Below, in pieces: positions 1 through 64,000 of a stretch of 64,000 bases of DNA (the first letter of the stretch is position 1; every line of letters begins with the position of its first letter). The notes beneath the pieces are model-generated. The model did not search any database and was not told the origin of the DNA. It saw only the letters and a list, made by a program, of their open reading frames with translations. The stretch covers positions 310,001 to 374,000 of the forward strand of contig JACAAK010000002.1 in assembly GCA_025093985.1 (NCBI GenBank), in the 5' to 3' direction. The position numbers and the translations under genes are program-made. The stretch is from Calvatia gigantea. Taxonomy: Eukaryota > Basidiomycota > Agaricomycetes > Agaricales > Lycoperdaceae.

Positions 1-117
1 AATACTATGAATCAGGGTTCGGAGATTGCTGGGCTGGAATAGATGAAACAGGTACAGGATGGAGTAGTAAATGGAGACAAGTACAGAGTGAGCAAGAATA
101 GACGAAAGTTCACAACA
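1..117 (-). repeat. Partial LTR, family 'TGTTGTGAAC', reverse orientation
   Basis: The right end (…GTTCACAACA at 108-117) is the reverse complement of the start of the LTR at 1111. The body (for example GGAATAGATGAAACAGG) matches the reverse-oriented copy at 1781-2084. The left end is cut by the window edge. I infer a ~305 bp LTR family with three copies within 2.1 kb. No target duplication can be checked for this copy. Confidence 0.65.
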
Positions 118-189
118 CAATCCAACTGAATTACCATTGATTCTCTCGTCCACCCAACCCCAACCAAAATCTCCTCTCTACTGTTCCCA

Positions 190-1092
190 GAACCAGGCAA
201 TGGAAAAACACCTGCCCCCCAGGGAACCCATTACAACCTCACCAATATACTGTCCCCAGTACAAGGACTCCTTGAAGCATTAATCAAGAATGTTGACCAA
301 GCAACCAACAGCGAACTAGAGACCATCACTGCCCAAAATAAATGGCTAGTCATGAACCACCACATCACTCTCGCCACTGCCTGTATCACCTTCACTGACA
401 TGTATGCAGGATTCACCAATGTGTCCTCCTCTACCAGCCAACACATCCCAGCCATCTTCAGAGCCCTAGACCAATCCACCCTTACCTCCAGCAAATGACA
501 CTGTACCCAGAGTCTCCAAAGCCAAATTGATCTAGGGCTTGAGGTCTTCAAACATCTCGACCTTGCCAATATATTCCTCGAACTTGCTAATGTAGCCATG
601 AATTTACTTGGAAGAAACAAATCAGCTGAAGATCCCGATATCAACACCCTAATTGACAGGATCCATGTTACCCTCTCCAAATTGCATGACACAGTTAATC
701 CTGCACCACCCCGCAGCGACACCTCTATAGATGAAGAAACCACTGTCTCCATGAAAGAAGAAGTCAATTCCCTTTGACACTTCATAAAAACCATCACCCT
801 ACCACAACTCGTATCGGTTTTTCTTCCCCCCACATGATTCTGCACTGTACTACCAGAACAAGAGAAAGACCAACACTACTGGAGATTGATAGTCAAGAAT
901 TACTGGGACAGCTCCACCACTACTGACTTCCCATTCAACAGTGTCCCAGTCCCTATCCGCCAAGACAGTTGAAGTCATTTACCTGTCTTCTTCACACAAT
1001 CAAGCAGTGGAAAATTCCTTATCACAGCCACCAAGAAAGCCCTTGCCACTGCCATAGTTAATGGAGATTTTGATGAGCTTCCTAAGGTATGA
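190..1092 (+). pseudogene. Retroelement-internal pseudogene with TGA stops
   Basis: One plus-strand frame reads coherently for about 300 codons up to 1088 and is broken only by four TGA codons (near 496, 775, 834 and 969). Their contexts (K*HC, L*HF, T*FC, S*SH) are compatible with former TGG or CGA codons. It ends about 20 bp before an A/G-rich tract and the LTR at 1111, so it is probably the last ORF of the plus-oriented element whose 3' LTR is 1111-1418. I do not recognise the protein and see no RT, integrase or zinc-knuckle motif. An overlapping 204-codon frame on the minus strand is its shadow. Loss of function looks to be by C-to-T deamination, since no frameshift is needed to read it. 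Confidence 0.5.
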
Positions 1093-1110
1093 AGCCTGAC
1101 CAGGGAGTAT

Positions 1111-1418
1111 TGTTGTGAACTTCCACCAATCATATCGGCTCCATACTTGTCTGCATTCCCAATTGTCCTCGTATCTGTTTCAGTTATTTACGTCCCAGTG
1201 ATCTCTGAGTATTGACTCATAGAATTACTATGCCATTGTCATCAGATGTTTCATGTAGTCAACTCTATCTGTTCAACCGGATGTCTCTCGTATTTAAGTG
1301 TACATATATACTCCTGTATTCAGTATGCTTAACCATCTCTTGTTTTCCTCCCCTTACTCACCCTCAAGTCTTAGCCCAAAGTTGCAACCTGAGGTAAACT
1401 CAGACTAAGGTTGTAACA
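1111..1418 (+). repeat. LTR, family 'TGTTGTGAAC', forward copy
   Basis: It begins TGTTGTGAAC directly after a purine tract (CCAGGGAGTAT) and ends GGTTGTAACA. Its 3' ~100 bp (CAAGTCTTAGCCCAAAG…) is the inverted counterpart of the start of 1781-2084. The TG…CA ends and the upstream purine tract suggest the 3' LTR of a plus-strand element. Length is about 308 bp. Confidence 0.7.
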
Positions 1419-1780
1419 AAAATGCAATGAATTCCCTGTTGTTTTTGACACTTGCAAGTTTCTCTTGCTGGCTAATCTGAACATAACTTGATGCAAACTG
1501 GGGTTTGTAGCATCATGCAATGGACAGATTGAGGTCATCATCCCCAGTCTAACAGAAACAAGGAGTTTATTAGTGACATTGAACTAAAGATAGGAGGTGA
1601 CTCATGCTGAAAGATCATTTTCTACACAATCTATTTTCCAGATCCAGCATTTTGGGTGGTTTTCTCATATCCTGTCTATTTTCCACAAAGATACCTCCAT
1701 TTAGACTAATATCATCCCTAGTCCATTTGCCAGCAACTTGAACCCTGAGTTCCAAACAGCAGTACAGATCAGTATGGCTT
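1419..1780. other. Spacer between oppositely oriented LTRs
   Basis: About 360 bp separates the forward LTR (1111-1418) and the reverse LTR (1781-2084). I find no ORF, RNA gene or internal repeat in it. It may be internal sequence of the reverse element or old flank. Confidence 0.35.
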
Positions 1781-2084
1781 TGTTATGACCTTAGTCTGAT
1801 AAGACCTCAGGTTGCAGCTTGGGCTAAGTCTTGAGGATGAGTAAGGGGAAAGAACCAGGTAGTTAAGCATACCAAATATAATAGGTATATGTATGCTTAA
1901 ATACAGGAAGGCCATCCAGTTGAATGGATGGGGTAACTACATGGAACGTCCAATGGAGATAGTGCAGTAGCTAATGTGAGTCATACTCAGGGATTGCTCG
2001 ACAGGAATAGGTGAGACAGGCATACAGATAGATAGAAATGCAGATGATAACAGAGTACAACTTGATTAGTAGAAGTCCATAACA
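1781..2084 (-). repeat. LTR, family 'TGTTGTGAAC', reverse copy
   Basis: It starts TGTTATGACCTTAGTCTGA and ends GAAGTCCATAACA, the reverse complement of the forward LTR with many transitions. It forms a ~300 bp inverted repeat with 1111-1418 (spacer ~360 bp). Differences such as TTGTAACA versus CATAACA are CpG-type transitions. Confidence 0.65.
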
Positions 2085-2540
2085 GGCCTTGCTTCAACTT
2101 GGCTACTGTATCTAGATGGTCTGTCAAAGAGACTGTCAGCTTTGACATTTCAATGCTTGAGTAGTACAAGGAAACTAACCAGATATGTCTTCGATGACCA
2201 AATAAAGGAACCTCCCAACAAAATATATTGCAATGTTCCTCAGCAACTTGCTGTGACCTACCTTGATATACTTTCTTGCATCTTGAAGTAAGGCCATGAT
2301 CTCAGAAATATTTGGACTTTCATTGTTTAACTTGGCTGGGTTGCTTAAAGTGTAAAAGTTGCAAAGCTAACTTTTCATGTGCTTGAGTCTTGCCAATGGT
2401 CTGTATTGAGGGGACTGTATATGGTGCAGGAGGGAAATGACAGTCCAATTGGGGTCCATGCCAATGGCTTGGATAAATTCATCAGCCACCAGAACAATAA
2501 AAGAGACTTTATTATTGGCTGTACTATGAGGGATCAGTGT
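2085..2540. other. Target sequence left of the old gypsy element
   Basis: No confident gene. A minus-strand frame (about 2375-2540; includes the short motif VLVADEFIQAIGMDPNW) looks protein-like and stops at the insertion point of the element that starts at 2546. On the other side of that element (24756 onward) the frame soon meets stops, so it is at best a coding remnant that I cannot identify. Confidence 0.25.
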
Positions 2541-2545
2541 AGTTT
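2541..2545. other. Target-site duplication AGTTT (left)
   Basis: AGTTT immediately precedes the 5' LTR and is repeated immediately after the 3' LTR at 24751-24755. A 5 bp duplication is normal for Ty3/gypsy integrases and fixes both ends of the outer element. Confidence 0.9.
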
Positions 2546-3172
2546 TGTCACAACCCATACATGCGCTCACCTGCTTCACCCGCTCTTACCTGGACTATAC
2601 TTTATATTTTATTTACCATTCGCTCTCACCTGCTCTCCCCTGTCTTCCCCGCTCTCCATTCTTACTATTACAGTATATCTAATGTTAATTTCCGATTATC
2701 CTCCTTGTACATTTCTCTGGTCATCATACCTACTCCCATTTCCCTTGCAATCCCTTTTACCATTCATATTGTTCCTATTTCACCTTATTTCTTTTAGCTA
2801 GTTGCATTCCTGGTGTTTTTATCTAGTGGCCATACCTGGCCTGCACCTGAAGTTGTAGTAGTTTCCTTTTGTAGAACCACACTTCCTTGCATATATAAAC
2901 TGTAGCTACTTTGCCTGTAATCCTCAGTCTGAAATCTACTTAGTGACATGCTACTTCTATTCTATCTCTGTCTCTGTCTCTGTCTCTGCCTCTGACTCTG
3001 TCCTTGTCCCTTATTCTGAAGTTAGGACCACTCATCGGCAGGAGGGCGCAATACATATGTTGAAGCCACGGTCCTCCCAAGTTCGCCTGCTTCGTCCATC
3101 TTCGTCCACATCCACGCATCATCCCGGGCGTCTAGACTCTGGTCATCTCACCCGTGTGACCCGCGCTTAACA
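2546..3172 (+). repeat. 5' LTR of the outer element
   Basis: It runs TGTCACAACC…CTTAACA and matches 24128-24750. It contains a TATATAAA-like promoter (near 2891-2898) and an imperfect CTCTGT hexamer run (about 2963-3002). Comparison with the other LTR shows many sites where one copy has TG and the other CA. Confidence 0.92.
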
Positions 3173-3289
3173 GTATTTCAGACTCCCAACTCCTGCTGTT
3201 GATTTCTATTCCTTCACTTACTATGGCTACATTTGTCAGAACTAAGACTGGCACAACCGTTCGTCGGTCCCTTCACAACAATCCCAAAT

Positions 3290-4803
3290 GAACCCCTTCA
3301 TCAACCCAATCCACCCCCAGAACTCAGAGATTGAAACAGTCTCACCTATCTGTTCCAGGCAACTTCCTGCAAAACTCCCCTAACCCCTTCACAGAGCCAA
3401 TCTGGGAGGAACTTCCCAAACATAGCTCCAGCCCACCTTGGGGCCTGAGTAGTGGAAACAGCATAGGCGGCACAGTCCCACCTGGAGATCCTGGCTACCC
3501 TGGTGGTGGTGACTATAGTATTAATGATGAAGACAACTATGGCAATGACCAGAACGATGGTCTAGAATATGCCGATTACCCTTACCCCAATTCCAATGAT
3601 GGTGGAGGCGATGGGCCTGGAGGCGATGATGAACCCGAGGAACCATCGGATGATAATGACAATGGTGATGATGAAACAAGCACTAGTGAGCCACGCAGCC
3701 ATCAGGGACTTGATCACCCTCTGGCCTGCGCTATTAGATCCCTCGCTAATGCCATAGACAATCGTGCTTGCTCTCAGCCAGCCCCAGCCTCCTCGACCTC
3801 CCCATACTAAGGCCCGTGAACCCAAACCTATTCAGCGGTGCCAACCCTGATGACCTTCCTCACTTCCTTTTCCAATGTCGACTCTACTTCCGTGCCAACC
3901 CTACACAATTCACATCTGATACCACCAAGGTCAACTTCGCCCTCACCTTCCTCACTGACGTCGCTCTTCACTGGTTTGAAACTGGCATTGACCAGAAAGA
4001 GACTCAAGGCATATCCCATGCCTGGTCCACCAACTGGGATGAGTTCACCACTGAGCTCAAGACCAACTTCGGTGTAGCCGACCTGAAGGGCAAATCGGCT
4101 GAACTCCTGGAGAATCTGAAGATGAAGCACAGTGAGAAGATCACCACCTATAACATTGAATTCATGCGGCTCTCATCCCGACTTCGATAGGGCAATGATG
4201 TCCTTTGCTACTGCTACTACAAAGGCCTCCCCTGATCGTCTCCAAGATGCCCTATCTTCTCGCCCCAATGGCAAGCCTACCTCGTTCAACGAAATGTGTG
4301 AAGTAGCCATCATCCTCGATAATTGCTATTGGGAACGTCAACACGAGAAGACCCATGTGAAGGAAGTGGCCGAATCGGCATCCGCTTCTCTCAACAGGAA
4401 GTCGGATAACAACCCAGGACCTCCCTCGAACAAAGCCTGCAGCAACAACAACAACAGCAACAACAGCAACAGCAACAACAACAACAGCAACAGCAACAAG
4501 CCCAACCACAGCAGCAGCAAGGGCAATACCTTGAACAAACCCACCAACACTACCCTATCCTCCTCTACACCTGCCAAATCATCCTCCCCCGCTAAACCTG
4601 ACTTATCTGACAAACTCGGCAAGGACAGCAAGCTGACTACTGAAGAACGCAAGTGCTGCCTCGACAACAACCTCTGCCTGTTCTGTGGCAACGCCAGCCA
4701 CAAGGTTAGCGAATGTAGGAAGAAAGCTGCTTCAACTGCAAAGGCTGTCACCTGCAAGGCCGAAGTGGTTGGGGAGAGCTCTGAAAAGAGCTTGGAAAAA
4801 TGA
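3290..4803 (+). pseudogene. Gag of the outer element, degraded
   Basis: The frame from 3331 gives an acidic, G/N/D-rich N-terminal region. From about 3730 it becomes the conserved retrotransposon Gag domain: short conserved runs such as FALTFLTDVALHWFE near 3940-3980 mark the agaric chromovirus capsid region. A CX2CX4HX4C zinc knuckle (C-LF-C-GNAS-H-KVSE-C) lies at about 4675-4716. An Asn/Ser/Gln-rich low-complexity tract from AAC/AGC repeats covers 4438-4530. A TAG at 4188-4190 replaces the expected Trp after RLR, and two or three single-base indels (around 3800-3835 and an extra C near 4229-4232) shift the frame. Gag ends at TGA 4801-4803, overlapping the first ATG of the pol frame (ATGA). 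The minus-strand poly-Leu ORF over the Asn tract is a shadow. Confidence 0.8.
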
Positions 4804-7800
4804 GTGGCGGTCCTCAGGACTCTGCACAGGCTGAGGACCGCGTTGAACTCACCTGTGCCACAGAGTGTTTTCGACTCAATGCTTCCGCTCTTTCTAACTC
4901 CAATTCCCTACAGCTCTATCTCACTTCCCCTTCTGTTTCTTCATCTGCTTCATCCAATCTCATCTACTTCAAGGCTCTTGTTGATAGTGGGTCTACCCAT
5001 TGCTTCGTGGACTCTGACTTTGTATATTCATATGATCTTCCAACCACACCCATTCCTCCTATTGAACTTCATCTCTTTGATGGCTCGTCTAATGCATACA
5101 TTACTGAACTAGTGAAGCTTCCTGTTACCTTTGACTGTGGTGAATCTATGACTCTGGACTTTTATGTCACCCAGCTTGACTCTTCTTGCTCTGTGGTTCT
5201 TGGATATAACTGGCTCACCCACTACAATCCGTCAATTGACTGGGTTCTGGGCCATATCACTTTCCGACTGCTTCAGCCTGAACTTCCTGCCACTTCTGCT
5301 CGCAGTGCGTCCATTCCAGTCACACCTGCATCCTCTGCGGTGTCCGCTTCAGCCGCCCCATCTGTCACCTCACAGTCTTCACCATCTGCTTCTTCTGCCA
5401 CTTCTGTTATGGGCATGGTTGACACAGCTCATCCGCACATCTCACTGGTTAACGCCACCGCCTTCCTCCATGCCTCTCACCTCCCTGGTTCAGTTCAGTA
5501 TAGCCTCAATCTCAATGACCCGTCTATAACAGCTTCCTCTGCCTCTGTTGAGGAGCCTCAGAATAACTGGTCCCATATCCCAGAAGAGTACTGTGATTTT
5601 GCTGATGTCTTCAGTAAAATGAAGGCTGACAAGCTTGCCCCACATCAGCTGTACGACCTCCAGATCAATCTCAAAGAAGGTGGCCAACCACCAGTTGGTA
5701 CCATTTATTCCCTATCTCAGGTTGAACTAGAGGCTCTATGCAAATTCATTGACAAAAACCTTGCTATCGGATTCATCCGCCCCTCCAATTCCCCTCACGG
5801 AGCCCCTGTCCTCTTTGTCAAGAAAAAGGATGGTTCACTCTGTTTATGCGTCGATTTCCAAGGTCTCAACCACATTACCAAGAAGGATCGCTACCCTCTT
5901 CCTCTCATATCCGACCTACTCAATTTGCCCCACAAAGCCCGCATCTATACCAAGATTGGCCTATGCCATGCTTATCACCTCGTCTGTATCGCAGAAGGTG
6001 ACGAATGGAAAACGGCCTTCTGAACCCACTATGGATCATTTGAGTGACTCGTTATGCCTTTTGGCCTTACCAATGCACCTGCCGCCTTCCAGCAGTTCAT
6101 GAATGACATCTTCAAAGATCTCTTAGATGTCTGTGTTATAGTTTATCTTGATGACATACTCATCTATTCCGACGACATCAGCGTACACCACAAGCAAGTC
6201 CACGAGGTTCTCAAGCGGCTTAGGCAGAACGGTCTCTACGCCCACATGGATAAGTGTGAATTTGAGTCTGACACAGTTGAATACCTTGGTTACATTCTTT
6301 CCCCTGATGGTCTCAAGATGTCTGAAGACAAGGTCAAGATTATCCAGGACTGGCCAGAACTGAAGAAGATCAAGGACATACAGTCCTTCTTAGGTTTTGC
6401 CAACTTCTATTGTCATTTCATTTATAACTACTCTGACATTGTAGTTCCTCTCACCCACCTTACCCACAAGGGTATTCCTTGGAACTTCAATGATAAATGT
6501 CAAGAGGCTTTCCAATTATTGAAGGACACTTTCACCTCCGCTCCTATCCTGACCCACTGGATTCCTGACGCTCAGATCATCGTCGAGACCAATGCATCTG
6601 ACTACGCGCTAGCTGCCATCCTCTCTATTGTCACTGAAGATGGTGAAGTTCACCCCATGGCCTTCCATTCCCATACATTCACTTCGGCCGAGTTGAACTA
6701 TGACACACATGACAAGGAACTACTGGCTATCTTTGAAGCCTTTAGGATCTGGCGGCATTATCTTGAAGGTGCTCCCCTTCCCATTGACGTTGTCACTGAT
6801 CATAAGAATCTGGAATACTTCTGCACCACTAAAATCCTCACCCACTGTCAAGCTCGCTGGTCTGAATTCTTGTCACAGTTCAATCTCACCATCCACTTTT
6901 GCCCTGGCCGACTTGGTATGAAGCCCAACGCTTTAACTAGACGATGGGATGTCTACCCTAAAGGGGGGAATAATGGCTATGCTATGGTCAATCCTCACAA
7001 CTTCCGTCCAGTCTTTACTCATGAACAACTCACAGCCTCCATCCGCACTACTTATCTTTATACCCCTTCCCTTCGCGCAGCCATGATCATTGACCTCAAT
7101 CAACTGCATTCTGACATCCTTTCATCTCTTCCGCAAGACCTGACTGCAGCTCAACACCTAGCCAAACCCAAAGGACACTGGACTGTAGATTCGTCCAGTT
7201 TTCTCCACCTTAATGACAGGATCTACATTCCCAATGTTGACAATCTTCGACTTTGCATTCTACAGTACAAGCACGATCACATCCTTTTTGGACACTTCAG
7301 TCAGAACAAGACTCTGGAGTTAGTCCGACATGATTACACTTGGCCTGAAATCTGCATGACAGTCAAAGATTTCTGCAAATCCTGCATCACCTGCATGTGC
7401 TCTAAGCCACAATGACACTGACCTTATGAAAACCTCAAGCAGCTCCCCATTCCTGAACGGCCATGGAACTCTATCTCTATGGACTTCATCGAGAAACTTC
7501 CCATATCTTCCGGCTATGACACTATCCTTGTTATTGTTGATCACCTCACCAAGCAATCTTTGTTCATTCCCACTCACGACACCATCACCTCAGCTGAACT
7601 TGTCCACCTATTCATCATTCATGTATTCTCGAAACATGGCATTCCTGAATATGTTACGTCTGATCATGGCTCCAAATTCATTTCACACTTCTTCCGCTCA
7701 CTTGGACAAGCACTGGATATGAAGTTACACTTCACCTCCAGGTATCACCCTGAGGGTGATGGACAAACCGAATGGACTAACCAAACTCTCAAGCAATACC

Positions 7801-8558
7801 TCCATGTCTACTGCAACTACCAGCAGGACAACTGGGCTGAGTTACTGCCACTAGCTGAGTTTGCCTATAACAACGCTCCTAGTGCCACTACTGGTGTCTC
7901 CCTATTCTTTGCTAATAAAGGCTATCATCCCAATATCACAGTCTATCCGGAATGCGACTTGGCGTCCGCACGTGCACGTCAATTCGTTGTCGACCTCGAT
8001 GAACTCCACACAGTACTCAAATCTGAGATCAAGCAAGCTCAAGAACAGTACCAGTCATCCACTGATGCCCGCCGGACATCCGCACCTAACTTCACAGTTG
8101 GGCAAAAGGTCTTTGTTAAGGCGCAGTTCTTCCGTATGACTCGGCCATCGAAGAAACTCTCGGAGAAGTATTTGGGTCCTTATGAGATTATTGCTCAACC
8201 CAGTTCTGTTTCTTATACTCTACGCTTACCTGACTCAATGCATGCCGTTCACCCAGTATTCCATGTTTCGATGCTTGAATCTGCCACACCTAACCCATTT
8301 GACAGCCGCTCTGACCCACCTCCTCCATCCATTGAAGTTGAAGGCGAGCCGGAGTACGAAATCACCCGCATTGTTGATTCGAAGATCAACCATTGACGTG
8401 CCTGCAAGTTATTATACAAGGTCATTTGGTTGGGTTATGAGGATACTGAAGAAGAGTCTTCTTGGCTGCCTGCTACTGAATTAGAGCATGCAGCTGAACT
8501 TGTGGCAGATTTCCATACAGCTTATTCTGCTAAGCCTAGTCCCTTGTATTCTTTGTAA
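4800..8558 (+). pseudogene. Pol of the outer element: protease, RT, RNase H, integrase, chromodomain
   Basis: A single plus-strand frame carries all enzymes. Aspartic protease DSGS is near 4986. The RT active site YLDD is near 6145. RNase H is near 6590 but reads ETNAS where ETDAS is expected, so the first catalytic Asp is Asn. The integrase HHCC finger is at about 7270-7400, and the core has DFIEKLP near 7480, SDHGSKF near 7660 and GQTEWTNQ near 7760 (DD-E residues kept). A chromodomain (EYEITRIVDSKI…LLYKVIWLGYE…SSWLPA) covers about 8350-8490. Premature stops are TGA at 6021, 6042, 7412 and 8395; all fit CGA-to-TGA or TGG-to-TGA. Replacements such as R-to-W, R-to-H and R-to-C at otherwise invariant positions point to CpG deamination. 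It is non-functional. Confidence 0.9.
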
Positions 8559-8690
8559 CACTTAATGGACTTATTTTCACTCTTATTCATGGACAGACTT
8601 TCTTTTATTATTGGACATTCAACTTTATTAACATCAAAATCACGAGGAGCAAGGAAAGCTGTGTTCACCCACACACCCTCAATCCTCATG

Positions 8691-9270
8691 CTAGCCCCCT
8701 TCCACACCCTCTTCTGCACCATCTTCTTTTTCTCCACTCTCCTCCGCACTTTCTTCACTTCCTTCCTCTCCACTACTACCGTTTCCCTTCTCTTCCTCAT
8801 CCAAGTCCATCTGCTCACCCCCTTCTCACACTGGTCACAATGGCCCCTCACCCTGGTCCTCGATGTTGGTGTCACCCACCTCATCCACATGCTGTCAGAT
8901 ATCTGCACCAGGCAGCTGTTCTGCAATCTGTCCTGGATGTTCAGTCCTTCCTGTATGCAGAGGATACTGTTGACTTACCACCAGGCCAAGGGCGCGGAAC
9001 TCCTCTCCATTTGCAATGGTCTCCCTCAAGATTGTAGCCGAATTGCAGGTATCATGTTCTCGGTATCAGGACTCATGTGCCATCCATGCGTTCTGCTGAC
9101 ACAATAAAACAATGATTTTGTTGAGGCATAGGATGTTCTCTTCAAGTGCAGTCGCGAATCAGTTAAGATGTCGCATGAGGACGTGGGGATTCGAGATCTT
9201 GGTGCTCCCACCCAACAGCTCACACTTTCGCTTGCCCTTGACACAAGTCGCACATTTGGTGGTAACCCGG
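8691..9270 (-). pseudogene. Antisense zinc-cluster gene of the outer element, exon 2
   Basis: Read on the minus strand from the acceptor at 9271-9272, one frame runs 193 codons to TAG 8691-8693. It begins with a second CX2CX6C half-cluster (C-AT-C-VKGKRK-C, about 9213-9247), passes a coiled region (ILRETIANGEE) and ends in a long acidic E/G/S tail. The frame is kept throughout but contains five premature TGA codons and no other stop type. It joins in phase to exon 1 (23467-23990) across the intron in which the 14.1 kb element sits. Function is unknown; paired C6 clusters are known in fungal Zn(II)2Cys6 DNA-binding proteins, so a DNA-binding role is inferred. Confidence 0.75.
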
Positions 9271-9307
9271 CTAAGGACTTCTCAGCTTAATAGTCAACAG
9301 GAAGAGG

Positions 9308-9311
9308 CCGC
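9308..9311. other. Target-site duplication CCGC (left)
   Basis: CCGC directly flanks the inner element at 9308-9311 and again at 23457-23460. The 4 bp length matches the ACGG duplication at the solo LTR of the same family (60062-60065 and 61373-61376). Confidence 0.9.
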
Positions 9312-10618
9312 TAAAGAGGCAGAAATAGAAATACTAAATGTGATATGGATGTTCGGCTTAGATTAAGCTGACGGAATAGATTTTTAAAGATTTCTGCACA
9401 AGGCAAGTTCGTGGGGAGGCAATCTGACAATATGAGGGACAATTCCACAAAATAACGCGAATCAACGACGCGTGGAGAACACTAGAATAGCTAACTACCT
9501 TCGCTAAGAAGAGTAAAGCCAAGTTACACTGTAAAAAGTGCGACTCGTGTCCTTTATCCAAGAAGTTAACAAGACACAGAACCTCAGGTACTCCCTAAGC
9601 TTCACCCTTATCAAGTTAACGACCAGAAGCGCACTGTCCTACACTTGTGATACGCCAAGTACCAGGGTGTAGCGATGCAATACGCTCTTAATCTAAGCTC
9701 ACTTCACGAGTAAGCCTGAGGTCTTCTTCTTAGATCAAAAGGTCTCAACCCTAGCTCAAGTCACTTAGTCTAGTTAATCTCGAAAGAACTTATTACTTTG
9801 CTTCGCTCAGGCACAATAGATCGCTTTTCACTGCGCTCTGAAGGCTGGGCAATGGCTAGTAGGTTCCTTGCCACGTCCGACACCTCAGAGGGGGTTTATA
9901 TATTATTTGGGTGCTCGTTATGACAAGACAATGATTACACAACTAGGAACATATTATCAAGCAAGGTACAAACCAGTAGATTAGATCGCGCGCCAAGAGA
10001 GCTGCAACCTGTTAGATTAGTGAAACATTGGAAATACAGAAGGATTCTGGGTATCCGTTTGTTCCGGGCTGTGTTTTAGCCCGTTCTCTGGGTCTGCATT
10101 CTTCTCTAAATATGTAGAACATCTAAGATTTCGGACGTCGCGTGAACTGTTCTCCTATGTGTCCCCGTGGATTGTACGCGAACGCGTCCATACGTGTCAT
10201 TAGTGCTGAGTGATGTTCGTTAATCTAACAACGGTGGCATTTCCTTGTGAACATGCCGATCAGCCTTTTAGATTAAGCACGTCGGACTTATTTCTCGAGT
10301 CTAGACTCATTGGAGGGGTCCCGTAGCTCTGTATAGACGCATTGGAATGGTTTTACTGCCTGGTCCGGCCGGAATCACGACTGGTCATATGGTACACTGT
10401 TAGAATTGCTTTTTGTTAAGCACAGTGGTCATCCCGTAGCCGCCGCTATCCGTCATCAATGGTCATAGTGTTCTACAGTGATCGAGTACTCTTTTATTAT
10501 ACTGTTGGGCTCTTAGATTAGGTCGTACTACTACAGGAAGGTTTGATGCAATCGTTAGATTAGGCTTGTATGCCTTAGATTAGCGATTTTCATGCGTGAA
10601 AACGGCTTTGCCGTTACA
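9312..10618 (-). repeat. 3' LTR of the inner element
   Basis: On the plus strand it reads TAAAGAGGCAG…GCCGTTACA, 1307 bp, about 99.6% identical to 22150-23456. It contains eight exact copies of TTAGATTA/TAATCTAA (9358, 9689, 10012, 10221, 10268, 10513, 10555, 10575) and a near copy at 9977. It also carries a 67-codon ORF (9358-9561, minus). Confidence 0.95.
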
Positions 10619-11123
10619 TCTCCCCCTCACTATAGATGACTGCCCTCAGTCCTCCGTTAAGTCTGACATGATCATTAAGCAACAACTTTGCTTTCTCTCT
10701 GTTTGCTGATCTTTAAGCGCGCACAGAAGCACCGGGCTCAATCAACTAGAAGTATTTTTATGCTTCACGGTGAAGTCTTCGAGGGATGATCTGATTTCAC
10801 CCTCTTCGACATCGAGTTCTCCTTTCGGTAACCCTATCGCCGTTAGCGGCTAATGCTTCTCGCAGCTGATATCCGCTGTTGCTATCTTAAGCCTTTCATG
10901 GCTGCCTGTTATTCTAAACATTTTTATATGTTTTGTGTGTATCTTAGATACATTCCTCTCGCTAAGTACGATACCGGGTTGTAGAACCTCGCTCATCCGT
11001 TTTGGACTGTGAGATTAAGAACCCGGCCTTATCACGTTGCGTTAGCTTAACCTTCCCTCGATCGTGCGGTATATAAGAACAGCACACGTTTTTTCTTCCT
11101 AGTTTCATACATCTATCATTGTT
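10619..11123 (+). promoter_or_regulatory. PPT plus candidate promoter of accessory gene A
   Basis: 10619-10631 is the polypurine tract (minus strand) for plus-strand priming. The rest, up to the ATG at 11124, has no ORF. A TATATAAG box at 11070-11077 lies ~50 bp before the ATG of gene A, giving it its own promoter that fires opposite to the LTR promoter. Confidence 0.6.
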
Positions 11124-13342
11124 ATGGCTGCCCCGCACGATTCCAACGCAAATCTGGTCACTCCGGCCTCCATTCGCAACAGTCTGGTGGCTCGTGGATT
11201 CGAAGGAGAGGAGTTGGAGAACCGAGTTGCAGAAATGGTGGACATGCTGTGTCCAGGGTGGACGGGTACGCCCCTTTTTTCTTCTCTGGTGTTCAGTGTG
11301 CTAATCTCCGCCTCTAATCTCAGGCGGACCACTACGAGCACCCATGCCACTTATCCGGCCAACGCTCTCATTTATTGCGCCGGCCCCCACCGTTGGTCTC
11401 CAACAGAACAAAACGTTTACGTTCCCTCCCGTTCAGACCTCCTTCGATGCTCCCGGGCCTTCGCTTAGGCCACAGCCTGTTATCTACCACCCAGGAACTG
11501 GTGCCCGTATTCCTCCAGGCATGCAGGCCGTGATGCTACTGCCAACACCTATTGGTACTTTTCTTTTTTTTACTCTATCTTGTTATTCCTGAGCTGACTT
11601 GTGATCTCAGCTGCAACTCAGTCATCGCCGTCTTCTTCTAAGCCAAAGAAGTCCCAGAAACGCGCTGGGAAGGCACGTCATTCATCTACTTTTAACCGTA
11701 TTTCTTGTTTGACCATTTATCTAACAGAACCTCGATGTTCCGACCCCAATTTCGGCAGGTCCGTCTGCCTCTACTGACCCTCCAACGTCTTCCATGGCGA
11801 CGGGAGGATCTATTGCAACCAGCCGGCCTTCGCGCATAGCTGCTCCCAAGACTCCCGGTGCCCTTGTCGACGTAAGTCGTTTGATTTATGACCGTTTTTA
11901 TCTTAATCTAATTTCATTCATCTAGCCCGCGGCCGCTCGTCTTGCCTTGTTGGCCGCTCAGGCAAAGGCACAGGCTCGGACTCGTCAACGAGCTACAAAC
12001 GCATCACCGGATGACGCCCCACCCAAGAAACGTGCTCGCGAGGCCGTCACGTCGGCCAGGAAGACTCTCACCGCTCCTGCCCTCTCCGCGTCGTCGTCTG
12101 TCTCTACGACGAATTCCTCCAAACCGAAACCTCGCCGGGTGATCCTGAAGATCCCCGTCAGGGAAGAGACAGTAACCGCCCTCCCCGAGGCCCTTCCGGA
12201 GACAATCCGTCCCGCTTCTTCGCTGGTGGGAGAGATTGACGTCGAGGAGGTTGAAGAACCCCCCAGGAACGTTCCGGAGCCTGCAGAGCCCTGAACCCGT
12301 CGTCTCCGTAAGTCTCTTTTCATCAAATCTTGTCTTTCTTTGCTAATCTAACAGGTGCTGCTTGTCATACGGACGAGGACCTCGTTGAGGAGTGCGGCTT
12401 GAAGGCGGCCACCTCCTTCTTTTCTGATGTTGGGCCAGCGTTCTCGCTGCTCAACACTGAGCCTTATGTGAGTGTTTTTCATACAAGGTACACCTTAATC
12501 TAACACTTTTCTAGGGCAGCGCCGGACAGCTTCAGTGCCTAAACTGCATGAAGCTGTTCTCACCTGACTGCACTCCCGGTGGCAAGGACCAGGACGGCAA
12601 AACTTGCAAGTGCAAGCAATGCCTTGCCCAGAATGCCACCCACTGTTCGGATACCAAGCCGGCACCTCTCCTTCAGTACCAGGCTGAAGGTGCTCGACTT
12701 CGCTCCCTGACCAGCGACCACTGTAAGTCATTTTTATTCTCTTATCTAAGTGGTTATGTTGGCTGACCAACACTATTTCTTGTTAATCTAGACCTCGCCG
12801 ACTGATTCCGGAACCTGACGGCGGCCCACGCTCAAGTTTTCGGGCTCGAAACTTTCCTGGACATGGCTTACGCGAACTACCACGCCCTCGTCTACTCGTT
12901 TGCGAAGGACATCCAGATTGCGCGTCAACTTCACGGTCGCGAGTCCTCCTTCTGGGTTGAGTCCGGGCTCTGCAAGACCCAAAGCGACGCCTCCGACCTG
13001 TTCGCCTTCGTCGACGGATTCCTCGACGAAGTCCATGCTTCGGAAGATCCCGATCTCGCTCGCCGGTCTTACTTCGCTCACGGCCGTTTCCTCAATGTGC
13101 TGTCTGGTTTGCGCGGGGAGGCACCCAGGACATGGCCTGGCATGCCTCCTACCCCGTCCTTCGCTTCGAAACACGCCGACTTCACCGATCCCCCCGTCCC
13201 TCGTGTCAAGAAGGCCCGCTCCGCCAAATCTAAGGGGAAACAGCGAGCAGCATCGCCCCCTCCTTCCTCGAGCCTGCCTATCAGCGAGGAGGAGTTCAAT
13301 TCTGGGGACGACGCGGCGGCGTCTTCTGATTACGAATCCTGA
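11124..13342 (+). pseudogene. Accessory gene A: spliced antisense NLS/zinc-cluster protein
   Basis: Eight exons join in one frame: 11124-11265, 11324-11554, 11611-11672, 11728-11871, 11926-12307, 12355-12467, 12515-12722 and 12792-13342 (1833 nt). Introns are 42-70 bp with CTAAC-like branch sites, mostly within TAATCTAA(C). Intron 3 needs a GC-AG donor to keep phase. The product would have a short N-terminal helical segment, a Pro/Ser-rich part, a basic NLS (PPKKRAREA, about 12017-12043), then paired CX2CX7C clusters (C-LN-C-MKLFSPD-C and C-KQ-C-LAQNATH-C with an extra upstream Cys; about 12538-12648), and an acidic tail. Two in-frame TGA codons interrupt it (12292-12294 and 12803-12805); both could come from CGA. 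It could be a pseudogene in this copy, or end early at 12294. The function is unrecognised; nuclear DNA binding is inferred. Confidence 0.65.
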
Positions 13343-14000
13343 GGTTCGTGTGGCATTTTTTCTTGTCATATCTCGAGAGTCTTCGGAGTAGATACATTAC
13401 CGTAGTAGTGTATTCCGCTCCCCCAACATCTTGCTAGGTATCTAGGTACATCCTACTTAGATATATGTTTTTTCTTTAGTCTTTCTGCATCTTTGGGTGA
13501 TACCCTGGATGCTCAATTCAATCTGCTTGTGCGTGTTTTTGTGTGAATCCATAAATCTTAAATTTTTCCAGAAGTAAGTGTGTGGATTCGCCAAAATTTT
13601 GTACCATTGCACGTATATTGCACGTCTAGTCAAATCTAAGTCTCTGCAGTACACACTCCCCCCCACTAAAACGGACGGGTGCCCTCACCCTTATGCTATC
13701 CATTTCAGAGACGTGTGAGAGGTGTCGCTATGGTATGACCTATTTCAAATCTCGGCAACTTTTTGCAATTTCAAAACGTCGCGGCTCTCATCGTTCAAAA
13801 TTCGCCAAAAGCAGCCGAATTTTTCATTCTTATCTTATACAGGTTTTTCCGCTAATCTCAAGGTCTTTTTCACTGGCAGTTTGTGCCGTATTTCTAGATA
13901 GACCCTTTTTTGATGTAGCTACATATAATCTAAACGCAGGGAACTTGTACCTCAGTTCTCCTTGCTGTATATCTCGCTAGGATCTCTTGTCATTCTCTTC
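13343..14000. other. Intergenic spacer between accessory genes A and B
   Basis: About 660 bp holding the 3' end of gene A and the presumed promoter of gene B. A CATATAATCTAAACG stretch near 13920 combines an AT-rich box with a TAATCTAA motif. No further ORF is convincing. Confidence 0.4.
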
Positions 14001-15339
14001 ATGTCTGCTGATACTGTTAATGCTCGTATTGAGCTAGACGATGCGATTAGTACCTTCCAGCACCGATTGCAACGTTTTCAGCATCAGGAGAGCACACAGG
14101 CTTCCGTATTTAATGCTTTGAACGACGCTACTGCCCCAGCCGTAAGTCTTAGATTAGCACCTTCGACCATTGTTGTCGACAGCTAACGTGTCTATCCTTT
14201 CAGTCTCAGTTCCTTCGTCAACTTTCAGGCGATGCTGCTGGTTTAGAAGACGAGAAGAATGTTAATCTCGTTTTCCGTGCTTGCAAGATCTTTGAGACCT
14301 GGCAGAACGAACATGACAAGGCTTTCAAGATGCCAGAAGTCTACAAGAAACTTCAAGACTTCTGTGCTCAGTACCAGCGCTCCAAAGCTAAAGCTAAGTC
14401 AAGTTCATCTGGACCAGCAAGCCCTGCCGCAACTCCCGCGTCTACGACGACTACTACTGGCTCAGGTCCTCCGACCAAAAAAGTGCGCAAAATCTTTAAT
14501 CTAAGTTGATCCGTTGTTATCTCAATAATGTCCGCTAGCGTCATCGCAGTAAGCAAGTCATTTCGCCCGAGACCGTTGACGACTCTGACAAAGAGGAGAC
14601 ATCGAGGACCGTAAGTTATTCTGATATCTCCTATTGCCTTAATCTAACGTTGTTTTCGCCACAGGAGACCATGCAAGTTGATGATTCTGGCCCTCCAGGA
14701 ACAGCTGTATCCCCTGATGACGACCGAACCAGTAGCGCCATGGTGCTCGAGCCTCAAATCGTCACTACCGCTGTTAACCAGGTGAATCATTCTTTCTCCC
14801 GTCGCCGCAGCACATCGTTCTCAGCTGTGGTTCGTCTTGCTTTCTTCATTAATCTTGGTTAGCTATTGCTAAGACTCATTAATCTACGCTTGCAGGAGAC
14901 AGCTGTGGCTGATACTCGTGCTGAGACGGTGTGTATACCTTATGCCTTTGTGCCCGGCTTAGATATCAGCAGTAGCACTTATAAGCGAGCCATACAGCTT
15001 ACTACCGGTGCGAAGCATGTTCATTTTTCGCCTTCCACTCCGGAACAAGGTCAGCTTTTCAGAACACCTTAGTGCGTCCTAGCTGATAACCAAATTCCAT
15101 AAGTTGTGGCTCTAGCAAAGGTCATTGAGCCGTTGACTCTCAAGAATCGCGAGCTCTATGCTCACTATGTCACTCGTTGCGAGAGCGCCGTGCTTCAGAC
15201 TGGTCTCCTTGGTACCAGCTCCGAGTTAATCTCAGCAGCCCAGGCATTGGAAGCCGCTGCTCGCCGCTATGAAGTCTTAGCTAAACAGCAGGAACATCTC
15301 TTTGTTCAGTTAGAGAAGTTATCCGGCCATTCTGCTTAG
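14001..15339 (+). CDS. Accessory gene B: intact spliced antisense nuclear-type protein
   Basis: Six exons (14001-14141, 14204-14482, 14539-14610, 14665-14781, 14896-15049, 15104-15339) give 999 nt, 332 aa, with no stop or frameshift. All junctions are GT-AG and in phase. I chose ATG 14001 over the in-frame ATG 13962 because the intervening stretch looks non-coding. The N-terminal ~90 residues are helical with Q/R/E-rich patches (HRLQRFQHQE). A Ser/Thr/Ala linker and a basic NLS (TKKRHRSK) follow at the exon 2/3 junction, then an acidic Ser/Asp region. The C-terminal exon is helical (about 80 residues, A/E/Q-rich). I recognise no domain. It ends 117 bp from the convergent pol stop (15456). Its intact frame, unlike gene A, suggests recent selection or simply youth. 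A role in element regulation is inferred from position only. Confidence 0.72.
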
Positions 15340-15455
15340 ATTACCTCTAGCATTCTTCAATCACCCGTTTTTACTTAGATAGTTTTTACCCTCAGTTTGT
15401 ACGTGTTCACGCAAACAGAGTTTTCTATCTTATGATGAAATTCGGTGTGATCGCG
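15340..15455. other. Convergent 3' ends of gene B and pol
   Basis: 116 bp between the TAG of gene B and the minus-strand stop of pol. It contains a TTAGATTA starting 2 bp before the end of B (15337-15344) and T-rich stretches on the plus strand that could serve as 3' processing signals. Confidence 0.35.
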
Positions 15456-18400
15456 TCAGTTCTCGATGTCTGAGTCTGTTAGCTTTGCCTCTGACTCATC
15501 TTCCATGATTAATCTATCCAAACCGTCCTTAGATAGATCAATTAAATGTTCGATTTTCTCGTCCAGCGTTAGCTTAGACCGTGCTAAGTAAGGTATTACT
15601 CTAAAAGCTGCGACCTTATTTTGCCATATGGATCCGTCCAGTTCTGCTAAGATATACGCGCCACCTTTAAGTCGCTGAATCACTACCATAGGTCCTAGAT
15701 ACCTTGGCTTCATTTTGCGATCCGCTGACATTTGTATGGCTGAATTCTTAACTAAGACTAACGATCCCGGCTTTAGGTCAAAGTCTTTTATCTTATATTT
15801 CATTTCTTCTTCTAGTTTTAAAGCCCTATTTAACTTTTCGTTAGATAGATGTTTTCGCATTTCATCTATGTGGTCTACGTGTTTAGCTAAGGCCAGTGCT
15901 CGTAGACCGATAAGTTCTTCTGTAGATAGGAAACGTTCTGGGTATTTAACTAACCAGGTTGCTTCTATTATATCTAATGGTAACGTTGGGTGCGCTCCCG
16001 TTGCCATGAAGTAAGGCGAACATCCCGTACCTTTTCTTATTGTTATTCTATCAGCCCACATTACATGGTGGAGATACCAGTACCATTTTCTGACATCGCC
16101 ATTTGTGGCCTTATACAGCATTTGTCTAACATCCCAGTGGGGTCTTTCTATTGTCCCGTTAGCTTGTGAGTTGTAGGGAGAGATAGTGACTCCTTTAATC
16201 CCATACTTCTCAGCTAACCAGCCAACTGCTTTCTTAAATGGCGAGCCATTATCCATGACAATCTTCACAAGACTTCCCCATCTGCAGATGATATCTTCGA
16301 AAAGCCATTGTCCGATAGACTTGGCGTTCTCTTTTCTTAAGGCTCTGGCTTCCATCCAGGATGAAAGTCCACATCGGCCGTGGACAATATAACTACAACC
16401 GTTTGACGGCGGAGTCATATGTATTGTATCTGCATGTAAGATTTGGAAAAGCGACGGAGTATGCGTCACTACCGGTGGCAATTCTAATGCCATCTTCTGT
16501 CTAACCTGACACAGGTGACATGTCTTCACATACCATGCTATGTCACCCTCCATTTCTGGCCACCAGAACCTCTGAGCTATGAGCTTTGTGGTCGCGTACG
16601 CTCCTCTGTGCCCTAGCTTATCATGACAAGTTTTCATAATTCTCATCTGATGTTCTTTAGCTAAGATGAGCGCAGGGTTTCCACCACTCGCAGACTTCCT
16701 GTATAAGCGACCATCGTCGTCTAGCCAAAAGTGTGAGGCAGCCCTCACAAATTTAGCTTGATCGGCATCCATTTTACTGATGTCAAATCCTTTCGGGTCG
16801 TTAGCTAACCATTCCCGGATTCGACTGAGTCGTTTATCTTGCATTTTTGCTGTCTCCGGCCTCCGGTCTTCATTATAGGGTGCCAGTTCTTTGTCGTCAG
16901 GTTCTTTATCTAAGTTTTCTGACTCTAAGGTAGCGACCCTATCTAAGAAAGCGCGGAGCAACTCAGGATATTTTTCCTGGTTAGCTATCATGCGTCTGGT
17001 CTTTATGTCTTGTTGGGTAGATTCCTTAGCGTTATCTAAGTCATTTTGGAAGTCTACCAACAGGCTCATTACTTGCTGCGTGTAGCCTGTTCGATTATCT
17101 ATTTCTTCGTAGAATTCTTCTAAATCTAATGGGTCTTCGTCTTCCGGGTTAGCCTTAGATAGAATAAAGTCATCCCCGTCGTCCTCAGATCCATCGTCAA
17201 AGGCACGTTCTACTGGGTCCCCTGGGTACCAAGGTCTTCTCGAGAGTCCATCAGGCCCAAAGGCCTTACCTTTCTTATGTACAAGTTCAAAATGAAAGTT
17301 TGTCCGTATATAATCTACCCAGCGATTTATCGTCGCGTTAGGCAGTCTTCCGGGGTTGTTCAACATTCCAAACAAATACTTAGCATCTGTCTCAACGATT
17401 AGATTTCGACAACCAGTCAATAGATAAGTCTCTTCTTCTAAGACCATTCTTAGACCGCACAATTCTCGCTTAGGTTGTGAATATCTCTGTTGTCGTTCGT
17501 CCATAAGCAAAGAGTTAAACTTCACATAATGGATTATCTTACGATCTTCCTCGTCTCTTTGATAGAGATAATATCCTACTGCTCTCCAGGACGAGTCAAC
17601 CGATAGGACTATGGGCTGAGTGCTTGGAAATTTCGGATTTCTAGTATGAAAGCAGTTTTTAATTGCTTCCTTTAGATTATCTTGGGCTGTCTGCTGTTCA
17701 GGTCCCCATTCGAATGCTATATGCATCTTGCACACATTATATAACGGTGCAGCGATTATCACAAAGTTCGGAATGTGATTCCTACATCTAACGGCTGTCC
17801 CCAAGAAAGATCTGGTCTCTGAAGCATCCTTACAAGCGCCCCATCGTAATATAACACCGATGGCGTCTGCTGTCGGTTTTCTTCCTTTATATGAGCAGTC
17901 AAATCCTACAATAGTTATATGATCTGCACATATTGTTGTCTTTGGCCCGGAAAAGGTGCCTCCCACATATTTCATTCGTTGTAATATGCGGTTCACCGTG
18001 TTCATATGTTCCCATATGAATCGCCTAATGCCCGGGTTCCCTTCTATAACCTCGTAATCACCATTAGATAACTCGTAACGCGTAGGTGGTCCCCGTATAG
18101 GCACGTCGTCAATATAGGGGACTGTATGTTCCGGAATTTCATCTGACAATATATAGGTAACGTCATCATGAAAGATAGGTACTGAATTAGTCCATCCCAT
18201 AGGCAACGTTACTAATCTAAGGGCTCCGAATGGTGTTTGGAAAGTCGTTAGATCTCTAGACGACTCAGCCAACTGCCTTTCGTCATACCCTACATATAAA
18301 TCTAATATGCCGCTACAAGCCCTTCCTGAGAAGTGCATAGCTAATTCTTCTGTTGCGGGCGGCAGACCCGAATGCGCGATTGTCACTCTATTTAGAGGCT

Positions 18401-19220
18401 CTAAGCTATGTACTAGTCTGAGACTCTTTCCGTCTTTCTTAAGTACGCAAAACCATTTAGATCTATAAGACGAATTCGAGGGCTCATATACCCCTGCGTC
18501 TATTTTTCTTTTGATGATTCTACACACTTCGTCATATATCGCTGGGGGAATCCTGAAATGTCTTTCTACCCATGGTATATGGGCAATAGTGGGGATCTCT
18601 ATCAGAGGGAAAAACTCCTCCTTAAATTTGCCCCTTTCAGTATCATCCCAAGCGAACGCTTTATTGTGTTCTGCAATTAACCAATGCATTAGCTTTCACT
18701 CCTCATAAGTCAAGAAGTCCCCAATATGAGCCGCATCCATCTTGTTTTTCCGTTCTTCGGTATACCTGCCTTTAGATTTGAAAGTTGGCGGGTTAACCGG
18801 CAGGATTGGCAGCTCAGTCAAGGGATCTCCAATTATCTCTCGTTTTATTCTGTATTTGTCTGGTAGTTCTCCCAGTACGGGTCTCACTTTCAATGCGACT
18901 GGTTTATATTTCTTAGCTAAACAAAGAATATGTTCCTCCTCTGTAGGTGGTCCATAGATTTCGTCTAACGCTGTCACTCTTTGAATAACTCTGCTAGGAC
19001 TTACAATCTGAGATAAGAACGTAGTAAGTAGTTCTTTATCGCGAGACTGCTGCGTCACTAAACTCTTCTGTAAGTATATTAGATTAACTTCGTCGGAGGT
19101 CATAGATTTTACATCAACTGCCAACGTTTCACTAATATATGGTTTATTCTCGTTATCTAAGCTAATTATAAGAGCAACCTCTCCTTCGATGCCTTTTTCG
19201 AAGTCATCGAGGCTACTCAA
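15456..19220 (-). CDS. Inner element Pol: RT, RNase H, integrase
   Basis: The frame entered by -1 shift at 19220-19226 runs 19220 to 15456, interrupted only by one TGA at 18696-18698 (context TYEE*KLMHW). Order on the minus strand: linker; RT ([14 protein letters not shown] near 18430, active site YIDD near 18110); RNase H ([14 protein letters not shown] near 17590, ETDAKYLFG near 17380); integrase HHCC finger (H…H near 16640-16600, CHLC near 16510); core with HADTIH near 16430, MDNGSP near 16240 and TIERPHWD near 16150 (DDE intact); and a C-terminal GPY/F-like region ([11 protein letters not shown]) near 15690. No chromodomain follows. All catalytic residues I can check are present, so apart from the single TGA (probable CGA/TGG mutation, or readthrough) the enzyme looks functional. 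Confidence 0.9.
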
Positions 19221-20296
19221 AAATTTTGCTCTTTAATTCGCGGTAATTGGCCTTTAGCGTAAGTAGGCAACGTTGCTCTATTCTTTGTATTGGGATCGGT
19301 AATGACTATCATTTGCGCTCCTTCAGCAGAATTCACCACTCGACTTTCTGTTAGGACGTCGAAAGGTCTGCCTAATAATATTGAGTATGGTGGACTGTCG
19401 ACTACATGGACCTGTAGATAGACCGTCACGTCTCCGAAGCTAAACGGCACATTCTTAGCTAGACCACAAGTCCGGCTTATCTGGCCATTCACACTCTGCA
19501 TGTTGATAGTCGTGTCTGGATCCCATGTAATTCTACAATCTATCGCCGTATTTCTGGACATGGATACAATTTGTGAACCACTATCCAACAAAGCCTCTTC
19601 TTCTCTAAGATCGTTTACTAAGGTCGGAATGACTCTTAGCGAAGCCATATCTTTGGCCGTTATAGTCCCATTATTATCTAAGGAGAATATATGCTTGCCT
19701 CTATCTTCCCGAGGTACCGCTTCCAAGTACTGTAGAATAGGATCGGTAATTCTCCAAGTTAGATAGGGACGTCCTTCAGTGTCCAAAACTTTCTCTGCGA
19801 CTTTCTCTGGTTTCGCGAGCGTTGAGACCTGTACTAAATTAATGACAGGCTCCGCATTTTCCGAATCAGATTCGTCGTCTTCGATATGCAACGCGTTGTT
19901 AGATTTAATTGCTACGCGTCTTTTAGCAATTTGGTCTTTGTACTTTTCTCGGAGTTTGGGGGAAATAGCCAACAATTCTTTGTGAGATAGAGAGACGTCT
20001 CCTTTGAGAATTCTCTCTAATATTTTATCTAATTCAACCCCATCCTCAATTTCTGTTTTGTGTTTATATGACGGCTGCTTTTGTTCGCGCAAGTACTTTG
20101 CAGGTACAGGCGGTACTTCTACAACCGGCCTAAGAGATCTAACGTTTTTATAGGGAAAATCGTTGACCTGCTTAGATTTCGTTGGTTCTGTGTTTTCTTT
20201 GTCTTTGGCACTTAGATTAGGATCATCTTCTTTATCGCTCTCCAATTCCGTCTGTTTCCTGGCGGGGACCTTCCGTCCAGGGGACGGTTTCTTCAT
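19217..20296 (-). CDS. Inner element protease ORF (pro)
   Basis: The frame lies -1 relative to gag and is open from upstream of the gag stop. The aspartic protease motif LLDSGSQIV is near 19600, with the flap/second part (ILLGRPFDVL) near 19360, as in Ty3-type proteases. The upstream half is basic and E/K-rich, resembling a nucleocapsid-protease linker. The first ATG (20296) follows the frameshift site and is probably not a start. It ends at TGA 19217-19219 directly after a second slippery heptamer, so protease and Pol would be made by one and two -1 shifts respectively. Confidence 0.85.
   Translation of the reverse strand: MKKPSPGRKVPARKQTELESDKEDDPNLSAKDKENTEPTKSKQVNDFPYKNVRSLRPVVEVPPVPAKYLREQKQPSYKHKTEIEDGVELDKILERILKGDVSLSHKELLAISPKLREKYKDQIAKRRVAIKSNNALHIEDDESDSENAEPVINLVQVSTLAKPEKVAEKVLDTEGRPYLTWRITDPILQYLEAVPREDRGKHIFSLDNNGTITAKDMASLRVIPTLVNDLREEEALLDSGSQIVSMSRNTAIDCRITWDPDTTINMQSVNGQISRTCGLAKNVPFSFGDVTVYLQVHVVDSPPYSILLGRPFDVLTESRVVNSAEGAQMIVITDPNTKNRATLPTYAKGQLPRIKEQNF
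19220..19226 (-). promoter_or_regulatory. Candidate -1 frameshift site, pro/pol (A AAT TTT)
   Basis: On the minus strand the pro frame reads CAA AAT TTT TGA. A AAT TTT fits X XXY YYZ exactly and abuts the stop. The -1 frame is open straight into Pol (TTG AGT AGC…). No downstream pseudoknot was worked out. Confidence 0.7.
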
Positions 20297-20304
20297 CGAA
20301 CCGC

Positions 20305-22119
20305 TTAAAAACCCGACTGATTCTTTTTAGAGCTGTCCTTCTTCTGAGCCAAAGCCAAAATCTTTGCAAGCTGACTGGCCAGGTCGTCAGAATCGTCTTC
20401 TTCATCGGACGCTGGTTCAGGATCTTTAGCTTTGCGTGATTTCGCAGGCTTAGTGCCAGATAGCAATGTTTCAATTGTGTTAAGGCGGCCTTTTAGATTT
20501 TCTAGTTCTAAGCCGCGTCTATCTAACACTTGCTTGCTCTCTTCAATTATACTATCTCTAGTATCTTTAAGTTGGTTTGTGTAGATGGAAATCTCAGGTG
20601 CGCGACCATAAGATTGGTAGGGACCTAGATCAGGTACTTCCTCTTCTTGAGGCAATTCGGGTTGCATGCCTAGGCATACCAATAGCGTGTTTGGTAAGTA
20701 CTTCGCTACGATAGCCTTAATAGACATCCCTTCAATTCTAGGTATGGGTGAGCTGTCCGCAAATCTAAGTTGATTTCCATCGACTTTAATTTTTCCATCT
20801 TTCACGTCCTGGTCTTTTTCTGGACATGCGAGCCAATGATGCTTTGGATCGAAACAATAGTAGCATCCTCTGCCTATCCCGGCCACGGCCTCGTTATTCT
20901 GTCTCGGCTGTCCCTGACCATAGTTTACAGGGTTTGCAGGATGCGTAAATTTTGTCTGCATTGTAGCTTTCATGGAGTCCATAAAACTCTGCATATTTTT
21001 CTGATTAACAGCCAGAGTATCTTTTAGATTAGCGATTTCTTCGTGTAAGTCCAACTGCTGCTCAACAGGTTCGCGTTTTACTTGCGGTGGTATAGCTCGA
21101 GACATAGTCTCCAGATTGTTATCGTATTTTAACGCTTTAGCTATGGTCTTTCCACTGACCAGCTCTACTGCTTTAGCAACGACTTCAGTCCAATCATATG
21201 GATCTTCGCCTCGGGCCACGCCTCCTGCGCGAGCGCGACCGTTGATACTTAATCTAGTATTCAAGTTCTCTTGGAAGTGTTTATCTAGACTTCCAACAAA
21301 CATTTCTACCAGTTCACGGTTCGTTACGAGCGGCGGATTTGTTAGACATTTTTCTGCTTGTAACGAGAACTTCCTCTTGAAAGCTAAGAGGCGTTCTTCG
21401 TCAAACATACTAATGTGTTTGTATTCTCGTCCTAATGCTCGTAATCTAGCCACTGAACCTTGTTCTTCTGCTACGAGCTCCGGATACTCCTGCTTCAAAC
21501 GATCTTTAAAACCGTTCCAGTCTGGAGTTATATATTCCGGGAAGCTTGTCCATTCATCTCGTACGCTAGGCTCTACATAGCTAATGGCCCATTTTACTTT
21601 ATCTTCCATGTCTGTGATACTAGAGACATCGAATAAGCGTTCTAGATGCCATAGGAAGTCTCGGAGTGTAGCTCCTCGACCATCCCATACTGGGGCTCCC
21701 GTAGCCATAGGGTTTGGCATAGCAGGGCTAGGCATAGTGTTTGGCTGATTTGAGTTCGTTTGAGAGGTAGTTTGGGTCTGTGGTTGTGCCGGTATTGGCA
21801 AGTTTCGCGCTAGATTAGGCGAAGGGTCCACGGAAACAGCAGGATTTACTGTTCGTGAAGTGCGTTTGCAAGCTGAACTTTCGCCAAGAGTGTCTGAGTG
21901 TTGAGAACGGCGGGCGTTTCTAAGCAACTGCTCTGGATTATCTAGCTTCGGTAACGGCTCTGTTCTTCTAGAATTTTGAGTCTCTCGACCTTTGGGTTTT
22001 GTTTTGTTCTGTTCTGGTACAGGATGTGAAGTAGCAATCTGTTTTTTATATGCTCCGGGTGGAGGCCCGAAGCTCGTTTTGAGAATGGTAAAAGGATGTG
22101 GAAATAAAGTGGCTCTCAC
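20305..22119 (-). CDS. Inner element Gag
   Basis: A 604-codon frame with a Pro/Gln-rich N-terminus, a capsid-like domain from about residue 145 (WDGRGATLRDFLWHLERLF … WTSFPEYI) and a CCHC zinc knuckle C-YY-C-FDPK-H-HWLA-C near 20860. A basic C-terminal tail is followed by the slippery heptamer and TAA at 20305-20307. The frame continues upstream past the primer site into the LTR without an ATG; 22119 is a GTG. The first in-frame ATG is 21735 (residue 129), just before the capsid-like part. Gag may therefore start at 21735, at a non-AUG codon, or by splicing from the LTR leader; there is an acceptor-like TTTCAG at 22122-22127 (minus strand). Confidence 0.85.
   Translation of the reverse strand: MRATLFPHPFTILKTSFGPPPGAYKKQIATSHPVPEQNKTKPKGRETQNSRRTEPLPKLDNPEQLLRNARRSQHSDTLGESSACKRTSRTVNPAVSVDPSPNLARNLPIPAQPQTQTTSQTNSNQPNTMPSPAMPNPMATGAPVWDGRGATLRDFLWHLERLFDVSSITDMEDKVKWAISYVEPSVRDEWTSFPEYITPDWNGFKDRLKQEYPELVAEEQGSVARLRALGREYKHISMFDEERLLAFKRKFSLQAEKCLTNPPLVTNRELVEMFVGSLDKHFQENLNTRLSINGRARAGGVARGEDPYDWTEVVAKAVELVSGKTIAKALKYDNNLETMSRAIPPQVKREPVEQQLDLHEEIANLKDTLAVNQKNMQSFMDSMKATMQTKFTHPANPVNYGQGQPRQNNEAVAGIGRGCYYCFDPKHHWLACPEKDQDVKDGKIKVDGNQLRFADSSPIPRIEGMSIKAIVAKYLPNTLLVCLGMQPELPQEEEVPDLGPYQSYGRAPEISIYTNQLKDTRDSIIEESKQVLDRRGLELENLKGRLNTIETLLSGTKPAKSRKAKDPEPASDEEDDSDDLASQLAKILALAQKKDSSKKNQSGF
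20308..20314 (-). promoter_or_regulatory. Candidate -1 frameshift site, gag/pro (G GGT TTT)
   Basis: On the minus strand the gag frame ends TCG GGT TTT TAA. G GGT TTT is a textbook X XXY YYZ heptamer touching the stop, and the -1 frame (TTA AGC GGT TCG ATG…) is open into the protease. Confidence 0.72.
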
Positions 22120-22130
22120 ACTGAAACTCC

Positions 22131-22147
22131 CCTCGCGGTGGGCTCCA
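22131..22147 (-). other. Primer-binding site of the inner element
   Basis: TGGAGCCCACCGCGAGG begins 2 nt after the end of the right LTR on the minus strand. TGG is the complement of a tRNA CCA end. I do not assign the tRNA. Confidence 0.65.
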
Positions 22148-22149
22148 GA

Positions 22150-23456
22150 TAAAGAGGCAGAAATAGAAATACTAAATGTGATATGGATGTTCGGCTTAGA
22201 TTAAGCTGACGGAATAGATTTTTAAAGATTTCTGCACAAGGCAAGTTCGTGGGGAGGCAATCTGACAATATGAGGGACAATTCCACAAAATAACGCGAAT
22301 CAACGACGCGTGGAGAACACTAGAATAGCTAACTACCTTCGCTAAGAAGAGTAAAGCCAAGTTACACTGTAAAAAGTGCGACTCGTGTCCTTTATCCAAG
22401 AAGTTAACAAGACACAGAACCTCAGGTACTCCCTAAGCTTCACCCTTATCAAGTTAACGACCAGAAGCGCACTGTCCTACACTTGTGATACGCCAAGTAC
22501 CAGGGTGTAGCGATGCAATACGCTCTTAATCTAAGCTCACTTCACGAGTAAGCCCGAGGTCTTCTTCTTAGATCAAAAGGTCTCAATCCTAGCTCAAGTC
22601 ACTTAGTCTAGTTAATCTCGAAAGAACTTATTACTTTGCTTCGCTCAGGCACAATAGATCGCTTTTCACTGCGCTCTGAAGGCTGGGCAATGGCTAGTAG
22701 GTTCCTTGCCACGTCCGACACCTCAGAGGGGGTTTATATATTATTTGGGTGCTCGTTATGACAAGACAATGATTACACAACTAGGAACATATTATCAAGC
22801 AAGGTACAAACCAGTAGATTAGATCGCGCGCCAAGAGAGCCGCAACCTGTTAGATTAGTGAAACATTGGAAATACAGAAGGATTCTGGGTATCCGTTTGT
22901 TCCGGGCTGTGTTTTAGCCCGTTCTCTGGGTCTGCATTCTTCTCTAAATATGTAGAACATCTAAGATTTCGGACGTCGCGTGAACTGTTCTCCTATGTGT
23001 CCCCGTGGATTGTACGCGAACGCGTCCATACGTGTCATTAGTGCTGAGTGATGTTCGTTAATCTAACAACGGTGGCATTTCCTTGTGAACACGCCGATCA
23101 GCCTTTTAGATTAAGCACGTCGGACTTATTTCTCGAGTCTAGACTCATTGGAGGGGTCCCGTAGCTCTGTATAGACGCATTGGAATGGTTTTACTGCCTG
23201 GTCCGGCCGGAATCACGACTGGTCATATGGTACACTGTTAGAATTGCTTTTTGTTAAGCACAGTGGTCATCCCGTAGCCGCCGCTATCCGTCATCAATGG
23301 TCATAGTGTTCTACAGTGATCGAGTACTCTTTTATTATACTGTTGGGCTCTTAGATTAGGTCGTACTACTACAGGAAGGTTTGATGCAATCGTTAGATTA
23401 GGCTTGTATGCCTTAGATTAGCGATTTTCATGCATGAAAACGGCTTTGCCGTTACA
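22150..23456 (-). repeat. 5' LTR of the inner element
   Basis: 1307 bp. On the minus strand a TATATAAA box (22733-22740) marks the probable promoter, so U3 would be ~23456-22745 and the transcript would start near 22705. A 67-codon ORF (22399-22196) lies in the transcribed leader. The TAATCTAA motif set is the same as in the left LTR. Confidence 0.93.
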
Positions 23457-23460
23457 CCGC
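23457..23460. other. Target-site duplication CCGC (right)
   Basis: Pairs with 9308-9311. It lies 6 bp inside the donor side of the antisense gene intron (GTAAGT at 23461-23466, minus strand). Confidence 0.9.
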
Positions 23461-23466
23461 ACTTAC

Positions 23467-23990
23467 TTGGAGCGGGTCTGTCCGGGTTGACACCTGATAC
23501 CCATGTCGATGCAGTGCTTGCAGGGGTTGTCCCTACCCATGGGAACACACACCTGCAGCTGAACCTCCTCCTCTTCCTCCTCATCCAATGAACCCGGCGC
23601 ATCATCCTCTTCGTCCGAATCCTCCACCCTCAGCTGTTTCCTCAATCGGCTGGAACCCACTACCGGTTCCTCCCGGGCCTTCCCCTTCCTACGTCATCAT
23701 TCCTCCACATTCTCCTCCTCTTGCTCCTCCCTTTTCTTATGTGCCACCTCCTCAAGCCACTTCTTCTGCTCGTCATGTTTCTTTGCCTCCTCTCATTTCC
23801 TCTCCTTATCGTACCTCTTCTTCTCCTTCTCTTCGCGCTTCTCCCTATCTGCTCTTTCTTTGGCTTCAGCGGCAGCGAGGTCCGCAATCAACCTGCACTC
23901 ATCCTCTTCCTCCTGCTCACGCTGAAGTCTGGCACGTTCACATTTCTCCTCAAGTTCGGCTTGTAGTTGGACAGCAGTCTTGGGAGGCAT
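23467..23990 (-). pseudogene. Antisense zinc-cluster gene of the outer element, exon 1
   Basis: ATG 23990 starts a frame with a K/E/R-rich coiled coil (MPPKTAVQLQAELEEK…), an acidic stretch, and a first CX2CX6C half-cluster (C-KH-C-IDMGIR-C near 23500-23530). It ends at 23467 before a GTAAGT donor. Three premature TGA codons interrupt it (one after KERK, two adjacent after NVEE). Exon 2 is at 8691-9270. The gene lies between pol and the 3' LTR and reads against pol; the MPPKT… start and twin cysteine clusters are, from memory, a recurrent but unnamed protein type in agaric genomes. Upstream (23991-24115) would be its promoter. Confidence 0.75.
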
Positions 23991-24127
23991 GGTGGTAGTA
24001 GGAGGTCAAGAGGCAAGCAAAGGAAAATTTTTCAAAAGTGCGGATCTTATGCCCGCATCAAATTTTTCAACTCCATTTCCCATGACACCTTCATGGCCTT
24101 GAGGGCTCGGCCCTAAGGGGGGAATAC

Positions 24128-24750
24128 TATCACAACCCGTACACGTGCTCACCTGCTTCACCCGCTCTTACCCAGACTATACTTTATATTTTATTTACCA
24201 TTCACTCTCACCCGCTCTCCCCCATCTTCCCTGCTCTCCATTCTTACTATTATGTCTAACATTAATTTCCGATTATCCTCCTTGTACATTTCTCCGGTCA
24301 TCATACCTACTCCCGTTTCCCTTGCAATCCCTTTTACCATTTATATCATTCCTGTTTCACCTTATTCCTTTTAGCTAGTTGCATTCCTGGTGTTTTTATC
24401 TAGCGGCCATACCTAGCCCACACCTGAAGTCATAGTAGTTTCCTTTTGTAGAACTACACTTCCTCGCGTATATAAACCATAGCTACTTTGCCTGTAATCC
24501 TTAGTCTGAAATCTACTTAGCGACATGCTACTTCTATTCTACCTCTGTCTCTGTCTCTGTCTCTGCCTCTGACTCTGTCCTTGTCCCTTATTCTGAAGTT
24601 AGGACCACTCGTCGGCAGGAGGGCGCAACACATACATTGAAGCCATAGTCCTCCTGAGTTTGCCTGCTTTGTCCATCTTCGTCCACATCCACACATCATC
24701 CCTAGGTGTCTAGACTCCGGTCGTCTCACCCGTGTGACCTGCACTTAACA
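24128..24750 (+). repeat. 3' LTR of the outer element
   Basis: It runs TATCACAACC…CTTAACA; the expected first TG is TA by a G-to-A change. It is preceded by the purine tract AAGGGGGGAA. It pairs with 2546-3172 and is followed by AGTTT (24751-24755). Confidence 0.92.
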
Positions 24751-24755
24751 AGTTT

Positions 24756-25052
24756 TTAGAAACACCTTTCAAGTCCTACCCATGTTACAACACAATGTGA
24801 TTCCATGTGACATGATAAGGAAGGCGATGGAGGAAGTGGAGGAAAGACAGACTTCTATCCAGTCACATGGGATGCTCTTAGATAAGTGGATACTGATTTG
24901 ATGTTATACCAAAACTTTATCAACTGCTACACATCTCAAGGGACTGACACAGATATACAATGTTTATGTTTAGCTACAGCCTCTACCATTGCCATGCCCC
25001 GCCCTTCCTACACTTTTTTGCCCAAATTAAGTATTAGATAACTTTCTGTAGG
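24756..25052. other. Target sequence right of the old gypsy element
   Basis: About 300 bp of AT-rich sequence without a credible ORF or RNA gene, continuous with 2085-2540 before the insertion. Confidence 0.3.
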
Positions 25053-25533
25053 ATTTAGAATTCTAGATTATATTTCTAAACCTTAATGGCACTTAATGCT
25101 GAAAAATTAGCTGAGCTACTGCATAAAATACAAATGCTGAGGCCATGACAAATTTCACACCACAAATTGATGAGCCTCTCATATCCTTCAGAAGTGGTTG
25201 CAGCCAGCAAGAAGGTACAACAATTTAACTTGATCACTATTATGCCCATATTGTTTGGAGATCTGCAGCAGTTGCATATTGTATTTTGGAGAGAGGAAAG
25301 TGCATACACAACCAAAAGATAAAGGACCCAAATGGAGAATTGATGGCAGAGCCTCAAAAAAGGATTTACAATGAGCATCTGCAACTAAGAGGGGGGGTAG
25401 GAGGCCTCCTCTAGATTAAGGTTTAGAAAAGGCCCTCTTTTGAGATCCAATACAATCCTATCGCCCAGCATTCCTGGCAAGTCATGTTCTTGCCACTTGA
25501 AGTGATTTAGAAAAATAATCTAGAATTCTAAAT
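25053..25533. mobile_element. MITE-like element with ~28 bp terminal inverted repeats
   Basis: The left end ATTTAGAATTCTAGATTATATTTCTAAA is mirrored by the right end TTTAGAAAAATAATCTAGAATTCTAAAT, with one mismatch and one small offset. Total length is 481 bp and there is no transposase ORF. Flanks (…GTAGG and GCTGT…) show no clear target duplication, so family assignment is open. Confidence 0.55.
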
Positions 25534-26080
25534 GCTGTGGGAAGTCATCCATTGTCCTGGCTGCCTGTGTCAATCCTTGGATCCCCCTTGCTCTTGATGG
25601 CATCAATATATGATGATGTAAAGCTTAGAATTTAATGAATTTAGTGATTACAAGCTTATATTGGATGTACAACCAACCCAGAGTTCAGAGTTTTATCACA
25701 ATTACTACCATTTCTCCTGTGCCACAATAACAGTTATATCATGAAAATTATTCCTTCAAATGCATGTCAGGTGAGACATGAAGCCATTAGTGATAATTAC
25801 AATCAGCTATATTGAGGTTGTCAACATGATCTCCTTAAATGCAACAGCTGAAGACATTAGGATATACCTGTTATGAAATATGAATAGTGGCATTCCTGGA
25901 CCGAGATCCTACGCAAGGCGAAACTGCGAGGGTAGTGTCTCCCACTCGATAATGTATAGCGCCGCTTGTGGATTTTGTTAAGAGGGGGTGGATGGTTCGT
26001 ATAGTCTGGGTCGGATTTTTGTGGACCAGAGATTTCACCGTTACCCGTTACCGGCGCCGCCGGAAATATAGTCGGAATGT
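25534..26080. other. AT-rich spacer
   Basis: No convincing gene. After about 25870 base composition becomes more GC-rich as the next coding-like region begins on the minus strand. Confidence 0.3.
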
Positions 26081-26082
26081 TC

Positions 26083-26722
26083 TTATCGGGGTGGGAGGTG
26101 CGGCTTGGTTGGTGGGCAGGTAGTGAAAGATGGCGTGATAAAGAGGTTTGGGTTTGGTGCGGGCCTAACAACTCTATCAAAGGCTTCAAGACACAGACGA
26201 GTAATTTGCCCTTTGGCATCTCCAACGTTTGATACCGACAAGTTTCGACGCCATTTTGACTTGAAGAATTCTTGCTCTGGGCTACCTTCTAGTCGTTTGA
26301 ATACTGTCCGGCGTCCATTAGTTTCCCAACATAGTAAATTAGGCCGTGGTACATCCTCCGCGGACAAACACCCAAGGAAACGAGGGTAGTCGTGTAAAAG
26401 GGTCCGTAGCTGGAGAAATGCGGGCGCTGGGGCTTCTATGGCTAGTGTTCCGCTGCGGCTCGATCCCCTAAGATTGGTGGAAATTGGGATAAACGCGACG
26501 CAGCTTGTGGGTACGGTGGATTTCAGCCTTGTCCGAGACTCATATTGTGGTAGACAACTCACACGGGAAACCACATAGGAATTTAAAAGGCTGAGGGTAT
26601 AGCTTGACTGCAAACGGTTCGCATTGCGTTGTAAATGCCCCGGCACCAAACTTGGTACTACCTATTTGAACGTTGGTCTCGAGGAAGTCGGGGTCTTGTT
26701 TCCGGTTGTTCAACAGAGACAT
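26083..26722 (-). CDS. Unrecognised possible gene (two ORFs, perhaps spliced)
   Basis: Two minus-strand frames overlap. One starts at ATG 26722 (MSLLNNRKQDPDFLETNVQI…) and one covers 26649-26083 (…SGTLAIEAPAPAFLQLRTLL…, …WRRNLSVSNVGDAKGQITRL…). A GTGTGAGTT near 26568-26560 (minus) could be a donor joining the first to the second. I recognise no domain and cannot confirm splicing. Treat as a hypothetical gene or remnant. Confidence 0.3.
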
Positions 26723-29180
26723 ATGCCCTATTTCGTGTGAAAAGTGAGGGTGTTAGCACGCGCACCAGTGCCAGCTTAAGCGAAAGCGGCCAACGGTGCT
26801 AGTGAGGCCTTGAGAAAAAAGCAAATAATAAATTATTTGAAATTGCGGTTGGTGTGATGCACCCATTTCGGGATAAACCGACGTTTCGTTCCATCGATTT
26901 CATCCACAGCAATGAACACACCGACGCCGTCCCTCCTCTCGCTTTCATTCTCCCACAATCTAGTGCAACATACGGCGCATTCCTAACGGCCACGATTCCC
27001 TACTTGCTGTTATGTCCACCAAATTTTGGCCAGTCAAAAGCGGGAACGCACGAAAATTGAATAACACACAGTGCGACTTGCAACTGAACCAAGTTGCGAC
27101 CAATTAAACGAGGATGGAATGGAGGGTTATTCCTAGAGGATACAAGAGTCTATTGGTTGGGCGATTCAAAGTCGGTGCGTAGCCACAGTCTACCGCAATT
27201 ATCACCCTCATCCATCAAGAGACAGATTTTGTTGTATCTGTGCCTCGTTTCCACAGTCTGAAGTATTTTTCAGCGTTACACGCCAACCTCTCGGACGTCG
27301 CTTTCAGAGCTTGCCCTTCGGAACGCGGGAGCTTCTCTGGTCGTTGATGCCTTCGTCCAACCAAACGGAATAGTCTCAGGGCAAAGGTCGAAACGATGAA
27401 CATTCTAAAGAAAACTCTCTTGAGTCGTTTTTCTGGTCGTTGATCCAAGCCCAGCACAGCGTCGCGGTTTGAGTCGTTCACATATTTTCCATCCCTGTCC
27501 TTCGTGGTTCTTTCCACTTCTTGCAGGCAAGGCATGGGTTTCTGTCCTCGGGCTGAGATGCGAGGCAGTTCAACCACCTTGGCCGCCGGGTCGCTCACTT
27601 GGAAGCCATCCACTTCGATACTAGTTTTGAAGTCAACCTTTGGGCACCCGGGTATTGTGGTTCTTGAGCTCTTGACATTTGACACTCGCACTTGTGCGTC
27701 GTGGTTTGACCCATTCTTATCGCCGGCGTTGGATTGTATTTTCATTTCAGGTACTTAGGCAGGATTGGCGCCCACCTTAAACGTGTTGGGGCCACTCTTC
27801 TTGATGGGTCGGCCCTTGAAGCAGACAGTCTTGCTTCTCTACATCACAAACATCACAGAACAATCAGTCTTCATCTGCAGTGGTGGTTCGAAAATGGGAG
27901 GTTAACTCGACTCACATCATTCGGCCCCCTTATATCCGTACGGTCCCGTTTCGGCGCTACGGTGCCATCAACAGTTTGATGCCTCCAAAATAGCAATCTG
28001 ACTTGGATGGGGCGTGCGAGATTCCGGGGTTAGTGGGAAAGCGCCGAGAATCATGCGGAAGGGTGGAGGACTGATGACTGGGATGGTGTACGTGTTGCGG
28101 TTGAGATAGGTGGAAGACCCCTCGCTCAACACCCAACTTTCCTATATTTCTTGCGCAAGCTTTGACGGAATTGCCACTGCTACAAACTAGGTGATGCACC
28201 ATTGTCTGGTTGGTGGTTCAGTGCTTGGATGCCTTTCAGCAGGACCGTTCACCCCGGTTACGCCAGACGCTTACCAAGCTGCTTGTTGTGAGAGGTTGCA
28301 CCTTCCTTGCGTACGTGCGTTCCGTCGTGTGGTCGGCAGGGGCTGCCGCATCTAGAGCACCGTACCAAAAGACTTGGCGTCTGGAATGCGCTATTCCCCT
28401 GGTGCTATTGGAGGTGTTCGATCGGGATGAAGGTCGTAGGTGTTGGGGGATTGGGCGAAAAGGGCGAGGATGGGTTGCCGAGCGTTGTAAAACGACATTC
28501 TTCTGCTCCTCGAGGACAACGCTCAGGAGAGAGGATCGTTGTCCCGGAGGTTATTCTTGGCGCTCAGAGTGGTTGAAACAAAGCCGAGGTTCTAGGAGAC
28601 GTTGAGGGAGGCGCGACCGGAGTCGTTCAACTCGAAAGCCGCCTTTCTGGTCCAAGAACAGAGGTTACTTGAGTGACCGCGATCGCGTTGAGAAGCTGTT
28701 GACAATTCTGTCCTATTGTCGGAGTCAATCCGGTGGTGCGAACGTTTGATATTTTTGACATACTGCGCCTCTTCGACAGGCGGGTATTCCTGCTTCCTTC
28801 CTTTCTTCGTCGGTTTGTTGTCCATCCTCTTTTCCTCGGCTTCCAGGATTGTCGCGCGGTTGTTTGCCGAACATCAGATGTGAAATGACGGATCAGGAAG
28901 TTGGATGGTTCATCGATAAAAATAAACAAATACCCCATGCCATCACCCTTCACGTTACCCAACATACGCAATGCGGTGAGGCAAAGAGAGAGAGGATTCT
29001 TTGTCGAGTGGAAAGCAGCAGAATTTTATGACGTGTAACTCACCAAACCCTAGCACATTTTCAAGTCGCCTGTGCCATTCTCTCGGCTATCACTATCGCA
29101 GTACCTTGACAAAAGGAAAACTACGCGCAATGCAATTCGTATCAACGGTCATACCTCAGGGATTCGAGGTTGCAGTGGTG
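26723..29180. other. Gene-poor stretch with short unassigned ORFs
   Basis: The longest frame is 27215-27745 (minus, 176 codons; motif PAAKVVELPRISARGQKPMP), unrecognised and possibly chance or a remnant. Others are short, overlapping and compositionally unremarkable. No RNA genes or tandem repeats were seen. Confidence 0.3.
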
Positions 29181-32100
29181 TATCTCGCGGAGATTCTCTC
29201 TGTCGGCCCGGCGCGACGTTTAAACTCCAAAGGATAAAGCCGTGGCGCAATACAATTCCCGGACACTTAACAACCTCCCCACCTCTCACTCACCATCTTC
29301 GCCCTTCCTCTGCCCAATACACCACTCCACACTACTTTCCTTCCTTTTTTCCTCGACCTTCTTTCCGTATTTGAATACAATAAGCAGACCCCTTCATGCC
29401 GTATCCCTTCACGGACGATTTGCCCGAACATCGAATCCCTGGCGTCAGCCCACCAAGACCTGGAATAGTCACTTTTTCGGCACAACGATTCTGTCCTCCG
29501 GCCGCTGTACCTCAAAACGGTGATACACTAAGGCAGTCGCGTCGGTCCCCAGCCGTAACTGACCCCACCGAGGTTCCGCCCACTATCGACACAGTCATGG
29601 TCCCCCGCCTACCCCTAGGCGTGAGTACCACAGCTGGTATTTTACACCACTATCCAATCCTCAAATGTTTTTCACAGCTGTCCTCGTATTTTCCTTCCCT
29701 TCTGCACAACGGAGCCGCGAGTTTTAGGCCCTCTGCGTGGATCCGAAAGGTGAGCGATTGCTCCTCTTCTATATTCTTGTTACTGAACAATTAATTACCC
29801 ATTGCACTAGCTTCGATCCTATAACGAGGTTTGCGTGATGGGGGCTAGTATCGTGAACAAGAGGTTGAAAAAGAGCCTCGCAGGAGTCGGGACAAATGTC
29901 CTCAGAGGGCTTAAATGTCTTTGGGATTGTGCAACGGTGGGCCAATCGTATATCGTCTTAGTGAAATGGTACTAAATGCATAAACAGCGTACCATAGCCC
30001 CGCTCAAGCACTACGCCAGGAACGCTATCCAACGTCTGGCCGATTCCCGCTTGTCAACAATACGCGTTGAGATGTAATTAGATGTGGCGCAGCCGGGGTA
30101 GGGCCAGACCGCCCAGATGTTAACGTTCCGGGAGATCCTTCCGCTCAACAGTGAGGATGTCGTCTCTGCAACAAATCAAATACGCAATCCGTTTGCGGTC
30201 ATGTCTAATCTCTTATGTGGAGTTGGACACAATCTCAATGCAGTTAAATTGTCCACAATTGCGGCATCATTCAAGAAATCCGACGGAAACCTCCTATGGT
30301 CAGACTGATAGAAAGCACCTATGACTTTGCGGGAGCCCTCTTCCCGAACATCACATCTTGATGGTTCGGGACGAGAGCAGCCTCATACATCAAGTCTTGT
30401 GGCTGCTCCCATGAATCACTTTCAAATCATGGGCGGAGAGTTCAGAACGAGATCTGCGCATATAATCTCAGTTCATCGGCTGCGGAGTCGACTGGGCTTC
30501 AGCAGGACCACCTTTTAGCATTGAGTCCAATGTAAAAGGCGGCAGGAACGGACCAAGTACATCGACCTTGATTGGAGATGATCTTATCAAGAGCGGGAAC
30601 CAGCCGGCGTTTGACACTATCCAGCTCTTGGTCTCTATTTCATATATCAAAGAAGCTGGAACCTTCCGAGGTCTGCTGCATTGACGAACGATGGCTAGAC
30701 CAGAACTTATGTTGAAGTTGTCCTAACCCGTGAAATAAGAGGCGACAGTGGCCTCTTCTCCGAACGCCAAATCAATGCCCCGTGAGGATGACTGGGTCCT
30801 TCGCAGAGAACATAAGGGATATTCAAGGTCGCCCCGGTCACTGACCTCAAGTAGCTTGGACCGAAAGTGCTTTGGGAGTCCTGCCGCATGTGGACGATAG
30901 GTGATCAACACTACGCGCCTATACTCATTCGTTCAATCTTGATTCCGAACCTCCAGCTACGCATGATACTGGAAACCATAAAATCTCTCCTGATCCGTTC
31001 CAAGAAACCCAAAGTGCCGACTAAAGCAACACAACCACCGCTCAGTGCTATCGAAAAATCGGACTCTTCAACTGATACCGCCCAAGCTGCCCCATGGCCC
31101 GCTCAAAATTGCACCGGGGCTAAGGCAAGCAATGCACCAGATCCAGATACCTTGCCGCCGTCAGCAGGTAACGAAACAACCTACACACTTCGCTCACTAC
31201 CTACAGAGCAATGTGCACCAACCATGTCGGCTTCGGGACTCTTCTCTTACGCGCACGATTTCGTGATCAACATGAGCACGTTTAATTCTGGCGAAACAGG
31301 TGAGCTTGTCCTTCTTTTATTTTTTGGATTCTTATCAATTCCCTGTTAGTCCTTCAAGTCCTTGCTCAAAAGAGGATTCCCGGTGCCGAGGTCCACTCTT
31401 CTGTGCGAGATCCCCCACCAAAATGCCATCCCGACACCCGAAAAAGCTTGAGAGGCCGCGTCATTGATTGGTTGAATGGCTCAAAACGACAATGGAGGAT
31501 GCTATGGATCCTTGGTCCCATGGGTGTAGGGAAATCCGCAGTCGCACAAACCATCGCAGAAGAATCCAACGCTTCAGGTCGTCTCGGTACCGCCTTGTTT
31601 CTCTCGAGACCCAACCACAGGGACGACCCCGAAGGTGTGATCCCTACCTTCGCCTATCAACTCGCTGCAAAATACCAGAATACAAACGCATCATTACCCA
31701 ACGCCTCGCTGACGACCCCACTATCCTCGAAAAGAACCGCCGAATGCAGTTCAAGAAACTCATCGTCGAACCCTTCCAAATTCTCATGACCCAGAACGAC
31801 CCGATGGTTCGGGAGTCACTGTTGATTATCTTAGACGGGCTGGATGAATGTAAAAGCAAGGAGGCCCAGTGTGAGTTCATTGAGCTCATCAGCGACCACG
31901 TCCGGCAGGTGGAAAAATTTCCACTTCTCTGGATGATCTGCAGTCAACCAGAATGGCACCTAAAGCGCCTGCTTCTACAGACGGACTTCCTGCTCACCTG
32001 TCAACGGGAGGATATTAATATCGATGACGACGAGGCCCAACAAGATGTCGCTAGCTTTCTTGAAGATGATTTTCAGGGCATCCGCAGACAATTTTATGAC

Positions 32101-33016
32101 CGCCTCGATGCAAGTTGGCCACCTGGAGCGCATATACGGCGTATCTCTGTGATCGCTTCCGGCCATTTTGCTATCGCGTCTACAATTCTCAAGTTTGCTG
32201 GTGACGAGCATCGAGCGGATCCTCGCAGCCAACTTGATATCTGTATCCGCTTCCTCGGCGGCTCTGGAATACCAGGAGCTGTGAACCCATTGCACGCCCT
32301 CGACCTCTATCGCCGGATAATTTCAGACGTCCCTGGTGATGTTCTTCCAACAACGCTGCGTATCCTTGGCCTCGCCGTATTACATCCTGACCGTCGACTC
32401 ACCGCAATCGCTCAGGCCAATTTACTCGGCCTTGATCGGGCGACTTTCTGCCACTCGCTGCAATACCTGCACTCAGTACTCGAGGTACCCGCTGAGACAG
32501 GTGTCTTTCAAGGTTATCTTCACTTTTACCATGCTTCGTTTGCAGATTATCTTCTTAACAAGTTTCGGTCCGGTGGTTTCTCGATCAATGAGTCTGTAGT
32601 TCATTCCGACGTCGCGGTTAACTCCTCGCGTGGCAGAGGCACAACATCTCTGCCGGCGCACAACAAGGTAAGATACTAAAATGCCATATCGACCGCCCAT
32701 CGAATCCATTTCTGATTCACAACGAACGCGTCCTCGACACCAGATCCCAGACTGCAGTGGGTTCCTAGTGAAGGGGAAACAGATATACTTCTATCACGCC
32801 TGTGTGACTTCTCAGCAGGTAGTGGGTGGATGGCACGTTGCCAGGTTTCTGATGAAGATCTTCCTCGCGTGGTTGCCGAATTGGAACACTTCGACTTCGG
32901 CGAATTAGGAAGGGTATACAGCTTCCTTGACTTCACTTTCTGGTTGTACAAATTGGTAAGTTCACGTATCAAGCACCTATATGCTCGTTTGATAAACTGT
33001 CAAATAGGGAGACCGA
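29180..33016 (+). pseudogene. NACHT-domain STAND/NLR-like gene, copy 1 (frameshifted)
   Basis: Likely ATG 29396 (MPYPFTDDLPEHRIP) after a promoter region that is duplicated at 33258. Several short N-terminal exons follow but I could not resolve them all. Well-supported junctions are 31167/31207 and 31299/31350. The latter joins the agaric NLR motif (FSYAHDFVINMSTFNS) to VLQVLAQKRIPGA and the NACHT domain: Walker A GPMGVGKS at 31514-31537 and Walker B LLIILDGLDEC near 31821-31852. A one-base deletion near 31674 (TACCAG for expected TACCCAG) changes frame, after which the NACHT and winged-helix-like region runs to about 32660. Two stops follow (32677 and near 32711) before a conserved C-terminal exon (about 32737-32955). 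STAND proteins of fungi act in non-self recognition; this copy appears broken. Confidence 0.75.
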
Positions 33017-33257
33017 AATAACTCACTGATTTGCTTGGAGACACCCACTGACGCTGCGGTTCAAAATGATGAAACTCTGCCAACTAGGCACTACACTATT
33101 AGTGTGGAAAGTCTCTCAGCGTTTGGTTCGCATCATGACGGGGCGGGGGCTGGGCGCACAGTACGGCTTCGGGTAGGACGGCCTAATCGTGTCCTTAGCG
33201 TTGAAATGACTGAGAGACTCCTGAACCCGTCCTGGCCGGATGCGCCATCACCTCCAG

Positions 33258-35105
33258 GCCCTCGCGGAGATTCACTTCGTCAGCCCAGTGCGATGTTCCG
33301 ACTTAAAAGGATAAAGCCGTGGCGCAACATAATTCCGGACACTTAACAACCTTCCTCCCCACCCCCTCTCACTTTGCATCCTCGTCCTTCCTTTAGCCAA
33401 TACAACACTACACACTATTTGCCTTCCTTCTTGCTCGTCCTTCTTTTCGTATTTGAATAAACTATCTAGTATTCATTCATGCTGTATCCCTTTACGGACG
33501 ATTTTCCTGAACATTGAATCCCTGGCCCCAACCCAATTAGACTTAAAATAGTCACTTTTTCGGCACAAAGATTCTATCCTCCAGTCGCTGGGACTCAGGG
33601 GGGTGACGCGCTAGGGCTGCCACGTCAGGCTCCAACTGTAATCGAGCTCATGGAGGATTGATCCACTACCGGCACGCTCGTAGTCCCCCACCTACGACTA
33701 GACCTGAGTAGCTCAGTTGGCGATCCACGCCACTAACCAATCCGTAAGTATTCTCCACAGCTGTCCCCGTTACCACCCCCCTAGATAATGGAGCCGTGAG
33801 TTTAGCTCCTCTGCGTGTATCTGGAGGGTGAGTAAACACCTCCCCTGTGTTCACGTTGTTGAACAATTTATCACCCGTCGCGTCAGCTTCAATACTGTAA
33901 CGAGAACTGCGCGGTGTAAGCTAGCTTAACGAAAAAAAGGATGACAGAGAGCCCCGCAGGAGTCGGGACAAATGCTCTCAGTGAGATTAAATGTCTTTGG
34001 GACTGTGCAACGGTGAGGTCAATCATATATCGCCTTGATGTAATGACACCGAGTACATAAACGACGTACCATAGCCCCGCTCAAGTGCTGCGCGAGGAAC
34101 GCCATCAAACCTCCGCCCAACTCGCGCTTGCCGACAATACGCATTGGGGTACAATCGAGTGTGGAATAGAATCGGAACACTCAAACGCTAGTGTTCTAGG
34201 GGATCCTTGCACTGAACAGCCAGGATGACGTCTACAACAAGTTAAATATGCAATCCCTTTATGCGAATATTGCTTCCAGTTCATTGGCTACAAGGGATCA
34301 ACCGGGACTTCAAACAGGGTACACCCTCCGTTCCAATCCGATGCAAAGGGCGGCAGGAATGGACCTGCGTGCCGACCTTGACCAAAGACTGATAAGAGCG
34401 GAAGCCAGTCGGTGTTTGGTGCTATCCAGTTCTTGGTCCCCGTTTCACAAATCAAGGAAGCCGGAGCCTTTCAAAATCTGCATTTACGAACACGGCCTGC
34501 ACCAAATTTACGTCAAAATGCCCTGACCCATTAAGTATATAAAAGGTGATAAGTACTGACCTCTTCTCTGAAAGCTAAAATAATACCGTGTGAGGATATT
34601 TGGGTGCTTTGTGAACATAAGGTATATTTAAGGCCACTTCGGTCACTGGTCTCAATTTACCAAGATAGGAGGCGCTTTAGAAGTCCTGTTGCACGTGCAT
34701 AGGGGATCATGAACGCTGAGTGCTAGGGGCTCAGTTGTTCAACCTTGATTTTGAACCTCAGCTACAGATGTTACTGGAAACCATAAAGACCCTCGTTATC
34801 CGTTCCAAGAGGCGTAAGGCGCCGACCACAGAAACGCGACTACCACCCAATGTCGTCAATATTTCGGATTCTTCAACCGATCCCACCCTAACTACCCTAT
34901 CTGACCAAACCCGCACCGGCGCCAACGCAGGCAATGCACCAGATTTGAATGCAAGGCCGCCTCCTGCAGGTCAGTGATAGTCAACAACCCATATGTGTTC
35001 CTCAGAATTTACAGAGCAACTTGCACCAGCCATACTGGGTGCGACTTTTTTCCCTTATGCGCGCGGTTTCACAATCTACAACCCGACCATGATCACCAAT
35101 GTCAT
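33258..35105 (+). pseudogene. NLR-like gene copy 2, truncated before NACHT
   Basis: From GGATAAAGCCGTGGCGCAA (33308) onward the sequence parallels 29235-31275: the same promoter-proximal stretch, start region (TGTATCCCTTTACGGACGATTT at 33484, ATG lost) and a C-proximal exon (34750-34973; QMLLETIKTLVIRSKRRK). The same intron follows (…CTGCAG/GTCAGT … TTACAG/AGCAACTTGCACC) and then part of the ‘Y-A-x-x-F-x-I’ motif up to about 35105. It then stops abruptly with no NACHT domain. Many substitutions and stops show decay. Confidence 0.7.
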
Positions 35106-36100
35106 TTAAATGGTCATATGATAATCAGATCACAAGACTTAGTTCTTATCATCCAATTAAAAAGAGACAAAAGCCCCACTTCCCCAAAAGTTACACCTCT
35201 CCCCACCGACGGATCTATCGTTCCGGGGATAGGTATATATATAACTTTACTTCCCTCACGCGCCAAGCGAAGATCCCGAAATTCCAGGGAGAGGGCTAAA
35301 AACAAAACCGGGGAAGGTCTTCTAAACTCTGGTTCTGGTTTTGTTTAATTATAGGTACGGGCATGGTTCCCAAGTGGAATGGGAAAGTGAGGTTGCTGAC
35401 GTCAGGTTAATCAGATGCACTATGGGTGTATGTGTATAGTGGGAGTGGTTATGTTCATCGTTCAACATTCAGTGTTTAACGTTTAACATTTGGCATTGAT
35501 GAGAAATCGTTAAATCATTGTTGAAAAGCATTCAAATTTCGTCTGGTTCATTCACATATGTACGTATCTAAAATCCAACTCCAAGTTACGCAAAAAAAAA
35601 AGCAACACTATGCAAGTATGTTATAACCAACTTCCAAAAAAGAAAAAGAAATACGCGCATGGCGTAACCGTTGTTAAAAAGACCAAGAAAGAAAAAAAGA
35701 AAAAAGAAGAAAGCGTGTTGAATATTGAATAACGGGGGCACTAAGTAGGATACTGAGGTAAGTAGTGGTAATACTGTAGAATAAAGAATAATCATCTAAA
35801 AAAAATGAAGATTTACCCTACGTTTCGAGAAGTTAAGTAAAAGTAGTAAGTAAGTAATAACTCGTTACTTAATAGAAATATCGAAAAGGAATAAGTAGTA
35901 AGGGGGCGCAGTGGGGTATCATTTTCACGGTGCAAATTGAAGAGGAAGGGCGGGCGGGGGGAAGAGAAGGAGGAGCACGTCACAGGTTTTCGTCACATAT
36001 AACGAACCCAACCAGAAAACCAAAAACCAAAACCAAAAGAAAGGCGAGAGGAAGGAAACCATCCGATTCATAAAAAAATTTCATGCCTCGCATAAAATCA
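35106..36100. other. AT-rich intergenic region
   Basis: No gene. A-rich runs around 35590-35710 and AAGTA-like repeats near 35840-35900 dominate. The end is the 3' flank of the transporter gene at 36108. Confidence 0.4.
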
Positions 36101-36107
36101 AATCCAA

Positions 36108-37760
36108 TTATCCCTCAAGCCTAACCTCACCCTGCTCCAACGTCGGCGTCGGCGCCCTCGAAGGAATCCTCGAAGGTGGTCTCGAAGGCCAAGGCGAACC
36201 ATACGGCGCATGATGATACCTCGCCGTATCCAATATCTCACCAAACCCTCCTCCTCCTCCTGCAATTCCAGCAGCAATTGCACTCGTCGGGCTGAGATTC
36301 TTCTCTTTCTCACCAGTAGCAACACCAAGAGCACCAGCGATAATCCTCGGACTCGTAAACGGTGATACTTTAGTCTTGTTTTTACGTTTCAAACCATTTC
36401 CTTCGAATTCGCCTAGGATGGGCATATCGGATGAAACGGGTGTCCCAGGGAACGGTGTGCTCTTTCCCGAACTTGATGATATTCCTCCATTCGTAGTGCC
36501 GTTAGGCGAGACGGAGGACCCAGTGAACACAATCGAAATCGGCTCCTTCCCAGGTGGCTGGTTATACATCCACGTCGCCGTCAACACCGTACTCGCCCCA
36601 ATAACGAAACTCCACGTGATACTAAAATCGAACAAGACAACACTGGCAAGGAAGGATAGAACGATCGATAAACTCGTCGCGAAGCCTTTCAAGATGTTAT
36701 CCGAGTATTTGATCACGACAGCTGTAACGAGTCCACCAAACACCTGTGTAGCAACAGTCGCCCAAGCCCAAGCGCCGAAATTCCTAAACAAATCCGCGAT
36801 AAAACCCGTACTATGGGCACTATGAAGTGGAGGAGCGTAGAGGATGGGTAAGAGGGCAGGGACGAGTGAGAACAAGGAGAGTTGGACGTTTCGGACCCAT
36901 AAATCTGCTTTGGAACCTTTGAGGACCATCTCGAAGTAGACGCCTGCGAGACCGGAAGTGAAACAGGCAGCTGTGACGGCGCAGAAACCTTTGAAAGGGT
37001 TCATAACGTGAACGCCGAAATCGTGTGCGCTTCCTACTGGCGTATCTTTGCCTATCACCGAGGAATGGGAACGGTGGGAGGAGTTGGAGGTGGAAGATTG
37101 GATTTGGACAATGCCTACGCCTATGGCTAGGAAGAATAGGGAGAGCCATTTGGTGGTTGTGAGACGTCTGCGGAGGAGGGCGACGGAGAAAGCGGCAGTG
37201 GTGAGGATTTTCATTTGATACGTAACTTGAAAAGTCGCGACGGGGAGGTTGGATATCGCGACGAACTGTAGCGAATTCTGCACGACATAAAGAATGGCAG
37301 GGATAGATAGCTTCCAACAATCAGGAGAAAAGATATCGGAGCACACAGTGCAGAGAGCGGAAGAGAGTTTTTTGAGTGGATGTTGGGGGATGTTGTAACG
37401 CGGGTAGTCGGTGGAGGGAGAGAATGCGGTGGTGTAGAGGGCGATGATGAATGAGATAGAGCCTTTGAGGATTTCAGTTGAGGAGGACGGCTGCTGCTGG
37501 AGAGTAGGAGAGCTCTGGAGGGGTGGAGATGCGTGAGTAGTGCATTACAATAGCCAGGGCGGCGTTCTGCACGGCCAGCGTGACCAGCCTGGGTTGTTCA
37601 AGTTAAGTATCCACGTCAGAAAACGAAAGCTGAACACATACGAGACGTATTTGAGCGGCAGACCACAAATGGACGGCGTAGGTTGGGGTGTAGGACTGGG
37701 TAAGGCATCGACGGGCTTTTCTGAAAAGTTGAAAGAGGCTGGAGGAAGAAGGGGAGACAC
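36108..37760 (-). CDS. Nucleotide-sugar transporter (UDP-galactose transporter-like), one frameshift
   Basis: The minus-strand frame 37475 to 36108 encodes a multi-spanning membrane protein of the SLC35A / UDP-galactose translocator family. Family motifs are visible: YVVQNSLQFVAISNL, VTYQMKILTTAAF, SGLAGVYFEMVLKG, NVQLSLFS, GGLVTAVVIKYSDNILKGFA. It would move UDP-sugar into the Golgi lumen. An upstream exon (to about 37614, …GLPLKYVS) joins across a ~53 bp intron (GTATGTG…AACCCAG) to LVTLAVQNAALAIVMHYSR. At 37476 an extra T (minus strand: CTC AAC T GAA) breaks the conserved VLLNE motif. The start is unresolved: 37760 is a GTG, and an ATG in another frame near 37845 suggests another indel. The tail (Ser/Gly/Pro-rich, about 110 residues) is cytosolic. 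Confidence 0.8.
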
Positions 37761-37849
37761 CCGTGGAGATGCAGAAGGGCTGTTACTGGAGATGGGGCGA
37801 GGGAGGATGCAGCTGAGCGGAGAGTGGGTGGTGGACGGTGGTGCATCTC

Positions 37850-38560
37850 GTCGCGGTCCAGTTTCAACCCAACCCAGAGCAAAAAACAGAAGTGCAAAGT
37901 CATTATTTGGGACAAAAATGTTACATTCCCACGCTTCCCTTTATCTATTCTATTGAGTTTACCTACTACGTACGAGCGTCTATAATACGGCTCTAGTCTG
38001 CATATGTGAATCTGTCTAACAGGGAAAAGCGTGAGTAACGGGATCGGCAATCAGGTAAGTAAGTAAAAAAAACGACGATCACACTAAGTTGGTAAAGAGA
38101 GGAATGGTGTGTGTGAGCCTCAGCCTCGCCTTTACTTCTGCACTCGCAACCATCTGTGTCTGCTTTGTATATACGCAGAATCCCTCATCAAATCAATCAT
38201 GAAGAACAGGCTGCGTTCTTTTACCAGGATTATCATCCTAGGCTCACACACCCCGCGTACAAGAGAGAGAGTAAAAAAGACAACTCACAGTATAAGTTAT
38301 CGTACGTTAGACATGAGTATGTAGAAAGCTCCAGGTGATCCTGCGTCCTGGCCTCTCGACCTCAGAGGGAGAGACGATCAGCAAAGATTGTTTTTGAGAC
38401 TTCATTTCTCTCTCCGACGCTTGTCTGGACCGTCCTTCCCACAAAAGAGCGCCCTTCAGGCTGGGGGACAAGGACAGTAATTTGAACGCCGTTGGGTAAA
38501 GAAAAATCATCTGATGCCCAAACAGGCCTCTTTATATACGTTCCGGAGACCTCCGGTTCG
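37850..38560. other. Intergenic region
   Basis: Presumed promoter of the transporter and unassigned sequence. Short ORFs on both strands are not supported. Confidence 0.3.
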
Positions 38561-38567
38561 CAACACG

Positions 38568-38704
38568 TGACCTCGCCAACACCGAAATTTCGTCCATCAG
38601 AATGCGCCTCTCCCCGGTCCTCGCACATATTCCAGCACCCGAGCAATAACGATGGTGGTAGCGAGTGCGACCACCTCGTCAGGGCTCGAAGCACCCTCAT
38701 CCAA
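38568..38704 (+). repeat. Duplicated 5' end of the gene at 41765
   Basis: It matches 41680-41820 closely (shared ACCGAAATTTCGTCCATCAGAA, the ATG and the first ~17 codons), then diverges. It is a non-functional fragment about 3.1 kb upstream of its source, with the coiled-coil gene between them. Confidence 0.7.
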
Positions 38705-39394
38705 TGAGATGTTTCAAACTACCACTTGACCCCCATCTGGAAGTATGAGCTCATTGAAGTAGGAAAGGGGGTAGGTGCATAGAAAGGGCTGCCTAGTTGT
38801 CACACTTGAGAAGGCGGCAGATCCTGTTTGAAGTTTTGCACTGGGAGTCTCAGGATTTCCCAGGCAGATGCACAAGACGCCTATCTAGCTGTATAAGACA
38901 TAATTCTTTTAGGTTATTGAGGGTTTGTGGCTCAAAATGTAGTCGTAATCAAGGAAAAAGTTGACACTGGCCAAATTTAGCTCATTCCAGTAATGATTCC
39001 CCCCTATATCCTGCAAACTTTTCCCAATATTTACAATTTTTGGTACATTGGGAGGCAACTATTAAGGCTATTTTTCCTAATTTTCTTAGAGTTTTTCATT
39101 TAATACTGCGAGCCTGGTATCAGGTTGTGTCAAGTGACAATGCATCACTGTATCGAATGCAGAAACAGAAAGTTAGTCGTACGTGTCACGAGACCGACCC
39201 AGGTAGGCGCTCTACAAGTACAAAAGGCGAAAGTCAGGGGCCCCATCTTATGAGGCAGGTGCGTCAGCGTCGCGTAGTTGTGCACCTCTGTGTTACGGGA
39301 TATAGACACAAGTTATCAAAGTACAAGAAAGGATAGAAGAAATAGAGAGCATAGTCCACACTCAACCGGATTTTGTTGACTCCGAAGTGTTAAA
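38705..39394. other. Intergenic region
   Basis: No credible gene. It contains AT-rich stretches and the 3' flank of the minus-strand coiled-coil gene. Confidence 0.3.
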
Positions 39395-40998
39395 TTATTG
39401 GCATTGGCTATCCGGGACATCCCACAAGCCATAAACACCAATTTCCAGCTAAGGAAAGGAGTCAGTAAACCGAGTGATGAAGCGCGACTGCACGTAACAC
39501 GTACCCAGTATTTACATTCAGTTGGAGAGTTGTAGGTCCTGCCGAACATGGTGTGCGGCGTTGTGCCACACATTTCCGCCCAGTTTGTTTTGAACTCGTT
39601 TGGCTCAAGGTAACCTTCGAGGTGCGCTTCATATCGCTTAGAGTCGGCTGTATGTGAGGACAAAATTTATATCCAACTCCTGAATACTTACATGGATGCC
39701 CGACCCGCGTGAAGTGCAGCCCTTACGGTTCCGGCTTGTCAGTCCTCGTACACCTCGTATGAAGACGAAGTTTTACTTACATGGTCCTTGGTGTCCCTCC
39801 ACCACGGCTTACAAGCGGGCTCCTCGAAGTCAACCACCCAGATACCGACTGCTTGGTCCTGCTAAATCATTGGTTGTCGGCCAATCCGGTGAAAGAAAGA
39901 GACAGAAGAACTCACATTATTATATTGGCACTGAGTAGGAAGTAGGTCCTTCCGGTGGATTCGGGTGGGGGTCTCTGTGCAAATGGTGTGTTGGTCCCAG
40001 CCCAGCGGCACATTTTCTAAGTAAGCGTGGTAGCGGGCAGTCCCATAGCTGACGCATTCCTCATCCTTCTGTAGTGGCCCCCATTGGATTGACCTTCGCT
40101 GGCGTTCTCTTTCTTCGCTCTCTCTCTTTTTACGTTCTTCTTGCCATTGGTGCCGCTCCTTATCCCACTCCTCTCGTTGTTCCTCCCATCGGCGTCGTTC
40201 CTTGTCCCGTTCCTGTTGTTCTTCCTCCCACCGGTGCCGCTCCTCAACCCATTCCCATCGTTGTTCTTCCCATCGGCGCGCCTCATCATACCATTCCTGC
40301 TGCTGCTTCTCCCATTGACAGCGCTTGCCATCCCATTCCTCTTGTTCTTCCTCCCACCTTTGATGTTCTAGCTCTACTTCCCGGCGAAATTCTGTGAGCT
40401 TGTCGTTCTCCAATACCCATTCTCGCTGTATTGTATCTCGTTCGCGAAGGAGCTTGGTAATTTCCTGACGATGAGTGGAGGTTTCAAGTTCCCATTCCTT
40501 ACGAATCCTATCGCGCTCCTGGGGATCGAAAATCCCATTCGCCGGATCTCTGGGGTAGATGTACCCATAGTCTAAGCCAACGATCAGTACGAGGAGGGCA
40601 ATCACAATTGCAAAGCCAGCTATGAAGAATTTGTAGGTCGTAGGTGATATGACGAAAGGTGGCCTTGCTTGTTGAGAGCCTCGGTCACCACCGAGCAAAG
40701 GTTGGTTCTCTTCGTCCTGCTGGCCGGATCCCTCCTCACCTCCCGGAAGATGAGTTGTTGTAAGCTGTCGTCTTTCGCCGGAGGCAGAGACTATGGTACG
40801 ATAGTTTGGCGGACATGCCACAAGCCTTCCGTCGTCTTGAGGAAGAGTCATCCCGGGAGAGCTCTCAGTACCACCGGAACGAGGGGCAGAAAGTGAACGA
40901 GGTAAAAGATTTTGGAGTATTTGGGGGTGGCGTGGAGGACGGCTGGGTGCCTCGTGTCCCTCTGTCAAGTAAGAACCGCGAAACGGGGCACAAGACAT
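39395..40998 (-). CDS. Membrane-anchored W/E-rich coiled-coil protein (agaric family)
   Basis: The first exon (40998 or 40851 to 39916) encodes a Pro/Ser-rich cytosolic head and one transmembrane helix (FFIAGFAIVIALLVLIVGL, about residue 125-145). A long coiled coil built on RRWEEQREEWDKER-type repeats follows, then a conserved end (ECVSYGTARYHAYLENVPLGWD…C). Downstream exons, inferred from in-phase junctions, start at 39861 (QAVGIWVVDFEEPAC), then near 39730 and 39655 (SKRYEAHLEGYLE…CKYW), and finish with LEIGVYGLWDVPDSQC and a stop at 39395-39397. Paired Cys and GxWxVxD-like motifs repeat in the two C-terminal halves. I recall this architecture as frequent in agarics but know no function. 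Choice of start (40851, MTLPQDDG, or 40998) is uncertain. The plus-strand ORFs over the repeats are shadows. Confidence 0.7.
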
Positions 40999-40999
40999 C

Positions 41000-41640
41000 C
41001 CGAGTCAATCAGACGCTGGTGTTCAAACTGCTGCCGCTGCCGTAACGTCCAGCTTTGTCACACTGATTTATTCCACTGTATTTTGTTAGAGATTGCACAT
41101 TGCCCTGTGTCTGTGGTTGCTGCCTGATACGACTCCCACTAGCAAGGATAATCGGCTCAGGTACCCATCCTGAACTTTTTCGAATTAACCAACTGGTGTC
41201 CTTGGACATCGTTCGTTTCAATATGTTGACGGGAGCGGTGCACATACTAGCGGTGCTGCTGTATATGGTCCAAAATACCAATGGTGGGAGACTCCGAGAA
41301 CGTTATCGCTTCGCCGCAACATGTGAGATACGAAAATAGCAAGCCACTGAACAGAGTAGGCTAACTGTAAACTCGGGCAATAATAGAACCGGTCCCCGTC
41401 TTAACAATCTACCGCACCGACCTGACCGCTGTTATAGATATAAGTGACAAATTGGTTTCGGAAACTACCAGAATGGCTAGGGCACCCACCTCGAGTTCGG
41501 TATTTGTGATGAACGTACTGCGAGGTTATCTACCTGTAATAAAAGTGGGTGCAGGTACTCAGTATTCGCGATCTCTGACCGTTTTTTAATTCATCATTCC
41601 CATTCCCACGGCTTTGAATCGACAGAACCCTCCTCTTTGC
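41000..41640. other. Intergenic region
   Basis: Divergent promoters of the minus coiled-coil gene and the plus gene at 41765. No ORF, RNA gene or repeat that I can support. Confidence 0.35.
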
Positions 41641-41764
41641 AGTTTCGGGGGCGCTCCGGAGAGCACCGGCTTTCAGCACGTGACTTCGCCAATGCCGAAA
41701 TTTCGTCCATCAGAACACGCCTCTCCTCGGTCCTCACACATATCCCAGCACCCGAGCCATAACG

Positions 41765-43474
41765 ATGGCGGTGGCGAGTGCGACTACATCATCGGGGCTC
41801 AAAGCACCCTCATCCACATTCGCAGAACTCCTTCCGTCCGTTCCCGTTTCTCCTCCTACGACCCCTCCATCGCCCAAACATACACCTTCCCCTCCTGCTT
41901 ACGCCCGTCGTGGCAACTACGGTCTTAAACGGTCCATTCCTATGCCTTATAAAGACAGCTACATCTCTCTACCCTACCTTCGAACACCATGCTCATTTTA
42001 CTGAATGGAATAATGCGGAGACGCAGGTCAAGTTTGTTAAACGCTGTAGAGGAGATGGGTGTGCTTCCGCGTTATTTACCTGGGAGTTCTTGGGAGAAGG
42101 GGTTGGGTGAGGCTAGGACTCAATGGCTTATTGATTCGGAGTTTGCGGAGCATACTTCTCCTAGTGTGCAAACGCAAACCTCAGCACCGCCGCAGCCGCC
42201 CAAGGTGGATACGGTAGACACTCTGGATGCGTACGGGAAACAGGGTCCAGGAGGCTACGGCCCAAAACGTCCCCCGCCCAAATCTCTCAGCTTCTGCTTC
42301 TGGCACCGCAGAACCAGATGGGAATCACCTTCAAGTAAACATCGAATCTCTCTCCCCGAAACAGTTCCAGCGCTACCTCGAAAAAATTCGACAACTCGGT
42401 CCTGAATTCCGGGAATACCTCTTCGACCAACAATGTTCGCGTGTCGAAGCTCAGCTTCGCGCTTCTGCGCGTGCGCAGGAGCTCCCCGAACCTTCTCAAG
42501 AAGAAATTAAAGCTAAAATTAAGGAGGACGAGTTATTACTGTTTATCGCTTCACAAAATTCCTCGCAGAAGCTTCATAGGCGGTTCCTCAGCAAAACCTT
42601 CGCGAAGGACTACAACAACGATCCTGCACAACCCTCTTATGACGTCGATAACAATGCCCCAGCCAAAATCGAAGCCCAACCACACCGCAATGGTGCCCTA
42701 ACCTACACCCACTTCTCCCCACTCGATTCCCTCCTCACAACCCCACCTCAACCTGGTCTCGTTCTCCAACCCGAACCAAAGGGGCCCCAACGCGGGTTCT
42801 ACAACGACGCGGCTAAACGTGGTGGATACCACCACCAAGATCAGAAACTCGCAACGTATATCGCGTTGTTTGGTGGTCTTACAGCGAAATTGCACGCGAG
42901 GAACGCGGGTGTGAAGGTACCTCTGTATAACCCCGAGAAATATCTTCGTGATGATCCTACCGCCGGCGCTGGTGCGGTACCTGTGAAGACCACACCTGAA
43001 GCTCTAGAAAAAAGTACAGGGATGTTCAGAATGACGAGGATAGCAGTCCGCGCACCGCCCAAAGTAGTCGGGTACGCCGTACACAAAAAACGACCCAAAG
43101 CTCTCTTGGACGAGATGTCACTCGATACGGAATGTGTAACTGAACTTCCGTGGTCGCAGAGGAATTTGGTGAATCCGTATAGACCGGGGTCGTATGAGTA
43201 TTCGGCGCATCAGCAGGTGACGGTGCATAATAGGATGTTGGGTGCTGGGAGGTATTCTGTTGGGAATGTTATTGGTGGTGGAGGTGCGGGAGGAGGGAGG
43301 GGTGCGTTTTCGTATTCGAAGTTGAGGGAGAAGGATAGAGAGAATAGTGCGAAGAAGGCGTTGAGGGGGTGGGGTGGTGGTAATGGTGTTGGTGGTGCGG
43401 ATCAGGAGTTTGGGAAGAGTATGGCGAAGACGCTTAGTGGTATTGTCAATTCTGCTGGGAGGGGTTCAGAGTAG
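41765..43474 (+). CDS. Probable mitochondrial small-subunit protein bS1m (Mrp51-like), three single-base insertions
   Basis: ATG 41765. The N-terminus after a Ser/Pro-rich presequence-like segment reads RRGNYGLKRSIPMPYK, which resembles the G-W/Y-G-L-K-R motif of fungal Mrp51. A conserved helix follows (HFTEWNNAETQVKFVK), then a long C-terminal domain (42290-43474). Reading it as one protein requires removing an extra T at 41990, an extra T at 42045 and an extra A at 42289. After that the last 395 codons are uninterrupted. No introns are needed. The C-terminal third is Gly-rich and basic. Role, if the family call is right: 37S mitoribosome component in translation initiation. The indels make this copy non-coding as written, or they are sequence errors. 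Confidence 0.58.
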
Positions 43475-43590
43475 ATGGTGTTATATTCCTTAATAGTTAG
43501 AGCGACTACATGTTAATCTCATACATGGTTTACTTTCCAACCATTCGCGTCTTTTACATGTTTGCCTGCCTCTTCAACGCAGAACCCATG

Positions 43591-44050
43591 CTATGAAGAC
43601 CCGATAATAGGAGACTCAATCAACGTAGGCGTAATCAAGGCCCGAATCGTCCTATTCACATCGCCACCATTCTCAAGCAACGCTTTCTCAGCTTGCGCTT
43701 TCGTAATCTCGAACTCATGCACCTATGAACCCGACAACAACAATAACAAAAGTCAGCACACAACGAAGACATCACACACACAACTCCTACGCACGATGAG
43801 ATCCACATCTTCGCGTTTTAGTGATGCTAGCGCAGGATCCTTCGGAGTCTTTGTTGGTGGTTTGTCGAGGATCCCACCTGGTTTGTAGGCTTCTTCGACA
43901 CGTGCTTTGACGTAGCTGCAGCCATCTACGAACTAGACAAGTACGACAGTGTGTGTGTGTGGTGTGAGTTGAGGTGTGAGGTGGGGGTGGGTGAATACAT
44001 ACGTTTATGATGACTTCGGGTTCTGGTCTGCCATTGCTTCGCGTCGACAT
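43591..44050 (-). CDS. HYPK-like NatA-associated UBA protein
   Basis: Three exons on the minus strand: 44003-44050, 43795-43932 and 43591-43722, 318 nt, 105 aa, all junctions GT-AG and in phase. The C-terminal exon (VHEFEITKAQAEKALLENGG…TIRALI) is the UBA-like domain of huntingtin-interacting protein K / NAC-alpha type. HYPK binds the NatA N-terminal acetyltransferase at the ribosome. An N-terminal segment and a helix (LKREDVDLIVHEFEI) fit the family. No indels. It is divergent from ELP3 (ATG 44221), sharing a ~170 bp promoter. Confidence 0.8.
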
Positions 44051-44220
44051 GACTGGGGGGAGGTGAGGGGAGTTGAACGTTGAACGTTGAAACGTTGATG
44101 CCTTGAGGAGGGAGGATGAGATGCTCGATTTGGAAGTCGAGATCTTAATTTATTCAGAGGGTGGGAATTTAGATTTTTGGTGTAATCACACTTATCTCTT
44201 CCTTCTGACTTACTTACAAG

Positions 44221-46313
44221 ATGGTGCAGAGAACAAAAACAGACGGTCCGTCCATACACCTCCCCTCTCTCTCACCAACAACAACTAACCTCAAATATTC
44301 CGATAGGCCCATCACAAGCTGAACAACTCCTCCGCGTAACATCAGGCATCGCAGCCGAACTCATAAAAGCCCACGACTCAAATACTTCTGTATCGCTCAA
44401 CGAAATCCGCGCTCGTATATCCAAAAAATATGGTTTTGGAGGTGTACCGCGGTTGGTGGATATTATCAGTGCCATCCCGGATGAATACAAGAAAGCTTTA
44501 TTGCCCAAGTTGAAGGCGAGGCCTATAAGGACTGCGAGTGGCGTACGTCGTCACGTCGTTCACATTTTTTCCTTAATGTTGATGGAGGTGATGCAGATTG
44601 CGGTTGTAGCGGTTATGTGCAAACCACATCGATGTCCGCATATCGCTATGACTGGGAATATATGCGTGTGAGTTCTACTTCTCTCCCTCTCCATGGTCGT
44701 CTGCAACATCTCTGATCAATATATGCGTCAGATATTGCCCTGGAGGACCTGATTCCGACTTCGATTATAGCACGCAGAGTTATACTGGATATGAACCCAC
44801 GAGTATGCGTGCCATTCGCGCACGGTACGACCCATACGAACAGACGAGAGGTCGTGTAGAGCAGTTGAAGAGTTTGGGACATAGTGTTGACAAGGTACGG
44901 TTCTTCCTGGTCCATGTTGGAGATAATACTGATTTGCCATTGTAGGTGGAGTTTATCATTATGGGTGGCACATTTATGAGTATGCCAGAGGACTACCGAA
45001 ACAAGTTTATCGCCCAACTACATAACGCATTGTCTGGGTACACAGGACTAGATGTAGACGACGCAGTACGGTGCGCTACCCTCCCTCCCCTTATTACCTG
45101 CACCCACCACTAACGAACAACCCAACCAGCCTCTCAGAACAAAGCAAATCTAAAGCCATCGGTATCACCATCGAAACACGCCCAGACTACTGCCTCCGCC
45201 CCCACCTCTCCCAAATGCTCCGCTACGGCTGCACCCGCCTCGAAATCGGCGTCCAATCCGTCTACGAAGACGTCGCCCGCGACTCAAACAGGGGTCACAC
45301 CGTCCGCTGCCGTCTCAGAATCCTTCCACCTCGCCAAAGACGCCGGATTCAAAGTCGTCGCTCACATGATGCCTGACCTACCCAACGTCGGTGTCGAAAG
45401 GGATTTAGAACAGTTTAAAGAGTATTTTGAGAATCCGGCGTTTAGGAGTGATGGATTGAAGATTTATCCGACGTTGGTTATTAGGGGTACGGGGTTGTAT
45501 GAGCTTTGGAGGACGGGGAGGTATAGGAATTATACGCCGAATGTGTTGGTGGATGTTGTTGCAAGGATTTTGGCGCTGGTCCCGCCTTGGACGAGGGTTT
45601 ATCGGGTGCAGAGGTAAGTGTTCTGAGCGTTTGTAAAGAGGCCAGAAGTGATGGTATTGGGTTTCAGAGATATCCCACTCCCACTCGTCACAAGTGGCTG
45701 CGAAAACTCGGGAAATCTACGCGAACTTGCACTGAACAGGATGAAAGACTTTGGTGCCGTATGTCGAGACGTGCGGTTCCGCGAAGTCGGTGTAAGCCCC
45801 CTATTCTCGTTCATGGCAGAGAGCAACCCCTAACCCCTATCGTAGATACACGAGATACATCACAAAGTCCGCCCCTGAATCCGTCGAACTCCTCCGAAGA
45901 GACTACACCGCCAACGGTGGATGGGAAACCTTCCTCTCCTACGAAGACCCCGAAAAAGATATCCTCATCGGCCTCCTCCGCCTAGCGTAAATGTTCCGAC
46001 GAAGGCCACATTCCGTCCTGAACTCGTACGAAAACCAAACCCAAACGGAAGTAATGACGACATCGGTGGTGGATGTTCCATCGTGAGGGAATTACATGTA
46101 TACGGCACAGCTGTCCCGGTACACGGACGCGACCCGACGAGATTCCAGCATCAGGGGTTTGGAACGTTGTTGATGGAGGAGGCGGAGAGGATTGCGAGAG
46201 AGGAACATGAGAGTGTGAAGATTGCTGTGATTTCGGGTGTGGGGACGAGGGATTACTATAGGAAGTTGGGGTATGAGTTGGATGGGCCTTATATGAGTAA
46301 GATGTTGGTGTGA
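44221..46313 (+). CDS. ELP3: Elongator catalytic subunit Elp3 (radical SAM / acetyltransferase), with single-base insertions
   Basis: Eight exons: 44221-44245, 44307-44542, 44597-44667, 44732-44894, 44946-45070, 45130-45613, 45668-45791, 45846-46313. The product has an N-terminal helical part, the radical-SAM cysteine motif (CKPHRCPH…NICVYCPGG), [15 protein letters not shown] and MMPDLPNVG, and a C-terminal GNAT domain ([41 protein letters not shown]). Elp3 modifies wobble uridines in tRNA. Four single-base insertions break the frame: T at 45308 (CGC-T-GCC), C near 45872-45875, G at 45985 and C near 46006. Between them conservation is almost complete. This is either recent decay or sequence error; a housekeeping gene argues for error or for an intact allele elsewhere. 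Confidence 0.88.
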
Positions 46314-46319
46314 GGTGCA

Positions 46320-46630
46320 CGCCGGTGCAGGAGGTTCTGTGTTTATCGTGTTTACTTGATTTATTTACTTTCTTTAATTCCGTGGTGTTGGATTGGTATT
46401 CTGGGAGTAGTCATGCCGATTACTCTCACAGCCTATCTCGGTTACTTATGACCTTGTTTGGCTGTTCAGATTGGCCACTTCCAGAGATACCATTCTGCCC
46501 TTGTCGATTGACCGTGAAAACGACTCCAAATATGTCAATCCGCATACAAGGTAATTAGGAAGGTAGGTAAGCATTTTTGCAAGTAATCTATCAGTCGAGT
46601 TCGTTGCGAGCCTGACAACACCAACACCAC
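46320..46630. other. Convergent 3' intergenic region
   Basis: About 310 bp between the stop of the Elp3 gene and the minus-strand monooxygenase copy. No feature seen. Confidence 0.4.
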
Positions 46631-46635
46631 TAATA

Positions 46636-48560
46636 TCATCAGATCTTCAACTCCATTCCACCTTCGGGTCTCTGAACCGTCCCAGACCTGGTGACAACCC
46701 TCCTCTGCCTTCGCACGTCCAAGGAACGGTGAATCATCCACATCCCTCAGATAATACAACCAGTCGGCCGTTCTATCCACTTCTGTCTGCGAATACTCAT
46801 TCCCGAGATACGTAAACCGATTCCCACCAACATAGCTGAAATTCCAATCCTCGTATCTCGGCTCTTGTACGGTTTCAAGATAATGCAGCGAACTGCCTGA
46901 CCACAGCGCCGTGATTTTGCCAGACCGACTGCCGTTCTTGTACCACGATCGGCAATCCTGCTCCCACACAGTGCGCTTCATGAAGGCATCTTTGTGAGCC
47001 ATGAAGTCCTGGACTGCTTCGAGCTTGGGGGAGAAGCTGTGGATGTTTTCTGTCTGGTAGCGATTGATCATCTTGAGCATATAGTCCGTCTGGGCCTCTA
47101 AATGGGGGTTGAGTCAGTGGCTTCTCTGGGTGGATGGCGTTCAAGGGTACCTACCGAGCACAATCAGGAAAGGGCCGTTTCCAACGGGGCTATTTGGCCC
47201 AGCGAACACAAAGTAGTTGGGAAACCCTGGCGCAGCGAAACCAAGGTAAGTCGTGGGCTCATCCTTCCAAGCCTCCGTCATCGACTGTCCGTTCGACCCA
47301 ATGATTGGGAACCTCGGGAGATAACTCGTATCAAAGCCGGTCGCGCAGATGATGACATCCACAGCGTATTCCTTCCCTTCGTCGCTTAGACATCCCTTCG
47401 CTGTGATTTCCTTCACACCACTCGTGACCACCTCCGTCTTCCGATCGACCAACACCTCAAGGTAACCGACTCCGGGAGTTACCCTCCTGCAGCCTACACC
47501 CCATTTCGGGATGATTTTGTCCTCAAGCCCAGTACCTTTGAGTTTCTCTGCCATAGCTTCTCGCATCTTTTCTGTGACGGCCTTTTGCATAGGGGAGTCC
47601 CTAAGGAAGAGCGGGAACAATGTATGGATACCCGAGTCGAGCTCTCGACGATGATCTTCTAGTTTCTTTGGATCAGAAGCGAAGGCTACTTTTTCTTCGT
47701 CGGTATAGTGACGTTGTTGGAAGTGTTGAGTTGGGAAAACATATGTCGTGCTGCGGTTGAAGTTGACCACTTTTTTGACTTTAGGGAGGATGGCCGGAAG
47801 AAGCTGGATCCCCGAGGAACTGGTGGAGGTGGAAGAGCAATGAACGACCAAACACATTAGGGTTTGAACGAAATGCCGACGTACCCATTACCGATTAACG
47901 CGACGGTTTTGTCTGTGTGGTCGAGGCTTCTATCATAATGTGCAGAACGAAGGATCTTCCCTTTGAATTTGTCTAGCCCGGGGAAGTTAGGTCTTCGGTA
48001 CGCATTTAACATTCCGCATGCGTTGACGAGGAAGTGACACCAGTCTTGAGTGATGTACCCAGTCGCTAGGTCCATAATTTCTACGCTCCATTGACCTTCC
48101 TCCTCGTCCCACTGGGTACCCACGACCATTTGATTGAATTGACAGTACTTCCGGAGTCCGTACTTGTCTGTAAAGCGGGTGAAGTAGTCGTGAATTTCAT
48201 TCGAGCCTACGTAGTTAGAGGACCAGTTTGGGTTGGGTTCGAAAGACCAGACGTAGGCGTGCGCTGCGATATCGAACGCACATCTGTTAGGCGGAATTCT
48301 GGTTAGTCAGACTCTCGATAATTTCGGAACTAAAGGTTATGTACGTACCCTGGATATCTATTCTGGAACCAAGCACCGCCAATGTCCAGGTTCTTTTCAT
48401 AGATCGTCAACTCGAAGTTCTCAAATGAGCGTTGTAGTTGACAAGCGAATACGAGACCGGATGCGCCAGCCCCAGTGACGATGATTTCACCGGTCACTCA
48501 CTGTGGATTGGCTTATCCCACCAAGGAGTAGACATTGTCCTCAAACATCGTGGATTCCGG
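46636..48560 (-). pseudogene. Flavin monooxygenase copy 1 (class B / Baeyer-Villiger type), broken
   Basis: Same four-exon structure as the intact copy 2. FAD motif GAGASGL near 48455, CAFDIAAHAYVW after intron 1, FMO-like motif and GNG before intron 2, ATGFDTSYLP near 47320. Lesions: no ATG at the expected start (CTCGCC in place of ATGCC near 48575); CGA-to-TGA before PVK and one A missing in GTGAAATCATC (near 48490); an extra G (AAG-G-CAG, about 46708) near the C-terminus that changes the last residues. A solo LTR (48587-49103) sits directly upstream and separates the gene from its old promoter. Confidence 0.8.
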
Positions 48561-48581
48561 GTGAGACCGGTACGGCGAGGC

Positions 48582-48586
48582 CTAGC
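48582..48586. other. Target-site duplication CTAGC
   Basis: CTAGC flanks the solo LTR at 48582-48586 and 49104-49108. Confidence 0.8.
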
Positions 48587-49103
48587 TGTTACGTGCACAC
48601 TCACCTCAAGGTTGTTCTTCCCACTGGGCGTCTATACAGACTTCTTCCCAATGATCTAAACTCGGGGTTCTATATATAGAGGGGGTCCACTCAGGGACTT
48701 GTCTCTATATATAAAGCAGTCAAGAAGGAAGGTGAATCCAATAAGCCTTAGTTCAAGCAAGAGGATGGTGGAGGTAAGGGCGTGTAAGCTATTTCAAACT
48801 AGAGAATACAATGAATATCTAACTGGCTACTTATACTAGATAAGTCGGAAGAAAGATAAAGACAAAGGATATGCGCATGTGTTGAACATGCGCCATATAG
48901 GGAGAGGAAATGACCATACTAAGAAAGCAGAGAGCCAAAGGAACCATATCAGGTAGGGAGGGGAATGGTGGCGAGTCTGGATCACAAAAGAGGAAGTGAA
49001 AAGAAGGCAACTAGAGTACAGATAAGGGTGTTTCTAAATAAAGGGGGGACTGTAAAAGGAATGAGTCCATAAGAGGAAAATGCTAGAATAAGAAGTCATA
49101 ACA
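48587..49103. repeat. Solo LTR in the 5' region of monooxygenase copy 1
   Basis: 517 bp, TGTTACGTGC…GTCATAACA, with perfect 5 bp CTAGC duplications. Ends resemble those of the LTR at 54066-54691 (TGTTAC…TAACA) but the bodies differ. It lies about 10 bp upstream of where the start codon of copy 1 should be. Confidence 0.75.
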
Positions 49104-49108
49104 CTAGC

Positions 49109-50170
49109 TGAGCAGCAGGGGTTTTTGTGTTGCCCCGTCACGGAAGTCCAGTTTTTATACTGTCATGTCTGTTGGTATAACAACCAATAATCAGGAATAG
49201 GTCGTCCACGCTCGACGCACCGTGATGTTTGTGGAAGTGTTGATGGATCGTACCCCGGCGTATCACTAGCTCCATGATTTTGCACTTCTTTGGGGGCGTA
49301 AATGGAGGCTTGTGATCTGCGGCGGAACAAAAGCCAACATTGGAGATGCACGGGCATTAGGGGGTATTCCAGGACGGCCTTCTAATGGGCGTTTGGGGTA
49401 CAGTACGATTATGATCCGGGGGAAAGAGATACGCGACCATCTCGGAGGATCCACTTGCGAGTTGGCTGCGAGGCTCTGAACCTTGTTAGGGTCACAAATG
49501 CCAATGTCAATCGGAAGCGTACCTCTGGAGAAAAGTCGTCGAACAAAATTCATAACCCTATTACCTCTATTCCAAGAATTCGCCAAGTTTTTGGAAGCGG
49601 GTTTTGGTTTGTGACAGTCTGTGAATAACGGTGGGAAATGACATCTGTTCCGATTGAAGGGTTTGTAGCGACCCTGGTAGAACTGATTATGGTCGGTGTT
49701 CTAAGTACTGGTAGAATGGCACTGATTGCCGCAGGTGGCAAATGACAACGGGGTCCAGACACGGCCTCGCTACATGCTGTGTGCTCGAATCGACGAACGT
49801 CATACCAAGTCGAGGCCGCTGTAGACGTTGCAGGAATTGTAGTGATCCCAGTCGCCACCTTCCTCAGTGGACCAAGAGGAGAGTCAGAGCGAATTTCATG
49901 CGGGAGAACAGAGACGCGCTCTCAGTGCAATTCGAGTTATTAGTATTGCCACTGGTGCCAACATTGAGAGTTAGTTTAACCCATTTCAATTACTTTTGGT
50001 CTTATCTGTGTTTTACACTGGGTTCCGAGAGAAATAATTCAGTACTCGTCAATTGATTATGATTAGGTCATTGATTAGGTATAGCATACTCGCGTAAAAA
50101 GTTAGGAGGTGATAATTAGCGGTTTCAATTAATCGAGTTCGTTGTGAGCCAGATCACGACTTATGGGTAC
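49109..50170. other. Intergenic: displaced promoter of copy 1 and 3' flank of copy 2
   Basis: 49140-49330 resembles the region upstream of copy 2 (52150-52330), for example TACCCCGGCGTATCACTAG versus TACCCCGGTGTATTGATAG, with a TATA-like CCAGTTTTTATAC. The remainder has only unsupported short ORFs. Confidence 0.45.
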
Positions 50171-50174
50171 ACTG

Positions 50175-52120
50175 TCAGAACTTCAACTCTATTTCCCCTT
50201 CGCCAACCTCGGATCTCTGGATCGTCCCAGACTTGGTGACAACCCTTCTCTGCTTCGCGCGCCCAAGGAACGGTGAATCATCCACATCCCTCAGATAGTA
50301 CGACCAGTCGGCAGTCCTGTCCAACTCTGTTTGCGAATACCCATTCCCGAGATACGCAAACCGATTCCCACCAACGTAACTGAAGTTCCAATCCTCGTAT
50401 CTCGGCTCCCGTACAGTCTCAAGGTAATGCAGCGAGCTGCCTGACCACAGCGCCGTGATTTTGCCGGACCGACTGCCGTTCTTGTACCACGATCGGCAAT
50501 CCTGCTCCCACACAGTGCGCTTCATGAAGGCATCTTTGTGAGCCATGAAGTCCTGGACTGCTTCGAGCTTAGGAGAGAAGCTGTGGATGTTTTCTGTCTG
50601 GTAGCGATTGATCATCTTGAGTATATAGTCCGTCTGGGCCTCTAAATGGGGGTTGAGTCAGTGGCTTCTCTGGGTAGATGGCGTTCAAGAGCACCTACCG
50701 AGTACAATAAGGAAAGGGCCATTTCCAACGGGGCTATTTGGCCCTGCGAACACGAAGTAATTGGGAAATTCTGGCGCAGCGAAACCAAGGTAAGTCGTGG
50801 GCTCATCCTTCCAGGCCTCCGTCATCGACTGTCCGTTCGACCCAACGATTGGGAATCTCGGGAGATAACTCGTATCAAAGCCGGTCGCGCAGATGATCAT
50901 ATCCACAGCGTATTCCTTCCCTTCGTCGCTTAGACATCCCTTCGCTGTGATCTCCTTTACACCACTCGTGACCACCTCCGTCTTCCGATCGACCAACGCC
51001 TCAAGGTAACCGACTCCGGGAGTTACCCTCCTGCAGCCCACACCCCATTTCGGAATGATTTTGTCCTCAAGCCCAGTACCTTTGAGTTTCTCTGCCATAG
51101 CTTCTCGCATCATTTCTGTGACAGCCTTTTGCATAGGGGAGTCCCTAAGAAAGAGCGGGAACAATGTGTGGATACCCGAGTCAAGCTCTCGACGATGATC
51201 TTCTAGTTTCTTTGGATCAGAAGCGAAGGCTGCTTTTTCTTCAGCGGTGTAGTAGCGTTGTTGGAAGCCTTGAGTTGGGAAAACATATGTCGCGTTGCGG
51301 TTGAAGTTAACCACTTTTTTGACTTTAGGGAGGATGGCCGGAAGAAGCTGGATCCCCGAGGAACTGGTGGAGGTGGAATTAGTGAGCAACCGGATACATA
51401 AGGTTGCACGAAAGACCAACGTACCCGTTACCGATCAATGCGACGGTTTTATCCGTTAAGTCAAGGTTTCTGTCATAATTTGCAGAATGAACGATCGTTC
51501 CTTCGAATTTGTCTAATCCGGGAATATTAGGCCATTTCCATGCATTTAATACTCCGCATGCATTGACGAAGAAGTGGCACCAGTCTTGAGTGACGTTCCC
51601 AGTCTCTACGTCCATAATTTCTACGCTCCACTGGCCCTTCTCGTTGTTCCATTCGGCGCGAGAGACCATTCTCTTAAATTGACAGTATTTATGAAGTCCG
51701 TACTTGTCTGTAAAGCGGGTGAAGTAGTCGTGAATTTCATCTGAACCTGCGTAAGTAGAGGACCAGTTGGGGTTGGGTTCGAAGGACCAGACATAGGCAT
51801 GTGCCGCAACGTCGCACGCGCAACTATTGGACGTGGAAGTTTATAAGTCAGCATATTAACGGCTGAAATTTAAAGGAGGAGATATACCCAGGATATTTGT
51901 TCTCGAGCCAGGTACCACCAATGTCTTCGTTCTTGTCGTAGATCGTCAGGTCAAAGTTTTCGAAAGAACGTTGTAGCTTGTAAGCGAATACGAGACCAGA
52001 TGCGCCAGCTCCAGCAACGATGATTTTCACCGGTCGCTCACTGTGGATGGGCTTGTCCCACCAGGGATTGGAAGCGAGGTTCTGAGCAATTGTTGGCTCT
52101 GGGTGAGATCCGTAAGGCAT
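50175..52120 (-). CDS. Flavin monooxygenase copy 2 (class B / Baeyer-Villiger type), intact
   Basis: Exons 51888-52120, 51425-51823, 50699-51363 and 50175-50641 (minus) total 1764 nt, 587 aa, with three 56-64 bp GT-AG introns and no lesion. Domains: N-terminal FAD Rossmann motif IIVAGAGASGL (about residue 35), IGGTWLENKYPGC, W-S-F-E-P-N-P-N-W, the FMO fingerprint KFEGTIVHSANYD, a second (NADPH) Rossmann motif ALIGNGSSGIQ split by intron 2, and ATGFDTSYLP. The family inserts one O2 atom using FAD and NADPH, typically on ketones or heteroatoms; the substrate cannot be told. The TATA-like GTATATAAACT (about 52168-52178) lies ~50 bp upstream of the ATG. It is the only intact member of the tandem set. 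Confidence 0.9.
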
Positions 52121-52159
52121 GGTTGAGTATTCTGGGTGTTAGTGAGGTGCCGTGTTCAC

Positions 52160-52180
52160 GAAGTCCCAGTTTATATACAC
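52160..52180 (-). promoter_or_regulatory. TATA-like box of monooxygenase copy 2
   Basis: TATATAAACTGGG (minus strand) ~45-55 bp before the ATG. CCAGTTTATAT recurs at the same place in copy 3 (57427) and CCAGTTTTTAT in copy 1 (49149). Confidence 0.5.
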
Positions 52181-52859
52181 CTGTGTCTGTTGACGTCGTG
52201 AGCAACAAGCAGAAATTGATTCTCTGCATTGTTAGAACTTTGTAAGCAGAAGATGCTGACGGACCGATTTACCCCGGTGTATTGATAGTTGCGTGGAATT
52301 AGATCTCTTGTATCAGCTCGATGCATACTTCGTTGAGGATACATTGGGGAGTTTGTGACTCATCAAGTTCAAACAAAGCAGACTTGGGGAAGGATGCGTG
52401 ACGATTTCAATGCGGCTTGCTGACTGGACGCTCTAAATTAGTAACGCCCTGATATGATACAAATAAATGTGCGATCCCCAGGGACCTACATTCTGTCGGC
52501 AGGAAATCGGACAGGGGGCTATCAATTTGCAATGTCTAAAGTTGTTATCCCGACTTCAGTTGGGGGTATGCCTCCAAGTAAATATTGTGTATGGAACCGT
52601 AACCCCACACCGAATGGATTCGCTAAAGCTCAAGGATGGGGACCAGTTTGTGAACAAATTGAGGGCGAACAATATCGTGGTCAGGGTTCTGGGGTAGGGC
52701 AGGTAGGGCGGACAGACCAGATACAACTTTGATAAGATTGACGCCCACACCCACAAGGATTTATCATGGTTCCTTGTTGACTCAAATTGAAATCAGCCTG
52801 TGAGTCAACCGCGGTTAAAAAAGGATCAGGCTTACTGAGAAGCTTGTCAATTACACGGA

Positions 52860-53525
52860 GATTAGAACGTAGATGTTCACCCAGCTTACGGTAGGCGAAA
52901 CGTCCGAGGTTCATTTTCCCGCACGAGCGATGCCCAAGTCACAATTTAATGAGCTTTGTGACACAGTGATGGGGCAATCCAATCTCGAACCCCGCATATC
53001 TATCAGCTTAGTCACGGTCTATCAGGAATAACAAGACTACTTGATCACTCACTAATACTCACTAAAAACATGAAAATGATTCCCTGTAAAAATAAAGGAA
53101 CTACTGTAGACAATGTAAACGCAAATTTGACCCCCAAGAAATTAAGTAACCTTCCTCAGTTACTTGTTAAACACACAGGAACTGAGGTAGTCAATTGTCA
53201 GTGGAGGAAAACAATAGTATTCATAGTTAATCATATGGCAAATGCCCACGGAATGACAATAACGTATAACAAAGTCTTATTCAATAGAAGCAAGCATAAA
53301 GCAGAGAATAAGAGAGATGGAGTGGAGTGTGCAATTATTGGAGTGTGGAGATCAGACAGCACCTGGCACTGTAAGGCACCACACATTGAGTGGATGACCT
53401 GCATCCTTTGGTGTGACATCTGAGGGCATGTCACATCATTGTGACTTGGGCATTGCTTGTGCAGGAAAATGAACCTTGAACATTTCACCTACTGTACCCA
53501 GCTACATAGTCATGAGGTACACATA
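52860..53525. repeat. Inverted repeat, ~85 bp arms, ~490 bp spacer
   Basis: The left arm 52860-52945 (…AGGTTCATTTTCCCGC…ATGCCCAAGTCACAAT) is mirrored by 53438-53525 (ATTGTGACTTGGGCAT…GCAGGAAAATGAACCT). The inner 16 bp are perfect; outer mismatches are mostly CG versus CA/TG. The left arm belongs to the monooxygenase upstream region (also seen near 58080-58200), so the right arm is an inverted partial copy. Confidence 0.55.
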
Positions 53526-53529
53526 ATCT

Positions 53530-53930
53530 TCTCACCCATCAATATGACCCTGAGTGTTGGTATAAAGAAAACTACGAGCATAGATTTCAAATCAATTATC
53601 ACTGGAAACATTTTCATCCAGAATTTGACATCCAGTTCAAAACCTCACAAAAGAAGAATATCACCCTGGTTAACAACCTTTGCATCTTGGGGTGACCATG
53701 GTGGTCCCAGTGGTCCCCTTCTTTAGTAACTCTAGTGAAGAGCCAGAGTAAACTTTGTACAGGGAAATTGAGATGTGGCTGCAGTGCAGTTTGGATTAGC
53801 AGTTCATGAGTGCTAACTTTATCAGGAATTATTTGGTCACTTATGGCTTGAGTTTTACATTAGTCAATCAAGCATAAATAGGGCATAATTTTGGTAACAT
53901 GTTTGCACAAAGAAGCTGAGGAGATGGCAG
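53530..53930. other. AT-rich spacer
   Basis: No gene or repeat that I can support. Confidence 0.3.
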
Positions 53931-53934
53931 ATGT

Positions 53935-54065
53935 GTAGTGACTGCACAGTCAATCAAGTTTGTTGTCAGCTAGACCAAGACCAATGGATGACACTATCAC
54001 AACTTCAACTTGGCTTCACCTTTGCCCACCTCAGGTCTCCTGATCGTCCCAGACCTGGTGATAAC
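53935..54065 (-). pseudogene. Monooxygenase 3' fragment (fourth copy), abutting an LTR
   Basis: 131 bp matching the 3' flank and last coding part of copies 2 and 3 (compare 55304-55432: TGTAGTGACTGCACAG versus TGTAGCGACTACACAG). It ends precisely where the LTR at 54066 begins, as expected if a retroelement integrated into the last exon of a fourth monooxygenase gene. Confidence 0.6.
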
Positions 54066-54691
54066 TGTTACATGCGTTACCTTACTTCGCAACCGGGCCT
54101 GGATCGTCTCCACTCAGGGAGAGGTTCAACGCTATGGCCCAGGAGTATTCGACAAGTCTCAATGACTTCTGTGCAGGCTTCGGATCGCTCCCTCGAGTAG
54201 AAGCTCATGCTTGCCTGAGAAGTCCGAGTTAAGTGTCACTGTAGTCCCCAAGGTTGTTAGCCTTGTAGCAGACGAGTGAAGATAAGGAAGCTTGTTACTA
54301 GAATAACCTGAAGTAATACAAAGTACTACTTAAGGTTTATATACTAGCTGCGAATAGGAGATGAGAGATTACGTAGTAAGTAGATATGAGTCAATGAGAA
54401 CTACTACGGGTTAATTGGTAATCTAAGGAATCATAGGGATAGGTGAAATGAATAGAAGAACGAGTACGAGTCATAAGAAGATAGAGTCAGGTAAAGAGAA
54501 GTACGATGGTGGGAAAAGATGAAGGTGAAACAGAAACATAATTCAGAATGAATCATAAGAAGCAAAGATAGAAGTACATGTGATAAATAAATAAAGAACG
54601 GACCGGGGTATACAGAGGAAAGAATGGAAAGTCTGCAAGGAAGGTTAATACGTTAGTTCAGAGAGTCCAGGGGTGTGGTAAGTTTGTAACA
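54066..54691 (-). repeat. LTR (3' LTR of the minus-strand third element)
   Basis: 626 bp, TGTTACATGCG…TTTGTAACA. On its right the minus strand reads GACGGGCTAA|TGTTAC, a purine-rich tract adjoining a 3' LTR. The zinc-knuckle ORF follows at once. Confidence 0.65.
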
Positions 54692-54723
54692 TTAGCCCGT
54701 CTCTAGGTAAATTACTCCGAAAT

Positions 54724-55303
54724 TTATGCGGATAAGACTGAATAGTCCAAAGATACCCCATCGTCGTAATATTTGTCGTCGAAAGCATCACGGGGGTTTT
54801 CCAGGATTTGTTCTTGGAAATGTTGTTTCATATTTTCAATGGCTTGGACGTGGTCGACGTATTTCAGGCAATCTTCTGGTTTGTGTTTTGGGTTGAGAGT
54901 TTCGCAGAGTCGGCAGAAGTATTGGGGGCAGGTCCAGCGGTAATGGCCAGGGTGGGTTTTTCGACAGATGGGGCAAGTGGTATAGACACAGTCACTGGCC
55001 CAGTGACCTACGGCAGGGAGATGGAGTTTGGCACATTTTTCACAAAAGGCCTTCGGGTCGAAGTTCGGGTCGTTCATAGCTCGGGGTTGGGTTGGGGTTC
55101 TTCCTCGTCCTGAGTTAGGACCGAGGGGTTTTTGAATAGGCTTCGGAGGCTCAGAAGTTGGTCCAGTTGGCCCATTAAGTTGTGTATGGCCGTTTCGAAT
55201 CGTTCGGGCGGGATTTGTTCGTCTGGATGGGAGAGATGTGGATGGGGAAGGTACATGCAGTTTGGGGGAGGATTCTCTCGTGGGGGAATCGGCTCGTTGG
55301 TGT
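54724..55303 (-). CDS. Retroelement downstream ORF, zinc-knuckle part
   Basis: Two overlapping minus frames: 55303-55074 (…MYLPHPHLSHPDEQIPPERF…NPEL*) and 55077-54724 (MNDPNFDPKAFCEKC…), sharing ATGA, so the second could arise by -1 shift or reinitiation. The second has repeated CX2C…H…C units (C-EK-C, C-PI-C…H-YRWTC, C-RL-C…C), a nucleic-acid-binding zinc-knuckle type. It sits just upstream of the 3' LTR, downstream of pol in the element's sense. Confidence 0.6.
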
Positions 55304-57381
55304 AGCGACTACACAGTTAGTTAGGTTTGTTGCCAACCAGACCAAGATCAATGGGTGACACCATCACAACTTCAACTCCGCTTCCCCTTCGCCAACTTGT
55401 GGTCTCTGGATCGTCCCAGATTGGGTGACAACCCTCCTCTGCTTCGCACGCCCAAGGAACGGCGAATCATCCTCATCCCTCAGATAGTACGACCAGTCAG
55501 CTGTCCTGTCCATCTCCGTCTGCGAATACCCGTTCCCGAGATACGCAAACAGATTCCCCCCAACGTAACTGAAGTTCCAATCTCCGTATCTCGGCTCCTT
55601 CGCGGTCTCGAGATAATGCAGCGAACTGCCTGACCAGAGTGCAGTTATTTTGCCAGATTTGCTCCCGTACTTGAACAGGACCTGCAATTATCGTCCCATG
55701 GTGCGTTTCATGAAGGCATCTCTGTGGGCCATAAAATCCTGTGATGCTTCGAGTTTAGGAGAGAAGCTGTGAATGTTCTCCGTCTGATAGCGGTTAATCA
55801 GTTTAAGCACATGGTCGGCCTGGGCCTCTGAGTAAAAGGATGAGTTAGCGACCGTTCGGAATAGCTTACCGAGCGCAACGAAGAACGGACCGTTACCAAC
55901 TGGAGTGTTCGGTCCCATGAACATGAAACAATTGGGAAACCCCGGCGCAGCGAAGCCAAGGTAATGCATTAGTTCGTCCTTCCAAGCCTCTACCATCGAT
56001 TGCCCGTTTGACCCGATGATCCGGAATTTCGGAAGGTAACTCGTATCGAAGCCGGTCGCGCAGATGATCACGTCCACAGGGTACTCCTTCCCTTCGTCGC
56101 TCGTGTGTCCCTTGGTTATGATCTCCTTCACACCGCTTGTTACCACTTCCGTCTTTGGGTCGACCAATGACTCGAGGTAACCGACTCCGGGAGTGATCCT
56201 TCTGCAACCCACACCCCATGTCGGAATGACTTTCTCCTCGAGTCCGGAGCCTTTGAGCTTTTCTGCCATGGCTTCTCGCATTTTTTCCGTGACGGCCTTT
56301 TGCATAGGGGAGTCTTTGAGAAACATCGGGAAGAGGCCGTGCATACCCGCCTCGAGTTTGCGACGGTGTTCTTCGAGTTTCTTCGGATCGGAGGCGAAGA
56401 CCGCCTTTTCTTCTGGAGTGTAATAGCGTTGTTGGAAACCTTGAGTTGGGAAAACATATGTTGAGGCGCGGAGGAATGTGGTCACTTTCTTGACTTTGGG
56501 AAGGATGGCGGGAACGATTTAGATCCCCGAGGCACTAGGTTGGCACGGTAGAAAATAATAAACAACCTGTTATGAACGGGTTTGGAACAGAAGCGAACGT
56601 GCCCATTACCGATCACCGCGACAGTTTTGTCTGTGAGATCGAGGTTCCTGTCGTACTTTGCAGTATGAAAGATTGGTCCTTCGAATTTGTCAAGTCCGGG
56701 TATATCGGGCCACTTCCAAGTATTAAAAATTCCGCATGCGTTGATGAAGAAGTGACACCAGTCTTGAGTGATGTTCACAGTCGCCCTCGCCATTGTATCC
56801 AAATTCGCCGTGGTAGCACTGAAAGATTTCTCAGAGGCGTCAGATGGGGAGATGTTACTCTATGTGACAGTCGACACGAAGGACTGGTTCCATTGGCCCT
56901 TCTCGTTGTCCCATTCAGCACGAGAGACCCTTCTCTTGAATTGACAATACTTTCGGAGGCTATATTTGTCGGCAAAGCGAGCGAAATAGTCATGAATCTC
57001 GTCTGTGCCTGCGTAGACAGAGGACCAGTTCCGATTGGGTTCGAAAGACCAGACGTAGACGTGTGCGGCGACGTCGCATACGCAACTATTGGACGTGGAA
57101 GTTTAAAAGTCAGTATATCGGCAGCTGAAAATTAAAGGAGGCCAAATACCCAGGATACTTATTTTCGAGCCAGGCGCCACCGATGTCTTCGTTCTTGTCG
57201 TAGATCGTCAGCTCAAAGTTCTCGAAAGAACGTTGTAACTTGTAAGCGAAGAGGAGACCGGATGCGCCAGCTCCGGCACCGATGATTTCACGGGTCGCCC
57301 GTGGTGAATGGGTTTATCCCACCAAGGATTGGAAGCAAAGCTCTGAGTAATGGTTGAATCTGGGTGAGGTCCGTAAGGCAT
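55304..57381 (-). pseudogene. Flavin monooxygenase copy 3, broken
   Basis: Starts at ATG 57381 (MPYGPHPDSTITQSFASNPWWDKP) and aligns with copy 2 throughout. Lesions: one A missing in GTGAAATCATC near the FAD motif (the same lesion as copy 1); a ~100 bp foreign stretch near 56780-56880 in exon 2; the intron 2 donor changed from GGGTACG to GGGCACG near 56600; an in-frame TAA at the start of exon 3 (near 56520); and a small indel near 55685 before the C-terminal exon. Motifs ATGFDTSYLP and GNG are kept. Confidence 0.82.
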
Positions 57382-57399
57382 GATTAGTTAGTGCGAGCG

Positions 57400-58265
57400 T
57401 TTCTAGGGTGTCCTGTCCATAGAAGCCCAGTTTATATCCCCCATATTCCCCAGTGTAAAACCGATAAGGGAAAACAGGTTGCTCCAACTCGGCGCAGTAG
57501 AACCTGCGCACCAGCACTTATCGTTTTGGTGAGTTATCCCCCAACTTTTGACAAGTTCCATCATTCAATGTCCCTGTTTCATTTCCATGTTTGTTTCGTT
57601 GCAGGAGCGTTAGAGAGTTAGCCATCCAGGGTCAGTGGAGACCGACAACCCCGGGGTGAGGCATATTCAAAGAGGATATGTTGGAGGCGTTAAGGGGAGT
57701 ATTTCAGTGCGACTTGTTGACCGCTTGGGCTTAGTAAGATCACGGTGTGGTGCAGGGAAATGCGTAGCTGAGGAACTCGCACTTTGGGTTGTTTTTCGTG
57801 AGGGCCGGAAGGTCGGCCACGAGGCTCTTGACTGAGCAACGGTTACCTTCAGGTAACGTCGTCAAGTGAGAATCGGAACCTTATGTGTCGCAAGTTAAAA
57901 AAGATTGCGCGGAACTTGGAAAAAATTGAGGCTGGACGGTATCTATAGGCTCAAGTTCAAACGTTCAAGGGTGCTTATTGAAGATCAGAAAAAAAGCAAC
58001 CCGGGTAAGGCTGGAACGCACCCACCAGTTCCATAAGACTTTATCACCCTTCGTGAGCCCAAGCGATAGTTAGCTTGTGATCGTGAAAAAAAGGGTCAGG
58101 CTTACACAGGAACGGTGACTTGACATCATTGACAAGAACAATGCAACTCTACCCATTTGGTTGTGCGATCACAAGGTCCGCGTCCTCTTCCCGTCCGACA
58201 TGGAAGGGTCCGTGAAAAAAAGGGGCACGAACAGGTGTTTCAACTTTCAAAGTAGTCATTGCTGG
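57400..58265. other. Upstream region of monooxygenase copy 3
   Basis: Contains the conserved CCAGTTTATAT box and, near 58080-58200, a stretch homologous to the region upstream of copy 2 (GTGAAAAAAAGGGTCAGGCTTAC versus GGTTAAAAAAGGATCAGGCTTAC). No gene. Confidence 0.45.
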
Positions 58266-59130
58266 GTTAACGCTTCATCCGGGGAATTCATTATCTAGTA
58301 AAACCAGCGGCCGAGTGTTCAGTGGGGTGTAGTTCATCCCAGGCTGACCTGGGGGGTTCCGGATTGACGGTGGTAGTTGTGGGGGACTTTGGAGAGGGGC
58401 CGGCGGTGGAGGGGGGAATGTGTCGTTGGTCGAGGACAGGAAGCTCTGCCCTAATAGATTTCGGGATCCCAGCTCGCTCCGAGGGGAGTGTTGGGGGGGG
58501 GTTGTCAGCCCAGATTGGGTAAACGTACTTTGGTTTTGGCGACCAGAGGAGTCGCTGTGGGGTTGATTTTGTGTCGTAGGTAGTGGTATGGGGAGTGGCT
58601 CTGGCAACGACGCTGGAGAAAGAGACTGGCAGGTCTCTTGGCTTAGGGTTGTTGGGTGGGTTTGGTACGTCTAGTTGCTGGGGATGAAGTTGGGATACAG
58701 CGGAGCTGCTTCCCATTCTTGTTGGGTAGGTGAGTCTATCCCAGGGGGTACTGGGAGATGATTCGGTGGAGGGGGGAATGTAGACGCAATCTGGGCCAAT
58801 GAAGACGTCGACCCAGAATTGTTTGTTCTGGTCTATGAATTGTTGGAGCTCGTCTTTGGTAAAGACAGCATTCGGGAGGGTGATAATGGGCTTTTCGAGC
58901 AGTTCGTTAATTTGGATGGTGGGGAGAATTGGGGTTTCATGGCCCACAGGTGTGACGGTGGGAGGGTAGGATATAGGAATATGAGGGGAGGAGGGGAGAG
59001 AATGGGCTTTTCTGACTGGGGAATTGTTTTTTGTAGATAGGGAAGAGATTGAAGAGAGGGAAGGAGAGGGGGATGAGGCTACAACAGCCGCTTTCTTTCC
59101 CTTCTTATAGTTTTTCTGGGTTGGTGCCAT
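58266..59130 (-). CDS. Retroelement downstream ORF, N-terminal part
   Basis: ATG 59130 (MAPTQKNYKKGKKAAVV), 61 bp after the pol stop on the same strand. Lys-rich start, Ser/Pro-rich body, and one structured segment (FTKDELQQFIDQNKQFWVDV). The 279-codon frame ends at 58291; a second frame stays open to 58275 (…LLDNEFPG). Just beyond, the monooxygenase block begins. The minus-strand sequence around …DNE- is similar to …TNEPIPPRE- at 55303, which suggests that the ORF was split here. Function unknown. Confidence 0.5.
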
Positions 59131-59191
59131 TGGTAGTTCGGTTTGTAGAAGTGCTGTTAAGGAATGATGGAGAAGTTGGGTGAATCCTGGA

Positions 59192-60061
59192 TTATTTATA
59201 TCTTTTAGGTGGGATGGGAATTAGGTGGTGTTCTCGTTGGTATTTTCGTAACAGTTCTTGGGCATGTGGTAAGAATTGTGCTTCGTTTTCCCAAGAGTTT
59301 TCTTCGTGGCTGTAACCTTTCCATTTGATATAGTATTCCCTTTGTTTATTCTTGGTTCTATGGTTCAAGATGCCTTCGATTTCGTATTCTTCTTCTCCTT
59401 CTATTATGTCAGGGAGGGGTGGTTGTGGGTTTGATCCATGGGTATTGTTTTCGGTGTATTCGGAGAGAAGGGTAGCATGGAATACATTGTGAATTTTCCA
59501 TGTTTCAGGTAGTTTCAGTCGGTAGGAGAGTGGCGATAAGACTTCTTTGATGGTAAACGGTCCGAGGCGTTTTGGCACGATCTTGTTTGATTTGAATGGG
59601 AGTTTCAGGTTTCTCCATTCAAGCCACACTTTTTGTCCTAGGGTGAAGGGTTTGAATTTTGCTTTGATTCGTTGCTCCATGCGTTCCATAGCTAGTTTGT
59701 GGGCAGCAATTGCTTCTCTTCGTGCATGGTCTAGGAGTTCTATTCGTTCTTCAGTAGTGGTGAAGTTTGATTCCTCCAGAATGGTGGGTATTCCATGGGG
59801 TTTTGTTCCGTACATGAGTTCAAAAGGGGTTTGTTTCCGGTCTGAGTGTGTTCGTGAATTGTGGGAGAATTCGAGGATTGGGAGTGCTTTAGACCAGGCG
59901 GAGGGATTTCCTGTACAGTAGATAGATAGGTACGCTGCAATTTCCTGATTGAATCGTTCTGTTGTTCCATCCGATTGAGGGTGGTAGGCTGATGAGAATG
60001 ATTGGGTGATTCCAAGTCATTTCATGAGAGCTTGACTGGAGTTTGCTCGGAATCTGGGGTC
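59192..60061 (-). pseudogene. Third element Pol, C-terminal half: integrase and chromodomain
   Basis: Continues the integrase (DPRFRANSSQAL…, YHPQSDGTTERFNQ with the catalytic E near 59945) after the solo LTR. It then holds the GPY/F module (KIVPKRLGPFTIKEVLSPLSYRL) and a chromodomain (EYEIEGILNHRTK…YYIKWKGYSHEENSWE) ending at 59192. One TGA (LMK*LGI, near 60020) interrupts it. Confidence 0.85.
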
Positions 60062-60065
60062 ACGG

Positions 60066-61372
60066 TGTAACGGCAAAGCCGTTTTCACGCATGAAAATTG
60101 CTAATCTAAGGCATACAAGCCTAATCTAACGATTGCATCGAACCTTCCTGTAGTAGTACGACCTAATCTAAGAGCCCAACAGTATAATAAAAGAGTACTC
60201 GATCACTGTAGAACACTATGACCATTGATGACGGATAGCGGCGGCTACGGGATGACCACTGTGCTTAACAAAAAGCAATTCTAACAGTGTACCATATGAC
60301 CAGTCGTGATTCTGGCCGGACCAGGCGGTAAAACCATTCCAATGCGTCTATACAGAGCTACGGGACCCCTCCAATGAGTCTAGACTCGAGAAATAAGTCC
60401 GACGTGCTTAATCTAAAAGGCTGATCGGTGTGTTCACAAGGAAATGCCACCGTTGTTAGATTAACGAACATCACTCAGCACTAATGACACGTATGGACGC
60501 GTTCGCGTACAATCCATGGGGACACGTAGGAGAACAGTTCACGCGATGTCCGAAATCTTAGATGTTCTACATATTTAGAGAAGAATGCAGACCCAGAGAA
60601 CGGGCTAAAACACAGCCCGGAACAAACAGATACCCAGAATCCTTCTGTATTTCCAATGTTTCACTAATCTAACAGGTTGCGGCTCTCTTGGCGCGCGATC
60701 TAATCTACCGGTTTGTACCTTGCTTAATAATATGTTCCTAGTTGTGTAATCATTGTCTTGTCATAACGAGCACCCAAATAATATATAAACCCCCTCTGAG
60801 GTGTCGGACGTGGCAAGGAACCTACTAGCCATTGCCCAGCCTTCAGAGCGCAGTGAAAAGCGATCTATTGTGCCTGAGTGAAGCAAAGTAATAAGTTCTT
60901 TCGAGATTAACTAGACTGAGTGACTTGAGCTAGGATTGAGACCTTTTGATCTAAGAAGAAGACCTCGGGCTTACTCGTGAAGTGAGCTTAGATTAAAAGC
61001 ATATTGCATCACTACACCCTGGTACTTGGCGTATCACAAGTGTAGGACAGTGCGCTTCTGGTCGTTAACTTGATAAGGGTGAAGCTTAGGGAGTACCTGA
61101 GGTTCTGTGTCTTGTTAACTTCTTGGATAAAGGACACGAGTCGCACTTTGTACAGTGTAACTTGGCTTTACTCTTCTTAGCGAAGGTAGTTAGCTATTCT
61201 AGTGTTCTCCACGCGTCGTTGATTCGCGTTATTTTGTGGAATTGTCCCTCATATTGTCAGATTGCCTCCCCACAAACTTGCCTTGTGCAGAAATCTTTAA
61301 AAATCTATTCCGTCAGCTTAATCTAAGCCGAACATCCATATCACATTTAGTATTTCTATTTCTGCCTCTTTA
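60066..61372 (+). repeat. Solo LTR of the inner-element family, in integrase of the third element
   Basis: 1307 bp, the same length as both LTRs at 9312 and 22150, TGTAACGGC…CCTCTTTA, flanked by ACGG at 60062-60065 and 61373-61376. It is inserted between the codons of ISDR and DPRF of the integrase. TATATAA at 60782-60788 and the 67-codon ORF (61123-61326) are retained. About 15-25 substitutions separate it from the other two. Confidence 0.95.
61123..61326 (+). other. 67-codon ORF inside the LTR
   Basis: MDKGHESHF…YSVSLI is present in all three LTR copies (also 9358-9561 and 22196-22399, minus), with only two residue differences here. It lies downstream of the LTR TATA box, so in the leader of the gag transcript. 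It could be an upstream ORF or chance; no domain is recognised. Confidence 0.4.
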
Positions 61373-61376
61373 ACGG

Positions 61377-63967
61377 TCGGAGATTATCTTGTCCGGTAGT
61401 CCAAATCTGGTGTAGACCTTGTCTATAATTATATCGGCGATTCCTTTGGCGGTGATTTCCTTTGTACAAGGAGTGAGAATTACCCCCTTCGTAAGTCCAT
61501 GGTCCACTATGGACAGGATTGAGTCGAATCCGTGGGATTTTGGTAAATCGGTCAGCAGATCCATAGCGATATGGGCGAATGGTCTAGTAGATATCGGCGG
61601 CAGTATCAGTTGCAATGAAGGGTGGGAAGGGTTTCGGTTAATTTTAAATTGTTGGCATTCGCTGCATCCTTTAACGTAATTTTGTACGAAGGTACTCATT
61701 CCTGGCCAATATACTTCAGCTTTGGCAAGGCGATAAGTTTCTTGTTCTCCAGGGTGTCCAACCAAAGGGTGGTCGTGGTATCGTTGGATGACACGTCGGC
61801 GGAGTTCCATGTCTTCTGGGATGATGATCTTCCCTTCGAATGTCATAAGATGTCCATGTGGCCTGGGAATCATCCCGTATTTCGGATTTATTGCTTCTGG
61901 TGATTCTGATAGAAGTCGTTTCATGGCTTCCATGGTGATTTCGTCATATTTCGATGATTTTACGATGTCGTTTTGTAATTCCTGATCAACCACAGAAATG
62001 AATAGTTCGTTGGGTAATACAGTGATTTCCCTGAGGAATACTTCCTCGGGTAAGACAATAACATTTTCGTTGTCATTGTCATCATCTGGGGTGTGATCTG
62101 GTCGATGTGAGAGGGCATTGGCAGCAGGTATTTTGGTTCCTGGGACGTGTTCAATTGCGAAGTCGAAGTGTGAGAGGAAGCCAAGCCATCGAGCTTGTCT
62201 TCTGGAGATATTTTGGGGTTTTCTCCAAAAGGTGAGGTTCTTGTGATCAGTTCATATTGTTACGTGATGTTGGGCTCCTTCTAGGTAATGTCACCATTCT
62301 TCTAGTGCCGTGATTATGGCAAGGAGTTCCCTGTCGTGTATTTCGTAGTTTCGTTGGGTAGGGTTGAATGCTTTGGATAGGAAAGCTACTGGGTGGTAGT
62401 TTCCGTTCATGTCTTGCTGTGATAAGACTGCTCCTAAGGCATATTTTGAGGCATCGGTTTCGATAAAGAAGGGTCTTGTTTGGTCTGGCATCAGCAAAAC
62501 GGGTTTCTTCATGAATTCGGATTTTAGTTGGTTGAAGGCTTCGTTTGCTTTGTGTTCCCATTCGAATTTCTTTGTTTTGGATAGAAGAGCATTAAGTGGT
62601 CGAGAGATGTCGGCATAACGATGTATGAATTTTCGGTAGAAGTTACAGAATCCCATGAATTTTCTGACATCGCGGGTAGTGCGGGGTAAGGGCCATTCTT
62701 CTATTCCATGGAGTTTGGTGTTGTCCATTTCAATCTTGTCAGGGGAGATTATCATGCTGAGATATTCTAGATGGGTTTTATTGAATTCGCATTTTTCTAG
62801 TTTCAGGTATAGATCGTTGTCTTTCAAGATCTGAAGTGCTTCCGAAGTAAGGCAATCCATTTCTTCCTGAGTTTTTGCGTAGATGAGGATGTCGTCCATA
62901 TAGATTATAATTCCTCCTTTATCTAGCATTTTTGCGAATATGGTGTCCATCATCTTTTGGAAGGTGGCTGGGGAGTTGCACATTCCAAAGAACATGACGT
63001 TCGGTTCGTAAAGTCCGATTGGAGTTTTGAATGCGGCTTTCCATTGGTCTCCTTCTCGAATACGGATGTTGTTGTATCCGAGTCGGATGTCCATTTTAGT
63101 GAATAGTTTTGCTCCTTGAAGTTTGTCCATAATTGTCATTATCATAGGAATAGGGTACGCATTCTTCTTGGTATGTTTATTTAGATAACGGTAATCTTGA
63201 CATGGTCGAAGTTTCCCATCCTTCTTTCCTACGAAGAAGAAGGATGAGGCCATAGGAGATTCAGATTCTCGGATGTATCCTTTTCGGAGGTTTTCGTTTA
63301 TGAATTTCTTGAGTTCTTCGGTTTCAAGGGGTGATAAGGGGTACGTTTTCCCTAGTTCTGGTTTGAAGGTATCCAAGAGTTCGATTTTATGGTTGTATGG
63401 CCTGGGAGGGGGAAATCGCTCAGATTTCTTCGTGTCGAAGAGTGAAGCGAATTTCTTGTATTTCCTGGGTATCTTTGTATTGGTTTTTGGGATTGATTTT
63501 TGCGCGAGACTTGTAGCTTGGGTGATCTTCGTATTGATTTTGAGTTTGTGTGGAGTTTGAGTGATTTCGTAGAGTTCGTGTTCCAAATGGAATTCATCAA
63601 AATCAATGTTTTCCAAGTAGAGTTTAAGTTCATCGATAGAGAGTTCAGGTTCTTCCGAATGGATGATCGCTTCGAAGACCTTTACAGCGAGTGGGTCAAA
63701 GTCTTCGTCTAGGTAGATGTAGCGTTCGGTATCATTCATTCCATGGATATCTAAGGCGATTTCATTGATAGTGGTAGGTCCATTTGTGGATTTTACGATT
63801 AAGGGTATGATGTTGTCGTTGTTTCGCCATTTGAACTCTTGAGTAGTCCAATTTATGTCTGGGTTTGTTTGTTGTAGCCATGGGTATCCTAGGATTAGAT
63901 CTTTAGATCCTATTCCTGAGACGTAGGCTTCGAATTGGCATTGTTTTCTGTCAATTAAGGCGTTCAA
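61377..63967 (-). pseudogene. Third element Pol, N-terminal half: protease end, RT, RNase H, integrase start
   Basis: 63967-62291 is one open frame. It has the protease end (SKDLILGYPWLQQTNPDINW), RT (SFFFVGKKDGKLRPCQDYRYLN; active site YMDD near 62910) and RNase H (FIETDASKYALGAVL). Two TGA codons follow (EEW*HYLEG, VTI*TDHKNL) before it continues through TDHKNLTF, the integrase HHCC finger (near 61770-61650) and core (IAMDLLTDLP) up to ISDR at the solo LTR. Both stops fit CGA/TGG-to-TGA. The start lies beyond the window edge. Confidence 0.88.
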
Positions 63968-64000
63968 TTCAACACTTTCATAGATTGATCCATTTTCGTT

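Follow-up and report, generated by a model that had tools for sequence, protein, structure and literature searches.

A strand-symmetric short word spread over a fungal Ty3/Gypsy-type retrotransposon is a candidate family-specific binding tag

A young Ty3/Gypsy-type LTR retrotransposon occupies positions 9312–23456 of the 64-kb stretch of DNA analysed here (the window). Its gag-pol genes are encoded on the minus strand; the plus strand carries two further, intron-containing genes, A and B. The element carries a short word, TTAGAT/ATCTAA, that is strongly enriched, falls on both strands alike, is commoner in coding sequence than codon use and dinucleotides can explain, is confined to one family in the sequence analysed and is avoided by the substitutions that copies of the family share. 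Our preferred reading, a tentative one, is that selection maintains TTAGAT and its extended form TTAGATTA as a binding tag specific to the family and read on double-stranded element DNA, the reader most likely being the product of A or B.

The two LTRs are 1307 bp each, differ at five positions and are flanked by a CCGC duplication, as in Ty3/Gypsy elements (Table 1). The domain order (protease, reverse transcriptase, RNase H, integrase) is also that of Ty3/Gypsy, with the protease in an upstream open reading frame. The best solved relative of the pol product is Ty3 Gag-Pol 7q5b (E = 4.8e-32), which matches pol residues 31–486. Pfam places RNase H at residues 328–461 and the integrase zinc domain at 678–731 but gives no reverse transcriptase match in pol at E ≤ 0.001, so the assignment of that domain follows from the match to 7q5b. 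Rfam and tRNA scans of the 64-kb window found nothing.

Table 1. Features of the element and its surroundings in the window
Feature	Positions	Strand	Remarks
Target-site duplication, left	9308–9311		4 bp, CCGC; same as 23457–23460
LTR (3' LTR in gag-pol orientation)	9312–10618	-	8-mers at 9358, 9689, 10012, 10221, 10268, 10513, 10555, 10575
Internal region	10619–22149		13 exact 8-mers (11904, 12344, 12496, 13926, 14149, 14497, 14640, 15336, 17672, 18213, 19079, 20212, 21024); 46 TTAGAT/ATCTAA cores (16 + 30)
Gene A	11124–13342	+	antisense to gag-pol; about 8–9 exons
Gene B	14001–15340	+	antisense to gag-pol; 6 exons, 332 aa, open throughout
pol ORF	15456–18689	-	1077 aa; RT-RNase H-integrase; Pfam and Ty3 Gag-Pol 7q5b
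ORF between protease and pol	18696–19220	-	174 aa; no Pfam match
DUF4100 / aspartyl protease ORF	19217–20296	-	359 aa; Pfam
gag-like ORF	20305–22119	-	604 aa; no Pfam match
LTR (5' LTR in gag-pol orientation)	22150–23456	-	8-mers at 22196, 22527, 22850, 23059, 23106, 23351, 23393, 23413
Target-site duplication, right	23457–23460		4 bp, CCGC; same as 9308–9311
Solo LTR, same family	60066–61372	-	98.3–98.5% identical; all 8 motif copies

A preliminary description of this DNA had reported the 8-mer TTAGATTA/TAATCTAA in eight exact copies per LTR, against about 0.04 expected by chance, and in more than ten copies internally. Both counts hold, with eight in each LTR (six read as TTAGATTA and two as TAATCTAA on the plus strand) and 13 in the internal region, and 3000 simulations from the left LTR's own dinucleotide statistics gave a mean of 0.069 per LTR and a maximum of 4. 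One-mismatch copies are present as described, but there are two per LTR and not one (9730, 9976 and 22568, 22814). The single copy mentioned elsewhere in the window was recovered at 54419, but the eight in the solo LTR had been missed. A host-wide word is rejected, as the 48.6 kb of the window outside family sequence hold one 8-mer.

The 8-mer represents one version of a shorter core, TTAGAT/ATCTAA. In the 12.8 kb of non-redundant element (one LTR counted) the core occurs 57 times, where an order-2 Markov model fitted to the element predicts 11.5 (z = 13.8), and it ranks first of all 6-mers; TTAGATTA occurs 21 times against 0.8 expected, and TTAGATAA and TTAGATTT are likewise strongly over-represented. 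Single-base variants of the core are not raised at most positions. The best 6-mer elsewhere reached z = 5.8 and 4.3 in two other 12.8-kb stretches of the window, 5.3 in an outer Gypsy element, and 3.9 and 5.2 in two loci of F2, a related Gypsy family. When EM motif refinement ran unseeded it drifted towards runs of A, though seeding with the 8-mer preserved a core close to TAGA.

The cores divide 30:27 between the strands and are spaced at about one per 225 bases, with gaps that fit a random spread (CV 0.85 versus 0.97, 95% range 0.77–1.25). The longest core-free gap, 936 bp, lies within pol; the 1.1 kb that directly follow the 5' LTR (the start of gag) are core-free, the last core being at 21024. 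Density per kb is 11.1 in the introns of A and B, 8.4 in the LTR, 4.5 in gag-pol and 3.8 in other non-coding sequence, against 1.1 in the exons of A and B and 0.39 in the rest of the window. No tandem array in the element holds the word, the sole tandem repeat being 21 bases of another unit, and present tandem arrays are rejected as its source. One word per 225 bp is also close to one per nucleosome.

The gag, protease, 174-aa and pol frames together contain 30 of the 57 cores, in both orientations, compared with 7.2 ± 2.4 in synonymous-codon shuffles (z = 9.6) and 8.1 ± 2.4 in synonymous shuffles that also keep dinucleotides (z = 9.0). Under both nulls the core ranks first of all 6-mers in gag-pol, and pol alone has 16 (z = 6.9). 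Among the controls, namely one F2 pol and seven open reading frames of the window outside the element, the top word reached z = 4.3–5.5 with at most six copies. Composition or codon use as the cause is rejected by the Markov and synonymous nulls. It is very improbable, more generally, that the word is a functionless product of compositional, codon-pair or mutational bias or of a dispersed old tandem array. The gag-pol region is A+T-rich relative to the exons of A and B (44% versus 56% GC), and the element's other words are tied together by the common descent of the family. However, the order-2 Markov, synonymous and dinucleotide-preserving nulls all fail, variants at most positions stay at background, the excess is absent from all nine F2 loci and from the outer element, and biased mutation would not keep cores clear of shared substitutions while private ones still hit them (see below).

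According to the preliminary description, the 8-mer is the branch-site context of most introns of A and B. CTAAY is a branch-site form, which TAATCTAA(C) fits, and the introns are the densest region: of 12 modelled introns, 8 contain the core and 6 the 8-mer. The statement was nevertheless too strong, as the CTAA of the 8-mer lies 10–45 bases from the 3' end in only four of the 12, and one B intron has it in reverse, at a distance of 7 bases from the donor. Enrichment of a strong branch-site context through the many A and B introns is extremely improbable as the explanation, because the core tops all 6-mers in gag-pol coding sequence, where the cores lie in both orientations, and a further 11 of the 57 lie in the LTR. 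The gag-pol cores under the synonymous nulls contradict branch sites as a general cause, and serving as a branch site can be no more than a subsidiary function of the word. The exons of A and B are core-poor, with two or three in 2.8 kb (2 versus 0.3 expected).

In the sequence analysed, the word is restricted to one family. TTAGAT occurs 18–31 times per locus in the word-bearing family (21 loci of 3.8–6.2 kb, window copy included) but 0–2 times per about 6 kb in nine of nine F2 loci, and the outer Gypsy element has three in 8.05 kb and no 8-mer. Genome-wide, TTAGATTA occurs 2734 times versus 1494 for the reversed word; an LTR-specific 23-mer has 167 genome occurrences, and these LTRs cover the excess if each holds eight words. 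Locus L045, considered as a 67% relative, was rejected as such, being a 95% identical copy by DNA. By pol, relatives P0001–P0011 (68–86% identical; Agaricus bisporus var. burnettii and other records) belong to the same Gypsy clade, P0001–P0120 are 54–86% identical, and two further Gypsy groups show 40–46% pol identity; no relatives were found in viral contigs. The comparison covers one family in one genome, with nine F2 loci and the outer element as sampled relatives, and the co-occurrence of A and B with the word therefore counts as a single case.

A comparison of 17 internal copies indicates selection on the word. Outside CpG, substitutions that two or more copies share fall in cores twice, versus 10.1 ± 3.0 in neighbouring 6-mers of matched frame and GC (none of 400 draws gave so low a count), whereas private ones hit cores 11 times versus 13.0 ± 3.4. 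The basis is 31 covered core sites with 13 events, and the division into shared and private is imperfect because private changes, at dN/dS 0.24–0.47, are not purely neutral. By base, T, C and G show the shared deficit clearly and A slightly. As shared changes avoid the word, some protein, possibly one that the element would encode, likely reads it and so recognises the element.

Equal enrichment in unrelated sequence, or word positions that differ between family members, would have told against the preliminary description, and neither was found: the word exceeds its shuffled expectation, the F2 loci and the outer element lack the enrichment, and all eight words are kept in 31 of 35 aligned LTR copies (one of the other four is truncated). 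In these copies non-CpG changes affect 2 of 1912 motif cells versus 121 of 32,789 others, and shared changes 1 of 82 core columns versus 36 of 1073. Such conservation in LTRs says little, because the copies, even at 89–93%, amount to a single sequence whose decay is mostly at CpG. There are 53–68 CpG per LTR in copies at about 98% or more versus 27–29 in the 95% group, and this decay in old copies suggests host methylation of dead copies.

Neither an RNA signal nor a promoter looks like a word spread evenly between both strands over 12.8 kb, from which we infer a reader that acts on the integrated copy. A sequence-specific protein would recognise the word in the element's double-stranded DNA, and the putative reader would most likely be one of its own antisense gene products. 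Gene A encodes a cysteine cluster, C-x2-C-x7-C-x11-C-x1-C-x2-C-x7-C, in the exon at 12515–12722, together with basic segments; its exon model is uncertain around 12096–12377 and 12723–12836, and its last exon has a longer open frame in several other copies. Gene B is a candidate by its basic stretch, PPTKKRHRSK, and by the few nonsynonymous changes among its shared ones (dN/dS about 0.16; 7 synonymous, 4 nonsynonymous). The last exons of A and B have 19 and 18 genome matches, respectively, which we take by their identity to belong to the word-bearing family, so that both genes would occur only there.

Protein database searches returned no homologues of A or B at E ≤ 0.001, and Pfam gave nothing above cut-off for spliced B or the scanned pieces of A; TRP28 (PF04195) did not match spliced B or any of the four A pieces even at E ≤ 1. 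For two A exons, PDB sequence searches gave no match below E 1.2 and single-sequence structure models were poor (mean pLDDT 59.8 and 46.4). As neither homologue nor Pfam match in the tested pieces points to its function, A or B is proposed as the reader by inference.

If A or B is the reader, its role might also be ordinary transcriptional activation or autorepression. Antisense or accessory proteins of retroviruses regulate transcription, according to the available text of PMC7264820 and PMC11963269, and the LTRs are the densest in words after the introns, but for such control words should be needed chiefly around promoters, not throughout pol, which makes this role quite improbable. It is improbable, too, that the word serves the pre-integration cDNA, with a reader that coats, protects or imports the long double-stranded molecule. 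Strand symmetry and wide coverage suit the coating of DNA equally, as do the basic stretches in A and B; however, A and B are antisense and have introns and are therefore transcribed from integrated DNA, not from genomic RNA, a layout that would fit a nuclear regulator better.

Alternatively, the word could be the site of a host transcription factor, chromatin or insulator protein recruited element-wide, with A and B doing other jobs. Pfam and homologue searches tie neither gene to the word, and clusters of host sites in retrotransposons are known. The insulator of Drosophila gypsy is one clustered block of Su(Hw) sites, read by the host. There, too, a Ty3/Gypsy-type element has short binding sites for a protein in repeated copies, but these are limited to one non-coding segment, whereas the sites here spread over most of the element. 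Enhancer or insulator use predicts no spread across gag-pol coding sequence, and the word is rare outside the family, whose LTRs can cover the genome excess; we therefore regard a host reader as unlikely. DNA uptake sequences of Neisseria and Haemophilus are found on both strands and within genes and are kept by a sequence-specific reader, but they form a bacterial chromosome-wide word for uptake, as opposed to a transposon tag.

The preliminary description pointed to the VANDAL elements as a precedent. VANDALs are Mutator-like DNA transposons, whereas the element here is an LTR retrotransposon. As far as the available text of PMC5735166 and PMC10398659 goes, VANDAL21/VANC21 of Arabidopsis likewise combines its own 8–9 bp family motif with accessory genes in the element, a motif that differs in related families and signs of host CpG methylation on the copies. 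Enrichment in the own family and absence from relatives recur here (nine F2 loci and the outer element), and the precedent stands in outline for the family-specific motif, the accessory genes and the CpG decay. It does not extend to placement: in the accessible parts of PMC5735166, VANC21 motifs are concentrated in non-coding regions and tandem repeats and two VANDAL21 coding probes tested lacked the motif, whereas here 30 of 57 cores are in gag-pol coding sequence, without tandem amplification. The motifs of that system, YAGTATTAY and AGTTGTCC/AC, are unrelated to the word.

Grande, RIRE2 and Retand, in the portions of PMC7264820 and PMC11963269 available, likewise have a long region between pol and the 3' LTR with antisense genes whose products are suspected of DNA binding, and A and B lie there as the antisense frames of Retand do. 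Retand differs in its TRP28 domain (PF04195), not found here in the parts of A and B scanned, and in tandem arrays in about half its elements, whereas the word here forms none; those portions describe no element-wide motif for any of the three.

By analogy with VANDAL/VANC, it is plausible that A or B reads the word and thereby counters CpG-methylation silencing. Binding would hold the element open and unmethylated and so permit transcription and spread, as VANC does on VANDAL. A fuller version, possible though doubtful, is that the element wrote a self-recognition barcode into its own DNA, coding sequence included, and that its own antisense-encoded protein reads it and exempts the family from methylation silencing, independently of VANDAL and without tandem repeats. 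In the open-licence literature, searched with limited terms, no retrotransposon with an element-wide selected motif was evident, nor, by titles and abstract openings, a fungal retrotransposon anti-silencing system; among the matches listed for the 8-mer as text, all looked unrelated by title.

Few cases are known of transposons that mark their own DNA to escape silencing. Comparing shared with private substitutions offers a simple way to look for such tags, whatever the transposon family. If the proposed reading is true, sequence-specific anti-silencing would occur in a retrotransposon and in fungi, where the word and its candidate reader would form a compact, testable pair, and escape from silencing would constrain gag-pol itself, its coding sequence being shaped by a DNA-level tag.

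The 8-mer TTAGATTA, counted on either strand, occurs eight times in each LTR of the young Ty3/Gypsy-type element and 13 times in its interior; elsewhere in the window, a solo LTR belonging to this family has eight copies and position 54419 has one. The eight exact copies per LTR and the more than ten internal copies of the preliminary description are thus confirmed by count, and the solo LTR retains the motif. Its estimate of about one copy elsewhere holds for 54419 but missed the eight in the solo LTR. One LTR and the interior together make up 12,838 bp of non-redundant element, which hold 21 copies of the 8-mer against 0.8 expected; the core TTAGAT (or ATCTAA), with 57 copies against 11.5, ranks first among all 6-mers; TTAGCT is likewise raised (31 against 9.9). 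Among the 24 single-mismatch variants of the 8-mer, z exceeds 4 only for TTAGATTT (10 copies), TTAGATAA (8) and TGAGATTA (4) and lies near 4 for GTAGATTA (3) and CTAGATTA (4), while the remainder are mostly at background level. The consensus is approximately [C/G]TTAG[A/c]T[T/A][A/T]A.

Coordinates of features in the window
Feature	Position	Strand	Description
Outer Gypsy element	2548-24750	gag-pol plus	LTRs 2548-3172 and 24130-24750, 90.9% identical
Young element	9312-23456		LTRs 1307 bp, 5 positions different; CCGC duplication
gag, protease, pol of young element		minus	
Gene A	11124 to ~13342	opposite to gag-pol	Between pol and left LTR
Gene B	14001-15340	opposite to gag-pol	Between pol and left LTR; six exons, 332 aa, open
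Solo LTR of same family	60066-61372	minus	All 8 motif copies

The cores lie 30 on one strand and 27 on the other and are spread over the twelve full 1-kb bins (8, 4, 2, 4, 4, 3, 5, 5, 7, 4, 7 and 4), with none in the last 0.8 kb or anywhere in the interior beyond 21024. Their spacing is no more regular than chance, the longest core-free gap is 936 bp (15972-16908), and the only tandem repeat found in the element is a 21-base stretch with an 11-base unit at 17436. Outside the element, the window also contains three related repeats (about 46639-48527, 50175-52067 and 55325-57437; 73-87% mutually identical) and a pair of related segments (29184-31262 and 33261-35070; 69-74% identical) that is possibly a duplicated gene.

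Core density per kb is 11.1 in the introns of genes A and B, 8.4 in the LTR, 4.5 in gag-pol, 3.8 in other non-coding DNA, 1.1 in the A/B exons and 0.39 in the rest of the window. Measured against an order-2 model of each region, there are 11 cores versus 1.9 in the LTR, 8 versus 2.4 in introns, 30 versus 7.0 in gag-pol, 5 versus 1.3 in intergenic DNA and 2 versus 0.3 in the A/B exons. The 8-mer had been described as the branch-site context of most introns; it is present in 6 of the 12 modelled introns (the core in 8 of 12), and introns account for a minority of word sites. When the codons of gag, protease, a 174-aa ORF and pol were shuffled synonymously, 7.2 ± 2.4 cores were expected and 30 seen (z 9.6, the top 6-mer), with 5 coding 8-mers against 0.18; pol alone has 16 cores against 4.0 (z 6.9). 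With dinucleotides also preserved, the core again ranked first (30 against 8.1 ± 2.4, z 9.0). In the same test, the best word of the pol of F2, a related Gypsy family, and of each of seven window ORFs outside the element reached z 4.3-5.5 with at most 6 copies. The shuffles rule out protein sequence, codon use and dinucleotides as the source of the coding constraint, which therefore acts on the DNA.

Twenty internal family loci, merged into 17 copies because three pairs lay within single copies, were compared with the window element after removal of CpG-prone positions; their non-CpG divergence reaches 6%. Sharing of a variant by two or more copies mostly reflects change in the lineage that spread; such variants affect 2 of 186 core positions, as against 268 of the 5350 other positions (Fisher p 0.009), a contrast based on few events in related, non-independent copies. 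For the 31 covered core sites, comparison 6-mers with matching frame, GC and location gave 10.1 ± 3.0 such variants, and none of 400 draws was as low as 2. Private variants showed no clear core deficit, either against matched 6-mers (11 versus 13.0 ± 3.4, p 0.34) or unmatched (11/186 versus 510/5350, p 0.12), and are not purely neutral (dN/dS 0.24-0.47). Shared variants are hardly depleted at the A positions of the core (2/76 versus 48/1390). The LTR alignment also points to avoidance of cores, though more weakly. We consider it very probable indeed that the word is a selected DNA tag, whatever the identity of its reader.

Enrichment is not shared by the relatives compared, which were nine F2 loci (40-44% pol identity) and the older outer element, two other groups at 40-46% pol identity being left out. 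The F2 loci have 0-2 TTAGAT per ~6 kb, as against 18-31 in 3.8-6.2 kb at 21 loci of the young element's family. The outer element, into which the young one seems to have inserted, matches the Pfam protease, RT, RNase H and integrase zinc domains; its 8.05 kb contain 3 cores and lack the 8-mer, and a search of it for a comparable word of its own found none. Near its 3' LTR, open frames antisense to pol (23463-24005, minus strand) encode an acidic stretch and a Cys cluster; two pieces scanned had no Pfam match. In the genome to which the window belongs (46 Mb, 77 contigs), TTAGATTA occurs 2734 times and the reversed word 1494 times. An LTR-specific 23-mer occurs 167 times (up to two mismatches), so that family LTRs alone would hold about 1336 of the 2734 words if each carries 8.

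The LTRs carry 53-68 CpG in 25 copies of at least 98% identity and 27-29 in five copies at ~95%, while TG plus CA rises from ~157 to 186-190, a pattern suggestive of methylated-CpG decay and a sign of host silencing. No CpG occurs in the word, which is kept through this decay: all five 95% copies have 8 of 8 words. In another mushroom, Marasmius oreades, repeats are reported to be far more CpG-methylated than the remaining genome (PMC9674265). Old copies (L032, L035, L044, L047, L058 and L060) have in-frame stops and CpG observed/expected ratios of 0.09-0.26, as against ~0.95 in young ones, among them L031, L033 and L038, a sign of strong CpG-directed decay in this genome. The target-site duplication of the window element lies at 9308-9311/23457-23460. 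Of 35 LTR copies (L001-L030 and L061-L065), 26 are flanked externally at both ends; the 4-bp flanks are identical in 15 of these (N-CG-N in 14, CCAC in one), and 6 of the 11 mismatched pairs differ as CG versus TG or CA. Insertion sites thus seem to centre on CG, integration targeting a CpG that later decays.

The pol of the element matches Ty3 Gag-Pol in PDB (E 4.8e-32), and the named organism among its best 120 of 1483 relatives is Agaricus bisporus var. burnettii (68-75% identity), which suggests that the host of the element is a mushroom-type fungus. Pol identity is 68-86% for the relatives P0001-P0011 and 54-58% for P0012-P0120. Two junctions of the gene A exon model are uncertain, and its last exon has a longer open frame in several other copies. 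Gene A encodes a seven-Cys cluster (C-x2-C-x7-C-x11-C-x1-C-x2-C-x7-C), whose spacing resembles that of fungal Zn2Cys6 clusters; a Pfam scan of pieces of A gave no match to these. The last exons of A and B have 19 (mostly 71-100% identical, one fragment 51%) and 18 (82-100%) genome matches, taken from their identity as copies of the family. Shared changes in gene B comprise 7 synonymous and 4 nonsynonymous (ratio ~0.16, close to 0.15 for pol), as expected under purifying selection.

The VANDAL precedent of the preliminary description fits in outline, the reader here being only a candidate. The YAGTATTAY motif bound by VANC21 in Arabidopsis VANDAL21 is found in non-coding parts and spreads by tandem repetition, and coding probes without it are poorly bound (PMC5735166). 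The young element belongs to a different class, lacks motif arrays and uses coding DNA, and so we do not class it with VANDAL systems. In the plant elements Retand and Grande, antisense ORFs suspected of a role in DNA binding occupy the same place as A and B do here.

The strand symmetry of the word, its wide spread and its occurrence in coding DNA all suggest a protein that would read double-stranded DNA along the element. From the layout, A and B, antisense and with introns, should be expressible only from integrated DNA, and their introns would be kept through retrotransposition, since they run in reverse in the genomic RNA. Such expression makes them natural candidates for nuclear regulators, one of which would be the reader. 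The likeliest single account, which we put slightly below even, is a self-encoded reader predicted to bind the word and counter host silencing of the element.
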